Assembly: GCA_963575745.1 (NCBI GenBank)
Contig: CAUYUJ010015294.1
Span: 415,001 to 479,000 of the forward strand
Origin: Prorocentrum cordatum
Taxonomy: Eukaryota > Sar > Dinophyceae > Prorocentrales > Prorocentraceae
Reading direction: 5' to 3'
Length of the DNA stretch: 64,000 nucleotides
Shown here: positions 1 through 64,000 of the stretch, piece after piece
Layout: every line of letters begins with the position of its first letter
How positions within the stretch are numbered: position 1 is the first letter of the stretch
Translations under genes and position numbers: made by a program
Notes under the pieces: model-generated
Seen by the model: the letters and a program-made list of their open reading frames with translations, nothing else
Database searches by the model: none
What the model was told of the DNA's origin: nothing

Positions 1-555
1 CTTCTTCTTCTTCTTCTTTTCTGACGACGACGATACCGAGCCAAACCGCGACCGGCGCTAGGGAGGCCTGCCCCGTCTGGGGCGCGCGCAAAGCCGCTTG
101 AACATCGACCTGCACTTGCGCAGCGACAGCTGCAACCTGCGGGGCGGCCGGGCGGAGAAAGGGAGGATGAGGCGACGGAGGAGGACGGGGTGCCGACCCG
201 GATCCGCCTGGCCATCATCCTCACAGCCTGGCGCTTCAAGAAACCTTGGGCACCTCCTGCTCCTGCTGAGCGCGTGCGGCGCTGCCCCGACACGCCACGC
301 GCCAACGCACACTGCTTCAGCCCCCCCCAGCTCCCGCCGATCCCGAGCTGCCGGCCCGCCTTTTTCCTGTGAGGCTGCGCGGGGCCGCGATGGGTATGGA
401 ATCCGTGACATCACCCGCGCGCGGCCGCCGCTCCGCTTCGAGAGCGAGGCCCGCGCGCCCGAGCACCGTCGTGCAGCGCCGCCGCGCGGCGCGCCCCGAG
501 CGCGTCGAACTGCGCCAGCGCGCGCCGGAGCGCGCGCGGCACCGCCGCCCGGGGT
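1..555. other. GC-rich sequence without a supportable gene
   Basis: The window opens in a TTC/GAC trinucleotide run. The rest is very GC-rich and open by composition in several frames. No recognisable domain was seen. It may be the 3' region of the candidate gene at 556-1274. Confidence 0.4.
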
Positions 556-702
556 CTACTCGGCCATGAGCGGCTGGTCGCGCACCTGGCGGCGCCGGGT
601 GTAGTGGCACAGCGCCAGCCCCAGCGCGCAGGTGCCGAGGAGGCACGCGGCCTCCAGCGCCGTGTGGCCCTGCCCCTGCTGCTCCTCTCGGGCAGGTCGG
701 GG
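556..702 (-). CDS. Candidate C-terminal exon with a membrane-like segment
   Basis: A 48-codon minus-strand open segment ends with a TAG at 558-556. It reads ...GHTALEAACLLGTCALGLALC (a short hydrophobic stretch) and then a basic tail TRRRQVRDQPLMAE. An in-frame TGA at 705-703 closes it upstream, so it would have to be entered by splicing or from an adjacent frame that is acidic (EDEEDVDDPDLPE). It could be the end of the gene represented by the exon at 954-1274. No family is recognised. Confidence 0.2.
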   Translation of the reverse strand, partial: PRPAREEQQGQGHTALEAACLLGTCALGLALCHYTRRRQVRDQPLMAE

Positions 703-953
703 TCATCCACGTCCTCCTCGTCCTCCGCCACCTCCTCCCTCCTCCCCCACCCAATCCCAGCCTTCCTCCTGGTCCTTCTCGTCCGCCTCCTCCATCCCTC
801 TTCCTTATCCGCAGCTGTGCCTTCAGCACGTGGCGGAGCGCCCTGAGGCTCCTGCGGATGTGGGTGCGAGTGACCTCATAGGATTCTTGACGGCTTGGGC
901 CACCCACGTGTCGAAACTCTTGGGCGCTCCAGGGCGCTTCCAGCGTTGCTCAC

Positions 954-1274
954 GTAATATTGCGGGAATCCAACCTCGCCCCAACCGACTCCAACAAACC
1001 GTCCACAACTACAACATACCGTTTTTTGGACGAGCCAGCTCGGGCGACCAGCGCAGACGCAAGCGCCCGGAGGTGTCGCCTGACGCAGTCGGGCACCTTG
1101 GGGAGCTGCGGTGTGCGCCGCGCTGCCAGCGCCGCGAATTCGGACACGCTGCCCCCGGCGCAACGCACGTCGTGCAGCAGGGGCAGGGCCTGCCCCCGCG
1201 CCGGCAGCCGCTCCCTCCACTCTGACAACATACCGCCCACCAAGTTGCCTCCACGGAGCCGTCTTGGAGCTTTC
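954..1274 (-). CDS. Candidate internal exon of an unidentified host gene
   Basis: An open minus-strand segment of about 107 codons with protein-like, non-repetitive composition (for example SEFAALAARR and YVVVVDGLLESVG), unlike the low-complexity frames around it. A possible acceptor (CTCTTAG) ends at 1275. The reading frame meets a TGA immediately after a good donor-like GTGAGC at 953-948, which is what an exon/intron border would look like. I do not recognise the protein. The next downstream candidate on the same strand is at 556-702. It could be a chance open frame in GC-rich DNA. Confidence 0.3.
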
Positions 1275-1555
1275 CTAAGAGCCACTTGGGCCGTAAAAAG
1301 GCCCTGGGGCTGGCTCGAGAGGCCAAAACAGTAATTCCCCAAGCAATGCAGACACTGAGAAGCTCTTGCTTGCGTTGCTCATGTTTTGGCGATGCTGGAT
1401 TTTGGCACGCTGAAAGCCCATCGCCGCCTCGACACCGCCCCGTGCGCTGGCTCGCGCTTCAATGTGCGCGCGTGTATTCAAACGATGAGCTAGCAAGATA
1501 TGACGTCCACTACACGAATCGCCGCTCATGGACTGCACCACACAGACTGCATCAC

Positions 1556-1712
1556 GTATATATCAGCACAACTATCGCACCATATGTATATATATACACA
1601 TGTCTATCTATATTTATATATATATATGTATACAACTATCGAACCATATACATACACATGTCGTTCTACATGCATACAACTGTATATGTATAGATATAGA
1701 TATATGGACAGG
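1556..1712. repeat. AT-rich TA/CATA microsatellite-like patch
   Basis: Runs of TATATA and ATATACA words repeat over about 150 bp in otherwise GC-rich sequence, including two similar blocks (around 1585-1630 and 1632-1705). No gene is visible from here to about 2590. The stretch 2090-2230 is only moderately AT-rich and otherwise featureless. Confidence 0.6.
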
Positions 1713-2594
1713 GAACTATTGCATTCCGTAGGTTGTACTGTGTATCTTGCACTCGACAAATTGCACCACATAGCTTGCACGGCACGGGCTGCCTTTCAAG
1801 CATTGAACCGCATACGTTGCATTCCGTTTGACTTACACCACCGCGCCGAAGCCGAACTTGATACCCCTCCGAGTATTGGCTTCTCATGTTTGTTCTGCAC
1901 GGTCGTGCAGCTTAAACCCCACCAGCCCTGTGGACGCAAGTGACTGGACGAGTTCTTCTCTCTTCCAAGACCCTTTTCACTTCGGGGGCAAGGGCCCTTT
2001 CCCCCCATAGACCACGACCGAATTGTTTCTATACGATGCTCCGGGAAGTCTTCCAATAGCTCAGGATCACATGCACGCGCCGATTATCGCAATAATCCTT
2101 GGCTTCTCATGTGTTCGATTCCTCCAAGGTCTCATCAACCATTAAGATCTCGCTCATTTTCATACTCCTTGTCTTTTCGCCTACTCTAGGTTTAAATTCA
2201 ACATTGGGTGAACCGCGAAGGCAAATCGCTGAAAGCCGTGGGAACTGCTTGATTGGAAGATGGCCCACTCGACGCTTCTAGTGAATGGTCCACGGCAGCC
2301 CAAGGAATCCAGAAACTCGCGGCAATAGAGTCCCAGACCCCCTGTAGCCCAAATAAGCCAAAATGTCTCCAAGGAGGATGCAATAGATTTGGACAAACAT
2401 TCTCGTCCACGATCCAGGCACGGTGGCGGGATGGGCCGCAAACCGCAAAGGAATCCGCCGCCCCCCGTGGTCTTGCCACAGGGGTGCACGGCGTGCTGTT
2501 CTTTTTCTAAAAGAACTCCCCAATGGGCTTCGGCCCGTCCCGCCGGCCACCCGCAAGTTTCCGAAAATCCATCTGTCAATGCCTTTGTTGCCCC

Positions 2595-4372
2595 AACTTG
2601 GCCCAAGATGGCCTCCAAGACGGCCAAGATGGCCCAAGATGGCCTCCAAGATGCTTCCAAGACGGCCAAGATGGCCTCCAAGACGGGTAAGATGGCTCCA
2701 AGATGCACCCAAGACGGCCCAAGATGGCCTCAAGATGGTCTAAGACGGCCCAAAAGGCCCGCAAAAGGCCTCCAAGACGGCCCAAGAGCCCTCCAAGACG
2801 CCCTCCAGGAAGGCCCGAATAGGTTAAAATCATTGATTTTCCTTAGGTTTTTCAAGGATTTTGGCATGTTCTTCTTTTCAGCTCTCCGACGGCCCAAGAC
2901 GGCCCAAGAGGTCCCCAACATCGCCCCAACAGCACCCAAGAGGCCTCCAAGATGGCCCCATGACGGCCCAAGAGGCCCCCAAGAAGGCCCCAAGAGGGCC
3001 TCAAGACGGCCCAAGAGGCCTCCAAGACGCCCAAGATGGCCTCCAAGACGGCCAAGATGGCCCAAGATGGCCTCCAAGATGCCTCCAAGACGGCCAAGAT
3101 GGCCTCCAAGACGGGTAAGATGGCTCCAAGATGCACCCAAGACGGTCCAAGATGGCCTCAAGATGGTCTCAGACGGCCCAAAAGGCCGGCAAAAGGCCTC
3201 CAAGACGGCCCAAGAGCCCTCCAAGACGCCCTCCAGGAAGGCCCGAATAGGTTAAAATCATTGATTTTCCTAAGGTTTTTGAAGGATTTTGGCATGTTCT
3301 TCTTTTCAGCTCTCCGACGGCCCCAGACGGCCCATGAGGTCCCCAACATCGCCCCAACAGCACCCAAGAGGCCTCCAAGATGGCCCCATGACGGCCCAAG
3401 AGGCCCCCAAGAAGGCCCCAAGAGGGCCTCAAGACGGCCCAAGAGGCCTCCAAGACGCCCAAGATGGCCTCCAAGACGCCCAAGATGGCCCAAGATGGCC
3501 TCCAAGATGCCTCCAAGACGGCCAAGATGGCCTCCAAGACGGGTAAGATGGCTCCAACATGCACCCAAGACGGCCCAAGATGGCCTCAAGATGGTCTAAG
3601 ACGGCCCAAAAGGCCCGCAAGAGGCCTCCAAGACGGCCCAAGAGCCCTCCAAGAGCTCCTTCAGGAAGGCCCGACGAGGCCAAAATCCTTGATTTTCCTT
3701 AGGTTGTTGAAGGATTTTGGCATTTCGCCTTTTCGGCTTTCCGACTGCCCGTGACGCCCCCAGAGGCCGCCAAGGTCGACCCAAGATCGCCCAAGAGGCC
3801 TCCAAGATGGCCCCATGACGGCACAAGAGGCCCCCAAGACGGCCCCAAGACGGCGCCAAGACGGCCCAAGAGGCCTCGAAGACGCCCAAGATGGCTTCTA
3901 AGACGACCCTGGAGCACCCCAAGAGGGCCCCAAGTCGGCCCAGAAAGGGCCCCGAAACAGCTTCCGACGGCGTCAGACGGGCCAGGAGCCAACGACTAAG
4001 ATGGCCGAAGATGGCTCGCAGCTGGCCCTAGACGGCCCAAGAGGCCTCCAAGAGGGCCTCCAGGAAGGCCAGAAAAGACCAAAAAGACTGATTTCCTAAG
4101 ATTTTTGAAGAATTTTGACATTTGCTTCGTTTCGGCCTTCTGACGGCCCGATACGGCCCAAGAGCCCCCAACGATCGCCCAAGGATCGCCCAAGAGGCCT
4201 CCAAGGTTACCCCAGAACGGCCCAAGAGGCGCCCAAGAAGGCCCCAAGAGGCCCCCAAGATGGCCCAAGAGCCTCCAAGACGCTCAAGATGGCCTCCAAG
4301 ACGGCCCACGAGCCCTCCAAGACGTCCTCCAAGAAGGCCCGAAAGAGTCAAAATGGCATCCAGGCGGCCACG
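2595..4372 (+). repeat. CCCAAGAGGCC/AAGATGGCC array with ~428-bp higher-order units
   Basis: Short degenerate words such as GGCCCAAGAGG, CCTCCAAGACGG and CCAAGATGG repeat throughout. On top of this there is a longer unit. The string CTTCTTTTCAGCTCTCCGAC begins at 2871 and again at 3299 (period 428), and diverged equivalents occur near 3725 and 4125. Each unit carries an AT-richer core (around GATTTTCCTTAGG) followed by a pyrimidine tract ending in CAG, like a splice acceptor. The array is open in several frames and gives Pro/Arg/Trp-rich peptides that I regard as composition artefacts. Confidence 0.85.
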
Positions 4373-4421
4373 ATGACCTTCAAGATGCCCACGTGTTCCC
4401 CGAAGGCTTTCCAAACCGATT

Positions 4422-4530
4422 CGGGGAACGCATGGTCCGATAGCTTGGCAGGTCTGGCCTCAACGTTCGGCCACATAGGCACTTCCACAAAAGCAGGGGG
4501 CGGCGGTGATTCGCCGTAGGCGTCTTCGAT
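4422..4530. repeat. Dispersed module shared with 36006-36115 (diverged copy)
   Basis: Two blocks match the copy near 36 kb in the same order and orientation: GGTCCGATAGCTTGGCA at about 4433-4449 and GGCGGTGATTC plus GCGTCTTCGAT at about 4502-4530. Both copies sit just downstream of a CCCAAGAGG array. On the minus strand both read AKLSDH-A/V-FP, so this is probably a decayed copy of the coding-like fragment annotated at 35995-36333. Confidence 0.6.
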
Positions 4531-4559
4531 AACCCCCCCTCGTCGCGCTACCAAGACTC

Positions 4560-5575
4560 ACCGTGTCAAAATAAAGAATGTGGCTCTCGCCTATGCGCCG
4601 CGCACATTCGTCCTACAACTCCCCCACGACTGCAAAAATGAGGTCGGACCGTTATCAACATGTGGTTATGACCGAGGGTCCCGCGCATTCCTTGAAGGTG
4701 GCCGACACGCACATGGAAAGGCGGGCCGTTTTCAAGATGTGGCTATCGCTCTGGCGCTGCGCACACTCTCGCCCGAACGCATTCCAACAATCACAAACCA
4801 TGGGGGAAACGGCCCATTTTCGAATTTGTGCTGCCGCTTGTGACTTCTGCCATGCGTGCGACCGGAACGTTGTGCGCTAGAAGGGCTGAGGGGACGCACT
4901 GTCCAATATACACGACCCGATGCGGGGTCACAGTCCTCCCAGGCAGCCCATTTCAGACTCCACTCCGTCTGGGGGGCTCCCGGGCTCCCTGGACCTCTTT
5001 CCAGCCCCCCCCCCCCCTACCAGCCCTCCAAAACAGCTCGAGGCAGAGCTTCGCCAAATCAAACCCTGCCGTCTTTTGTATGACATCCAGAATGGCATCT
5101 AAGGACTAATAAAGGAGGGACTTGCGGCGGGAGGGTGCATTACCGCATCGTTGAGGCATCCTGCGCTTACTCTGGCACTCCCCCCGCGTCTCCTGCTCCT
5201 CGTCGTCGTCGTTCTGCCCTTGTCCCCGCACAAGGCCTGCTCCCTCACTCTATCCTAATCGCCGCTCGTCCATCTTCTCGTCCTCCCTCTTGCTTCGCAA
5301 CCGCTGTGGTTCCTGATTCCTGATCATCCTCTTCAACCCTCCCCTTGCCTCTCCTTCTCGAAGTGTTTCCTCCATCTTGCTCCTCTTCAAGTCCACACTC
5401 GTGCTCATCCGTTTCCTCCTGCTCTCCCTCATCACCCCCATTGGTATCCCTCCTTCACTTTCCTCCCTTCCCACCTCTGTCCTCCCCACCCCAACCCACT
5501 TCCCAATCATCTAATTCTTCGTCTCCCTCCTCCTCCCACACCACCTCCCTCCTAGGACGGACGAAATGGAAACGG
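4560..5575. other. No gene recognised; pyrimidine-rich toward the 3' end
   Basis: Unique-looking sequence to about 5150, then strongly C/T-rich from about 5160 to 5540 with CTCCT words. No domain, tandem repeat or element end was seen. Confidence 0.4.
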
Positions 5576-5578
5576 AAA

Positions 5579-5880
5579 GGGAGGAGGAGGAGGAGGAGGA
5601 GGAGCGAAGTTGCAGAGGGAAGGAGGAGGGCATGGATGGATTATGTGGACACGAATGGGATAGGAGATGAAGGGCGACCATGAGGATGGATGAGATTGTG
5701 GAGAGATGATCGCAAAATAGATGGCAGACGTCGTTTGGAGGTGGAAACGCTCTCGGCTCGGCGTCCATCCTTCTCTTTCTCCTCCTTCTCTTCTTCCTCC
5801 TCCTCCTCTTCCTCCTTTTCCTCCTCCTCCTTTTCGGCCCTCTTCGCTCCTCCTCTTTCTCCTCCTCCTCCTCCACGCCT
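5579..5880. repeat. GGA block and TCC block in opposite orientation
   Basis: A short (GGA)n run at 5579-5607 is followed about 170 bp later by TCC-rich sequence (5775-5880). The two could pair as an imperfect stem. The frames through both are low complexity. Confidence 0.6.
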
Positions 5881-6289
5881 GCCACAGGTCGTTCGCGTGG
5901 TCGACCACATCTGCCACAGGGTGTTTTCTCGCACCGATGCGCCATGCGGCCGCCCGCTCGCTCGCTCCTCCCGAGGCACGGGGCTCCTGCGGGAACCCCG
6001 TGCCCGACGCGCCCCCCGCGTGGGCCGCCAGGAGGCCGCTGGCGGAGGGCACGCAGCAGAGCTGGCCACAGGGGCCCCGCCAGTAGCCGCAGCCGCTGGC
6101 GCAGGGCTCCGGGTACTCCTCGGGCGGCGGCCGGCCCTCGCCGCCGCCGCGACCGTCGTGACGCCGCGGCCCTCGGGGGTGGTCGGCCGTTTCGGGAGGG
6201 TCTCGCCGCCACGGCCGGGCGCAGCGCGAGAAGGGGCCAGGATGGATCCCAGGAGGGGCTCAGGGACTGACATCTGTGCGGATTTTGAA

Positions 6290-6299
6290 CCGTCGTCGC

Positions 6300-6353
<54 letters not shown>

Positions 6354-6364
6354 GGTCGTCGTCG
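6290..6364 (+). repeat. (TCG)n trinucleotide microsatellite
   Basis: About 20 TCG/CGT units with few interruptions. Similar tracts recur at 23520-23765 and 36535-36620. Sequence on either side (5880-6290 and 6365-6950) is GC-rich and shows no gene I can support. Confidence 0.85.
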
Positions 6365-6959
6365 CCCACCTCCTACCCCTGACTGCAGATCGTATTCTGA
6401 TGCCCCCCGGGCCCGGAGCGGAATCCTGGAGCCCTGGCGCCGACACCAAGGAAAAACGCCTGCGCTGAATCAATCGCGATGTCGTCGGGGGGGGGGGGGA
6501 GGATGCGTGAGGTCCGCGACTAGCTTGATGTGTTATGTCTGCGTTCTGGATGGCCCTTAACCTCTTTTACGGGCCTCATCGGCGGGGCAATCTTGCTCGT
6601 GATGCTGCGCACTAAGTTGTCCTGCAATTCCATGACTGTTCAGCGCGGCGTGCGCATCTTCTGCTGTCTCAAATGGTGATGGAGGGACGTCTCTGCTTCC
6701 CCCCGGTTTTCAACTTGTTTCGCTGTCGCCTATCCAGAAGAACTGGGGAAGAACGGAATCACAGAACGAGACAACGCGCAAAACTTCGAACGCGAAACCC
6801 ACATTGGACGAAATCGGAATACCGAAGCAAGAATTCGCCGGCCCAGCCACAGGCGTGCCAAGTTTTCTGCTAACCAATTTTGAATATTTCTAGTTCGCGC
6901 GCGCGGGGCAAATGCATTCATTATCCAAACGGTTTTTGAACGATTTTCTCGTTGTCACC

Positions 6960-7305
6960 TTTTCGTGCTTCCGACCCCCCAAGACGATCCAGGAGGCCTC
7001 CAATACCGCCGCAAGACAGCCCAAGAGGCTCCCAGGAAGGCCCAATACAACCCAAGAGGCCCCCCCAGTTGGCTCTGGAGGCCCCCAAGAGGGTCCCAAG
7101 GGGGGAAACCGACCTGCAATTGGAAGCTTTTCCCCCGAAGATGGCCCCCGAGACCGCCAACACGCCCCCAAGGGGCCCCCAAAGGGCCCCCAAGAGGCCC
7201 CCAAGATATTCTCGACAGGCCCCAAGAGGCCCCAAAATGCCGCCACGAGGCCCCCGAGAGGCCTCCCAAGAGAGATCCCAACAAGCCTCCCGACAAGGCC
7301 TCTTG
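6960..7305 (+). repeat. CCCAAGAGG-type dispersed array, second copy
   Basis: The same words as the 2.6-4.4 kb array (CCAAGAGGC, CCCAAGAGG), preceded by a diverged form of the array's AT-richer core (TTTTTGAACGATTTTCTCG, then CTTTTCGTGCTTCCGAC). From 7310 to 8150 no gene or clear repeat is visible. At 8155-8270 short TCGAA-containing words repeat irregularly. Confidence 0.75.
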
Positions 7306-8320
7306 TCCACAACCCAGTCTAGCCGAAGGCCACTAACCACCACACACAATCTGGGCCAGCGGAATGAGCGAAGCGATTGCGTAACCAGATGGACAACATT
7401 TGGCAACTATACGCGCTGTCGTTTCATATAAGCAACAACGCATGGGAACACACATGGGCCACTATCACAACACATGTGTACCGGCATACTATAGGCTCGG
7501 TTCCAGACCTGACAACGGACATAACACAGGGACCGGCAACGGAGAAACATGTGTGTCAAAACGACAAGAGAGACACAGGTGTTGCGTAGATGCCAAGCAA
7601 CTGGACAAAATAGCAGACATCGGAATCAGTTCAGGACAAGAGGGTACAGAACACGCGTCCAGCATTTCAATTGCACTTAAGTGCAGAAGCAGTAAAGGCA
7701 GCAGCGGCGTTGGTTCCTGGAAGTCCTCGGAGGTTCCCAGACGCCGCCAAAGGCCCCGCAAAGGCCGAATACATCCACGCAACTCGATCCGCCTCCTGAG
7801 GAAAAGCGAGGGCAGCGGCGGCGGCGTGCACGCGTCCGGAAGTCCCCAGAAGCGTCGGGGGTTTTGCAGAAGCCCCCAGAAAACCAAACGGGGCCGAAAA
7901 CACTCCCAAACCTCGATCCTCATTTCGAGTTCCTCCTCTTCCTCCTCCCCGTCTCCCTCGAAGGAGGATACAGCACTGGTGCCGCAGCAGCGCTCCTCAA
8001 GGGCGCGCTGAACTGGCACAATAAAAAAGCGAGCCCGCCTAGCGGTCCACAAGCTTGAGAGGACGCACGACTGCCCACCCGAGGGTTCGCCGTGGAGGAG
8101 GGGTTGGCTGCTCATTCTGGGGACCTTCCTGGAGCCACTCGCTCTGCTCGTGCGTCGAAGCTGCGTCGAACGTCCGTTGATTCGAATCGACCTTGAGCCG
8201 AACCTGATTCAAAGCTGAATCGAAATTGAGTCGAACTTAAATCGGAATGGGGTCGAACTAGAGGCGAACAGATCCGTCAGGTGCGCCCCAGGACGGTCCC
8301 CCAAACGAACATCTAAGAGG

Positions 8321-8515
8321 GGGGAGGAGGAGCAGGAGCAGGAGGAGGAGGAGGAGGAGGAGGAGGAGGAGGAGGAGGAGGAGAAGGCAAAGGGGGAGGA
8401 GGGAGGAGGAGGAACAGGCGGAGGAGGAAGAGGAGGAGGGGGAGGAGGAGGAGGAGGAGGAGGAGGAGGAGGAGGAGGAGGAGGAGGAGATGGAGGAGAT
8501 GGAGGAGGAGGAGGA
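8321..8515 (+). repeat. (GGA)n microsatellite at the 3' end of the LINE
   Basis: About 190 bp of GGA units with sporadic changes. It abuts the 3' end of the minus-strand LINE: coding-strand ...GATGTCAAAAAATCCCAC runs directly into (TCC)n. A comparable tract lies at the other end of the element. Confidence 0.85.
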
Positions 8516-8551
8516 GTGGGATTTTTTGACATCCACTGCCTCAGACCCCAA

Positions 8552-9544
8552 CTAAATGGGGCAAATGGTTTCGCAGTCAGCTCTGGCCCCTTTCCTCTTG
8601 TGGTCAGGATGGAGCCCCTTGCTCAACCGCGAAAAAACCTCGCTGCGGTCTGGAGGGTGGCCGACGCAAGTCTTGGACAAGCGTCGAAGCTGGCCTCCAG
8701 TGCTGAAAGCGTGACAGGCGCGACACACACAGGCAAAACTGTGGTCATCGAAGTCAATCACAATGCAGCTGTGTCCGAGGGCACGCAACTCGAAAGGATC
8801 GATACGGAGCTGGCGGGTGCACACTCCTGGAGCGGGCTTCGTCTGCTTGCGGGAACAACGCAAGCAATGCGGACATTGCCAAAATCGGCCTACCCAAACC
8901 CACTCGTGTGACGGGCTGGCAGGCTTCGAGACTCTCGGCGGGACTTCCGCGCGAGGCACACCTTCGAGGTTGGTCCTGGGCCAGCGCTCGAGCAATCTTG
9001 CAGCTAATTTGAAGACGGCCTTTGCCGTGCGGATCGCGTGGTTGAGATTCACGCGATCGTCAGCATTCAAATCTTCATGCAACCGCGCACCTGCTTTTGC
9101 CGCCTCGTCGGCAGCATTATTACCAATAATGTGTCGGCGCTCCAGTTCCGAAATGTCAGGGTCGTCCGCTCTGTGGGCCTTGACCTTCTGGACCGAGCGC
9201 AGCATGTGATTCGCGAAAGCGTAGCTCTGCATAACCAACCCGCTGTAGGGCCGATTCGGCGACAGGCACTCGACAAAAGGCTTGCTGTATTCTCCAGCGA
9301 CAGCAGCACAATCACTGAAAATGTCAGATGCACTGGTGAGGAGGCTGGCTGCACTAGCTGGCGCTGCGAACTCCGCAGCAACAGACGTCTGAGGGAAAAA
9401 GCTGCCCAGCGCGCCGTACATTTGAGCAAGGATCTTACCCGAAGGACCAAGACTCACAACTCCCCACCCCGAGCGGGAAAGATCCTTGATCGCCGACCGC
9501 AAACAGGAGCCGTCTGTGTAGAGGTCCCCTCCTAAAGCCCTCAC
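8552..9544 (-). CDS. LINE RNase H domain
   Basis: Opens with DLYTDGSC, the first catalytic Asp of RNase HI. Then VAAEFAA (Glu), IFSDCAAVAGEYSKPF (Asp) and GNNAADEAAKAGA (last Asp) follow in the proper order, so the active site looks complete. RNase H removes the RNA strand after cDNA synthesis. The remaining ~150 C-terminal residues include Cys/His pairs (CPHCLRC, CVCRACHAF) that may be another zinc site. The GTG at its 5' edge is not a meaningful start in a eukaryotic element; the domain was probably continuous with the preceding ORF. Confidence 0.75.
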   Translation of the reverse strand: MRALGGDLYTDGSCLRSAIKDLSRSGWGVVSLGPSGKILAQMYGALGSFFPQTSVAAEFAAPASAASLLTSASDIFSDCAAVAGEYSKPFVECLSPNRPYSGLVMQSYAFANHMLRSVQKVKAHRADDPDISELERRHIIGNNAADEAAKAGARLHEDLNADDRVNLNHAIRTAKAVFKLAARLLERWPRTNLEGVPRAEVPPRVSKPASPSHEWVWVGRFWQCPHCLRCSRKQTKPAPGVCTRQLRIDPFELRALGHSCIVIDFDDHSFACVCRACHAFSTGGQLRRLSKTCVGHPPDRSEVFSRLSKGLHPDHKRKGARADCETICPI

Positions 9545-10592
9545 CCCTCGGAAGGAACTGGTAACCCCTCAGCCTGGTACGCTTCAGGGAAGACCTGGAA
9601 CACGACGCTGTCCAGGGCTTGTTCCTGGGACAAGGGGCCTGGAGCCCAGAGGGGCGGGTGCGGGAAAAGGCCCGTCTCGCAGACCAGCTTGAAGCTCGGA
9701 CTGGGATCGGCCAAGAGCTCCGCACGAATCTTGGCGAGAAGACGCTCACCAACAATATCCACTCGATCTTCCTCGCATTCAGGACAGAACCAAAGCCTAT
9801 GCAGAATCGTGTCTCCTACCTGGCCGCACAGATAGCACTCGTCCTCTACACAGTAGCCGAGGGAGACTGCGCGGCTGAGCGGCCACACAGCCTGACAGAT
9901 CAAGGCTTTGTTGGCACCTTTTTCCTTACGAGAAAACTTGGGGGGCGCCAGGGCCGCATCAGCCAAATCGAAACAGAGGCGGGTCCCGTCGAAGTACCTG
10001 TTTCCAGCCTCGATTTCTAAATCTCGTAAAACCGCGCTCTTTAAATATCTCTTCAAAAGGGCAGGGGAGGTGAGCAGGAGGGGATTCTGCACATCTCTGT
10101 CGTCCGTCATCGTGAAAGGGTCAGTCATGTCCCAGCCGAGCCGTTTCAGGGAGAGGTACATGGCCCCGACGGGGCCCTTGCAAGATCTCCAGGTACGCGG
10201 GGGTCGGGCCCAGACTGCGGACCATGCTTCACGAATTTCTTGCCAGTTGAGCGGCCAGGGAGCCCTCGTCTGCAGCAGCCACAACTCCTTGCAATACCGA
10301 ATGATGGGTGCAACAGATCCGTACCAGGCTGGGTCTTTTTCGAGACGGGTGAGGATCGTGAGCGAGCGTCCCCCGCAGTTCGGCTTCATGGTGGAAGCAG
10401 CCAACTTACGGATCTTGTGCACTTCGCCCTCGGACATGCCCTGGGCCTCAGCCCCGTACTGAGCGCCTGCAAGCGGCCCAGAAACAAACGCCTTAGTAGC
10501 GCGAGAGCCCAGCGTTCCACGCTGGCGTACTAAGCGGCGGGTCCTACGCACCGCAGCATTCATCCTGGTCTTCGCCTTTAGCATTTCGCCCC
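9541..10592 (-). CDS. LINE post-RT region with CX2C...HX4C zinc finger
   Basis: About 350 residues after the C5 run at 10589-10593, where the RT frame breaks. The first half (NAAVRRTRRLV, GAQYGAEAQGMS, IRRYCKELWLL-like) matches the thumb/connection region that follows LINE RTs. Near the C-terminus C-Y-L-C-G-x6-H-R-L-W-F-C forms the finger typical of many non-LTR elements, probably for nucleic-acid binding. It stops 4 nt into the next open frame, where a GGGG run precedes the RNase H domain. Confidence 0.65.
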
Positions 10593-12175
10593 CTAGCCCT
10601 CCTGGAAGTCCCTGGAGTGAAATCGATGCCGAGGTTAACCGTGGTTTCCCTGTGGGGCCCAACGAGATCTCCAAAGACTTGGGAGAGCCTACTAGAAATG
10701 TACTTAGAAGACGAGACCATGGCTGTCTTGTCCAAAGAAATCTGGGCGCGCATCATAACAGTGATGGCGTGCTGCAGGGTGGTAGCTCCGTCCTGCAGGC
10801 TGGTGACTATCTGTTCGGCCGTGCCGACAGCTTTGAGGCCAGAATCGTCGATGTAGACATCAAGGGTGGTGCACGGACCCAGGGCCACAGAGTCGAAAGA
10901 TTCAAGCCCAAAAACCCTGATCATCGTCGTAGCGATCGAGCAACCCGCAATCACACCGTGATCTCCAAACACTGGGGGAGCCAGGACCCCGCACAAAACC
11001 ATAAAACGAGCCGATCGATATCCAGCCAGACAGACCGCCATCAGCACAGGAGGAAAATTAAGCCTCTGGCCGCGCGACTCCAGCAGGGCCAAAGGAATCT
11101 GCTCGTAGTATTTCAGCATATCGTAAAACATAGCACCTGCATGCTGGCCTGAAGACGTGCTGCGCTCGGCCGAGACCGACTGGCGCCAGACCACGTCCGA
11201 TGGCGACCTATGCTTCCCCGCGGCCCAGTAGGGCCTGTCGTTGGCTTCCCCCCAGACCACAGCATAGGGCCTCCGAATGCGGCCCCAGATGCGAAAGGGG
11301 CTCGAAAAAAAACTCCGATGGGGCGGAACCCAGGGACCGACTTCGGGATCATGGCCATGATCAAGGCCCGAAGTTGTCGGGGAAGCATGCCAGCCGACTC
11401 GACGATCACGAAAATCCTCCCTAGGCACACCAGGGCCGCGTCGGAGAGAAACTGATAGTGCCGAAGGTGGAAGCCGTCCAAGCCGACAGCCGAGCGCCTC
11501 GAGTAGGACCGCGAGGCCGTGCGAAACTCGTCCACTGTGATCTGCGGCAGTGGCTCGAGCTTGCAACACCGAAGCCGAGGGGGGGGTATCCACAGCCCGC
11601 CACAGCTTGCCAAATCTGTCACTCTCTTGCTTCAAGAGGGCCTGAGGGTCGCTAACCAGGGCTCCAAACCGACTCAAAGTGGAGGTGGGCCTCCAGGCCG
11701 CGGGGCCCTTGGAAACCTGGTGGGCCCGACGGGCGCCCTGGTTTATCCCGTCCAGGAGCCAGGAGGCCCAATCGGACCTGGCGATCTTGGAAAACTCCTC
11801 GGAACAATTCTTGTTGGCCTCTTGAAGCTGGGTATGAACGTCGCCCAGGCAGGCCTTGCACTCGTCGGGGTCCGCGCCCCACAGGCAGGCCACAGAGGAA
11901 GCGGCGGTGTACGCAGCGGCGTAGCTACCTTGGTGTTCCGCCACAAAAGCAGGGGGCGAAGCCAGGGCAGCCTGCACCTTAGCGAAATCCGAGGGATGCT
12001 TGTCGGGGCCCGACAGCACCAGACGATAAAATCTTAAGAAGTTGGACCAAAGCCATTTCATGCTGTGGAGCACGGGGTAACGGACCGAGCCGTGGTCGCG
12101 ACCCAGGACGGGCTTCCACCACATCTCAACTCCTTTGCCCCGTGCCCCATAGTATGGGATGGTCGTGTCCATCAC
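10590..12175 (-). pseudogene. LINE reverse transcriptase domain
   Basis: All RT landmarks are present across three frame segments: GLDGFHLRHYQFLS and MIPKSVPGFRPIG (middle frame, about 11310-11580), the motif A Asp in YDMLKYYEQI, motif B in GCSIATTMIRVF and motif C YIDD, followed by VNLGIDF. The frame jumps at the G run near 11580 and returns at the A8 run at 11305-11312. An in-frame TAG at 12217-12215 separates this part from the linker that follows the endonuclease. The catalytic Asp residues are intact. Confidence 0.8.
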
Positions 12176-12362
12176 ATTACACAGTTCTCGTTCGGCCGTG
12201 TTGGCCCATTGCTTCTAGGCAGCAGCGAGAAGAGAGTCCAACACGTCAACATCCCCCCTCTGGGCCCTAACCAGGGCCTTGTCCAAAAGGGCCGAGCATT
12301 TACCGTAACACGGGGGCTCGGGCGAAGGACCGATCGGGGCATCCACAGCGATCGGGGGGGGG

Positions 12363-13141
12363 CTTGCGAAACGAGAGGACGTGAAGATTGGCAATTCCGA
12401 CGTGGAATTGGATCCGAACGGGCAGGAGGGGGTGGAACGTGCTCCCATCAAAATTCTTAGAGACTGAGCTGACGGCCTTCGCGAGGCCGCCCGACAGAAC
12501 GAAGAAGTCGTAGCACTTGGGATCGCCAGTGCCATAACACGTGGGCCCGTCCGCCGCCACCAACTGGCCCCTGAGTTTGTGAACGAACTCGCTCTCGTGG
12601 AGCGTGGGCGGCTCGAGATTGAAGTCGCCGCCCATCAGGAAGGACATCCCAGAGGTCGAAAAATGAGCACCGAGGGCCCCAAGGATGTCGAGGTTCGCTT
12701 CGCTGAGCCCTTCAGAGTCCCGAAGGTAAAGAGAGGAGAGGAGGATGGCCTGGCCCCCTGGGGGGTGGACAACTCCAACCACGGCCCTGTGGGGCCAAAG
12801 CTCAGCAGAGCCCATACTATGCAAGCCTAGCCAGCTACGGGCCAGGATGGCAACACCACAAGAGGGGCCTCCCCCCTCTCCAAGGGTTCCTGTGGGACCC
12901 AGAGGGATTTCCAGCCGTGCCTGAAACAAAAAGCTGATGCCACTTCGATGGCGTCCCCAGCCTGGAGCTTGTGCTCCTGGACGAGGAGAACGTGGGCCGA
13001 GCACCTGGGAAGCCAGTCTCTCACCGACGACCAAGCGTTGCCGTTGACAGTTTCCACGGCCAGGGAAAATTCTTCCGAGGGGGGGGGCACCGGGGACTGC
13101 TGGGCAGCCACGAGCGTCAGCTCCAAGATTCTCCCAAGCAT
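12363..13141 (-). pseudogene. LINE endonuclease (EEP/APE family), split by a frameshift
   Basis: The start of the fold reads SLAVETVNGNAW...VLLVQEHKL, the N-terminal strand and the catalytic Glu of exonuclease-endonuclease-phosphatase nucleases. At the C6 run at 12871-12876 the frame changes and continues with GVAILARSWLGL, the GGDFN motif and YDFFVLSGGLA. The C-terminal SDH-type motif is degenerate (around THVLS/FHPLLPV). The enzyme would nick target DNA for target-primed reverse transcription. A second shift at the G9 run at 12354-12362 leads into the linker before the RT. Either a decayed copy or sequencing indels explains the breaks. Confidence 0.7.
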
Positions 13142-13401
13142 CTCGCCGTGCAGCCAGGGGAGTACGATGCGTCCCCTGAATTAACATCGTGTCACCGCTC
13201 GCATGAACTGGCAACATTACACGGGCAAGATTCTTCACGGACGGATTGGAGCAACCGTGCGGCGGGGCCGCCGAGACCGACGGCACCGAGCCACAACGAG
13301 GATTACGTGAACTGGGGCCGTACAGAGAGGGGCCAGGCGCGCAGCAGAGCTTGACCCTCTCAAGAATGGCCGAAAATATCTCCGATTCGATGCCCCCCGC
13401 T

Positions 13402-14733
13402 TCACATCGAGACGTCAAGCGGGGGGCCGCCTTTGCCAGACACCTTGTTGGCTGCCAGAGCGCGCGCTGCCTCGCGCATCTTGGCCAGGTCAGGCGGTGG
13501 GGGTGATGCCGAAGATCCACTAGCAGCCTGACCAGTGCCTGCTGTAGATCCCGTAGACGGAGCCGAAGGAGCCGAAGTCGGAGCTGGCTGAGCTGCTGGT
13601 TCAGCTTGGGCTGCCTGTCCAGGAGCGGGAGCGCCGTCAGCAGTTTGCCCTTGCCCATCAGCTTCAGCAACATGAGCTCCGTCCTCACCTCGACGACGCT
13701 TGGCCTTGAGGCGCTGGGGATGCTCCACGTGCGCCGCCTTGGCTGCCTGCTCCGACTCCATCGCCTTGGCGAACAGGTCCTTGGCCATGGTGTTGAAACC
13801 GCTGACCAGCTGCTCCTTCCGCCTGTTGACCTCCGCAATGTCCGACTCCTCGAGCGTACCGACCTCGGGGTCGATGTCCAGCAGGTCGCCGACGTCCAGC
13901 TCGAAGGCGTCGATCTTGCCTGCCAGGAGCTCGGAGAGCGACACGACTGGTTTGCTGGCGTCGGGGTGCTGCTTGCGCAGCGAGTGTACCTTCTCCGTGA
14001 GCTCGTCGTGCTTGGCGTCCAGGCCGTCCATCTCCTTGTTGATCTGGACGATGAGGGACTCCTGAGCGACGACTTTGAGGCGAAGCTTCTCGAGATTGCC
14101 GAACTCCCAAGACAACTTCTTCCCCAGTTTGAGTCGCTCGCGCTGGCAACGTGCGAGCTGTTCTTCAAAAGACTCCTCAGCCTTAGGCGGCTTCTTGAGC
14201 GCAGTCAGCTGTACTTGGTAGCGGTTGGCCTCCGTCGTGTTGCCCACTTTGCGGAAAAGCTCGACGAAGGTCTCCAGCTCTTGAACCGACAGCTGGGTGA
14301 CGTTGGGAAGAGGGCCAGGCTGGACCACTCCTCCTTGCGGACCTGGGACCAGGGCGGGGGTGTAGAAGTAGCCAGGTGGTGTCCACACAGCGCCTCCGTG
14401 CCCCTTGCCCTTGCCCTTGGACGGCTTACCTCCGCCCTTGTGCACGCCCTTGCCGTTGCCGCCGCCCTGGAAGCCTTGAAACTGCAGCCCTGGCGAGAGA
14501 GCGGGAAGCAGGCCTCCAACAGCAGCGTTCTGAGCCCAAACACCAGCAGGAGGAGAGGGCTCAGCCACCTTCGGGGCGTTCCAGGCCGTGCCGCAGTGCT
14601 TGCAGACGTGGCTCGCCATCTTGTTCTTTGCGCAACCGCACGAGCTGCACTTCCATGTATTGCTTCGCTGGAACGGTGGACCTTGGCGCCATGGGGAGTC
14701 TGCGAAGGCATCTCCCGCGGGCCCTGGGCTCAT
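13402..14733 (-). CDS. LINE ORF1 protein with zinc motif and coiled coil
   Basis: About 443 residues from a plausible Met; the frame stays open further upstream into the (TCC)n tract. Near the N-terminus is W-K-C-x2-C-x11-C-x2-C, a small zinc ribbon reminiscent of RanBP2-type fingers. A Gly/Lys-rich linker follows, then a charged heptad-like stretch (LEKLRLKVVAQESL, LDAKHDELTEKVHSLRKQ) that should form a coiled coil, then Ala/Pro-rich sequence. ORF1 proteins of LINEs commonly bind RNA and trimerise through coiled coils; that role is inferred here. It ends about 260 bp before the endonuclease domain. Confidence 0.65.
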   Translation of the reverse strand: MSPGPAGDAFADSPWRQGPPFQRSNTWKCSSCGCAKNKMASHVCKHCGTAWNAPKVAEPSPPAGVWAQNAAVGGLLPALSPGLQFQGFQGGGNGKGVHKGGGKPSKGKGKGHGGAVWTPPGYFYTPALVPGPQGGVVQPGPLPNVTQLSVQELETFVELFRKVGNTTEANRYQVQLTALKKPPKAEESFEEQLARCQRERLKLGKKLSWEFGNLEKLRLKVVAQESLIVQINKEMDGLDAKHDELTEKVHSLRKQHPDASKPVVSLSELLAGKIDAFELDVGDLLDIDPEVGTLEESDIAEVNRRKEQLVSGFNTMAKDLFAKAMESEQAAKAAHVEHPQRLKAKRRRGEDGAHVAEADGQGQTADGAPAPGQAAQAEPAAQPAPTSAPSAPSTGSTAGTGQAASGSSASPPPPDLAKMREAARALAANKVSGKGGPPLDVSM

Positions 14734-14880
14734 CCGCGGCCGAGCGATGGAGGGGATGTGGCCCCTCGGCCTGAGTGAAAAGCTGAGGATCGATTGCCGT
14801 GAAGCCAGAGGCCCGCAACAGCAATGCCGTTCTGAAATACGCGGTTGCAAGTCCAGGCACAACACCTGGGCCAGAACGGC

Positions 14881-14993
14881 TAGGAGGAGGAGTGGGAGCG
14901 GGAGGAGGAGGAGATGGAGGAGGAGGAGGAGGAGGAGGAGGAGGAGGAGGAGGAGGAGGAGGAGGAGGAGGAGGAGGAGGAGGAGGAGGAGGA
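14881..14993 (+). repeat. (GGA)n microsatellite at the 5' end of the LINE
   Basis: About 110 bp of GGA units directly upstream, in the coding sense, of LINE ORF1. Together with 8321-8515 it brackets the element. Confidence 0.85.
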
Positions 14994-15407
14994 ACGAAGG
15001 CCGCAGCGGCCTGGGCGGACGGCGGGTCCCCCCCCTGCGGGGAGCTCCTGCACCTCCTCGCCTGCCAGGCAGCCGATCGGGCCATCCTGGCGGCCACTCC
15101 AGCTCGAGGAGAGAGAAGGATTAGGGGAACGAAGAATGGCATAAACATAACAACTCGGAGGTCCGCGCGGATTTCTCGGATCGGCTCTGTATGTTTGTCA
15201 TGTTTCGTTCCCCTAGGGATGGATTCATGGGGGAGGCGAGACGGGGAAGGTGCAAGCCAAGCGCGTCCGCGCTACGTCCAGCAACCCGATACCCATCGCA
15301 TCCGTCCAACTCCACTGCGCCGAATCCACTGTCCGCCGAATGGGGGGATGTCCTGGGGGTGCTAGAAGACATTGGTCCCCGGTCTAATGTGCACCGAGGG
15401 GGGAAAG

Positions 15408-15508
15408 GAGGAAGAGGAGGAGGAGGAGGAGGAGGAGGAGGAGGAGGAGGAGGAGGAGAAAGAGGAGGAGAAGGAGGAGGAGGAGGAGGAGGCGGAGGAG
15501 AAGGATGA
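15408..15508 (+). repeat. (GGA)n microsatellite
   Basis: A third GGA tract about 410 bp beyond the LINE. The sequence between (14994-15407) has no gene I can support. Confidence 0.8.
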
Positions 15509-15715
15509 GGATGAGGAGGGACATGTGTTCCACGCTGGGGCCCCGCCTGTTTGCCGCCGCACCACCAATGCCTCCATGCTTATCTCTCCTTTGACATACT
15601 TGAACCACATATGTTCAAACCTCTTCCAGCAACGCTACCGTACTTTTCGGATTCAATAATTACCCCAGTGCGACCCTACCTAGAAGTTGGAGCCCCTAGG
15701 AAAGCAGCATTAGTT

Positions 15716-16316
15716 GCTATACTATGCTATGCTATGCTATGCTGCGTTATGCTATGCTATGCTATGCTAGGCTATGCTATGCTGCGCTATGCTATGCTAT
15801 GCTATGCTAAGCTATGTTATGTCATGCTGCGCTGTGCTATGCTATGCTATGCTATGCTTGGATGTGCTATGCTATGCAGTGCTATGCTAATGCAGCGCTG
15901 CGCTATGCTAAGCTAAGCTAACCCTCTAGACAGAGCCTAGGTAGGGAATTACGCTGTGCATTGCTTTGCCTTTCCTTTGCTTTGCTTTTGCTTTTGCTCT
16001 GCTTTGCTTTGCGTTGTTTGTGCTTTGCTTTGCTGTCGCTGCTGTTGCTTTGCCTTTGCTTTGCTGCTATGCTATGCTATGCTCTGCTCTGCTCTGCTCT
16101 GCTATGTTATGCTGCGCTGTGCTATTATGTGCTGTGCTGCGCTATGCTATGCTATGCTGCGCTATGCTATGCTATGCTGGGCTCTGTTATGCTAAAGCTC
16201 AGCGAAGCTAAGATAAAGGTAAGCTAAGCTATGATAAACCTGAGTTAAACTGAAGCTAAGCTAAGCTAAGATGAAATAAGCTAAGCTAAGATGAGATAAG
16301 CAACGCTAAGCTAAGG
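15716..16316 (+). repeat. Pentanucleotide array GCTNN in four blocks
   Basis: Blocks of different pentamers follow one another: (TATGC)n about 15716-15900, (TTTGC)n about 15958-16065, (TATGC)n about 16066-16195 and (TAAGC)n about 16196-16316. A ~31-bp string containing CAGAGCCTAGGTAGGGAATT lies at 15921-15951 and again at 16407-16438, so the second half is framed by direct repeats. Frames through it give low-complexity Leu/Cys/Ala peptides. Confidence 0.9.
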
Positions 16317-16439
16317 GGACGTAACTGGGGGAACCGCGGGGCGGATACTGGGGGAACCGCCCGGGGCGCTTTCCACTGCCCGGCCCCTTTAAGAAAGAGA
16401 GTAAGAACCCTTCTAGGCAGAGCCTAGGTAGGGAATTAA

Positions 16440-17020
16440 GTTTGGATTCGCCCTTCCAGGCGGGGTTTCTTTTCGGGGGAAAAGGAGGAAAGCTCAGGGA
16501 CATGACAGCGCGACGAGAACTGGTGACCCTTGGAAGGGCAATTGACGGACAAAGCTTCGATCCATGCGTGATACAACCCGCAATGATCAGGCAGACAAGT
16601 GGGGGGCAGGGGGAGTAGAAGGAAAGAGGGGAGGCAGAACATAGGAAACAACGTAGCGGCAACGCCGAATACATAATCATAACCAGACATGCAGCACGGG
16701 GCTACGGCGTGGCTCTGTTCTGGACAAAAGAAACAATACACATACCTGGAAACGTGGCCAACGCTGGAGCGGGGACGCCGCCTTGAGGGACCGAGCACGT
16801 CCCGACTGAAACAAACACACGTGACAGCTACGTGCTCAAATCCTGCGTGAAAAAAGTGCAGGAGAGGCGGATGACACACGCGAATATGCATTGACACAGG
16901 GATTTGCCCGAACCCTCCTGCGTTGGCCGTCACGACATCCTCCTTCTCCTCCCGCCTCCTTCCTCCTTTCGTCCCTCCTCCTCTTCCCTGTTGGCCTCTT
17001 CCTGCCTGCCAGCTGGTCTC
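16440..17020. other. No gene recognised
   Basis: Mixed-composition sequence. A minus-strand open frame here has a hydrophobic, Cys-rich stretch (around LFPMFCLPSFLLLPLP) but no motif, start context or relative that I can name. Confidence 0.3.
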
Positions 17021-18205
17021 TTACCTCGCCGTACAAGGTTACCTCGCCATCCCTCAAGGGGTGCTAAATGCGAAAGTGTTGCCACCTTCGGAAGTTGCTG
17101 GGGGGGGGGGCTAGCGGAGTGACGCCATACGCGGACTCAGAATAGATCCCGCCATCCATGGGGACTGCGATATGCGAAACTATCGCCACGTTAGAAGATT
17201 GCAGCGGGATCCAGCGGAGCGGGGCTCCGCCGCCGATTCAAAGTCGGCCTCGGCATCCGTGGGGGGGCTGTGAAATGCGAAGCGGTCGCCATTTTCGAAG
17301 TCTCGTGGGGGTTCGGCGGAATGAGACCCCGCCGCCGATTCGGATTAGACCTCCCCGTCCCGTGGGGGGCGGGGCGGCGAAATGTGAGACTGCTGCCCTT
17401 TGTGAAAGCTGCGGTTGGGTCCAGCACAATGAGGCCCGCCGCAACTTCAGATTCGATTTCGCCATCCTGGGGGGGGATGCCATATGTGGCAACGCCGCTA
17501 TTTTCGAGGGCTGTCGGGGGGTCCAGCGGACTGGCGTCATTTGCAGATTCAGATTCGACCTCGCCATCATTTGGGGCGGTGAACAGCGAAACTGTCGCCA
17601 CTTTCGAGGGATGTTCGGGGCCCCGGCGGAATGATGCCATACGCGAAGTGGCACTCGACCCCGCCATCCCTGGGGGGGGGTGCGAACTGCGACGCTGGCG
17701 CCTCTTTCGAGGGGCGCTGGGGGATCCGACAGGGAGGCGTGATGCGCACGTGTACATTCGACCTCGTCACCCCTCAGGGGGTGCTAATTGCGAAAGTGTT
17801 GCCACCTTCGTCGGCGACGGGGGGGGGTCCATCGGAGTGGCGTCAAACGCATTCCATATTCGACCTCGCCATCCCTGGGGGCTTGCGAACTGTGAAACTG
17901 TCGCCACTTTCGAAAACCGCTGGGAAGTGGGGGGGGGGGGGGGGCGGACTGACGCCACACGTAGATTCAGACTCGACCTCGCCATCCATGGAAGGCTGCG
18001 AACTGCGAAGTTCTCGCCACTTTCGAGGGCTGCTGGGGGGGATCCGACGGAGTGGTGCCACGCGCAGGTGCACATTCGACCTTGCAATCCCTGCGGTAGG
18101 AGGGACTGCGGCGCTGTCGCCATTGTCGAAAGCTGATGTGGGGGTCAGCGGAATGGCCGTATACGCACATCCATATTCGTCCTCGCCATCCCTGCGGGCG
18201 TCTAG
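17020..18205 (+). repeat. Diverged ~105-bp tandem repeat, about 11 copies
   Basis: The block CTCGCCATCC(C/A)TGGGG followed by GCGAAACTGTCGCCACTTTCGA recurs at roughly 17042, 17149, 17253, 17351, 17457, 17561, 17656, 17762, 17866, 17978, 18079 and 18182, that is every 100-112 bp. G-runs of 7-12 follow GCTG in most copies. The period is near 35 codons, so several long frames stay open; I take these as satellite, not protein. From 18206 to 19075 I see no gene. Confidence 0.8.
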
Positions 18206-19210
18206 CTCCCACATTCAAGCGCGGAGGAAGCAAGCGGAAACGCTCACGGGCGAGCTCGGCCTCGCTCGCTTCTCGCACTGGCTACGTACAGCTGGTCCTG
18301 TGAAGCGCAAGGGCGACGTGGCGCGGGCCGCGCTGCTTGTCCAGCGTGCCGCTGGACAATGCTCGCCACTCTCCTTCCTCATCCTGCCTCTTTCGTTGTC
18401 GTCCTCTTCCTCCCTCCGCCGTCTCACCGTTGCTGCTATCGCGTTAACTGTTCGGCTCCTCTTCCGTCCTTCTCGCGCCCCTCGTTCCCACCCCGATCTC
18501 CTTTTCGAGCCTAGGGCCCCAGCTCTCGTCCTTCTGTTGCTGCCCTGTGAGTCGTGCGGCGCGCGTGCTTCCCATATAGCTTGCACCACCAATGCCACAT
18601 CCTGTGTTGTCATCCGCCAATCTATTTTGGATCAACTTCTGTCGCCACATAATGCGACTGGGTTGGGTACGTCGCAAGGAAACATTATATCAAGGCAGGC
18701 TGCCCCCCGTCCAAATAGGAACTGATCCCTCCGGCCGAAAGGAACTGATCTCGACCGTCGTGCAGTCTGGGGGGCCGTCCGCTGACGAGCTGGTCGCTTC
18801 GTGCGCTCCGACGGCCAGGGCTTGCCCGAGCGGGCCGAGCGGTCGGCTGTGATCTCCACCACTTGGCGGAAGATCCAGCGCGGCTTGGCATTCGGCAACT
18901 CCGAGATGCTTCTACTGGAAGGGCCGCGCAAAGGCTCTGGTCGGAAACCCTCTTCTACCCAAGGCTGGCGGCAACGAGCTCCAGCCCATCTGGGCGGCAC
19001 ACCCGCAAGGGCACCTGCCCCACAAAAGGACGACGCGGCAGTTCGCCCCTGCCCACCCACGTATCGACGACCATCAGCACGACCGCCACCACGACCACCA
19101 CCACGACGACCACGACCAACGCCACGACGACCACTCCCACGTGCACCGCGCCTACCCTGTCGGCGTCGAAAGGACCTTTCACACGGCTGCCTTTGAATAT
19201 TCCCGGAAAG

Positions 19211-19290
19211 GGCGTGGGCCCAGGGTTCTCTTTTAGTGTGGTAAACCTGTCCTCGGTGCCTCAACTGAGGTGGGCCGGCGGATTCTTTCC
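19211..19290 (+). repeat. Dispersed ~75-bp repeat, copy 1
   Basis: GGGTTCTCTTTTAGTG, a GTAA/GGTTA block and GAGGTGGGCCGGCG occur here and again at 20221-20285 in the same orientation and order. Confidence 0.6.
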
Positions 19291-19399
19291 CTGATGAATA
19301 TCGAGGTCGAGGTGGGCCGGCGGATTAAAATTTGAGCATGTCTCAGGCGAAACGCTTGTTTTTGAAATCCCGATCGATAAATCACAGGGTGCGGGCCAC

Positions 19400-19855
19400 C
19401 TCGGCACGACCACACCCCAGCACGACCACACCCCAGCACGACCACGCCCCAGCACCACCACGCCCCAGCACGACCACACCCCAGCACGACCACACCCCAG
19501 CACGACCACACCCCAGCACGACCACAGCCCAGCACGACCACCCCAGCACGATCACACCCCAGCACGACCCGATCGATAAATCACAGGGTGAGGACCACCC
19601 CAGCACGACCACACCCCAGACACGACCCCACCCCACCACGACCCCACGACCACAGCACGACCACGCCCCAGCACGACCACACACCCAGCACCACCACGAC
19701 CCCAGCACGACCACCCCAGCACGACCACCCCCCACACCCCCCAGCACGACCACACCCAGCACGACCACACCCCAGCACGACCACTCCCCAGCACGACCAC
19801 ACCCCAGCACGACCACACCCCAGCACGACCACACCCCAGTCGCACCCCCGTGGAA
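19400..19855 (+). repeat. 15-bp minisatellite CAGCACGACCACACC
   Basis: About 28 units with small length changes, interrupted near 19568-19600 by a copy of GATCGATAAATCACAGGGTG that also occurs just before the array (19370-19391). A related CACGACC tract is at 19075-19140. Confidence 0.9.
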
Positions 19856-19857
19856 TG

Positions 19858-20035
19858 TTTCGTGGCGTGTCTGGTTGAGTGGTTGCCTGTTCGTGGGGTG
19901 TCTCGTGGAATGTTTCACGGGGTGTCTCGTGGAATGTTTCGTGAGGTGTCTCGTGGAATGTTTCGTGAGGTGTGTCGTGGGATGTTTCGCGGGGTGTCTC
20001 GTGGGATGTTTCGTGAGGTGTCGCCCAATTTGGTA
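19858..20035 (+). repeat. 24-bp minisatellite around TCGTGGAATGTTTCGTGAGG
   Basis: Seven or so units of the form GTGTCTCGTGGAATGTTTCG directly follow the 15-bp array. Confidence 0.75.
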
Positions 20036-20220
20036 TCGTGAAAACGTGACCATGCTGCACATGTCTATATCCCTTTCCGGGTTCGTGGGTCCATAATGTT
20101 TTTTGATTCGATTCTGGCAGAACTTGCTTGCATGGAGGGTTGGGAGGGTCCCTGGCGGGCCCCTAAAAAAAATGAGATCACGCAGGCCGAAAATATTTAG
20201 CACGGTTTTTCCCGCAAAAG

Positions 20221-20285
20221 GCTCCGGCCCTGGGTTCTCTTTTAGTGGGTTACCCCTGGAATCCACTTGAGGTGGGCCGGCGAAT
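20221..20285 (+). repeat. Dispersed ~75-bp repeat, copy 2
   Basis: Second copy of the block at 19211-19290. Confidence 0.6.
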
Positions 20286-20334
20286 TTCTTCAGCGAGAAA
20301 ATAACGAGGAGAGGGTGGGCCGTCGAATCATTTT

Positions 20335-21200
20335 TTGAGGATGTTCCGAGCGAAACGCTTGTTGTGCAGAAATTGTTGAGGATGTCTCGAGCGAAACGCT
20401 TGTTTTGTGTCATGGATTGTCCTCTCCTGGGGACTAGAATTCAGAGGATCTCTCAAGTGAAATGCTTGTTTTCACGTGCCCATGTCTTGAGGATGTCTCA
20501 AGCGAGACGCTTGGTTTCACGCGTCCAGGTTGCCCAGGCAGATGTCTAGCATGAAGGTGTGTTGATGATGTCTCGAGCGAGACGCTTGTTTTCACGCGTC
20601 CAGGTCGACCAGGCGGATGTCTAGCATGAGGATGTGCTGAGGAAGTCTCGATCGAAACGCTTGTTTCAACGTGTCCAGGTTGCCCAGGCAGATGTCGAGC
20701 ATGAGGATATGTTGAGAATGTTTTGAGCGAAACGCTTGTTTTCACGTGTCCAGGTCGCCCAGACGTGTCCAGGTCGCCCAGGCGGATGTCATGAGCAGGT
20801 GTTGAGAACGTCTCGAGCGAAACGCTTGGTTTCACGTGCCCAGGTCACCCAGGCGAACGTCTGACATGAAGATGTGTTGAGGATGTCTCGAGCGGACCAC
20901 TTGTTTTCACGTGTCCAGGTCGCCCAGGCGGATGTCTAGCATGAGGATGTGTTGAGCGAAACGCTTGTTTTCACGTGCCCAGGTCACCCAAGCGAACGTC
21001 TGACATGAAGATGTGTTGAGAATGTCTCGAGCGGACCACTTGTTTTCACGTGTCCGGTTCGCCCAGGCGGATGTCTAGCAGGATGATGTGTTGAGGATGT
21101 GTTGAACGAAACGCTTGTTTTCACGTGTCCAGGTCGCCCAGGCAGACGTCTAGCATGAGGATTTGGGCAGGACGTCTCGAGCGAAACGCTTGTCCCCCGC
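20335..21200 (+). repeat. ~75-bp tandem repeat with GTCTCGAGCGAAACGCTTG core
   Basis: At least twelve copies of a unit containing GATGTCTCGAGCGAAACGC, TTTTCACGTGTCCAGG, CGCCCAGGCGGATGTC and ATGAGGATGTGTTGA. The core GCGAAACGC appears every 66-87 bp (for example 20505, 20580, 20655, 20731, 20818). A single relative of the core lies upstream at 19336. Confidence 0.85.
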
Positions 21201-21776
21201 ATGTTCCGTAGCGCGTCCCCTTGGCACGTCCCGCGGTGCGTCCCCATGGCGCGTCCCCTGGCACGTCGCCTGGCGCGTCCCTTGGGACGTCCCGCGGCGC
21301 GTCCTCCTGGCATGCCCCCCTGTCAATTGGCTCTGGGGCAGCTACTATGTGCTCAGGCAGCTCGAGCTTCAAGATCCAGATCAGTTCGGTCAGGACTCGG
21401 ATGCAAAGGAGGACTCGATCCACAACGCTATATAGCACAATCGCGGCATGGCACATCGAAATTCAGCACGGCGCCTGGTTTGTCCCGTGGCACGTTCCGG
21501 AACGCGTCCCTTTGGCACGTCCCGCAATGCGTCCCAATGGCGCGTCCCCTGGCACGTCGCCTGGCGCGTCCCTTGGGACGTCCCGCGGCGCGTCCTCCTG
21601 GCATGTCCCCTTGTCAATTAGCTCTGCGGCAGCTACTATGTGCTCAGGCAGCTCGAGCTTCAAGATCCAGATCAGTTCGGCCAGAACTCGGATGCAAAGG
21701 AGGACTCGATCCACGACGCTATAGAGCACAATCGCGGCATGGCACATCGAAATTCAGCACGGCGCAGCACAACACA
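21197..21776 (+). repeat. 290-bp tandem duplication
   Basis: Two copies (21197-21486 and 21487-21776), for example CTCGAGCTTCAAGATCCAG at 21361 and 21651. Each begins with degenerate GGCACGTCCC/GGCGCGTCCC words and ends with TCGAAATTCAGCACGGCGC. Divergence is a few percent by eye. Confidence 0.8.
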
Positions 21777-23029
21777 GCCCTCGGCACGGTACATCAAAAT
21801 CGATACACTCAACATTGCATTTGCCCGTCGCCCACTCATGTGTCCTTGAAACATTGTCATGCCTGACGTTTCCTTTCCGGGTTCGTGGGTCGATCATGTT
21901 CGCCCCATTGCTGAATGAGAAGGCGGCGAAAGAGGTTTTTTTTTTTGGGGGGGGGGGGAAAATGACATGCGAATGGTGGCGGAGTCGGGACAAAACCAAA
22001 TCCTATCTCGATCCATCTGGCCGAAAACGGCCTCGAGTCCGGAGGCCGAAGGCTGCAGAAACCGCCGCCTCGACGTTTTACAAGACGCTGGCCGTCGTGG
22101 ACAGGGGGGGGGAGGATGATGGGGGACGTGCAGCGTGGGGGCCACAGGTCCTGAGGGAGACGCGGGTCCTAGATCCGCCGTCCCCCATGATCGGGGAGAC
22201 GTAAGACCCGGGTACGGGGGACTCGGAAATCCCCGACGAGGTCGTCAAAATAATGACGAGGCCGAGCCTGCATTTTGACGAGGCCTCCCGCTGCAGACAT
22301 CCCACAAAACTCCTCCTCGTCAAAATCCGAGTCGCGGTCGTCAAAAAACGATGGCGAACCCGAGTCCTGGCAAACCCGGGTCTTACGCTCCCCCGACATG
22401 ACCACTTCTGCATCCTGGGCCTTCTTCTGCCTGTCCCGGGGCCCGTGGAGGGCCCCGAGAGCCTGCCCACGGCGAGAGAGCTCGGGACCCGTCTCCCTCG
22501 GAGCCCGCTCGCCCCATGGCGGGGACGCGGGGGACAGGGCGCTCCTCCGCCGGGACGCGGCAGACGCCGCCCGAGGCCAGGCAGGTGGGCCCCTGCGCGC
22601 CAGGCTGCTCCGCCGGCGGTCCCGCGCCCCCCGGCGGCAGGAGGTCGGCTCCTCTGGGGGCTCCTCGTCGTTGACGTCGCCGGCGGCGAAGGCGACGACC
22701 ACGACGACGTTCTCCCGAGGCCCCTGCAGGCCCCGGATGTCGGCTTCTCGGGGGGCCTCGGGGGCCTCCTGGTCGTCGTCAACAGCCCCGACCTCCCGCG
22801 TCTTGGGTGAATCAAGACAGACGCTCGCCGTTATCGGCCGCGGAGCGTTCTCGAGCCCCTGGGGCCAGGAAGAACGAGCCGGCACGAAGAACATCTGGAG
22901 GCGTCCGTGGAGGTCAAGAGCGGTCCCCATGCCTTCGGAGCCCCCTCGGGAGCCTCCGAAGGCCCAGCCTTAAACCGTTCAAAGACCTCGCTCAAAACGT
23001 CCAACGACCTCGATCCTACAAAGACGACT
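21777..23029. other. No supportable gene
   Basis: Contains a T8-G11 run at 21938-21958 and GC-rich sequence. A minus-strand frame at 22169-22930 is open for 253 codons with some protein-like parts (ENVVVVVAFAAGDVNDEE, PRTRVLRLPDHGG) but no recognisable family, so it is not called as a gene. Confidence 0.3.
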
Positions 23030-23519
23030 GCGAAAATGACGACGACGACGCCGACGCCGACGCCGACGACGATCACGACGACGACGACGCGTTTCTCACT
23101 TTCATGCTTGTTCCGGTACGACTCTTGCACATGCGCTGGGGCAATGATTCCAGACCCTTGTGCAAACACTTCGTCGAAAATCAATTTGGCTTGAGAGAAT
23201 CCCGCCATGGATGAAACGTAAGACCGACCTTGACATATTTTGCCGGTTCCCACGGTCTGCCCAATACTGTAACTTGTACGGACAAGGCCGGTTCCCGCGG
23301 TCAACCAGCTGCCTACATCCGCCCTGAGGGCGGTGCAGCGCACGACTGGGAGCTGGCAATCGCAGCTAGCCTACTGCTTTCCCCTACTGACGCGCCGTTC
23401 GGTGCAGAGAGCTCTCGCTCGCTCGACGTGCGTTCATCGTCCCCCGTGATTGTCTTAAGATGAGCGGCGACGATGACGATCGACGGCGCCGATGCCCCGA
23501 AGGCACCGCGGTGCGAACC

Positions 23520-23770
23520 CAGCGCCTCGGCATTCTTCGTCGTCGACGTCGTCGCACTCGTTCATGTTATCGTCTTCGCCGCCGCCGTTGTCTTTGTCGT
23601 CGTCGGAATCATCATCGTCGTTTGCATCCCACTCCTCCCCCGTCTTCGTCCTCGTCGTCGTCCTCGTCGCCCTTGACCGCGTCCTCGTCGTCCTCGTCGT
23701 CCTCGTCCTCGTCGTCCTCCTCGTCGTCGTCCTCGTCGTCCTCGTCGACCTTGTCGTCCTCGTCGAAGCT
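23520..23770 (+). repeat. (GTCGTCCTC)n trinucleotide-type repeat
   Basis: CGTC/CCTCGTCGT words repeat for about 250 bp. A shorter (GAC)n relative is at 23038-23090. The region between them shows no gene. Confidence 0.75.
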
Positions 23771-23847
23771 TGGCGGCGCGCACAGGGGGGCAAGGGGAGG
23801 GGAGGCCCGCGCCCTCTCTCAGACGCAGGGGGTGCTTCTAAGAAGCC

Positions 23848-24992
23848 CTCGTCGACCCCACGGAACAAACAGAATTCCCAGTCGATTTGCGAGTACTCTA
23901 CGCATTCGTCGCAGATTCGATGGGGAACATCAACTCTGGGGTAACTCAATTCTGGAATCGATCCCCTACTCGAACACGGCCTCCGGGACCCTCCAGAAGG
24001 CCTCTGGGGCCCGCCGCCTTTTGGCGGCGCGCAGGGGGGGGGTAGGTGGAGGGGGGAAGGGTTCTTAGAATGAGGCTGCTTCTCAAAGGCGCGGGCCTTG
24101 CGCCTACGGACAAGGCCCGCGCCCTCTCAGACGCAGGGGTGCTTCTAAGAAGCCCTCCCCCCTCCCCCTACCCCCCCTCTGCGCGTGGCCGAGTAGCCCT
24201 CCTGCTCCACCTTTCCGTCCTCGCCCTCCTCCTCTGGGGGGTGGGGGAACGGACGGGGGAGAGTCCCGGAAACGGCCTCTGGTCGGCGGCGAGCGAGGGG
24301 GGGAAATGCGAAGGAAAGAACCTTCTCAGAAAGCCGCGGGACTTCTCAGAAGCCCTCCGGCCTTCTGAGAGGTCTTCTGATGTCTTCGGGGAAAGCTGAG
24401 AACACTTCTCAGAAGGCCGGGGAACTTCCGCGCCTTCTGAGGAGGCCCGCCCCTTCTCACTTCCCCACCCTCGCCCGCAGCCGATCTGGAGGCACAAGAT
24501 GGCGAAACACTGGCACCGCGATGGCCTTGCGACGCCCAGACCTGGGGGTCCTGCCACAAGAATGCGCCCCAAGCTGTGGGCTGCAACGGCTCCAATCGAG
24601 AGCTGCGGCAGGACCGCGCTGCAGCATGCGGGCGAGAGCCCCGAGGCAACATCGCTGCCCAAGCATGCCCAAGGAAGCTCCGTCTGCCCTGAATCGCTGC
24701 AAATCGTCGGCCCCCCCGAGAGCCTGCGAGATAACCCGCGACAACCGCCGGAAACCGCAACAAATATTCGAAGGCCCTCGAGACCCTGGTACTGTAGAAC
24801 CTCCGAGGATCGCCGTGAGCTTCCGAGAACAACCAACAACATCGCGGCCATGAGCCTCCGAAGCCGTCCGATGACGCGCGAAGACTGGCGAAGACACCTT
24901 GCCCGAGGGCGCCTCTCGGGACGTCGACGTCAACGACGATGGGAAAGACGCCTCCGACACCCCCGACGACGTCGACACCTCCGACGGCGCCC
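23848..24992 (+). repeat. 1.14-kb direct duplication, copy 1
   Basis: Starts at CTCGTCGACCCCACGG and runs to CCGACGGCGCCC. It matches copy 2 at a constant offset of 1523 bp with roughly 2% differences by eye. Inside are TTCTCAGAAGCC words repeated every 20-30 bp. Both strands contain open frames that are conserved only because the DNA is duplicated; no domain is recognised. Confidence 0.85.
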
Positions 24993-25370
24993 CCGACAAC
25001 GCCCACGACGATGGCGATGGCAACAGGGCCGACGACGACGTCGACGAGGGCCTCCCCTGGCGGGGGTGCGGCACGAAAGAGATGGGCCATCGGCTTCGTG
25101 CGCTTCTTTCTCGCAAGATGGTCCACTCTGTAAGCACGTTTTTTTTGAAGGCAGATCAGCCTCCAAACACATGTTTGTTTGAAAACAGATCTGACATCAA
25201 CAAAAACATGTTTTGAATGCAGATGCTCCTCAGTGATCCCCGCCAGCAGAACATGCACACCTCCGAACGATGCCCAGGCTCCTGGAGCCCCGGAGGGCTT
25301 CCTCCATGGCTTCTAGGCGGCCCCTGGGCCCATAGAGGTCGAGTAGGAGAGTTACCCCCAAATTGATTGT

Positions 25371-26515
25371 CTCGTCGACCCCACGGAACAAACAGAATTC
25401 CCAGTCGATTTGCGAGTACTCTACGCATTCGTCGCAGATTCGATGGGGAACATCAACTCTGGGGTAACTCAATTCTGGAATCGATCCCCTACTCGAACAC
25501 GGCCTCCGGGACCCTTCAGAAGGCCTCTGGGGCCCGCCGCCTTTTGGCGGCGCGCAGGGGGGGGGTAGGTGGAGGGGGGAAGGGTTCTTAGAATGAGGCT
25601 GCTTCTCAAAGGCGCGGGCCTTACGCCTACGGACAAGGCCCGCGCCCTCTCAGACGCAGGGGTGCTTCTAAGAAGCCCTCCCCCCTCCCCCTCCCCCCCC
25701 TCTGCGCGTGGCCGAGTAGCCCTCCTGCTCCACCTTTCCGTCCTCGCCCTCCTCCTCTGGGGGGTGGGGGAACGGACGGGGGAGAGTCCCGGAAACGGCC
25801 TCTGGTCGGCGGCGAGCGAGGGGGGGAAATGCGAAGGAGAGAACCTTCTCCGAAAGCCGCGGGACTTCTCAGAAGCCCTCCGGCCTTCTGAGAGGTCTTC
25901 TGATGTCTTCGGGGAAGGCTGAGAACACTTCTCAGAAGGCCGGGGAACTTCCGCGCCTTCTGAGGAGGCCCGCCCCTTCTCACTTCCCCACCCTCGCCCG
26001 CCGCCGACCTGGAGGCACAAGATGGCGAAACACTGGCACCGCGATGGCCTTGCGACGCCCAGACCTGGGGGTCCTGCCACAAGAATGCGCCCCAAGCTGT
26101 GGGCTGCAACGGCTCCAATCGAGAGCTGCGGCAGGATCGCGCTGCAGCATGCGGGCGAGAGCCCCGAGGCAACATCGCTGCCCAAGCCTGCCCAAGGAAG
26201 CTCCGTCTGCCCTGAATCGCTGCAAATCGTCGGCCCCCCCGAGAGCCTGCGAGATAACCCGCGACAACCGCCGGAAGCCGCAACAAATATTCGAAGGCCC
26301 TCGAGAGCCTGGTACTGTGGAACCTCCGAGGATCGCCGTGAGCTTCCGAGAACAACCAACAACATCGCGGCCATGAGCCTCCGAAGCCGTCCGATGACGC
26401 GCGAAGACCGGCGAAGACACCTTGCCCGAGGGCGCCTCTCGGGACGTCGACGTCAACGACGATGGGAAAGACGCCTCCGACACCCCCGACGACGTCGACA
26501 CCTCCGACGGCGCCC
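25371..26515 (+). repeat. 1.14-kb direct duplication, copy 2
   Basis: Second copy of 23848-24992. Just after its end, 26523-26570 repeats once more a piece of the unit (GGAAGCTCCGTCTGCCCTGA, also at 24674 and 26197). The spacer 24993-25370 contains CACATGTTTGTTT-like words and no gene. Confidence 0.85.
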
Positions 26516-26970
26516 TCTGCAGTGCCGAAGGAAGCTCCGTCTGCCCTGAATCGCTGCAAATCGTCGGCCCCCCCCGCGCCCCCGGCGGGGCTCCCGCCAG
26601 GCCCCCGCGCGGCCCAGCCGGCAGCGCCCAGGCCGCCAGGGCCCATGCGCCGAGGGCGCGGCGCGGCGCACCACGACGCGGCGCCCAGCGCCCAGGGCTC
26701 CACGACGAGGGCCACGACAATCCTCCCTCCTCCTCCTTCCTTCTCCTCGTCCTCCCTCCTCCTCCTCCCTCACCTTCACAGAAGGCCTGCACCTTCTCAG
26801 AAGCAGGGGTGCTTTTAAGAAGCCCTCCCCCTTCCTCCACCCCCCACTACGCGTGGCTGACAATTTCGAAACGCCCGACGAAAGCACTCTTCGCCGGTGC
26901 GCGGTGTGCTCGCGACAGGGCGGCCAGGAAAAGGCACTGAGGACGCGGAGCCCTGACTGCTGTTCCGAGC

Positions 26971-27075
26971 CGTTTCTTCTTCTCCTCCTCCTCCTCCTCC
27001 TCCTCTTCCTTCTCCCTCCTTCTCCTCCTTCTCCTCCTCCTCCTTCTCCTCCTTCTCCTCCTTCTCCTCCTCCCT
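26971..27075 (+). repeat. (CTC)n/(TTC)n microsatellite
   Basis: About 100 bp of CTC and TTC units. A (CT)n run follows at 27480-27545. No gene is seen between 26571 and 27590. Confidence 0.75.
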
Positions 27076-27479
27076 GCTGGTGTCGCCCTAGGTTCCTCCG
27101 AACCAGGACGGCGACTTGCGTAGGCAACCACAGGCTCCACCACAAAATCCACGGATGTCCCTGGAGGACCTGTACCGTACTCTCGAAACCAGCGTGGATT
27201 CATGTACGCGTACGTCCTTCTTTCGCTCTTGACCTCCAGAGGCAGCGTGCATGGTCAGACCGCCCCGAAATCCCGATCCGACGACGACGATCACAACGAT
27301 GACGTCGGCGCGGTCCCTTCGTGGAGCCCCGACAGGCGGCGCCATCTGCAGTGCCGAGCGGCGCGCGGGGAGGGAGAGGGAACACCGCCGCGGCTGCGGG
27401 AGGCTCCGCGGCGCAGCCTGGCCACGTCGACGACAAAGCATCGTCGCCACCGCCGACGCTGTCGTTGTCGTCCCGTGTG

Positions 27480-27510
<31 letters not shown>

Positions 27511-27593
27511 TCTGTTTGTTTTCCTATCTCTCTCACTCTCTCTGTTTATAAGACAAAGCCAGGACGAATATAATATCGGGTGACGATAGATGG

Positions 27594-28900
27594 GTCGCTC
27601 TTGGGGCTCTCTTGGGGCGCTCTCGAGGCCCTCTTGACTTATCTGGGGGGCCTCCTGGGCCGTCTCTGGGCTTTCTTGGGAGCCTCTTCGGCAAGGGCCT
27701 CTGACGCAGTCCAGGACCGTGGGGAGGCGGAACATGGGAAAGCGCAAGAATGCTTCAAAAACTATGGGAAACTGAATGATGTTCGGCTTCTGGGGCCCTT
27801 TGGAAGGGCCTCTGGAGGCGCTCTTGGGACGTTTTGGCGGCGTCGTCGGCTGTTCTGAGGCCATCTTCGGCGTGTCCGGGGCCTCTGGGGGCTGTCTTTG
27901 GGCGTCCTGGGAACCCGGAACTCATGTTCCTGGAGCGGCTTCCGGGAAAAAGATTTCGAACAAGGCCCTCGTGGGCCTCCCGGAGGCCGTCTTGGGGGCC
28001 TCCTGGGCCGGCTTTGGGGCCTCTTGGGCCGTCTTGGGGGATTCTGTGAGCCCCACGGGACGATCTTTTTGGGCCGTCTTGGGCCCTCTTGGGTCTCTCT
28101 TGGGCTGTGTTGGGGCTCCGCGGGGGCGTCTGGGGCACTGTGAAGACGAAACAAGGGAGTATGCTGAAAATGTACGTTGTACTACGGGAGCGGGCTGATT
28201 TTTGCCTCTTGAAGGCCCTCTTGGGGCCTTCTTCGGCCATCTTGAAGCCATGTCGGGCCCTCCGGGGCTTCGCTGAGGCTGTCTTGTGGGCCTCTTGGGC
28301 GTCCTGGGGGCCCGGAAGTCATGTTCCCGGAGAGGCTTCGGGGAACATGATGTCGAACGAGGCCCTCTTGGGCCTCCCGGAGGCCGTCTTGGGGGCCTCT
28401 TGGGCCGTCTTGGGGGGTTCCGTGAGCCCACGGGACGATCTTTTTGGGCCGTCTGGGGCCCTCTTGGGTCTCTCTTGGGCTGTGTTGGGGCTCCGCGGGG
28501 GCGTCTGGGGCACTGTGAAGACGAAACAAGGGAGTATGCTGAAAGTGTACATTTTACGGGGGGAATGGGCTGATTTCTGCCTCTGGAAGACCCTCTCGGG
28601 GCCCTCTTCGGCCTCGGGCCCTCTTAGGCCCTGCTGAGGCTGTCTGGTGGGCCTCTTGGGCGTCATAGGAACCCGGAAATCATGTTCCCGGAAAGGTTTC
28701 CGGGAACATGATTGGGAGGTTTCCCGGAAATCAGGTTCCCGGAGATGTTTCGAACGAGGCCTTCTTGGGCACCACTGAGGCCGTCTTGGGGGCCTCCTGG
28801 GCTGGCTTTGGGGCATCTTGGGCCGTCTCGAGGGGTTCCGTGAGCCCCACAGGCCGACCCTTTTGGGCCGTCTGGGGCCCTCTTGGGTCTCTCTTGGGTT
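27594..28900 (-). repeat. CCCAAGAGG-type array in inverted orientation, ~375-bp units
   Basis: The same words as the other arrays but read on the minus strand (GGCCTCTTGGGCC on the plus strand). A longer unit is visible: GGCACTGTGAAGACGAAAC near 28134 and 28508, about 375 bp apart. A third unit starts normally (GGCCCTCTTGGGTCTCTCTT at about 28875) and is cut at 28899 by the tyrosine-recombinase element. An inverted repeat around GTTCCCGGAAAGGTTTCC is at 28683-28735. Confidence 0.8.
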
Positions 28901-28975
28901 TGTTCATTCTTGTTTTCCAGAGAAATGCTGAGGCGAAGACAACATGTCATGTGGGCAGTTTGTCCCACACAACCC
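28901..28975 (+). repeat. Split direct repeat B, outer copy
   Basis: A 75-bp sequence beginning TGTTCATTCTTGTTTTCC and ending TTTGTCCCACACAACCC. Identical by eye to 29082-29156. Confidence 0.9.
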
Positions 28976-29016
28976 GCAGAGAACGCAACAATTAAATAGG
29001 CTTTGGGCTGGCGAGG

Positions 29017-29081
29017 GCAGAAGCGATGGCTACAGAGCGAGTGAAGCGGACGTATGCAATGAACAATACCGTGCACTGCTA
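29017..29081 (+). repeat. Split direct repeat A, inner copy
   Basis: A 65-bp sequence beginning GCAGAAGCGATGGCTACAGA and ending CCGTGCACTGCTA; one mismatch to 35248-35312. It joins repeat B with no gap. Confidence 0.9.
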
Positions 29082-29156
29082 TGTTCATTCTTGTTTTCCA
29101 GAGAAATGCTGAGGCGAAGACAACATGTCATGTGGGCAGTTTGTCCCACACAACCC
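29082..29156 (+). repeat. Split direct repeat B, inner copy
   Basis: Identical to 28901-28975, directly downstream of repeat A on the plus strand and about 40 bp from the end of the methyltransferase frame. Confidence 0.9.
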
Positions 29157-29196
29157 ATCCTCAGAAATACACCCCGTCTTCAAGCAATGTACTGGA

Positions 29197-29949
29197 TTAC
29201 CGCATCAAATTCCACAGGCGGCTAGCCCGCAGAGACAAATAGCTGTGAGAAAGTTCTCGAGCGAGCACGGAGCACAGGCGCGGGGGGTAGGAAACTTTAA
29301 GATGAGTAAGGAAGCCGGCCTTGGACTTACCAGACAGAACAAGGTGCGGCTTGCCCGAAAACGTGCAAACACCCCTACCTTTACAGTGCCATGTGTATAG
29401 TTCTGGCGGAACAGATATATTGGCGAGAGCCATGCGAGTGCGCGCACGAAAAGGACGGCCAGCCCCGCAATAGTCAAAGACAACAGTCTGGACATTGGCA
29501 TGAGAGTGAAAACGCTGGCGGCTGGGGAGCAGCCACAGCAGACTAGATGCGGGATTTTCCTCTCCAGCTGGCAGCTGGCGTCTCAGGGCGATGCCTAGCA
29601 AGAGTGCGACTCTGTCAGCCAGCTTGTTCGAGGTAACGACATCGTGATAGTCGGCGCCCTCCAGGCCTGGCAGGCCTCGCAGGTGCTCCTTCGTCCGCAA
29701 GCGACGAGGCATCACACTGTGAGGCGGAGCCCTGCGAGCCTGCGACCATTTTTCACAAGGGCTGCCTGAAAACATGCCCCAGATGATACCAGACTCAAGC
29801 CAGCCTCGAAGGGTGCGGAAGACATCATCTTGCAGCAAGTCGCACTCTGGGCCCAGGAGAACGTCAATGGAAACCACCGCGTGCCCCCTTTTCCTTAGCT
29901 CGGCGGCGAGGCCACCCGAGCCTGAGAAGAGATCCAGGAACGCCCGCCG
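29197..29949 (-). CDS. SAM-dependent DNA methyltransferase-like domain
   Basis: About 250 residues. FLDLFSGSGGLA is the SAM-binding motif I of DNA methyltransferases, followed by an acidic strand end (VVSIDVLLGPECDLL). SGSPCEKWSQAR resembles the catalytic PC loop of C5-cytosine enzymes; ENPASSLLW and FDYCGAGRPFRART follow in the order seen in retroelement methyltransferases. DIRS-type elements are known to encode a methyltransferase after the recombinase. Here it lies in a different frame from the recombinase, with a slip needed around 29945-29960 (GGCGGGCG), so either a mutation or programmed frameshifting links them. The target base is unknown. Confidence 0.7.
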   Translation of the reverse strand, partial: RRAFLDLFSGSGGLAAELRKRGHAVVSIDVLLGPECDLLQDDVFRTLRGWLESGIIWGMFSGSPCEKWSQARRAPPHSVMPRRLRTKEHLRGLPGLEGADYHDVVTSNKLADRVALLLGIALRRQLPAGEENPASSLLWLLPSRQRFHSHANVQTVVFDYCGAGRPFRARTRMALANISVPPELYTWHCKGRGVCTFSGKPHLVLSGKSKAGFLTHLKVSYPPRLCSVLARELSHSYLSLRASRLWNLMR

Positions 29950-32900
29950 CTCGCCAAGGCGGCCGGCGCGGAGGGCAGCACGTAGGCGATGTCGAAGAGC
30001 TGCGGGGCGGCTGCCGCCCAGCTCTCGCAGCTTCTCCTCTGGGCGCTGCTGAGGGCCTGCCTGACCACCGCCCGCCGACCGGCCTTGTCGTACCTCCGAA
30101 CTGACGAAGTCGTCCTCCACGTTTCTCGCCTCCGCACCTCCAGCAGTGCGCGGTACCCTGCAACGCAGACGTATGTCGCGTCGCCGTGCCTCAGGAAGTG
30201 CGGCGAGCAGTCCAAACCTTCGAGCTTGAGGTATTGACAAGCAACATGGAAGTCGGCCAGGCGCTGCGGGTGCGAGCTCGCGGACAGCAGCTCGTCCCCG
30301 CGACGAAGCAGCTGCAGCTGCGCGACAGCGCGCCCAATCCAGTGACGTCGATGAAGGTCGGGCCCCACTGTGGAGTCGAATTCGCCCGTCCTGAAGCTGG
30401 TAGTAAGTCCCTCTGGGTGCAGGAGCAGGAGGGGTTGCTGCAGCCCTCCGACCACTCTGCACCTGCCTGGCGGAAACTGCATGGCCAGCAAGGTCGTGGT
30501 CTCCGACGGGCTCAGGTCGTACTCGACGGTCACCAAGACGCACCGCCCCGAGTCTGGCTTCCCCCGCGAGGCCAGCACGGCCGCCATCGCGCGCGCAGGC
30601 GCCCGCGGCAGCGGCTGGCGGGAGTGGCCCGACGGGCGCTGCGTCCCGCCTGACAGCGACGCGTTCGCCGAGGGAAAGAGGCGCCGAACGGGCCTTCCCA
30701 GCGCGGGCTCGCCCCCAGCCAAGGCGCAGCGGGTGCGAGGGGATGCCTCCTGGCCCATGTCGCGGTCGAAGGCCCACTCGGAGTAGTCCACCGGCGTCTC
30801 GTCCGACTGCGCGGGGATCCAGCCCGGCAGCGCCAGCAGCCGCGGCGAGCCCGAGCGCGTGGTCAGCGCCAATTGACGTGTCGCGCCCGACGCGCCGCCA
30901 GTCGCGAGCGCCGCAGACACAGCGGCGCCCGCCGCGAACAGACCTCTGCGGGCCTGTCGCTCAGCGGCGCCTGGGATGTCCAGCCCGGGCGGGAGCCCGA
31001 AGGGCCTGGCGGCCCGTGCCCGCCGCGCCAGTCGGAGGCGCGCAGGGTGGTCGGCGCCGGCCTGGGCTCCGCTGCATCGCGGGCGTGCTTGCCGTAGGCG
31101 GGGCTGACCGAGTAGACCGTCGTTGGCATTGTAGTGTTCCCTCGAGCCGATGTCTCCGGACAGAGGCCCAGCGTGATGTGTGCCGAACTCCTCCAGGCCT
31201 GGGGGTGTGCTGCACTGTCCGACAACGTGGTGCTTCCTTGCGCCTGGCATGAACCTGCGAGAGGGAGCGTCGCCCGGGTTGAGCTCTGATGAGATCCACC
31301 TGAACCTGAGCTGCATCCCAGAGGCGACTGAGATAGCGCAGATCTCCCGACAAATTACGTTGAGTGCAAAGTGTGCAGCTCTGCCCTTGTCACACGCGCA
31401 CAACACCCCGAGGTTGTCACCCAGGATGAGGTGCCGATGTCCATGCAGCTGCGAGTTGCGCGCGAGGCGCCGCACAGCCCAGCGCGCCCCCTCAGCCTCC
31501 AGGACGTGGATGGCCGCGGCCCGCCGCCAGCGACGGGCGGCCGCGACCGCCCAAGGGTCTGCCAAGAGCCGCGCTGCCGGCACCTCCTCAAAGTGGGTCA
31601 GGGTGCCCTCCGCGGTGACCTCGGCCGCCGTGGCGTGCAGGAGCTGCTGTTCGACCAGCGTGTCCCTGGGGGCATAATCCGCCGTCAGAACTCCTCTGAA
31701 GCGACTGCGCTCCGAAAGGCTGCCAACTCGCCGAACATCACTGATGGGCCACGGCTGCTCCACCACGCCAAACCCCCATGGAGGGGCGTCCGTGGCGGTG
31801 ACCCGTTCGCACCAGGGGCGGCTCAGCGAAACGGTCGCGCAGGGAAGCAGCGCTCTGAACCACGTGAGCTCCCGCTTCACCGACGACCAGAGAGGCTGCC
31901 GCTTGTCGCGCGACCGCCTGCAAAACTCGTAGATCGCATGGAAGAGCGAGAGCATGTGCCGCTGCAGCATGACCGCCGCGGTGATGTGGCCCATCAGCCT
32001 CTCGAGCTCGCGCCCCGTGACAAGACGCCCAGGTGCCAGTGCAAAATCGAGGCTAAACTTCAGCCGCCAAAACTTGCTGTGCGACAGGCGCCAGGTGGCC
32101 GAGGGCTTGTGGAGCACGAAGCCGAGCAGGGTGTGCATGTCCCCATCATCGCGGTCAAAGGAAGCCTGAATCCCCCGCGCGCCCAGGGCGGCCAGCATGC
32201 GCTCCACCTCCAGCGCGGGGTCGCCGCTGCCGGACGTGAAGACTGCGACGTTGTCGATGTACAGCATCTTGGCGGTGGAGCACTGAGTCCCCAGCGCCGG
32301 TGTGGGCACCTTGTCCGCGATCCAGGGCGCATCCGGGCTGATGGTGCTCAGGACATGGGCATGGGCCTCTTGAGTGAGGTGCACGGCCCACGACCAGCCC
32401 ATGGGGACCACTCTGGCAACGAAGTGGGTCATCTCCGAGGGGTCTGAACCCCCCAGGCGCTGGCGGGCAGCCGAATCCAAGAAGCTTGCTTGGACCGCTG
32501 GCAGACCGAAGAAGGCACGTGCCCACGACGGCAGCTCGTACTGGTAGAAGCAGCACTCGACGTCACCAGAGGCCACAGCAATCCCTCCAGCAGCGTCGAC
32601 CTCCAAGTTCGCCAGGGCCTCCCCGCTCGCGAGCAGCGTGTAGGGAGGATCCTGGAAATGGACATTAGACCTTCTGGTGTCGAAGATCAGCCGCAGCGAC
32701 GAGTCCTTCTTTGGGACGAAAAAGATGCCAGCGCGCTCGATGATGCTGTCCTCGGCAGCAGGCTCAATGATGCCCGCAGAGAGCAGCTCGGAGAGGCACT
32801 CGCCATACTGATAGCCATGCCGCTGCAACACTGGGTCCATGGCGCAGACCCTGGGAGCCTCACCCAAAGCAAAATTGCGAGCCTCCGGCTCTCGTAACAT

Positions 32901-33401
32901 CTGCGACGAGTCACACAAGAGAGACTGCAGGTGCGGCGGCAGGACGTCAGCAAGCCGTGCCCGCCCCGCCGCAGCCCGCGGGAGCTCCATGGCCCCCTTC
33001 CTGTAGGTTGTCGAAGCACCTTCGGCCACGACGTCTGTATAGCCGTTCCGCGAATCCTGGAGCGTCTGCCACGCCCCCAGGGGAGTCAGGTCGGACGGCG
33101 GCGGCTCCACCCTGCCGTAGAGCTGTGCGAGGCGCCGCACGGCGGCGACCTGGCAGGCCGCAGGGGCCCCCGCGGGGGCATCCACCCCGCGCCCACCAAG
33201 GTCGTTCAGCGTGGCGATGCCCTCGCGCAGCCAGACCTCCTGATGCCTGCGCTGCCGCCCGCGCCGACCGCCGCCGTGCGGCAGAAGGCGTGCCGCCGCA
33301 CCTTGCAGCGGCTCGTCGAGCGTCACGCCCAGCGGGAGGGGCAGGACGTCGCGCGCGATGCCAGTGTCCGAGACTCCTTGCGCCGAGGCCGCCATCGCCA
33401 C
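29895..33401 (-). CDS. RT - RNase H - tyrosine recombinase polyprotein
   Basis: A single open frame of 1168 codons. RT: LRLIFDTRRSN (about 237-247), motif A SGDVECCFY (Asp280), motif B PMGWSWAVHL, motif C YIDN at 381-384, where the second Asp of YxDD is Asn. RNase H: TATDAPPWGFG, LILGDNLGVL and ELNPGDAPSRR. The C-terminal tyrosine recombinase shows HFLRHG (His1068, Arg1071) and SSVRRYDKAGR with Tyr1104 as the nucleophile. It would copy the RNA and insert circular cDNA by site-specific recombination. The true start may lie elsewhere because the first ~60 codons overlap ORF1 in another frame. Confidence 0.85.
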   Translation of the reverse strand: MAMAASAQGVSDTGIARDVLPLPLGVTLDEPLQGAAARLLPHGGGRRGRQRRHQEVWLREGIATLNDLGGRGVDAPAGAPAACQVAAVRRLAQLYGRVEPPPSDLTPLGAWQTLQDSRNGYTDVVAEGASTTYRKGAMELPRAAAGRARLADVLPPHLQSLLCDSSQMLREPEARNFALGEAPRVCAMDPVLQRHGYQYGECLSELLSAGIIEPAAEDSIIERAGIFFVPKKDSSLRLIFDTRRSNVHFQDPPYTLLASGEALANLEVDAAGGIAVASGDVECCFYQYELPSWARAFFGLPAVQASFLDSAARQRLGGSDPSEMTHFVARVVPMGWSWAVHLTQEAHAHVLSTISPDAPWIADKVPTPALGTQCSTAKMLYIDNVAVFTSGSGDPALEVERMLAALGARGIQASFDRDDGDMHTLLGFVLHKPSATWRLSHSKFWRLKFSLDFALAPGRLVTGRELERLMGHITAAVMLQRHMLSLFHAIYEFCRRSRDKRQPLWSSVKRELTWFRALLPCATVSLSRPWCERVTATDAPPWGFGVVEQPWPISDVRRVGSLSERSRFRGVLTADYAPRDTLVEQQLLHATAAEVTAEGTLTHFEEVPAARLLADPWAVAAARRWRRAAAIHVLEAEGARWAVRRLARNSQLHGHRHLILGDNLGVLCACDKGRAAHFALNVICREICAISVASGMQLRFRWISSELNPGDAPSRRFMPGARKHHVVGQCSTPPGLEEFGTHHAGPLSGDIGSREHYNANDGLLGQPRLRQARPRCSGAQAGADHPARLRLARRARAARPFGLPPGLDIPGAAERQARRGLFAAGAAVSAALATGGASGATRQLALTTRSGSPRLLALPGWIPAQSDETPVDYSEWAFDRDMGQEASPRTRCALAGGEPALGRPVRRLFPSANASLSGGTQRPSGHSRQPLPRAPARAMAAVLASRGKPDSGRCVLVTVEYDLSPSETTTLLAMQFPPGRCRVVGGLQQPLLLLHPEGLTTSFRTGEFDSTVGPDLHRRHWIGRAVAQLQLLRRGDELLSASSHPQRLADFHVACQYLKLEGLDCSPHFLRHGDATYVCVAGYRALLEVRRRETWRTTSSVRRYDKAGRRAVVRQALSSAQRRSCESWAAAAPQLFDIAYVLPSAPAALASGGRSWISSQARVASPPS

Positions 33402-33485
33402 CGCAGTGGCGGCCCTCCCCTGTGAAAGCGCCCGCTGCCCGGGGGGCTGCAGCGGCCGCGCGCAAGCCGAAATACGAGCGGCGGG

Positions 33486-34959
33486 CTAGGCCCGCCCGCG
33501 GCCGCGGCCACCACGGCCTCGGCCGCCAGGGCCGCCGCCGCCTGCGCCGCCGCCGCCACCACCTTGATCGCCACCTCCTGCTGCGGCGTCGGCGCCGCTG
33601 CTGCCCACGCCGCGGGCCATGCGGCACTCCTCTCTGCCCTTGCGCCTCTCCTTGAGGATGGCGCTCTCCTCCTGCATCTTCTCCGCCACGTGCTTCTCCA
33701 AGGATGGCGCCACGAGAGCATGGCCCTTGGAGCGGGAGCCGCCGAGGAAGATCCTGCGCTCGCCCAGCCAGCCGTCCGAGTCTGCCGTGGCCCCCGCCGT
33801 GCCTGAGACCTCGACCTGGCGCAGGGCCTCGGAGTGCACCGCCTCCCACAGCTGGAATCGCCTGGCTGCCAGCTCGAACGCCAGGGAGGTTGAGCTGGTC
33901 GGCCGTGGAGGCCGTCTCGATCAGCTCGCACAGGAACAAATGCTCGTCGACCCCGGGGTCGGCAGCCGCCAGCCCCAGGATCTGACGCCACCAGTAGTGC
34001 CGCTGGACGGGCCCGTTACCCTGCTCCAGATGCGCCTGAAGCAGCCAGCCGATGGTAGCGGGCCCCTGCACGCGCCACTCCTGAGTGCTGAGCACCTCGC
34101 GCTGCTCGGCCACCACCTCCGCGAAGGCGCGCCGCCGCTGGCCCGTACCGCTCCTCCGGTACCTCAGGATGCGCTCGTCCAGGACTTCATCCCGCGCGTC
34201 CCGTGGAGAGAGCGGCGCCTCCTCGGGGAGGGCCCCCACTCGTCCCAGCGCGATGACCCCCTCCGGGAACGAGGCCAAGGCGCGGTCGTCCAGGGCGTAG
34301 ACGGAGGCGAACGCCACGTCCACTGGCGAACCCCGCCTGAAGCCCAGCCGCGACTCCAGGGCGACCCAGCCGTCGTCCAGCTGCACTGGCGGCAGGGGCC
34401 CACCGCCGGCGCCCGCGCGAGGCGGGGGAGCGTGGCTCGGCGGTGGCAGCGGCGGCTCCGAAGCGCCAGCCGCCAGGTCGACCTCGGAACCACGCGGCGT
34501 GTCCGTGCCACCGGCCGCCATCTCCGGGAGTGCGTGCTGCTTCCCACGGAGCCGGCGGACCACCCCGGGCGCCACCGCCACTGAGTCGCGGCCGGCCTCG
34601 CGGCGCTCAGACTCCGCCAGCTGCGCCCCCTCGCTCAGGAGGGCGGCCAGAGCCTGCTCGTCCAGGTCGAAACGGTACAGCATCTTCTTGCGCAGCTGAG
34701 GCGGGGCTCCCCCTCGAGGGCCAGCTCGGTGGATCTCCACGTGATCCTCGTCGGCGAAGTTTCCCACGTACACGTCTGCATCAGGCGTCGCCACCACCCA
34801 CCGTGAGCCGTCCACGTGGCCGCACAGAAGCCTCTCGTGGAACAGACGGTCCTCCAGGCTGTACAGACAGTATAGCTTGTCCCCCTGGCGGACCGTCTTC
34901 AGCAGGTCGGGAAGCCCTCGTGGGACCATGGCCATGGAGCCTGCCAACGAGGAAGCCAA
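33486..34959 (-). pseudogene. Gag-like ORF1 of the tyrosine-recombinase element, one frameshift
   Basis: Starts MASSLAGSMAMVPRG about 290 bp inside repeat A and stays open for about 350 residues, with a Pro/Gly-rich middle. It includes QEWRVQGPATIGWLLQ, QGNGPVQRHYWW and LGLAAADPGVDEHLFLCEL, a helical stretch I associate with the putative capsid ORF of dinoflagellate elements of this type. Near 33885 the frame changes and continues as FELAARRFQLWEAVHSEAL, a helix rich in K/E/R, and a Gly/Arg-rich tail ending at 33486. The capsid role is inferred from position and composition; no catalytic motif is seen. Confidence 0.6.
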
Positions 34960-35247
34960 TGATGAACGCGGCGCGCACAGCTAGGCACAAGACTGAGGCG
35001 ACCTCCCAGAAGCTCGAGGGACACTCCAAAGGGGCGCTCCGAAGCTGCTCAGGGCCACACCTGTCTAGTTGGCGCTGCAGGACCTGCAGCAGCTCTCTGT
35101 CGTGCTCTCCTGTGAAGGTGCACGTGCAGTGGCAATCCCTGCGGAGAGATGTCCAGAGGTTGGCGGCGTACAGGCCAGTCGCAGCCCAATCGCGGACTAC
35201 TGGGGCGAGTCCGTACGCGAGCCCTGCCATAACAAGCGAAGCTCTGA

Positions 35248-35312
35248 GCAGAAGCGATGGCTACAGAACGAGTGAAGCGGACGTATGCAATGAACAATAC
35301 CGTGCACTGCTA
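35248..35312 (+). repeat. Split direct repeat A, outer copy (5' end of the element)
   Basis: Marks the 5' terminus on the coding strand. Beyond it the CCCAAGAGG array starts at once. Confidence 0.9.
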
Positions 35313-35820
35313 AGACGGCCCAAGAGGAAAGAGGTTTCCAAGACGGCCCAAAAGGCCTCCAAGACGGCCTCCAGGAAGGCCCGAAGAGGCCCAAATCATT
35401 GATTTCCCTTTGGTTTTGAAGGATTTTGGAATTTGCTTCTTTTCGGGCTTCCGACGGCCCGAGACTGCCCAACAGCCCCAAAAATATCCCAAGAGGCCTC
35501 CAGGAAGGCCCCAGAAGGGCTCAAGAGACCCACAAGACGGCCCCAAGAAGGCCCCCAGACGGCCAAGAGGCCTCCACGACGCCCAAGATGGCCTCCAAAA
35601 CGGCCCTGGAACACCCCAGGAGGATTCCAAGTCGGCCCAAAGAGGCCCCCAAGACGGCTTCCGACGGCGTCAGACCGGCCAGTAATGCCCTCAGGCAGCC
35701 AAAGAGGCCCCCGAGAAGCCCACAATGGCACCCAAGAGGCCCAATGACGCCCACAAGATGCCTCCAAGAGGCCCCCAGGAAGCTCACTGGAGGCCCCAAG
35801 AGTACCCCCAAAGGCTCACA
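35313..35820 (+). repeat. CCCAAGAGG-type array, plus orientation
   Basis: Starts abruptly at the 5' end of the tyrosine-recombinase element. Contains the AT-richer core (CATTGATTTCCCTTTGG, then TTGCTTCTTTTCGGGCTTCC) also found in the 2.6-4.4 kb array, followed by GGCCCAAGAGG words. Confidence 0.8.
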
Positions 35821-35827
35821 AGATGCC

Positions 35828-35965
35828 CCCTCCTCCTCCTTCTCCTCCTCCTCCTCCTCCTCTTCCTCGTCCTCCTCCTCGTCCTCCTCCTCGTCCTCCT
35901 CCTCCTCCTCCTCCTCCTCCTCCTCCTCCTCTCTTCCTCCTCCTCCTCCTCCTCCTCCTCCTCCT
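35828..35965 (+). repeat. (CTC)n microsatellite
   Basis: About 140 bp of CTC/CGTCCTC units joining the array to the module at 35995. Confidence 0.85.
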
Positions 35966-35994
35966 GATCTTCCCCGCCAGCCTCCCCTGGGGTT

Positions 35995-36333
35995 TCACAA
36001 CGGCTGGGGGAACACATGGTCCGATAGCTTGGCAGAGTTCTTGCCACAACGCTCGGCCACATGGGCGATTTCAAAATGCAGGAGGCGGCGGTGATTCACC
36101 GTAAGCGTCTTCGATGTAAAAGAATACCCGTACAAGGTCAGCACCAGGGGGTACCCCCGGCCGTAATGCGTTTTATCTGGAAAAACGAACCACAAGTGCG
36201 GCCACACCGTTGCCTGCCGTGTGTTGCTCGCCTCCCCCTCGCCCGTGAAAACGCTCGCCCAAGAATGGCTGCCCCAGGTCCTCACCTTCTTGTCGAGCTC
36301 CATAACAGGAAGACAATTTGCTGAAACATTCAC
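35995..36333 (-). pseudogene. Coding-like dispersed module (unknown protein fragment)
   Basis: Reads as 112 codons on the minus strand with ordinary protein composition: VRTWGSHSWASVF, VWPHLWFVFPDKTHYGRGYP, LVLTLYGYSFTSKTLTVNHR, ending AKLSDHVFPQPL. No family is recognised. The last part recurs, diverged, at 4422-4530 beside another CCCAAGAGG array, which suggests a fragment of a repeated gene or an uncharacterised mobile element carried with the arrays. No start or splice signal is evident. Confidence 0.35.
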
Positions 36334-36466
36334 TCCGCGCGGAGCTCTGAAAAATTATGCTGGCGCTGGTTGTTATTATTTGATTATTCCCGAGCTCCAT
36401 GGCCTTCTGCCTCAAGGAATCTCAGCGAATATCCAGGAATGTGGCTGCCTCAAGTCCCCCCCGAGC

Positions 36467-36537
36467 TCAATGGCCCTCTGTCTCGAGTTGCCGAACTGCC
36501 GAGCCACCCTGCCGAAAGGCTCGAGCAACTCGTCGTA

Positions 36538-36582
<45 letters not shown>

Positions 36583-36680
36583 CTCGCGTCATTGTCGTCG
36601 TCGTCATCATCGTCGTCATCGTCGAGCTCCATAGCCCTCTGTCTCGAGTTGCCGAGCTGCTGTACCACCCTGCCGAAGTG
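36467..36680 (+). repeat. Duplicated ~57-bp block around a (GTC)n microsatellite
   Basis: GAGCTC..ATGGCCCTCTGTCTCGAGTTGCCGA with CCACCCTGCCGAA occurs at 36467-36525 and 36624-36678. Between them lies (GTC)n at 36533-36620. On the minus strand the copies read GRVxxQxGNSRQRA with a poly-Asp run between. This may be exon sequence, but I cannot name it. Confidence 0.6.
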
Positions 36681-36779
36681 GTTCACGAAATTCTGGAGCT
36701 TCTCTTCCGCCCGCGGAGGCGTCGAGGCGGCCTGCAAGGAAGCGGACCAAGGGCTCACGCGAAAGAGGGGCCATGAAAC

Positions 36780-37730
36780 CATTCAACTGCACTGTGCCCA
36801 ACGTTCGAATGATTCCGACATGCGCGCGCGACAACGCGCGAGCTTGGACTTGTCTGACGAAACTATTGGGAACCATGTGGGGATCAGGACAAAAAAACGC
36901 GCGCGACCGCAGGTGAATGTTAACTTTCTGTTTTTTGTTGTGATAGGTTGCCGGGAACTTCGATTTTGAAATCCGTATGACGCCCGCGGTTTTTGACGGA
37001 TGTCGGCATGCGCGCGCGGCTACGCACGCGCTTGGATATGTTTGCGGTTTTGTTGTGGTAATGTATTCATGGGCCGTCACAGTGTTTGAGGTTCGCGCGC
37101 ATGGTACGACTTGAAAAGGATGGGGGGGGGGTATGGGGACCCCCTAGGATGAAACGAGTGCATCGGTAAATGATGGATGAGACATAATCTTAAGTATGTA
37201 ACTGTACGTCCCCAGAGAGTACGGATAATTCCAGAAAGGGGTGTTCGAATGTACACCCTGTTGAGAAAATGGAAGCCATACGTGGCGCAATATAGGTGGT
37301 CCAATATGTGATGCAAACCACGTGCTGCAACTTATGCGGTGCAATAACCTACGTTGTACAATCAAATTGATTGTTGCAAACGAGTTGACAAATTTCTAGC
37401 TCTTGCAAACACCCCACACACCCACTTGCAACTTGGCTTGCAAAGCCCATGCGGTCGTGGCGACGGCAAGGCCAATGACGGCGCCGATGTTGATCACGCC
37501 CGCTGATAACGATGACGATGTCCTCGCGTCGGCGATGGAGGAGTTTGAAGGAGTTCGACGTGCGCGCGCGGCCGACGCGCGCGATTGGCCTGCGTTGTAT
37601 TATTTGCCACGGATCGTGCCCCCCCAGCACGCGCGCAAGGGCGTTCGCATGAATTCGACATGCGGCGCGAGAGGCCCGCTTGGCAGAATGTGATGAACAT
37701 GTTGGAAAGAGCGTGTTCTACCGCTGCTGG
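36780..37730. other. No gene recognised
   Basis: Moderate-GC sequence. A plus-strand frame at 37403-37693 has a protein-like patch (PADNDDDVLASAMEEFEG) but no motif, and the opposite strand is equally open. No tandem repeats. Confidence 0.3.
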
Positions 37731-37734
37731 CGGA

Positions 37735-37870
37735 AAACCGGGGGGGGGTCACTACCGGTTCGAACCCCTCCCCCCCCTTCGGAAAACCGGGGGGGGTCAC
37801 TACTGGTTCGAACCCCTCCCCCCCCCCAGTCCATCATGAAAAGAGGGGGGGGTCACTACCGGCCCCTGTC
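37735..37870 (+). repeat. ~48-bp tandem repeat with GGTTCGAACCC
   Basis: Three diverging units: AAAACCG, a G-run, GGTCACTACCGG, GGTTCGAACCCCTCC and a C-run. GGTTCGAACCC (37757-37767, 37805-37815) matches the pol III B-box/tRNA T-arm consensus; the third unit has lost it. No A box or tRNA fold is evident. Confidence 0.6.
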
Positions 37871-38334
37871 CGGTCTCCCCCCCAACGACCTCCCCAGAGC
37901 TTCGATTTTGTGCATCACTATCTTCCTCCTTCTTACTCCTCATCCGCCTCGTCGTCGTCCTCCTCTTTCTGATCCTCCTTCCTCCTCCACAATAGGATTC
38001 CGATTGCACAGGTTACACTAAGATTTCAATGCCAACGAATCCCACCAGCCCTCTGGGCGTTGGTTGTTTCGAGCGTTTCCTCTTCCACCTCCCTTCTTCC
38101 ATTTCGGGGAGGGGTGTATCACTGTTCCCTATTAATATACACCCCCTCCCCCAGGCGACTGGGGGCCAACCAGGGTCCATGCCGACACCCCCCCCCACCA
38201 TCCCTTGTAAAAAACAATACAAAACACACTCTGCCTCCAAATTACGAACGTGCGCAGCCAACCCGATGCGCCCCCCCCACCCCCCCCCCACCCCAACCCA
38301 CCATCCCTGTCAAAAACATACAGAATGGCTCTTG

Positions 38335-38476
38335 GCGCGGCTGCGGCGTTTGCTGCGGCGGCCTGCGCGGCGGTGGCGGCGGCTGCGGTCGGTGCGCGGT
38401 TCGGGCGGCGGGGGCGGCGGCGGCGGCGGCAGCGGTTGCGGCGGCGGTTCGGCAGCGGGGGGCGGCGGCGGCAGCG

Positions 38477-38507
<31 letters not shown>

Positions 38508-38517
38508 CGACGGATTG
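38335..38517 (+). repeat. (GGC)n-rich tract
   Basis: GGC/GCG units of about 180 bp, purest at 38440-38515; likely prone to G-quadruplex or CGG hairpins. The 38518-38690 stretch before the LTR holds no gene. Confidence 0.8.
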
Positions 38518-38691
38518 GCCCCCAGTAGCTGCCCAGCCAAAGACGACTGGTGAATATGCTGAGCCTCGGGCCAAATTCGGGCGCTACGTATGTGTCGGGA
38601 AGGCGGGTGGGAGTGAGCGAGACGGCTTGCGGGCGGGGAAGGGGTGACTTGAACCCTCCCCCTACCCTCTCTCCCTGTGACTGGAACGGAG

Positions 38692-38953
38692 TCTGAAGTG
38701 ACTATGGTAAGTCAAATAGCATCCGATTCCATGGGAAGCGGATGGCAAATAGCGTCCGGTGCCGTACTGCGGTGGTTCAGTAAGGGGAATGGACGGATAA
38801 GATAGGATAAGATCGATGTAATGATCTTTCCATCACATAGCGAACACAAGCAGTGTTCGGGCAAATAGGGCGCGCGTGCCTTGAGCCAAAGGCAACGGCG
38901 CGCGAGCTATACTCCCGATCCTATACAACATCTCCCAATGAGCTACCCTTAAA
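38692..38953 (-). repeat. 3' LTR of the copia element
   Basis: 262 bp, aligned without gaps to 54646-54907 with about 13 substitutions. The coding strand starts TTTAAGGGTAGC and ends CACTTCAGA; the usual TG...CA ends are not evident. It contains the spliced-leader-like string at 38880-38898; the TATA-like box is weaker here (TTGTATAGG). Confidence 0.9.
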
Positions 38954-39330
38954 GTCGGGAGGGGAGGAGACGGTGAATATAGCCGCGCAGCCGTTAGGCT
39001 CTACAAAGGCCGCGCGCACGACTGTTTGCAAGAAAGACAGCGCGCACAGTCTGGCCTAACACCAGACTGCAAGGCGAGTTTCCTCGCAAAGCATTTCACG
39101 CATACGCGAGATAGCCCCCTGGACATCAAAGGGCGATCGGCCCGGCTAGAGGTAAGCCAAACAGGCTATACTCTCCGAGCAAGAGGGTATTAAAGCACAG
39201 AGCCTGAATCAATCTGAACAGGCTCGTTACCAAGCGTGAAAAGTAAGGCTCGTTTCCGAGCAACTAGGAGGGCGCCTCTGTATTATGCGCCCATGCTGGC
39301 AAACTGGACCGCGGGGGCAACAAGGACAGA
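38954..39330 (-). other. 3' non-coding region of the copia element with structured motifs
   Basis: Lies between the RNase H stop and the 3' LTR. It holds two perfect short hairpins of the element's family (39074-39087, 39248-39261), one imperfect copy (39222-39235), and a separate perfect 8-bp stem with 7-nt loop (39047-39054 with 39062-39069). No coding potential is seen. Confidence 0.6.
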
Positions 39331-40560
39331 CTAAAACTGATTTGACTTAGGCTTGTTTCTGTCCTCAGGACCCCGAAAGGGAACAAACTGCTTCACATCA
39401 TACTTAAATGACTGAGTGCCTGACATCACCTCCAAAAGCAGCTCCCGATCGATACTCCCCTTTGTATGCCCATCTGCGGTCATGTCTCTAGTATCACACC
39501 ACTGCACGTTATGCACTATACCTATATCCATAAAAAAAAAAACAAAAAAAAAAAAATAAAACAAAAAAAAAAAACGAAGGAAGAAAAAAAAAACAAAGAA
39601 AAAAAGAAAAAGAAGAAAAAGTAGGAAAAAAAAAAACCATAAATAAAAAAAAAAACAAAAAAAAAAAAAAAAAAAAAAAAAAACAAAAAAGAAAAAAAAA
39701 ACAAAAAAAAAAAAAAGAAAATAAAGAGCTCACAGAGTATCCAACTGATATGTCCCAGCAACGTCCGTTCCGTCGGTATCTTAAGATCTTTGCTGGATAG
39801 CGATTTGTATACAGACTCCGCGTCTATGGTAAGGGATACTTTAATAGCTAGGCCTCCAACTTCACGCATATCTCGTAGTTGTCGTGGAGCCAGGGCCCCT
39901 GCCTTGAGCTCGTGGAGAGTGATGAGCGTAGGATAACACTCATCAAGGTCGTGTGCAGCTGCAAGTGCCTCAGCGGCATAGCTGGACCTCACCTGCAATC
40001 GGTGTGATTTACATAGTCCGTCGCAAAGGTGGATGACGGATTTGCCTCGAGGCGAGTTTCCTCGCCGTAAAACGTTAGCCCCACGTATGCCGTAGCCCTG
40101 AGTCTCATCGTCTTCCTCCCCGGTGAGCTTCCGATGCCCCGAATCACTGTGTACATCTACTTCGTTCGTCGGTTTCATCCGAGGGAAGGTGATGCGTTTC
40201 GGGCTGCTGATCAGCTTTCGCGTCACAGCATTCAGTCGTCTGACTTGTAAGTTGGTGGGCTCTTGGATCTTCTGGAGAGAGACCACATGCGCCATAAGCC
40301 AGACTTGAGTAAGAAGGGCATAGGCGAGAGCTCCTCGCAGGCTAACGAACATGTCGGCGATGAGTTTGGTAGCTTTGGCGTCAGCCGCCGCTCCCGTAAG
40401 TTCAGGGTGTGTGATAGGACGTAGTTGTTTAATGTGCTCGTCCTGATCCATGATCACACCCCCTTGTTCATTCTTGGCGTAGCGAACGGCGCAGTTCGTA
40501 TAATAATGTTTGTTGAGCTTGCATTTACCAAACACTTTTTCGACACGTTGTACATAGTCA
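39331..40560 (-). pseudogene. Copia RT C-terminus and RNase H, interrupted by an A-rich tract
   Basis: Begins after the T7 run at 40565-40571, where the RT frame breaks, with FGKCKLNKHYYTNCAVRYAK and DQDEHIKQLRPI, typical of the copia RT thumb. RNase H: VDVHSDSGHRK, SSYAAEALAAAHDLDE, TIDAESVYKSL and GHISWILCEL. About 190 bp of A-rich plus-strand DNA (39531-39722) interrupts the frame here; MDIGIVHNVQWCDTRD, TADGHTKGS and a C-terminus ending KSNQF follow. Without the tract the two parts join naturally. RNase H completes cDNA synthesis; this copy should be inactive unless the tract is an artefact. Confidence 0.75.
39531..39722 (+). repeat. A-rich tract inside copia RNase H
   Basis: About 190 bp of A runs of 5-20 broken by single C, G or T. 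It separates two halves of the RNase H that otherwise join (coding strand ...LCEL / MDIG...). Same texture as 55889-56150 and 57052-57152. Confidence 0.8.
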
Positions 40561-40561
40561 T

Positions 40562-41290
40562 CTACGTTTTTTTCTCGAGGCCCGTCATGTTGATATCGTC
40601 GACGTGTTTTGCCGTTGACAGATCTTGACTGAATTCAAACTCAGGACCGTAGCTGGTCGGTGTGAGGCCTATAGCTCGTGTGGTCGTACGAAGCTTAAGG
40701 GGGAACGCTCTTGGGGCGCCCTTTGTGCCCGTCCCTGGCTTGAGGCACCTGAGGCAGTGTCGGCTTTCATCGTAAGAAGAGAAGCCTGGTAGTGTACGAA
40801 GCACCTGGGCGCTTCCTGGTGGAAGAGTGAAGCAAACCATGCGAGTTTCCTCGCCGGTGGCATGAGCAAGTTCCTCATATGTCAGACCTTTGAGGAACGC
40901 GTTGTCGATATCCATAGATGTTAAGATCCATTCTGGATGACATGTCGCCTCACTTGCCAGGAGCCTCTGGGACTGTCTTCGAGCAGTTCCTGACAAGGTT
41001 TCTACATCAAACGCCTTCGTGTCCATGAATCCACGAAGGATAAGTCTGAGACGGATGGTTTTAACATTCTCGGTGCTTACCTTCACAATCTTCCACTTGT
41101 ATACATGTCTGGATGTCATGATGTTGGAAGCTTTAGATAGGTCATACATCTCGATGCACCGGTTATCAAGCCAGATCTTGAGTTCGGTGTACACAGCTTC
41201 ACTAACCTCTTTAGGGTGTGCTGCTATATCGGCTTTGGTGAGTAGGTCGTCTTCCTTGACTACCACAGCACGTTTAGCAGCCGATGATAC
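40562..41290 (-). CDS. Copia reverse transcriptase, N-terminal and catalytic part
   Basis: KWKIVK and IRLRLILRGFMDT correspond to the conserved start of copia RT. Motif A is TSMDIDNAFLKG with its catalytic Asp, motif B LKPGTGTKGAPRAF, motif C HVDD at 40606-40595. The frame is the same as that of the integrase, from which a single TAG (41293-41291) separates it. The fold up to motif C looks intact. The frame ends at a T7 run, where the rest of the RT continues one frame over. Confidence 0.8.
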   Translation of the reverse strand, partial: VSSAAKRAVVVKEDDLLTKADIAAHPKEVSEAVYTELKIWLDNRCIEMYDLSKASNIMTSRHVYKWKIVKVSTENVKTIRLRLILRGFMDTKAFDVETLSGTARRQSQRLLASEATCHPEWILTSMDIDNAFLKGLTYEELAHATGEETRMVCFTLPPGSAQVLRTLPGFSSYDESRHCLRCLKPGTGTKGAPRAFPLKLRTTTRAIGLTPTSYGPEFEFSQDLSTAKHVDDINMTGLEKKT

Positions 41291-43517
41291 CTATACTCTC
41301 ATCGTTGCGACCATGTCAGTTTCAAGCTGTGCAGGTTGGGTCTGACCCAACACTACCTTTGACATTTCTGGTGCGAAACATAACTCAACATAAGGACCAT
41401 GTTCATCACTGTCAAGAGAATAGCCCTCGTCAGGTGTAGTCGAGCATAGAGAGATAAGACAGGGCTCTTGTGGTTCAGGCTCGTCTCCGAGCGTTTCCGA
41501 CACTATGATATCTTCCTCGTCCACGGATGCTGAGACCAGAACACCTTGGTCGGGCAGCATGGTTGTTGGGACGCAGTAGAGATGATCGTCGGTAACCGTT
41601 GTGGGATGAAGGTCCATACGTAGTTCGTCGTACCACTCCTCCATCATCATAGCCTCGATGTCATGTTCCTCGTTTTCTTCGTAGATTGTAGACAGGCGAC
41701 CTTCACTTGGTGATGAAGCACCTGGGGTGTCTGGTGGAGGCCTGTCTCCAGACTGGTCATGTTCTCCGGATGTTGTGCCCAAGTGCTGATACTTGGCAAG
41801 GTCGTCATGAAATCCTAGGGAAGGAACATGTGACGTCAGGCACTGGAGTCTGGAGTGAATGCTACCAGTGATTTGAAGGATGTTCAAGCCGGTGCCCACG
41901 CACTCATAGTAGTGGAAGGCTGGGTTGACGTCGTTGTCGTAGTGGATCAGTGTAGACCCAGTGGCGTACTTAACTGCAGGTAGACTAGACACGCTCTTGG
42001 CCAGTCTCACGGCTACTACGCGTTCAACTCGGAAATAATTTCGCACGAGATACTGTAGTGCAAGGTGTACGCGCGGGTGGAACTTGCTGTCGTCCGACAG
42101 ATTGAAGTTTCCCTTGTAATCTGGAATATAGCCAAAGACTTTGGCAGGTTTCCCTGCGCCAAGGTGAGCCACATATGTAAGGACGGTTTGCATGGCCATG
42201 TTGTCCATGCCAAGTTCCCTGGTAAGGAGGCATTCAATGTATAGCGTGTGTCGAGCATCAGGGCACATTACAATTACCTCACGTGATCCTGCCTTGGCGA
42301 CGACGTGTCCTCGTTCAAGCACGTTACGGATCACAGGAAACGGGTCATTCCAGCCTCCATGGTCGTCCTTAGTGGCTGTAGGTCGGTGATAGTCGACCAA
42401 GTCCTCTGCTGAGTAAAAGCGAGCACCATCTGGGGCCGTCTTAGCCCTGAGAGCACGATTTGTCTTAGCTACCGCCGTGGCTTGTGTTATTGCTTCCAGG
42501 CTAACTTCCCTCACGCGGCGTTCTCGTTCGTGGCCTGACGTCCCGGGCCCCTTAGGGAAGTCGAGGGTGTCGAGGTCAGGAAGAAAGGAGGGCTGAAATA
42601 CAACAGGGATGTTGCGTCTATTCAGCTCTTCCTCAATCATATGGAGAGTGCCCCTAAGAATGCCGTTGCGTGACTCGATTGAGGTCGCGTGTTGGCCAGG
42701 CGCTCGGACACGAAGTGTCGCACCCTTGTTCGCCATCATGGCCTTGGCAGTGTCATTGCTGAGGGCGCCTTCTCCATCTGAATACAAGACTTTGAAGGGT
42801 CCAAGATAGGCAATCCAGCAGTAGTGGTAGGAGTCGAGTATAGCGTCACGTTCTCTATCAGAAATGTCTTGGCGTGCTGCCAGGCGGATACATCGGTCCA
42901 TAATATGAAATATGGCTCGTTTCTTGTAAAACATGAGATCTACTTCGCCTTCGTCAAGCCAATTTCCAGGAAGGCTTACGGACGGTGACGTAGAATTACC
43001 TGGACGTTCCCATGCTCTACATTCCCGACATGTGTCGCAGATTTCGTTGATCATTTTTAGTCGAACGTTGTCCAGTCTCACTTTGTCTAGGATCAACCTC
43101 AAATTGGGTTCCTTCGCATTGTGCCACCGCAAGTGCAGTTTACGGAGTTCTTTTTTGACTACGTGAGGTTCGTGACTACGGAGGTTTTGCAGACTGTGCT
43201 GGGCGTCAAATCTCGCCCAGTCGGGCAGTCGTGGAGCCCCCGAGCCGGTTGAGGCAAGAGGGTTCCTTGTGGCTCTCCGCAGTCGTTCTCCTTCGTCAAC
43301 TGCATCTGGCGGTGGTGGTGCGCCTTGTAGGCGACCACGGCGGGCCGCTACTTGTGGCGGCTCGCCTGAAGACGCTGAAGGCGTGTTTCCACGCTCGGGC
43401 GCGTCTCGCAGTACATCGAAACTGCTGGCGCCAGATGTAGGATCAGTGTTCCCAAAGGCTCGTGGTCGCGGTGGCCTGGCGCGAGCGCCCTGACGGCCAC
43501 CCGATGCTGAAGCTTGG
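41291..43517 (-). CDS. Copia integrase and C-terminal extension
   Basis: A zinc-binding region reads LRKLHLRWHNA ... CDTCREC (HH-CC type). The DDE core has EVDLMFY and IMDR, VLYSDGEGAL and SIESRNGILRG, with about 33 residues between the second Asp and the Glu. The integrase would insert the cDNA. It enters from the preceding frame at a C9 run (43518-43526). The C-terminal ~400 residues include KVFGYIPDYKGNF and FHPRVHLALQYLVRNY, which I associate with dinoflagellate copia polyproteins, then an acidic Pro/Glu-rich stretch up to the TAG at 41291. Confidence 0.75.
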
Positions 43518-43526
43518 CCCCCCCCC

Positions 43527-45760
43527 AGGTTTGGGTGAGGGTTTCCACCAAGCTGGCACATTGTTGCCCTCGGGATCATGATCATCTGGGAGTTTGAACG
43601 GCTCAGCAAAACGATATTTGCCGGGCTCAGTGTCGAGATGGTTCTTAACACCCTTGCTTCTCGTAAGGTCCCTTTGGCATGCAGGCCATGGCCAGTATGC
43701 AGAGATAGAATCATGAGACTTACACTGTGTAGGATCTCTGTTGTGGCTGGGACTGTCCTTTCGGACATTGTCGATGCACGCTGGGCATGTAGCCACTTCT
43801 GGGATGATGCGATCGCCGATGCGTCTCATACCTTCTCCTGGTTCAGCTTGATCAGGAAGGTCAGCAGGGTAAACATACGCAGTGCGTGTAGGCGCGTCTC
43901 CGCGCGTGGTGTCGATGGCTTCCGCCGAGTAAACGGCTTCCACAAAGGCAGACTGCAGTCGTCGAGTGTATTTTTGTGCCAGTGAAAGCTCTCTGTTGCA
44001 CGGCTGTGCGCGCACATGCTGACCGTTGCACTTGAGTCGCTCAAAAAGTTTAAGAATCGTCTCGTCGTTGCTGGTGATATTTGTCAACTTCTTGATATAG
44101 TCACCAGCCGTATCTTTATGTCCCGTCGCACATTGGTCGATGTGCACGGTTGTGATATGTGGTCGGTTGGCAAGTTCTTCCCATGGGGATCTATCATCCA
44201 CCCATGTTCCTGCGGGTTGTTCGCGTATAAACCACCTCCGTGCATTATCTTGAGTAAATGCTAGTTTGCCAGAGTAAGTTATGCGTGGCAAATCTTCTTT
44301 ACGATGCTGCTCCCAAGTGCTATGGTTGGCTTTGTAGTTGTAGTAGGATGGTGGTCCTGTGGCGCGGCAACTGGGCTGTAGCATGGCTACTCGTACGCAG
44401 CATGCTGCGAAGTAATGATCTACAGCTCGCTGCGCCGAGGGATCTCCCAGGTCGACACATGTGGTCTTGTCTAAATTGCCTCCTGAGGAAAGACCCCTTG
44501 AGAAGGCAAGCTCTGTAATACCACCCTCACCTCCACAAAGCTCCAACATATCCGCGCAATTATTGTGACCATAGTATAGAGTAAGCACCATGAGATATAT
44601 GTCCGCGTGCGTGTCGGGCATGGATGTGGGGAGGGTAAAGAACAGGTCATCATCCTCGTCTGAGCTTATCAGCTCAACAGGGGCGCCCGTGCTCCAGGTC
44701 GCCATAAGATCCTGTCCGAGTCCCGACAAGTCGTCACCGTAATCATCGTTTCCGTCTCCAACGTGCTTTTTGATGCGGCGAGGCTTGATGCCTGCCTCCT
44801 TTTCGGCTTTGAGCCTTTCCTTCTGTTTGATACGCGACTCCGTAGGTAAGACTTGCTCGTCTTGTTCACCGGTCTGCGTGCCCATCGTCGTTGATGAGCG
44901 GGTGCATGCTTCAATCTCCAGAGTCGGGAGGGGAGAAGGACAGTCATCTATGATGACGCGTCTAGGATTCTGTGGTGATTGAGTAGGCTCGTTTCCGAGC
45001 ATGACCGGTTCCTCGGGCTGCCAGTACATCCGTGTACTGATGTTGGCAACCCCTGTAGGTAGTGGTGCATGCCAATCATATCCTGTTGGTTGACCTGCTA
45101 CTGAGATATCCTGAATAAGCGTGTTGGTATCCAGGTTGATTGTTACACGTCGGATGACATCAGACCATTTCGGTCCTCCTTTGTTGGTAGTCACATAGTG
45201 ATGGATGTTGCGTTCCGTACGTGTATAAATGTTCAAGTATATCGGCATGTTTCCGTGCGTAGTGTTGCTTCCCAGGATTTTGTCGTTGAGGTGGCGGATG
45301 AGTGTGATGCGTGTCTGAGCTCGCCATTCGGCAGGTCGCACCGTTTGGCCGTACCAATCCAACGCATGTTGTGGCATCGCCAATTTGCACGTACATGCCC
45401 ACAACTTAGAGCTAATCGGCATTGATGTTGCTAACTGCATATAGGTACCACTCGGCGCATTGTCTTGCAGATTAAACCTGATACCGAAATGACACAACCG
45501 CATCCGCACCACTGTCAACTTGAGACCTTCCAGAGTATCACGCATTGGGGATAACTTCCAAACGTATCCTGGGAGCCAAACTTTATGATTTTCATGCGGA
45601 GCTTCTTGGCTTTTGTCAAAAGGTTTTGGATACGAGACCAGTGTGGGGCCACTCTCTTTCCTGGGGTTCGTGCGTACCAGTCACCTGGGGGACTGGCCCA
45701 TATTAGAGCATAGCCCCCACTGATCACCGCACCCAGGTAATCTGCGCCCGCGGTCGTCAT
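43527..45760 (-). pseudogene. Methyltransferase-like region between protease and integrase
   Basis: The first part, in an adjacent frame (45515-45760), reads ALIWASPPGDWY; the frame then shifts and continues to the C9 run. Further on, DMLELCGGEGGITELAF looks like a SAM-binding motif I, followed by DLGDPSAQRAVDHYF, VAMLQPSCRATGPPS (at the place of a PC loop), WFIREQPAGTW (an EN/EQP-type motif) and IDQCATG. The order resembles C5-cytosine methyltransferases, but the PC catalytic loop is altered, so activity is doubtful. Similar segments sit here in other dinoflagellate copia polyproteins as far as I recall. Confidence 0.5.
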
Positions 45761-45994
45761 AATCTCGTTGTGGGAAATGCAATCACAGATATAGCCTTCG
45801 TATGCGGAGTCAGCGCAAGCCTCTCTTCGTATCGTTCGATTATGACAAAAGCTCTTGTACTAAGGCAGGTTGCCTCCCTGTCCTTGTTTACCACCACCCC
45901 CTGGCCTTTCGGCCATTAGGCAAGGCGACGAGGGGGCAGCGTCGCCCTGCCATCTTCAAGATAAAGAAGATGCGCCTGCAACGTCTGCCAGCAT

Positions 45995-47209
45995 CTAGGC
46001 TTCCCTCAGATGCTGAAGCTCAGCGCTGCAGCGCGCGGTAGCCTCAGAGGCGGATTGCTCCGCAAACGTGGCCAGCACGGATGGATTGTCCATCAGCTGC
46101 TTCAATAGGCCTTTCGACATTGCGTCGTTGACCGTCTGCAACTCATGGTGCGAGTATCCCATCGCTATCTTCCGGCGAGACCGTGCAGCATCCATGGGTA
46201 CAAGTCCGCCATGCTGGGACAGTGCCCTGGCTACGAAGCAATCGAACGTCTCCAGATCATCGACGCTGTCGCCTCTCATCGTTGCTTTGGCGAGTGTCTC
46301 GAGCAACCCCTTAGGCAGGTTACCCTGCAATTGTTGGCGCTCTTGCGCAGGGGTCGGCTCGCCTGTCAGCACCGTCTGGAACGATGTGGTACTTGTGCCC
46401 GAGGCGGGTTGCCCCGCGGCTCCGAATCGATCACACCTGATTGACAGTTGCCCTGATGGCAATTTCGTTGTTGGCATGATCTTGGAGCCCTCGGGGAGTT
46501 CCATCTTGACCTGTCCCTTCCCAGGGAATATCAGCTTCTCCTGGCCTCGTTCGAGCACAATAATAGTGCGCTTGTCCTGCATACTGTCGAGGCCCAGGAT
46601 AGCTGGCAGGTCCTTGCCACAGCCTGACACAATATTCGTCTGGTACGAGTCGAGCTGGGTCAAACCCTGGTACTCGCAGGCAATGCTGAAGGTGCCCGCG
46701 GTATCAGCTGGGGCCGACCCCTCGCCTACCCCGTTGATGTTCAAACGAGAACGAGTTTCAAACGTACAAGGACGATTATGTGACTCAGCAGCCTGAAAGA
46801 ACTTGCGGCTCGTATTTTCTCCCATTATGTTGACCTTCGAGCCCACGTCTATGAGGATTGAGTTTCCACCATCCTCATGACAGGTCTTACTAGGCTGTTT
46901 GATGTGCACTGTCTCTGACGTGCCGGCTGTGCTGCCTGGCGGGTTTCCCCGCAGTTCGATCGTACTCCTTGGCGGGTTTCCCCGCATCGTGCTGGCACCT
47001 GGCCTTCCTGCGGCCATACGTGCCAGGTCGATGTACTGGAAGTACGACACGTTCTGGGCTTGAGCGCCCTGTTCCTCCCGCCAGTTGGCATACTCATCAC
47101 GTGTGCTCGTGTACTGTTCGCGGGTAGTACGTCGCGTCAGCGTCAAATAAGAATGCAGGGCGATGTCCTGCAATCCCTCATTCGTAAGGTGATCCTGTAT
47201 CGCAGCCAC
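45995..47209 (-). CDS. Aspartic protease region of the copia polyprotein
   Basis: SILIDVGSKVNIMGE carries the active-site Asp (46849-46847) in a D-V-G rather than D-S/T-G context. LPAILGLDSM about 100 residues later is the hydrophobic-hydrophobic-Gly motif that closes the retropepsin fold. Upstream are RGNPP repeats encoded by two hairpins (46939 and 46972); downstream is a helical region (LPKGLLETLAKATM). The protease would process the polyprotein. The DVG variant may still be active; I cannot tell. It overlaps the RING-containing frame, so a frameshift near 47190 joins them. Confidence 0.7.
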   Translation of the reverse strand: MAAIQDHLTNEGLQDIALHSYLTLTRRTTREQYTSTRDEYANWREEQGAQAQNVSYFQYIDLARMAAGRPGASTMRGNPPRSTIELRGNPPGSTAGTSETVHIKQPSKTCHEDGGNSILIDVGSKVNIMGENTSRKFFQAAESHNRPCTFETRSRLNINGVGEGSAPADTAGTFSIACEYQGLTQLDSYQTNIVSGCGKDLPAILGLDSMQDKRTIIVLERGQEKLIFPGKGQVKMELPEGSKIMPTTKLPSGQLSIRCDRFGAAGQPASGTSTTSFQTVLTGEPTPAQERQQLQGNLPKGLLETLAKATMRGDSVDDLETFDCFVARALSQHGGLVPMDAARSRRKIAMGYSHHELQTVNDAMSKGLLKQLMDNPSVLATFAEQSASEATARCSAELQHLREA

Positions 47210-48177
47210 TCATCGAACTCATTGTTCGTGGCTGAGAGCTCGACGGCCCTGCCTGCTGTTGCCGCTGTCGCCACTGATGAGTCTGAGAGATCCAACGACG
47301 AATTCTCAGTCTCAGGATTATTGGCGTCCAACACGAACGTAGTGTGCGCATTGTCCATCTGGGTCTGGAAATGGCGAACACGCAGTTCTCGCAGCTGTTC
47401 AGGGTCCAGTGGCAGCTCGGCCCCGCCCCCACTCTGGGGAAACATCGGAGGAGCCACCTGCCCGACTCCAGGCTCGTAATGAGTCGGGAGGATCGGCACA
47501 GGTGGAGTGTTAGGCAGGTTTCCCTGCTGAGGCGCCGTCATCGGGATAAGTTGGTCGAAGTATCCCGTCTCCATCGGTGACCTCACCTCCTCCGGCGGGT
47601 TTCCCCGCTGCTGGGGCTGTGCTGTCTGCCTGTCCAGCATATTGGCTGTCATCTCCTCCACCATGCTCCTTAACTCCCGCAGCTCCCTCGCTGCCTGTTC
47701 GGGGGCCTCAGTATAGGAGCCGGTCCATGGAAACGATGGCGCTATGATGCCTGGCGCTCGGCAGATGGCGCATACTGGTTGCTGAGGGTCTCCTTCTCGC
47801 TGATTCGCAACATGGCCCACCACGTTCGAGTTCCAGCACTCCTCGTGGAACAGGTGGTTGCACCTCAAGCGGTAGATGCTTTCCCTCGGCTGAAACTCCT
47901 CGAGGCATACCGCGCAGGTGTCTTCCATTCCAGTATGGACTTCCACATCTGCCGCCCTAGGGTGCACCCGCCGCTGCCGCTCCAGGACTGTTTCGGAGTC
48001 CATGAAAGCAGCTGGAGGATCTCCTGCGGGAGCCAATGCCTCCGGTGCTACGGCAACCACTGCTGGAGGAGCTGCCGTTGCGGAGGCTGCGGGCGACACG
48101 GCTGGCGAGTTTCCTCGCATGGGTGAGCCTCTGTTCCTCACGACCTCAAGCGCGGATGCACGTGCTTGGACGTACAC
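47143..48177 (-). CDS. RING-H2 finger segment of the copia polyprotein
   Basis: A full C3H2C3 ligand set: C88-x2-C91, C106-x-H108-x2-H111-x2-C114 and C136-x2-C139 (47916-47761), in CAVCLEEF, LRCNHLFHEEC and CAICRAPG. RING-H2 domains act as E3 ubiquitin ligases by binding an E2, and the CAVC...CxI layout with the Trp after C114 fits a functional RING. The rest is Ala/Pro-rich with RGNPP and QGNLP motifs encoded by the hairpin family. A RING is not a usual part of copia proteins; it could control host or Gag turnover. Frameshifts join it to its neighbours. Confidence 0.75.
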   Translation of the reverse strand: MYVQARASALEVVRNRGSPMRGNSPAVSPAASATAAPPAVVAVAPEALAPAGDPPAAFMDSETVLERQRRVHPRAADVEVHTGMEDTCAVCLEEFQPRESIYRLRCNHLFHEECWNSNVVGHVANQREGDPQQPVCAICRAPGIIAPSFPWTGSYTEAPEQAARELRELRSMVEEMTANMLDRQTAQPQQRGNPPEEVRSPMETGYFDQLIPMTAPQQGNLPNTPPVPILPTHYEPGVGQVAPPMFPQSGGGAELPLDPEQLRELRVRHFQTQMDNAHTTFVLDANNPETENSSLDLSDSSVATAATAGRAVELSATNNEFDEWLRYRITLRMRDCRTSPCILI

Positions 48178-49493
48178 TCTGTACTGCCTGCCTGCACCTG
48201 AAGCACACCTGTTGAGTGTGGTACGTCTGTCATGTAGTCTGGTACTCCTCTACTGCCTGATGATATTGAATGGGCCGTAGGCTGGACGGCCACCTCTGGC
48301 GTTGTCGGTGCAGGCATGAAAGCCATGTGCGGGTACATGGACTGATCACTGCAGCGCGCATTCGTGAGGCTATGAAACTGATCCGCCACTTCGCGAACAA
48401 ATCTGTTCGGGACTCTAGACCCATCTGGGTACAGTGGCGGATCCATTGGTGCTGGCGCTGGCCTCTGGCCCTGAGCCATGCTAGGATGAGCATTGAAGGC
48501 AGGGATGAAGGCTCGTTGCCGAGCAGGGCCACGTGGGTTGGGACCCTCTGGCTCCCAGGACCAGGCTGGCCTCCACCTTTGACCACTCGGGTGGGGCAGG
48601 TTGTGACTTTGCACCTGTTGCACCGCAGCTGCCACCCTTGCGCGGTAGTCATCAGGCACTCCAGCAACAGTAGTTTGGCCAGCAAAAGGTCGGTGGTGTA
48701 TTGGAGTGCCGGGCAGGTTTCCCTGCAAACTCGTTGGCGAGCCAGGTGGCATCATATTCAGAAGAGCTGTACCATGCTCAGCTCTGGCCGCAGCGATCCG
48801 CTCCATGAGAGTGCCATTCGTGGCAGATCGACCAGAAGTCCCAAACGGAGACTGCGCTGGTGGCGTCGCCACTGGGGTCATGCCCCTTGGTGTGTGCATG
48901 CTATGCGAGGAACTCCCTGGCATCTGCTCAAATCGAGCAGGCTCTCCGAAGATGCGGCCGAACGTCTGCGGGTCACCCTGCGGTTCGGGCATATCATTTC
49001 TGAGTCCATTAACGGGCAGGTTTCCCTGCATGGCCTGACGGTTACGCGTCGCCATGGCGGACATGGCTCCCTGGCCAGCGGCGCAGGGGTCTTGCTGGTA
49101 CAGTCTGTCCGCCAACTGTTCCACCTGCTCAGGATTTAGAGCGGCCGCGATCTGATCCAGATCTGGGGTGCTAAGGGCCTGCCAAGATATGGCACTACGC
49201 CCTTGGCTTGGAGCACGGCTTGGAGCCGCGCTTCCTGCCTCACTCTCATTGACCATTAGGATCTGGTGGATTTCGGGCCGGTTTCCCAGCAATGTTGGGC
49301 TGTAATGGTCCCCAACTTCTCTGTGACCATGAACCGTATGAGGATCATTAACCTCTCGGTCAAGAGACCATTTGTACTTGACACTAGCACTGCCCACATT
49401 GGTCCACCTGTTCGGGGCCGTCATTATGGCGGTGGAAACGCGTGCAAGGCGATTGTCCAGATATTCTGGGTTACGCCATTGTTTACACGGGGA
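48138..49493 (-). CDS. Pro/Gln-rich linker of the copia polyprotein
   Basis: Follows the KptA-like domain in the same frame. It includes LNPEQVEQLADRLYQQDP (a helix) and then long Pro/Gly/Met-rich stretches without recognised motifs. Five or more hairpin copies lie in it, giving MQGNLP, LQGNLP and LLGNRP. Function unknown; possibly a flexible or Gag-associated region. Confidence 0.5.
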   Translation of the reverse strand, partial: SPCKQWRNPEYLDNRLARVSTAIMTAPNRWTNVGSASVKYKWSLDREVNDPHTVHGHREVGDHYSPTLLGNRPEIHQILMVNESEAGSAAPSRAPSQGRSAISWQALSTPDLDQIAAALNPEQVEQLADRLYQQDPCAAGQGAMSAMATRNRQAMQGNLPVNGLRNDMPEPQGDPQTFGRIFGEPARFEQMPGSSSHSMHTPRGMTPVATPPAQSPFGTSGRSATNGTLMERIAAARAEHGTALLNMMPPGSPTSLQGNLPGTPIHHRPFAGQTTVAGVPDDYRARVAAAVQQVQSHNLPHPSGQRWRPAWSWEPEGPNPRGPARQRAFIPAFNAHPSMAQGQRPAPAPMDPPLYPDGSRVPNRFVREVADQFHSLTNARCSDQSMYPHMAFMPAPTTPEVAVQPTAHSISSGSRGVPDYMTDVPHSTGVLQVQAGSTECTSKHVHPRLRS

Positions 49494-50250
49494 GAGTTCT
49501 TCCACGTGTGAAATATAATACGGCTCAATGGTGCCGTCTTTTCCTTCAGATAGGAGAACCCCATTGTCGGACCAGCAAAATTCGATTCCGTCCTTCAGGG
49601 CTTGATGCCAGTCCACAGAGATAACGATCTCGGACTCGGGGCCCCACCCACTCTGCACGCCGCGACGACGAAGCGTCGGAACAAAGTAGATGTGTGATCG
49701 GCCAGTCCCTCTCTTCCTGGTGTTGTGTTCTTGACGACAAGAGAGGCCATGCCACATGATGCCCTCAAAGGCTGCCCATCGTGTGCCACGCATGGCAACC
49801 TCGGGGTATGGGGCCGGTCTCCCGGCAGGGTTGTCGTGTAGTACAATGTACTTATACAACGACCAAGGGGCCTTGAGCGTCCACGAGTGCCCTTGCGAGG
49901 CGCGGATGAATGTCGGGTATGCCAGAATCCCGTGCCAAGACCTTCAACTGGAGACGCTGCTTCTCCTCGCCGTCCGGCTCGCGGACGTGAGCGATCGCCA
50001 TCATGGTGGCAGCCATCTGGTCAACCGTTCTGCCGTAGAAGGTCTCGGCGATGATCTTGGCCTCATCCATCCTAGGGTTATACCCGTCCAGTCTCGTACG
50101 TCCGTTGTTCCACGGAAACTCACGTACGAGCTCGTCGAGATTAACCCATCCATCATGATCATCGAATGTCTCAAGGCTCCACGCGGCATTGTGTGATTTC
50201 TCAGGTGCGTGTCTGCAAATCCTGTTGAGGCATTTACTAAGCTGCTTGAG
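49494..50250 (-). pseudogene. KptA/Tpt1-like RNA 2'-phosphotransferase domain, one frameshift
   Basis: N-terminal winged-helix part: LKQLSKCLNRICRHAPE with the Arg-His pair, then DDHDGWVNLDELV. EEKQRLQL supplies the second Arg (K-x-R) and RALVDAQG matches the IRAxQGHS strand. After a frame change at the G4 run at 49867-49870 the ADP-ribosyltransferase-like part follows: RGTRWAAF (HGT position), GRSHIYF (the R-x-H motif), SEIVISVDW and GIEFCWSDNGVLL. All four catalytic positions known for Tpt1 (Arg, His, Arg, Arg) have the right residue. The enzyme normally removes the 2'-phosphate left at tRNA splice junctions using NAD. Its presence in a retrotransposon is unexpected. Confidence 0.75.
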
Positions 50251-50467
50251 TGTATGGTTATGTCTCGGGACAATACCTTTCTGCCTGCAGCTCTCCATGA
50301 ATGCTTCATCCACCGAGCGCATCGGTGGAAGATTCCGCAGGGCACGTCGATCATTGATCAAAGCCTGACTCCCGCTAGTGAAGGAAGTGCCCCCTGGGTG
50401 GTGCAGCTCATCCTCGGGCGGGTTTCCCCGCATAGGAGCTTCTGTCACCGAAGAGGCTGCGGCCCCC

Positions 50468-51778
50468 TGCAGCGCCGGGCGGGTTTCTCCGCAGTGTTTC
50501 TCGGCTGGCGCTGCCCGTGATCTTAGGCACCCAGGTACCCCTAGACAGATCGCATTCCTCAGACTTCTTGGAGCGTGTCGCCACAGGCGAGGCCGGCGCA
50601 AGGGTAAACCCTGCACGCTCGAAAGCCTTGGCCTTGCCGGCGATAGAGCCGCTACGGCTAGGCGGTCGTCTGCGGATTTCCACAGAGTCCTGAGGTTGTT
50701 GTCTAGGGTCGGGTCTCTGTGCTGGAGTTGCTCTAGTCGGTGACCTCGGAGTTTCAGAGCGAGGAATCTCCATCTGAACATCTAACCCGATTTCCTCTGA
50801 GCGGGCCGACGTTTTCTGTTTCTCCCTCGAAGGCGTCCTGGGTGCAGGCGTTTCACTCTTAGCCTTCGGTTGGAGTGGGGGCTTCCTTGCCCCCTTCATA
50901 TAGATCTTTTGGGACTCCAGCAGCATTTGGCGAGTTGCCTCGCGAGTGCGTTCGTCTGCTATTCGCTTGCGCTCCGCATCTGTTGCGGCTCGCTGCGCCT
51001 TCTGTTCATCGTCATCCATCATCTCTGGCTGTTGGGCCTGACTGGAGACGCCAGGCGGGTTTCCCCGCATTCCAGGAAGGCGATTGAGCGCATCTTTCTC
51101 TTCCTGAGTCGTAGGCACAAGTCCCCTCGGAGGCTGGACCTCCTCGGCCATCGGGCTCCTATGAGCCGTTGTTCCGAGACGACGGTTGATCTCGTCGATC
51201 TCTGCTTGAGTCGTCGGAACCAACGGTGGATGACCCTCTTCGGCAGGAGTGCGGCCTCTATTCGGGCTCAAGCGCTCGTTGAGCCCCACAGGACACCCAG
51301 GCCTATGCTCTTGAAAGGGCTCTGAACACGGCCCACAGACTGCGTTGGGTCTGTATTGTTTGCGTGCTGCAATGACATTCCGCAGCTGCGTCCGTACTGC
51401 CTCTATCTCAGCACGACGAATATTCGTCGCGAGCTGGTAGCCACCTCGTATGGACCTGCCTTGGGCACCTCTGTAGGCTGGGTTGCCTTTTCCGAAAGCA
51501 GAATGCTCACCCTTCTGACGCCTAGGGTCATTGTAGGCGAGCAACTGACCCCCCCGCCGAGCGGCATGCTCTGTTGGGCCTGCTTGCCTCCATTCGCGGG
51601 GGAGCCGTGCTTGCGGGTGAGGTTCTTCCCTAAGGCGTGGATGAGAGCGAGACCTCCTGGCGTGCTCATCAGATGAAGCCGCCGACGCAGCCTGAACAGG
51701 AGCCGGCGGGGGTTCCTGCGGGGCCGCAGGCGGCACATCTTGGACAGGCAGGTCTCCCTGCTGACTGGAGTCTGGCAC
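50468..51778 (-). CDS. Uncharacterised basic/Pro-rich polyprotein segment
   Basis: In frame with the segment upstream after a single TAA. Contains CGPCSEPFQEHRPGCPVG (four Cys/His that could bind metal), repeated TQAEIDEINRRLG / TQEEKDALNRLPG units, a KRIADERTREATRQMLLESQK helix and RGNPP-type hairpin peptides. A frameshift near the C5 run at 50463-50467 leads to the KptA-like segment. No family recognised. Confidence 0.5.
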
Positions 51779-51784
51779 AATTGG

Positions 51785-52927
51785 TTATTGTGCAGGTGGT
51801 GGTGTGTCTGGACGGTCGGGGCTGAAATCCACCTCCTCGTCTTCGCCATTGGCTTCCATCATGAGGATGGTGGCCTCGTCCTCGCACATCCCACATCCAT
51901 CACCTTCTTCATCTTCTGACATAGGGTTGCCGATGACGACTGTCATCGGTTCAGCCGGGACGGGCAGGTTCCCCTGCTGTACAAGCGTCTGAGCATCGCT
52001 TGGCTGTCCCGGAGTCGGCGGTACGGTAGTCGGCTCAGGCTCGCTACCGAGCGTAGGCTGCCCGATAATATTTCGCATGGCCGCGTGGTTGGGCTGCAGC
52101 CCCGCCGCCTGGAGACCCCATCCCAGCGGAGGGAGAGCCTGACCGCGCATGGAGATGGCCCTTTCAAGGGCTTGGCGCCATCTCCCTCTGGAATACCACG
52201 CATGTCGCTGCACGTCCTCAGGGTGCACGCCATCAATAAGAGTGAGGACCGCCAGCACGAACTCCGAGTCGTCACAGGCATCGGTGTCTTGTAGCATCAT
52301 GTGGCCACTCTCGACACTCTCATGACTCTCGGGATATGCTACGACCAATACAGCGCGCATCTGCATGAGGGTCTGCAGTATCGTGTGCGGTCCGTACTCG
52401 ACTGGGGCAAGCGAGCCAGGGGGTACACATGGGCCCCCTGGCACGCCCGTAATGAACGCTTGAGATTCTAGTTCCATCAGGTCGGCATAGTTTGGAGGAT
52501 ATACTGGAGTGGGCCTGGTTCCAAGCATAAGGTCGGGTTGATGTCGAAGGTCGTGGTCAACCTCCGAAGGCGAGGCCTCTACAGTGACGTCCTCGCCACT
52601 GCTCTCGTAGGCCGTGATGTTGCCTGGGTTACCGAACATCCAGTCGAAGAAAGATAAGGGCTGGTTTCCCAGCGCACCATTCTCCACAGGCGTAAACTCG
52701 ATATTTCCGAGCACAAATCTGCGGAGGTACTCGAGGTAGTACGCGTACAGTCCGTGGCCGTACGCCTCGAGCTCATCCAAGTTGTCCATGCTGCTGGCCC
52801 AAGTGAAAAATATCTGTTCCATGGCCTCAAAATCTTGGAGGCTCAGATATTCAATAACTGGTTCACTTGAGCCGAGATGGACTTCGGTCGACCTGCCCTT
52901 TCCATTTCCCTTCGCTTCGCTGGACAA
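51785..52927 (-). CDS. Uncharacterised acidic polyprotein segment
   Basis: About 380 residues, acidic, with LSLQDFEAMEQIFFTW, HGLYAYYLEYLRRFVLG, FVLAVLTLIDGVHPEDVQRHAWYS and an acidic tail PMSEDEEGDGCGMCEDEA. It overlaps the end of Gag in another frame and stops at a TAA (51787-51785), beyond which the same frame continues open. No known domain. Confidence 0.5.
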   Translation of the reverse strand: MSSEAKGNGKGRSTEVHLGSSEPVIEYLSLQDFEAMEQIFFTWASSMDNLDELEAYGHGLYAYYLEYLRRFVLGNIEFTPVENGALGNQPLSFFDWMFGNPGNITAYESSGEDVTVEASPSEVDHDLRHQPDLMLGTRPTPVYPPNYADLMELESQAFITGVPGGPCVPPGSLAPVEYGPHTILQTLMQMRAVLVVAYPESHESVESGHMMLQDTDACDDSEFVLAVLTLIDGVHPEDVQRHAWYSRGRWRQALERAISMRGQALPPLGWGLQAAGLQPNHAAMRNIIGQPTLGSEPEPTTVPPTPGQPSDAQTLVQQGNLPVPAEPMTVVIGNPMSEDEEGDGCGMCEDEATILMMEANGEDEEVDFSPDRPDTPPPAQ

Positions 52928-54624
52928 TCTTTTACAACATGATCGGTACTATCACACTCATGGCACTTTAGGATCTGGCCGTCTCTACCTCGCGGGTTTC
53001 CCCGCCTACCTTTACCTTTGCCTGAGGTATCTCTACGGCCTTTACCACGGCCTTTCCCCCCGAAAAATATCTCATCATACTGATCATGTGAGAGCCTCTG
53101 AAGGAAAGCCGCGATGCCTCGTCCACTCAACCTACGGCGGCCCCGTTTGCCTTTACCTTTTCCTTTGAAACTCCTCCGGGTCCTCCTCCTAACACGACGC
53201 ACTGGTTTTCGTGTGAACCTCCTCCACCTCCGCTTTGCCTGTTGTAATAACCAGAACAGGTGTTCGGCACGCTGGTTGTCACCTTCAATTTGCATGATAT
53301 CCGACCAGTCTGAAGGTTCAACACCATCTGATGATATGGCGTCGGTGTCGGTGCCGGAGTCGAAATCGTCATTTCCCAGGTAGGTGGATGCACCGTCGTG
53401 TAGGGGATTCGCTTCACCCCATAAGGAACGGTGTGGTTGAGGTTCTCTAGGAGGGGGGCTGGTTGCCCAGCTTGGTTGTGATCGATCCCCTGTTAGTAGG
53501 GCTGTGGACTCTCCAGGATCGTCGGCCCATATGCTTGAGGGCCCGTTGCCAGGCTGAGCTTCGGTGGTTAAGGTAGTATAGAAATTTCCACTACCAATTC
53601 CCCTTCCCCCTCCAAACACTAATCCTACGTTGCCAGGAGACCGTTCTGACAAATTGCCTATCGAGCGCATCCTCTCGCACAACTCATCATACTCTTGTTG
53701 TCTTCGGGGCATTTGGTGGTTGAGTGGCTGCAAGAGTTGCATGGCTCTCTGGCTGCCGACGCCTAGGGCGCGAAATAGGATAGTAGTAAGCAGTTGGAAG
53801 TTGGGAAGGTCAAACCCCACCGACCGTGCCTCAAGACGGGCCATCTCGAACCGAGTGAGGGTTACATCGATTCGTTCTCCGTGAGGCACATGGAAGTCGA
53901 TGAGCTGTGTGCCTGAAGTAAGCTGGCGCTCATCTTCCAAGCGTTCGAACTTCACGCTTAAGAGGAGCATAATGTATGGTGCTGGGTCGGTGTGGACACC
54001 ATCGATGTCCGCACCGTAGTTTATAATGTCAGGTGGTACCCTCATGGCGAGTGTCCTCGCTAGGCCACCCAGGCCGCGTTGCATGGCGGCTGCTTGGGCC
54101 TGTGGCGTCATGCGTCCGCTTGTGACGTTGAGCCACGCGTTGACCTCATAAACGTACTCGCGGAAAGGTACGTTGCCTTGAGGGTCCCAGAATGGGCCAT
54201 GTGTTTGCCCATCGGTGCTGTTGTCTCCTCGGCGCATGTGTCCGATTGTTGCCCCCAGCGCAAACCATATGATGGCGAAGATAACCAGCCCAAGGCTGTG
54301 AAGATATGTGTGGTTATCAGGCGCGTTGCCGCGCTGGGGTGGCGCCTTGTCAAGTCTTCGAGGCGCTTTATCTTGCGGGTCCCCCCGCCTCTGCTTCAAG
54401 TGCTGCGCTTCTGGCTCGTTGCCGAGCGGTTGGTAGTAGCGTAGTGATGAAGCGTATATGGTACCAATGTTGTTGTCTAGACGTCGTACCTCTCGCGTTG
54501 CTTCTTGCTCTTGAACTGATCCTCGTAGATGTAGTTGGAGTGGTGGCGCAGGGTGGTAGTTGGTCACGAAGATCGCGCCAGATAGCGTGAGGAAAAGAAG
54601 AGCAAGAGCTGACCACACGAGAGT
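52843..54624 (-). CDS. Gag-like segment with zinc knuckle and two hydrophobic helices
   Basis: Begins after the primer-binding site; the first in-frame Met is only at 54237, so translation start is unclear. Two hydrophobic segments (VWSALALLFLTLSGAIFV at about 54618-54567, LGLVIFAIIWFALGATIG at about 54294-54241) precede a helical capsid-like region (VPFREYVYEVNAWLN, FERLEDERQL, FDLPNFQLLTTILFRALG, YDELCERMRSIG). A basic Gly/Arg/Lys stretch and C-H-E-C-x4-H-x4-C (52965-52924) follow, a classical zinc knuckle for RNA binding. Membrane-like helices are unusual for a copia Gag. RGN/LGN-x-P peptides mark the encoded hairpins. Confidence 0.75.
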   Translation of the reverse strand, partial: TLVWSALALLFLTLSGAIFVTNYHPAPPLQLHLRGSVQEQEATREVRRLDNNIGTIYASSLRYYQPLGNEPEAQHLKQRRGDPQDKAPRRLDKAPPQRGNAPDNHTYLHSLGLVIFAIIWFALGATIGHMRRGDNSTDGQTHGPFWDPQGNVPFREYVYEVNAWLNVTSGRMTPQAQAAAMQRGLGGLARTLAMRVPPDIINYGADIDGVHTDPAPYIMLLLSVKFERLEDERQLTSGTQLIDFHVPHGERIDVTLTRFEMARLEARSVGFDLPNFQLLTTILFRALGVGSQRAMQLLQPLNHQMPRRQQEYDELCERMRSIGNLSERSPGNVGLVFGGGRGIGSGNFYTTLTTEAQPGNGPSSIWADDPGESTALLTGDRSQPSWATSPPPREPQPHRSLWGEANPLHDGASTYLGNDDFDSGTDTDAISSDGVEPSDWSDIMQIEGDNQRAEHLFWLLQQAKRRWRRFTRKPVRRVRRRTRRSFKGKGKGKRGRRRLSGRGIAAFLQRLSHDQYDEIFFGGKGRGKGRRDTSGKGKGRRGNPRGRDGQILKCHECDSTDHVVKDCPAKRREMERAGRPKSISAQVNQLLNI

Positions 54625-54631
54625 GCGGCCA

Positions 54632-54643
54632 GCTCCGCTACCA
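54632..54643 (-). promoter_or_regulatory. Primer-binding site complementary to an initiator-Met-like tRNA 3' end
   Basis: The coding strand reads TGGTAGCGGAGC two nt after the 5' LTR. TGGTAxCxGAG is the usual PBS of copia elements primed by initiator tRNA-Met (whose 3' end includes the acceptor sequence and CCA). It fixes the direction of the element and the inner edge of the 5' LTR. Confidence 0.75.
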
Positions 54644-54645
54644 AA

Positions 54646-54907
54646 TCTGAAGTGACTATGGCAAGTCAAATAGCATCCGATTCCATGGGAAGCTGATGGC
54701 AAATAGCGCCCGGTGCCGTACTGTGGTGGTTCAGCAAGGGGAATGGACGGATAAGATAGGATAAGATCGATGTAATGATCTTTCCAGCACGTAGCGAACG
54801 CAAGCAGTGTCCGGGCAAATAGGGCGCGCGCGCCTTGAGCCAAAGGCAACGGCGCGCGAGCTACACTCCCGATCCTATATAACATCTCCCAAAGAGCTAC
54901 CCTTAAA
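54646..54907 (-). repeat. 5' LTR of the copia element
   Basis: Second LTR, next to the primer-binding site. The long open Gag frame continues backwards through it, which is probably accidental. It holds a TATA-like box and a spliced-leader-like sequence set inside a GC-rich inverted repeat (GCGCGCC...GGCGCGC). Confidence 0.9.
54834..54882 (-). promoter_or_regulatory. TATA-like box and spliced-leader-like putative transcript start
   Basis: On the coding strand TTATATA (54882-54876) is followed about 25 nt later by CCGTTGCCTTTGGCTCAAG (54852-54834). The dinoflagellate spliced leader, as I remember it, contains CCGTAGCCATTTTGGCTCA followed by AG; the LTR string is the same except one substitution and a 2-nt gap. 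The spacing suggests that transcription could start at the leader-like string, giving an mRNA with a pseudo-leader 5' end. This is inference; no transcript data are visible. Confidence 0.5.
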
Positions 54908-54909
54908 AG

Positions 54910-55640
54910 TGACGGGGCGCCCCGCGAGCGGTCAGGGCGTCCAAGATGGCCCAAGATGGCCCCAAGAGGGCGTCAGAGAGCCCAATATGAGCTCCAAGAT
55001 GGCTCAATATAACGCAAAATGCCTCGAGATGGCTCCCGAGATGTTCCAAAACGCTCCAAGACTGCTCCAAGACGGCTCTAAGATGCCAAAAGAGCTCTCC
55101 AAGGATGCACCCAAGAAGCCAAAATCCCTCAGAAGCCGGTGGAACAACAAAAACAATGCGTTTTACTGCCTCGACTTTTCGCATCCGATGGCCATTCGAA
55201 GCCCTAAGTTAGCTCAAAGATGGCCAAGAGAGCCCTAAGAGGCGCCCGAGGGAGCCCCAAGACGGCCCCAAGAGCGCCCAAGAGCGCTCCAAGAGCGCCC
55301 CGAGATCGCTCAAAAAGGCGACATGGGGGGCCCCGAACTAAGGGGGCATAGCCTTTTCGCTTCCGATGGCCATCCGAAGCCTAGGGATGGCTCCAAGATG
55401 GCCCAAAAGGGTTGTAAGAGCGCTCCCAAGGCCCCCAAGAGCGCTTCAAGAAGGCCCCAAGAAGCGCCCAGAAGGCCCCAGGAGGCCCCAACAGGCGCCC
55501 AATAGGCGTCCAAGAAGCTCCCAAGAGACCCCCAAGAGGCCCCAAGAAGCGCTGCGAGGCACCCAAGACGCTCTAAGAGGCGCCTGGGAGCGCCAAGAGG
55601 CCCCCAAGACGCTCCAAGAGGCCTCCACTGGGGGGCCCTT
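54910..55640 (+). repeat. CCCAAGAGG-type array next to the copia 5' LTR
   Basis: Words such as CCAAGATGGC, GAGCGCCCAAGAG and CCAAGAGGCC, with two AT-richer cores (about 55130-55200 and 55335-55385, around TTTCGCATCCGATGGCCATT / TTTCGCTTCCGATGGCCATC). From 55641 to 55888 no gene is seen. Confidence 0.75.
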
Positions 55641-55888
55641 CCTCTATGTGCTGCCCACTTCCCTGATCGAGGCTAATCCTCTGGGCATCTTTTCTGGATG
55701 GACTGGCGGGGTTACTTTTTAATCAGCGGCCGCGGGCGAGCGCGCCGGCGGCGAGTCCAGTCAAATCGGGGCACGCAGAAACGAATTAAACTAAAGCGAC
55801 GGAAGGTGGCCACACCTACAGCGGCTAACCGGGGCCTCGCGCAGCAGCTCAGCGGCGGACCGGCGAGTGGGGGGCAGGGGGGCAAAAC

Positions 55889-56150
55889 CAAAAAAGAAAA
55901 TAAAATAGACAAATCAAATAAAAAAAAAATAATACAAAAAAACAAAAAAAAGAAACAAAAAACAAAAAAAAAAATAAAAAAAAAAAAAAAAAAAAAAGTA
56001 AAATAAAAGAAAAAAAAAAAAAATAACAGAAGCAAAATCAAAAAAAACAAAACAACAAAAAAAAAAAAAAAAAAAAAGAACAACAAAAAAAAAAGAAACA
56101 CAAAAAAACAAAACAAAAAAAAAAAAAAAAAAAAAAAACAAAAAAAAAGC
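55889..56150 (+). repeat. A-rich interrupted tract
   Basis: About 260 bp, mostly A with isolated C, T or G. Followed after 80 bp of ordinary sequence by a T-rich tract. Confidence 0.85.
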
Positions 56151-56230
56151 AATACGAGTACGGTACTGCCACCAGCGCGCAAGTAATGCATAGCGTCGAA
56201 GCACACAGAAAGGTCGGGACAAGACTGCGT

Positions 56231-56320
56231 TTTTTTTTTTTTTTTTTTTTTTTTTGTTTGTTGTGTGTTTTTTTTTTGTTTTTTTTTTTTTTTTTTTTTT
56301 TTTTTTGTTTTTTTTTTTGT

Positions 56321-56392
<72 letters not shown>
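56231..56392 (+). repeat. T-rich tract facing the A-rich tract
   Basis: About 160 bp of T with rare G. With 55889-56150 it could form a long imperfect A:T stem around the 80-bp spacer. The 56393-57050 stretch contains CCCAGG/GTCTG words but no gene. Confidence 0.85.
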
Positions 56393-57051
56393 CCGCCGCG
56401 GGCGGGAGCGGCAGCGGCGGCGAGTAACGGTCGGGCTGCGGCCGAAACTAGTTGGCCGGACGCGCGCGCGGGCCGCGGCCGGCGCCGGGGCGGCGGGCGC
56501 AAGGGCGCTGCAACCCAGGGCGTCTGACGCCCAGGGACCAGCACCCAGGGGGTCTGCAACTACGCTGCGAAAGTGGCGCGACGCAAATAACCCCAAGGTG
56601 TCTGAGACCATGGCCCAGCAGTACGCCGCTTGAGACACTATCGAAGTATGGGGCCTGCCAACCTCGGCGCAGCGAATGGTGTACCATAGAGTCCCAGGAT
56701 GTCTGAACCATGCTCAAGCAGAGGCATCAGAGAGACACGCACGCTGTCGCCTGACTGCAAACCGTGGGGAGAGGTGGGACTCTGACAGCGCCAGCGAACC
56801 GTCGCAGCTTCAGAGTACGCACCAATGCAGCCCAAAGGCGCGAAGTTCATGGTGTCTGTAACCGAGCAAGGCACGTCAAGACCGGGGAGACAACCGCGAA
56901 CAGAGATGCGTCCGCAAGCGAGCCATCAAGAAACATGATGTGGCGCTATGCGGAAGGTACAACTGTCCCGATCTTCTACCAGGCACAAGTCGCAGGCGAC
57001 TAGCGACCAAAGGTAAGAGCAGGAACGCGTACCAGGGAGCATCTAACGTGA

Positions 57052-57152
57052 CAAAAAAAACAAAAAAAAAAAAAAAAAAACAAAAAAAAATAAAAATAAC
57101 AAAAAAATATAAAAAAAAAAAAAAAACAAAAACAAAAAAAATAAAAAAAAAC
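57052..57152 (+). repeat. A-rich interrupted tract
   Basis: About 100 bp, third tract of this texture. The region 57160-57710 that follows holds no supportable gene. Confidence 0.8.
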
Positions 57153-57714
57153 AAGCATACACAGAGCCACACCTATCCTTGGTACCCTGGCGTACCAGAG
57201 TGAAGTGTAAGAAGATGGCGCTATGGGAAAGCTGCGCTGCCGCTTACCAACTGCAGCCGAAGCAACAGCCAGCGGTCACGAAGAAGCCCAGGGAGCTAAG
57301 GGCCGCTCATCCAGGTAGAGCGGGGGAGCGACGATGGGATGATGCCAGTCCGGGCAACAGGAACTGGCGGCCAACAAAGAAGCAGGCGTACGCACTAGGC
57401 ACAAGTATGGGCTCATCCCGCTGACCACCCGCGGCAACACTGTGGCCGGTGCGCGCAGGTGGGTGCGCAACTGCGTCCCTGCGTCCGGGCGCGGCAACAA
57501 CGTCCTTACGGGTGGGCACACCGCGCCACCGTGCCGGAGGCGTACCTCAACGGCTCAGAAGTGCACCATCTGGTCATGCGTTCGAAGACCCGCTGTCGAG
57601 ACGCCACCCGCCCAAGGTCGCTCCCAGGGAACAGCAGAGAGGAGCAGCTGAAGGCCGCTGTACCTTCAAGAAACTGGTGGGGTTACGCGAAGCGTCTAGA
57701 CTTGCAAGAGGACT

Positions 57715-58075
57715 CCAGTTGCAAAAATTACACTCGGATTCCTACTATACAGGTTACACTAGGACTACTTTTGCACAGAGTGCAGTAGGACTGCCATTGC
57801 ACAAGCTACACTCGGATTCTCTGCGTACGGATTCTACGCAGATTCTCCGTGTACAAGATACAATCATATTGTACATGATACACTGGGATTCCAAGTGTAC
57901 AGGTTGCACTGGGATTCCCTATGTACAGGCTACAGCCGTATTCCTAGCACACAGGTTAAACTGAGATTACATCGAAACTACAAACAAAATTCCTGGTGTA
58001 CGGGTTATAAAAAATGTCCCTACTGTGGAAATTACAATCGGACCCCGCGTGTACAAATATCACTCGGGCGACTGA
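57715..58075 (+). repeat. ~30-bp tandem repeat around TGTACAGGTTACAC-TCGGATTCC
   Basis: About twelve diverged units (TACACTCGGATTCC, GTACAGGTTACACTGGGATT and variants) every 28-31 bp. The same family resumes at 58806. The 58080-58800 interval contains GC-rich sequence without a gene. Confidence 0.75.
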
Positions 58076-58805
58076 CTCCAACATGGGACCCATGGGGGGC
58101 CACCCGGAAGGAAAGCACTCCTGGGGCGCGCACAAAAACCCAGGAGGCCCAATTTCCGCGGAAGAAAGAAAGACATCCTTGGCGAGGGGTTCAGGCACGG
58201 GGGCTACGCCTGCCTAACATTTCGGAAGAGGAATGAAGTCTCAGCCGCAATGGTGCTGGCGCGCGGGCCCTCCCCCCCCCCCCTGGCGCAACCAGAGGAA
58301 GAAAAATGCGAGAGCCCAGATTGTAAATGTAATGCGCCATCACTCTTAATGGTAGCTGTACTAGGGAACTGTACCAGCATTATTTGCACGCGTCTGTGTG
58401 TCCTATTTCCGAACACAACATTATGTACTGTGTAACCGCGGCTTTCGTACTCCCAATTCGCGATCCTGCAATGTTTCCTTCTCCTTAAGTCGCGAGTCTA
58501 AACTGTTTCCTCAAACGCCTCCATCGCAATTCGATAAGACTAGTTGTACCGTAGGACCAGGCGCGCTCTAGGAGCAGCTGCGCGCTAGAACATGGTGGTA
58601 CCCGTTGCACTCAAGTACTAGGTACACTCTAGCCAAAAAAAGTTCAAGGGTTTCGGCGGCAATACGCTCGCGGAAAAAGGAACAACATCCATGCGCCGTC
58701 AGGGGTCCCAGGTTTATCGGGTCGCCGAGAAAGCGGGCCCTCTGCGGAAGGAAAAGAAATCCTGCCAAGGGGGTTGGGGAGTTCACGCATGAATCGCGAG
58801 GGCGA

Positions 58806-59225
58806 CGTACAAGTTACAATCGGATTCCGATTCTACAGTTCACCAGAATTATATTTTTGTGAAGGTCACACTCGGCTTTCTATTGTATAGACTACAGTAT
58901 GATGTGTATTCTACAACGTATAATCGGATTCATGTTGCACAGGTAAAAAAGGGGGCTTTCTAGTGTACAGTGTTCAAGATTATTTGCTTATGCGGTTTGC
59001 ATGTGGGTTCTTACGGTACACTGAAATTCCTACTAGTTTAAACTTCTACGCGTCAATTTTCAAAAGCTAGGTTGACAAAGGTTTTATTCAACAACTTACA
59101 AGGAGAATCCCACCGTACAGGTTACCATAGAATCCCGATTGTATACGTTACAGTCGGAATCCTATTGTACAATACACAATAGGACTCCGAGTGCACACGT
59201 TGCAGTCGGATTTGCTGCGTCTGTT
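58806..59225 (+). repeat. ~30-bp tandem repeat, second block
   Basis: More diverged units of the family above (TTACAATCGGATTCCGATT, TACGTTACAGTCGGAATCC, CACGTTGCAGTCGGATTT). Confidence 0.7.
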
Positions 59226-59239
59226 TTGTGTGTTGTTTC

Positions 59240-59520
59240 CTGGCCTGGGAATCAACGAAACGCTGCATGAGTGTTCCCCTTTCTTTATTTGATTTTCTTT
59301 TTCCTGGTCTGGGAATCAACGAAACACTGCGTATGTTGTTTGTCTTGGATGCTGGGATGGGGACGTCCTGATTGGAAGGCCGCGGCGAACGCTGGTGACT
59401 TCTCACAAACAACTGAACACAAACATACGCAGCGTTTCTTTGATTTCCAAACCAGAGCAAGCAACAATAGCCAGGCATACGCAACATGTCGCAGCGCCAG
59501 GGGCACGAAACGCTGCGTAT
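59240..59520. repeat. Short motif CGAAACGCTGCGTATG in direct and inverted copies
   Basis: CTGGGAATCAACGAAACGCTGC occurs at about 59244-59265. A close copy is at 59304-59335, an inverted copy at 59424-59455 and a shorter direct copy near 59506. The 59304/59424 pair forms a 32-bp imperfect inverted repeat with an 88-bp loop. A further inverted relative is at 60530-60550, beyond the CA/CG tract. Confidence 0.6.
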
Positions 59521-59641
59521 GTGTGGTTATTGTGTGCTTGGGTGTTGGGTGTTCAGAATGAGTGGTGCTGGGCGGGACGCCGCGGAGAGAGCTGCCGCTC
59601 CCCAAATCATGCGCTTCCCGGGTAAGAAAGAAAGAACACAA

Positions 59642-60447
59642 CAACACACACACACACACACACTCTCACACACACACACACACCACACACATACACACAC
59701 CCACACACCCACACACCCACACACCCACACACCCACACACCCACACACCCACACACCCACACACACCCACACACACACCCACACCCACACCCACCCACAC
59801 CCACCCACACCCACCCACACACACACACACCCACACACACCCACTCACACACACCCACACACACTCACACACACCCACACACACCCACACACACCCACAC
59901 ACCCCACACACACCCCACACACACCCACACTCACACTCCCACACATACACCCACACACACCACGACACCCCCACACACCCACACACACCCACACATCCAC
60001 CCACACTCAAATACCCACACACCCACACACCACACAACACCCACACCCTCCCAACCCCCACACCCGCGCGCCCCGCGCCCGCCCGCAGCGCCCGCGCGCG
60101 CGCGCCCGCTACACTACACACACACAATCAAAACACACACAACCCACACACTACACACACACACAACACAACACACAACACGCGCGCGCGCGCGCACGCA
60201 CGCGCGCGCAGCGCACCGCACGCGCACGCGCACGCGCACGCGCAACGCGCAACGCACACGCGCACGCGCACGCGCCACGCGCACACCGCACTGTGCACAC
60301 CATCCAACCAGCAGCACACGCACACCACACGCACACCGCGCACGCGCACGCGCACGCGCACGCGCACGCGCACGCGCACGCGCACGCGCACACGCACGCG
60401 CACGCGCACGCGCACGCGCACGCGCACGCGCACGCGCACGCGCGCAT

Positions 60448-60493
<46 letters not shown>

Positions 60494-60537
60494 GCGCACG
60501 CACACACACACACACACACATACACACACAAACATAC
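59642..60537 (+). repeat. 0.9-kb CA/CG alternating tract
   Basis: (CA)n and CCCACACA words to about 60060, then CGCGCG and CGCACG repeats (pure at about 60335-60500), ending in (CA)n. Nearly the whole tract alternates pyrimidine and purine. Open frames through it are low-complexity Thr/His/Arg/Ala and not called as genes. Confidence 0.9.
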
Positions 60538-60789
60538 GCGGCATTTCGTGACGCCGATCAAGAACCATACGTTTGCGCGCACGATGCCTGTGATGGTTGG
60601 TGACCACGATGGAAACCACCACAACCGCAAGTTCACAAAAAGATTCCAGGACGGGCGCAATCCCAAATTTACATGGCAGCGTTTCGCACTTGCACTCACG
60701 GTTCACTCTGCACTGCGCGCAGCGCATGCAATTACACGCGCCTTCGCCTTGCAAACATCACCCCAGGAACCATCTTAATAACACCAAAG

Positions 60790-62765
60790 GTGACCTGTGG
60801 GACCTGCGGGACCTGTGGAACCTGCCGGAATTGGGAGAAATGTTGGGAGCGTGAGCCCTGTGGAACTTGTGGGAGCTGTGCGGGCTGCGGTAGCTGTGGG
60901 ACCTGAGGGACCTGCGAGACCTGTGGGACCCTTGGGACCTGTGGGACGCGTGGGCCTGGTGGGACCTGTGGGGCCTTCGAAATTGCAAAACTTGTCGTCC
61001 CTGCGAGACCTGTGGGACCTGTGGGACCTGCGGGGCTTGCGCCACCTGCGACACCTGCCTGACCTGTCGGACCTGTAGGACCTGAGGGACTCGTAGGACC
61101 TGTGGGACCTGCAGGACCTGCGATACCAGTGGGACCTGTGGCGCCTGTGGCACCTGTAGGCCCCGTGGGACCTGCGGAACTTGCGGGGCCTGCGGGACCG
61201 GCGCGACATGTGGGACCTGTGGGACCTGTGGGACCGGAGGGGCTGGGTGGACCTGTGGGGCCTGTGGGACCTGTAGGGCCTGAGGGGCCTGTGGGGCATG
61301 CGTCGCCTGTGGGACGTGTGGGACATGCGGGACCTGCGCGACCTGCGAAACCTGTGGGACCTGCGGGTCCTGCGGAACCTGCGGGACCTGCGGACCCCGT
61401 GGCCCTTGTAGGACCTGTAAGCCCTATCGGGCCTGTGGGACCTGTGGGGCCTTCGGGGCATGTGGGACCTGGGGGGACTGGGACTTGCGGGGCCTGCGGG
61501 ACTTGCCAGACCTACGAGGCCTGCGGGGCTTGCGGGACTTGTAGGACCTGTGGGACATGTGGGGCATGTGGGACTTGTGGGACATGTGGGATATGCTGGG
61601 CCTGCGGGATTTGTGGGACCTGCGCGACCTGCGGGACTTGTGGGACTCGTGGGACCTGTGCTGGCGGCGGGACCTGTCGGACCTGCGGGACCTGTGGGAC
61701 CCGGGGGGCCTGTGGGACCTGTGGGACCTGAGGGACCTGGGAGACCTGCGGAACCTGTGGGACCTGTGAGAGCTGCGGGACCTGCGGGACATGTGCGACC
61801 GGTGGACCTGCGAGAACCTGTGAAACCTGTGGGGTCATTCATACCTGTGGGACCTGTGGCACCTGCGGACCTGCGGGACCTGCGGGTCCTGTGGGACCTG
61901 TTGGACCTATGGGTCCTCTGGGACCTACGGGACCTGTGGGAATTGCGGGACATGCGGGACCTGCGAGACCTTTAAAACCTGTAAGACCCGTGGGGCCTGC
62001 GGAACCTGTGGGACGTGCGGGACCTGCATGTGGGACCTGTGGGACCTGCGGGGCCTGCGGGGCCTATGGAGTATGCGGGACTGGCGGGTCCTGCGCGACC
62101 TGCGAGACCTGTGGGACCTACGGACCCTGTGGATCCTGTGGGGCCTGCGGGACCTGTGGGGCTTGTGGGACCTGTAGGACCTGTGGGACCTGTGGGACCC
62201 AGTGGGACCTGCGGGACCTGCGGGGCCTGCGGGGCCTGCGGGACCTGCGAGACCTGCGCGACACGCGGGACCTGCGGAACCTGCGGAACCTATGGGACAT
62301 GTGAAACATGTGGGACCTGTGGGGCCTGTGGGACCTGTGGGGCCCGCGAGGCCTGTGGGACCCTTGGGACCTGTGGGACGCGTGGGACCTGTAGGACCTG
62401 CGACACCTGTGGGACCTTTGGCACCTTCTTTGCGACTTGTGGGTCCTGTGGGACCTGTAAGACCTGTAGGACCTGTGGGACCTGTGGGACCTGCGGGACC
62501 TGTGACACCTGCAAGACCTTGGGACCGGTGGGATCTGTTGGGCCTGAGGGACCTGTGGGACCTGTGGGACCTGCGGGACCTGCGGGACCTCCGGGACCTG
62601 TGGCACCTGTGGCACCTGTGCGGCCTGTGGGACCTGCGGGACCTGCGGGACCTGCGGGACCGGCGAGACCTTCGAGACCTGCGGGACCCGTGGGACCTAT
62701 GGGACCTGTGGGACATCTGGGACACGTGGGACCTGTGGAACCTGTGGGACCTGTGACCGCCGAGG
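60790..62765 (+). repeat. 2-kb nonanucleotide satellite GGGACCTGT
   Basis: More than 200 diverged 9-bp units. Because 9 is a multiple of 3 every frame stays open for long stretches: plus-strand frames read GPV/GPA, GTC or DLW/DLR triplets, minus-strand frames GPT, RSH or QVP. The Gly-Pro-x frames look like collagen, but all frames are equally conserved, so I treat it as a satellite. Confidence 0.85.
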
Positions 62766-62802
62766 ACCCAAGTAAGGCCCTGAATTCTGGGACCGCCAGG
62801 CA

Positions 62803-62825
62803 CCCAAGTAAGGACCTTACTTGGG
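62803..62825. repeat. Perfect 23-bp palindrome (11-bp arms)
   Basis: CCCAAGTAAGG, one A, then CCTTACTTGGG. The arm also appears at 62767-62777 (CCCAAGTAAGG), so the palindrome follows a direct copy of its left arm. It lies just after the 9-bp satellite. Confidence 0.85.
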
Positions 62826-63119
62826 ACCCCGGGAATTCCTTATTAAATTTGGTGGATCGACAGATGTCTCGCACTTTGGGACCATCGAGGCCCCCCGGGG
62901 GGCATTTATTAAGGAACCAGAAGTTTCCTTACGTCCACCATGTTTTCTTGGAGCGGAAAGACCCAAAGTTCAAACGTCCCGGCGTGGCCGTCGGAGGCCC
63001 CCAACCAGCCACCCAGCTTGGAAACGCGCGGCAAATGTTTCGCCGAGGCTGAACGCGACTCTGCTGCCGTCGCCACCGTAGCTGCACTGCATCCGGTGAT
63101 CCACTGGCCTCAGGGCCCC

Positions 63120-63860
63120 GAAGAGTAAGCCTCCTAGCGGTGTCCTGACGACCTCCTGGAATCTGGGGGGAGACCGCCGGGGGACCTCCCCTGGTCCTCT
63201 TGGGGGCCTCCCGCAAACTTCCAGAAGGGGGCTGGGAGGTCTCCCAGAAGTTTTTTCTGGTCCTTGCAAGCCCGCTGGGAATCCTCCCCGAGGACCAGGG
63301 TCCGGGAGCCTCCCCCAGACCTCGAAATCTGGCAGGGTTCCCTCCAAGGGGAAACTTCCGGGGAGACCAGGGGAGGCCCCCTGGAACCCCCCCCTGGTCC
63401 TCCCGGGCCGCTGGGGGGAAACTTGGTGGAGGACCAGGTGAGGTCTCCTGGAAGCTTCCCCTGGTCCCCCCGAAAGCCTCCCACAGGAGACCCCCCCCCT
63501 GCGGGAACTCTCATCGGAGGCTTCCAGGTGAACCAGGGGAAGCCTCCCAGAGACCTCCCCTGGTCGTCCCGGAAGCCTGGGGGAGGCCTCGCCTGGTGCT
63601 CCCAGGGGCCGTGGGAAGCCTTTCGCCACACCTTGTGGAAACCAAGGGAAGCCTCCGGAAGGCCTCCCCAAGCCCTCGGGGGGATCAGGCGGAGGTCTCC
63701 AGGAGAACCAGAGGAAGTCTGGTGGAGGTCCCCTCCACCTCGCCGGAGGAGGGCCCGCTGGGAGGTCTGGTCGACGTGGAAGGTGGGCATCCCACCAGAC
63801 CTGTTGGAGGTGGAAGGGAGGTCTGGTACCAGACCTAGTGGGGTTGGGGGTAACTGAAGA
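63120..63860 (+). repeat. Degenerate CCTCCCCTGGTCCTCC minisatellite
   Basis: CCCCTGGTCC and GGAAGCCTCC/GGGAGACC words recur every 30-60 bp through the segment on the plus strand. Open frames on both strands are Pro/Gly-rich and follow the repeat. The stretch 62830-63119 has no recognised gene. Confidence 0.6.
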
Positions 63861-63884
63861 CCCAACCCAGGCAAAGCAAGAAAA

Positions 63885-64000
63885 CCAGCATGGAGGCGAA
63901 CGCGGCCCAAGACGGCACCAAGATACCCCCTAGGCAACTCACGACGGCCCAAGAGGGCCCCTAATGTCCCAGGTAGCCCCATATACGACTCAAGAGTGTC
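63885..64000 (+). repeat. Start of another CCCAAGAGG-type array
   Basis: GCCCAAGACGGC, CCCAAGAGGGCCCC and similar words run to the window edge. Confidence 0.65.

Follow-up and report, generated by a model that had tools for sequence, protein, structure and literature searches.

The window, a 64,000-nucleotide stretch of the Prorocentrum cordatum genome (assembly GCA_963575745.1, contig CAUYUJ010015294.1, positions 415,001 to 479,000), contained a 16.2-kb copia-type LTR element, further referred to as element W, with the minus strand as coding strand; all features given below lie on this strand. Its internal region was flanked by two LTRs, as in Ty1/copia elements, which formed a 262-nt direct repeat (5' LTR, 54646..54907; 3' LTR, 38692..38953) with 95% identity, 13 differences (10 of them transitions), and starts 15,954 nt apart. 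Directly after the 5' LTR, a primer-binding-site-like stretch was found (TTTGGTAGCGGAGC; 54632..54645), the last 12 bases of which recurred in a related element (element B) and which we take to resemble the initiator-tRNA site of plant copia elements. A Gag-like ORF (52843..54645, the post-LTR part of ORF 52843-54954; relatives P0016-P0018) contained an arginine/lysine-rich stretch recognized by eye (53116..53232), a putative hairpin-binding region, and a weak CCHC zinc knuckle (52924..52965), visible by eye and below the curated cut-off with both the CCHC model (E 0.034) and a related model (E 0.0033). Structure prediction of this Gag failed (mean pLDDT 35).

The protease, integrase, and RNase H were assigned exclusively through relatives. 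This was the case for a protease-like active-site stretch (ILIDVGSKVNI; 46826..46858; by eye; relatives P0019-P0023), an integrase-region ORF without a Pfam match of its own (41291..43768; relatives P0001-P0015, three of which with PF00665), and an RNase H region (39343..40535; relatives P0002-P0004) interrupted by a T-rich insertion (approximately 39532-39737). The reverse transcriptase (RT) ORF (RVT_2; 40562..41266; E 1.7e-6) scored 28.2 bits, under the cut-off of 31.6, and three relatives carried a precomputed RVT_2 match. The gene order was protease, integrase, RT, and RNase H, the RVT_2-type RT being located downstream of the integrase, as in copia elements. A survey of the 4.1-Gb genome with the RT ORF yielded 8,869 first-look candidates, 150 of which were scored; all 150 scored places, the window included, were 91-100% identical at the amino acid level. 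Element W also encoded a Tpt1/KptA-type domain, an unusual RNA-end enzyme.

The coding strand of element W carried 31 perfect copies of the 14-nt hairpin GCnnG-GNRA-CnnGC. These were GCGGG-GAAA (52992..53005, 51055..51068, 50418..50431, 47595..47608, 46972..46985, and 46939..46952), GCGGG-GCAA (46404..46417; phase 0), GCGGG-GGGA (54375..54388), GCAGG-GAAA (49016..49029, 48713..48726, 47514..47527, and, in phase 0 within the integrase region, 42144..42157), GCAGG-GTAA (46315..46328), GCAGG-GGAA (51964..51977), GCAGG-GAGA (51748..51761), GCGAG-GAAA (48105..48118, 40052..40065, 39074..39087 in the 3' UTR, and, in phase 1 within the RT, 40841..40854), GCGAG-GCAA (50930..50943), GCTCG-GAAA (44987..45000 and, in the 3' UTR, 39248..39261), GCTCG-GCAA (54414..54427 and 48511..48524), GCTCG-GAGA (41479..41492), GCGCG-GCAA (54321..54334), GCGCG-GAGA (43892..43905), GCTGG-GCAA (53458..53471; phase 1), GCTGG-GAAA (52660..52673), GCCGG-GAGA (49813..49826), and GCGTG-GAAA (43381..43394). 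Nine further hairpins with one deviation gave a total of 40. Two of these differed in the loop alone (GCGAG-GACA, 54047..54060; GCTCG-GTAG, 52039..52052), making 33 perfect stems; the others had one G-U pair (53541..53554, 49277..49290, and, in the 3' UTR, 39222..39235), an A-C mismatch (48968..48981), a C-A mismatch (45245..45258), or a deviating closing pair (50479..50492), and the hairpin at 41740..41753 likewise had a single deviation. The 30 perfect copies listed in a preliminary description were all present, one start being corrected from 43893 to 43892, and its single GTAG loop was found at 52039, but it had overlooked the GNRA copies at 43381 and 50930 and the GACA loop at 54047, and had claimed seven stem types, whereas eight of the 16 possible were counted by hand among the 31 strict copies. 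Six of its seven imperfect copies had one deviation, but that at 52513 had two, and the copy at 45245 had been missed.

The opposite strand of element W contained no hairpins with zero or one deviation, and the rest of the window no perfect hairpin on either strand, as described before, and one single-deviation hairpin per strand. The coding strand had 36 occurrences of the framework GCnnGGNRACnnGC, irrespective of pairing; 31 of these were paired, and the remaining five were each one transition short of pairing (three G-U, two A-C). It was absent from the other strand of element W and occurred six times outside the element, with both strands counted together, never paired. According to a hand tally, 22 of the 31 strict copies were in codon phase 2, four in phase 0, three in phase 1, and two in the 3' UTR, and the reading frame of four off-phase hairpins was backed by homologous proteins. 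Mostly located inside ORFs, the hairpins extended from gag into the 3' UTR (three of the 40), without clustering at a start or end (a uniform distribution was compatible with the data, p 0.18) and without periodicity in their spacing. An unpaired 3' C followed as 15th base in 36 of the 40 copies, off phase 2 too, a preference absent in the other elements; past these 15 nt, the flanks displayed no strong common sequence (at most 0.31 bit per position). A search of 16.4 kb against the Rfam covariance models yielded nothing at E values up to 1.

Chance did not produce such numbers. Dinucleotide shuffles (n = 200) contained on average 0.02 perfect hairpins (maximum 1) and local shuffles (n = 60) 0.017 (maximum 1), against 31 in the real sequence, and peptide-preserving codon shuffles (n = 500) contained 1.39 (maximum 6), against 30 in the ORFs, which represent 29 sites, as the hairpin at 50418 lies within two overlapping ORFs and was counted twice. 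The covariation score (0.539 versus 0.104) was matched by none of 500 shuffles. Other sequence of the same genome (218 kb, both strands together) contained two perfect hairpins, so that neither codon shuffling nor the other strand or the genome elsewhere, all suggested as checks in the preliminary description, reproduced the count. The unpaired 15-nt pattern had 54,474 and 54,115 matches genome-wide, versus 16,045 and 15,977 when the pattern was reversed; since a GCCAGG tandem repeat feeds many of these and only seven of the 100 matches listed were, by eye, fully paired, this raw count is no measure of the hairpin. Hairpin formation was predicted better in native than in shuffled flanks (0.87 versus 0.79; 25 of 31; p 0.007), the predicted probability being below 0.4 for three of the 31. 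The hairpin family in element W is thus confirmed. That its members occupy every codon phase and extend into the 3' UTR indicates that the peptide is not the target of selection.

Three copies of the element in the same genome, approximately 84% identical, retained the frame at 12 of 12 examined sites and a perfect hairpin at 11 of 12 in each, namely at those starting at 46972, 46939, 46404, 46315, 42144, 41740 (deviating in element W itself), 41479, 40841, 40052, 39248, and 39074; at 39222, all three kept the frame with incomplete pairing. Only two of 144 constrained hairpin positions had changed, versus approximately 19% in the flanks, and in copy 1, two of 43 third codon positions differed in the hairpins versus 115 of 328 beside them (p ~1e-5). 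The more distant element B shared the stem frame, its coding strand containing 30 perfect hairpins and the other strand none, and elements C and D, over a read of approximately 12 kb each, had 12 and 13 paired copies including G-U (4 and 9 fully Watson-Crick). In element B, 24 of 30 loops were GNCA, and the third loop base was a pyrimidine in 28 of 32 copies, versus a purine in 34 of 35 in element W; the common form is therefore GCnnG-GNNA-CnnGC. Two sites common to elements W, B, and C displayed compensatory stem changes, one including a G-U form (42144, with GCAGG in W, GG/CC in B, and GG/CT in C; 40052, with GCGAG in W and GCGTG in B and C). Among one-deviation stems over the four elements, G-U pairs outnumbered A-C (16 versus 4), which favours RNA over DNA pairing. 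At the level of sequence, these comparisons demonstrate that the stem has been kept through paired changes, on the sense RNA strand only, and shielded from synonymous change, complementarity being kept in related elements while the peptide changes. They support the hairpins as a selected, covarying RNA fold common to the element family, with element-specific loop dialects, as had been put forward in the preliminary description, except that its GNRA cap is not universal.

A reading to which we give an even chance is that the hairpins are dispersed candidate binding sites of the element's own Gag, by which it may mark and pack its own RNA. Gag, through its arginine-rich stretch and zinc knuckle, would bind numerous stem-loops singly; this binding would mark the RNA as self and nucleate its packaging into the reverse-transcription particle. 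As ribosomes would unfold the hairpins, it is chiefly RNA in an untranslated state that Gag would capture. The concerted change of loop letters between elements may track a shift in the binding preference of each Gag; given that element B lacks the GNRA fold, it is unlikely that all elements are bound in a single mode. A model that may work alike is the lambda-type boxB, a hairpin of approximately 15 nt with a 5-bp stem and a GNRA-like loop that is bound by an arginine-rich peptide; stem and loop sizes are similar, and the comparison concerns the Arg-rich stretch of Gag only, without a claim of homology. Against the Gag reading, no hairpin occurred in the 218 nt from the 5' LTR to the first copy, a common location of retroviral packaging signals. 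Likewise against it are the variation in copy number between elements, the change of loop fold in element B, the aperiodic spacing, and the low predicted probability of three of the 31 hairpins.

Capsid proteins of other viruses recognize genomic RNA at dispersed stem-loops of a common motif (PMC6281560, PMC7612645, in the parts cited). As in MS2, satellite tobacco necrosis virus, parechovirus, and the hepatitis B pregenome (PMC6281560, PMC7612645, PMC8472981, in the parts cited), element W has short stem-loops around a common motif through its genomic RNA; in contrast to these, its consensus is near-exact over 14 nt, in more than 30 copies, in an LTR retrotransposon family with loops that differ between relatives. 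Two features expected of dispersed signals were found, namely stem-loops of a shared motif across the RNA (31 plus 9 in element W; 30 in element B) and selection for structure in coding sequence. Viral dispersed packaging signals vary around their motif and are usually hard to spot in sequence alone; the motif of element W is so regular, and its letters are so different in relatives, that it is directly legible as a code. Should Gag be the reader, the many variants that exist naturally within a single genome would allow RNA-capsid co-evolution to be tested, and this could explain how cross-packaging is avoided in genomes crowded with relatives. More tentatively, and with some doubt, a many-element retrotransposon family may carry a self-recognition code, consisting of tens of hairpin copies with lineage-specific loops that co-evolve with Gag, so that each element packs its own RNA rather than that of its neighbours. 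To our knowledge, no dispersed packaging code is known in LTR retrotransposons; this one would then be the first, and its lineages would form a natural series of RNA-protein pairs with matched specificities.

Another reader of the selected RNA motif, be it a host RNA-binding protein, an enzyme of the element (RT, integrase, Tpt1-like, RING), or a translation or RNA-decay factor, which would control translation, stability, or localisation instead of packaging, is possible though somewhat unlikely. The evidence for RNA selection fits it equally, as do the location of most copies within ORFs with three in the 3' UTR and the RNA-end enzyme domain encoded by element W, but the loop dialects are more readily understood if the reader is encoded by the element than if one host protein serves all elements, and the lack of a focus anywhere between gag and the 3' UTR argues against it. 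Even with another reader, approximately 40 copies kept in coding sequence, in three phases and with protected synonymous sites, represent an unusually strong RNA demand on protein sequence.

It is improbable that the hairpins are a self-spreading insertion of approximately 15 nt, as offered in the preliminary description, that multiplied within the element by reverse transcription and was retained because it was in frame. The 15th base, the near-identical copies of element B (GG/CC stem in 25 of 32), some pairs of which are 18 nt apart, and the location of some copies in length-variable linkers (e.g., 47514) agree with it. However, opposite the hairpins at 52992, 46315, 42144, 40841, and 53458, at least one hairpin-free relative aligned gap-free, and 11 of 12 sites were kept over approximately 16% divergence with protection of synonymous positions; a freely spreading insertion is therefore unsupported as the main account, being already weakened by this retention. 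Decay of pairing was absent, and the flanks shared little sequence around copies in a single orientation. At the orthologous sites, the close copies kept the frame throughout; among distant relatives, changes in place as well as changes in length were seen. In Rickettsia palindromic elements, palindromic units are likewise read in frame within ORFs, but these are larger mobile units that lose their pairing over time, whereas pairing in element W is protected at synonymous positions.

Hairpins acting at the DNA level, within single-stranded cDNA while the element is being reverse-transcribed or integrated, are very unlikely. DNA mini-hairpins with a GNA-type loop can be very stable, and fixed sense-strand loops could operate in cDNA; the tolerance of G-U above A-C points to sense RNA, although sense-strand cDNA with G-T is possible. 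Similarly unlikely is the perfection of quasi-palindromes through template switching by the replication machinery, an origin suggested for the coding palindromes of nematomorph mitochondrial genes, perfect inverted repeats gained and lost between species (PMC6649704, in the part cited, which also names the Rickettsia elements). Perfect stems with few intermediates, a pattern discussed there, are in favour of it, but it would yield any palindrome on both strands, whereas perfect 5-bp hairpins with a non-GNRA 4-nt loop were near expectation (20 versus approximately 16), and loop lengths of 3 and 5-9 accounted for just two GCnnG stems in element W. Sequence-specific selection is needed to account for the invariant outer pairs, the bias towards one strand, and the surplus of G-U pairs, and as a full explanation palindrome-making is refuted by loop and strand specificity. 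The nematomorph palindromes reach 284 bp, with no common loop described in the part cited (PMC6649704), versus one 14-nt consensus with a fixed loop type on one strand in element W. Finally, the view that the hairpin merely accompanies selection of a peptide motif xGNxP, such as a protease site, or that it arose by chance, is refuted and has a negligible probability, for although 22 of 26 xG[ND]xP peptides in the ORFs obey the hairpin rule, the codon shuffles, the codon phases, the 3' UTR copies, and the mostly AGPPA/AGSPA-type peptides of element B contradict it.

Repeated, symmetric palindromic motifs with a CGG-CCG core are also described for plant Sireviruses (copia), as DNA elements in the LTRs upstream of the TATA box and, in two elements, also 5' of the env-like gene (PMC2829016, in the part cited), whereas the hairpins of element W are internal and RNA-strand-specific, with a GNNA loop.

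The coding (minus) strand of W, the copia-type LTR retroelement of the window (38692-54907; two LTRs, 262 nt each), contained 31 perfect GCnnG-GNRA-CnnGC hairpins (14 nt, consisting of a 5-bp stem and a 4-nt loop, named by plus-strand start) and nine copies with one deviation, amounting to 40 copies in total. A single transition could account for eight of these nine, and two of them (54047, loop GACA; 52039, loop GTAG) had perfect stems. Dinucleotide shuffles of W yielded a mean of 0.02 perfect hairpins (200 runs), ruling out a chance origin and bearing out the abundance claimed in the preliminary description. General palindrome-making was ruled out too, as the perfect 5-bp hairpins with non-GNRA 4-nt loops (20 in W) were near expectation (16.6 in shuffles for all loops). 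The restriction to the coding strand was upheld, the opposite strand of W carrying no hairpin with zero or one deviation. The rest of the window, in which no hairpin had been noticed before, indeed lacked perfect ones over its 47.8 kb, but it harboured one single-deviation match per strand. The retroelement-like regions 8552-14865 and 29197-34959 (minus strand) were likewise without any perfect hairpin; RNase H was weakly recognized at 8552-9544, the remainder of both regions being without a Pfam match. No match to the 23 relative proteins was found in the window outside W. Within W, hairpins were sparsest in the integrase and RT-RNase H segments, at 1.1-1.5 per kb; all other segments had 2.7-5.3 per kb. 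Periodic spacing was rejected (variation of 0.79 versus 0.96 for random placement, with 8% of the simulations as even), as was docking into GAAA receptors (no receptor-like pairs in W versus 0.39 expected), and the known Rfam families tested were rejected.

Pairing was examined next to this abundance. The fixed framework alone occurred 36 times in W, 31 of which were paired, versus none of six elsewhere in the window. Watson-Crick pairs were formed by columns 3-12 in 38 and by columns 4-11 in 37 of the 40 copies (permutation maxima of 25 and 26, respectively), and 97.8% of the cells were paired according to a pair-count tool, with a covariation score of 0.539 versus 0.104 that was reached by none of 500 shuffles. 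The numbers of covarying pairs and pair types were no higher than in shuffles (498 and 197 of 500, respectively), because only two pairs vary. A genome-wide count of the unpaired 15-nt pattern in the window's own assembly gave 54,474 and 54,115 matches on the two strands, compared with 16,045 and 15,977 when the pattern was reversed. This count is no test of pairing and says little about the hairpin, because seven of the 100 matches listed were fully paired (by eye) and a GCCAGG tandem repeat supplied many others. The latter repeat (GCCAGG[CG]GAC...), matching the unpaired pattern by chance, was frequent on contig C2 near 1,467-1,506 kb and was present at window positions 21249-21565 as well. 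Another tandem array (60792-62755; 9-nt unit, 218 copies) reads as collagen-like Gly-Pro repeats.

Selection on the encoded peptides was ruled out as the cause of the hairpins by synonymous codon shuffles, which kept the peptides and gave a mean of 1.39 hairpins (maximum of 6 in 500 runs) versus 30 in the ORFs (29 sites, one being counted in two overlapping ORFs). As tallied by hand, 22 of the 31 strict copies were in codon phase 2 (50418 being entered as such), four in phase 0, three in phase 1, and two in the 3' UTR; the frame was backed by homologous proteins at 46404, 42144, 53458, and 40841, all four being off phase 2. Among 14 close relatives known only as proteins, a set including the near-duplicates P0016/P0017 and P0019/P0020, 10 of the 11 peptides of the type [RLQHP]G[ND]xP obeyed the pairing rule, versus 7 of 27 without the following P and none of six in distant relatives, indicating that the latter two groups are mostly ordinary protein sequence. 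Hairpin-compatible peptides in the close relatives numbered 12, 5, and 10 in phases 0, 1, and 2 (shuffle means of 0.41, 2.09, and 0.18), versus 2, 2, and 0 (shuffle means of 0.27, 1.64, and 0.11) in the nine distant relatives (P0008-P0015 and P0023), which served only as a contrast group; the enrichment in phase 1 was not convincing. Furthermore, the mean predicted stem probability in a 174-nt context was 0.87 (0.79 with shuffled flanks), the native context being higher for 25 of the 31 hairpins (Wilcoxon p 0.007); three of the 31 remained below 0.4.

Close copies of W gave a further view of the hairpin letters. Querying the assembly (4.13 Gb in 21,875 contigs) with the reverse transcriptase of W yielded 8,869 first-look candidates, and all 150 scored, including the window's locus, matched at 91-100% identity. 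Six pieces were read from three of the 149 other scored loci. These three copies were about 84% identical to W and close to each other, and hence do not represent three independent observations. At the 12 of the 40 hairpin copies taken into the comparison, the framework was present in all 12 and pairing was perfect in 11, the exception being 39222 (3' UTR). Of the 168 positions in the hairpin 14-mers of copy 1, 6 differed, including 2 of the 144 constrained positions, versus 250 of 1,288 in the flanks; for third codon positions, the numbers were 2 of 43 within hairpins and 115 of 328 beside them (p ~1e-5), copies 2 and 3 being alike. The RNA letters of the hairpins are thus protected beyond the protein. 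If 40 perfect hairpins had drifted since insertion at the rate of the LTRs (95% identity; 13 differences, 10 of which transitions), 12.8 deviating positions would be expected; as nine were observed, W could have decayed neutrally from a source element with essentially every hairpin intact. Consistent with such a source, 41740 was defective in W and perfect in the three other copies.

Three more distant elements of the same genome, B, C, and D, were each read in part. Element B (contig C1, about 2,045-2,062 kb), whose LTRs share 99.0% identity over 289 nt and which has the PBS-like 12-mer of W, contained 30 perfect hairpins of the form GCnnG-GNNA-CnnGC on the coding strand, mostly in phase 0, and none on the other; its commonest loops were GCCA (13) and GTCA (8). 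Over about 12 kb of each, elements C and D contained 12 and 13 hairpins, respectively, when G-U pairs were allowed, and 4 and 9 when they were not; no LTR pair was recognized in the pieces of C, and only a 70-nt stretch in D. In 218 kb of other sequence, two perfect hairpins were found, both strands together. The third loop base was a purine in 34 of 35 cases in W and a pyrimidine in 28 of 32 in B (Fisher p 1.6e-13), with purine/pyrimidine counts of 9/3 in C and 6/7 in D; the GNRA cap put forward earlier therefore holds for W as a dialect and is not the rule. On the four coding strands, the framework was fully Watson-Crick 75 times, with one G-U 16 times, one A-C 4 times, and other combinations 3 times. 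The G-U form GG/CT occurred 6 times in C, indicating that G-U is kept rather than reflecting mere decay. Two sites had a hairpin common to W, B, and C. At the one in RNase H, W has GCGAG/CTCGC, and both B and C have GCGTG/CACGC; at the one in the integrase region, the stem is GCAGG/CCTGC for W, GCGGG/CCCGC for B, and GCGGG/CCTGC for C, with A-U, G-C, and G-U forms all represented. A gag site near reference residue 420-440 had a hairpin in W, B, and D, with differing codon phases and a looser homology. For most W hairpins, no same-site partner was recognized in B, C, or D, so that there is turnover of hairpin sites between elements this distant. The restriction to one strand, the spread over codon phases, the protection of synonymous positions, and the use of G-U pairs establish that the hairpins have a role as RNA, in line with the selected fold originally proposed from covariation. 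In element B, some hairpins occurred as twos spaced by exactly 18 nt (1414-1446, 2605-2637, and 9386-9418 of L009, the sequence piece with B), and overlapping GCCGC/GCGGC inverted repeats in 9-nt steps occurred at 7279-7342.

Regarding the origin of the hairpins, at least one hairpin-less relative aligned gap-free opposite the hairpins 52992, 46315, 42144, 40841, and 53458, indicating gain or loss by substitution at these five sites; at 47514, length differed among relatives. An unpaired 3' C followed 36 of the 40 hairpins in W, which could be explained by a binding protein or by a copied 15-nt unit; spread followed by selection is possible. The Gag-like protein of the element may be the reader of the hairpins and packaging their purpose, given the distribution of the hairpins along the entire RNA, loop letters that are specific to each element, the Arg/Lys-rich stretch and weak CCHC knuckle of this protein, and the precedent of dispersed packaging signals elsewhere (PMC6281560 and PMC7612645; see also PMC3593212, PMC4751978, and PMC5431903). 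Each hairpin would be bound weakly by Gag and many together strongly, and clearance of the hairpins by ribosomes would let packaging start once translation ends. Against Gag packaging speak the absence of hairpins from the 218 nt immediately downstream of the 5' LTR and the variable copy number. In the part of the literature covered, no retrotransposon was described as carrying a hairpin code dispersed along it. Relatives of W Gag were not found in the PDB by sequence, and its structure model (mean pLDDT of 35) was set aside.

The internal region of W codes for the Gag-like protein, a Tpt1/KptA-like domain, a RING finger, and protease-like, integrase, RVT_2-like reverse transcriptase, and RNase H regions; Pfam recognizes only Tpt1, RING, RVT_2, and the weak CCHC, the other regions being assigned via relatives. 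Eleven ORFs on the minus strand, each 200 aa or longer, together cover W; they lie in different frames, and adjacent ones mostly overlap or almost touch. As a T-rich insertion also splits the RNase H region, this copy looks dead. DNA relatives of W were found neither in viral_contigs nor in the prokaryote genome_contigs. The Tpt1/KptA RNA 2'-phosphotransferase-like domain (49542-49811, minus strand; PF01885, E 2.7e-10, 41 bits, cut-off 26) is unusual cargo for a retrotransposon. The RING finger (47758-47922, minus strand) is also present in the relative P0022, upstream of the protease-like region. The stretch ELCGGEGG...VDLGDP (43443-45545, minus strand), without such a Pfam match, is by eye reminiscent of a DNA methyltransferase fold. 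GTCAC occurs at 54909-54913, 1 base outside the 5' LTR, and at 38677-38681, 10 nt past the 3' LTR, representing a possible target duplication. Lastly, both LTRs contain a spliced-leader-like 19-mer, CCGTTGCCTTTGGCTCAAG (54834-54852 and 38880-38898, minus strand), absent at up to four edits from the end pieces of B, C, and D. It is three edits away from the dinoflagellate spliced leader CCGTAGCCATTTTGGCTCAAG (PMC8045281), which, along with the assembly size of 4.13 Gb, makes a dinoflagellate host likely. Its presence in the LTRs looks as though the RNA of W had been trans-spliced and the leader retained there.
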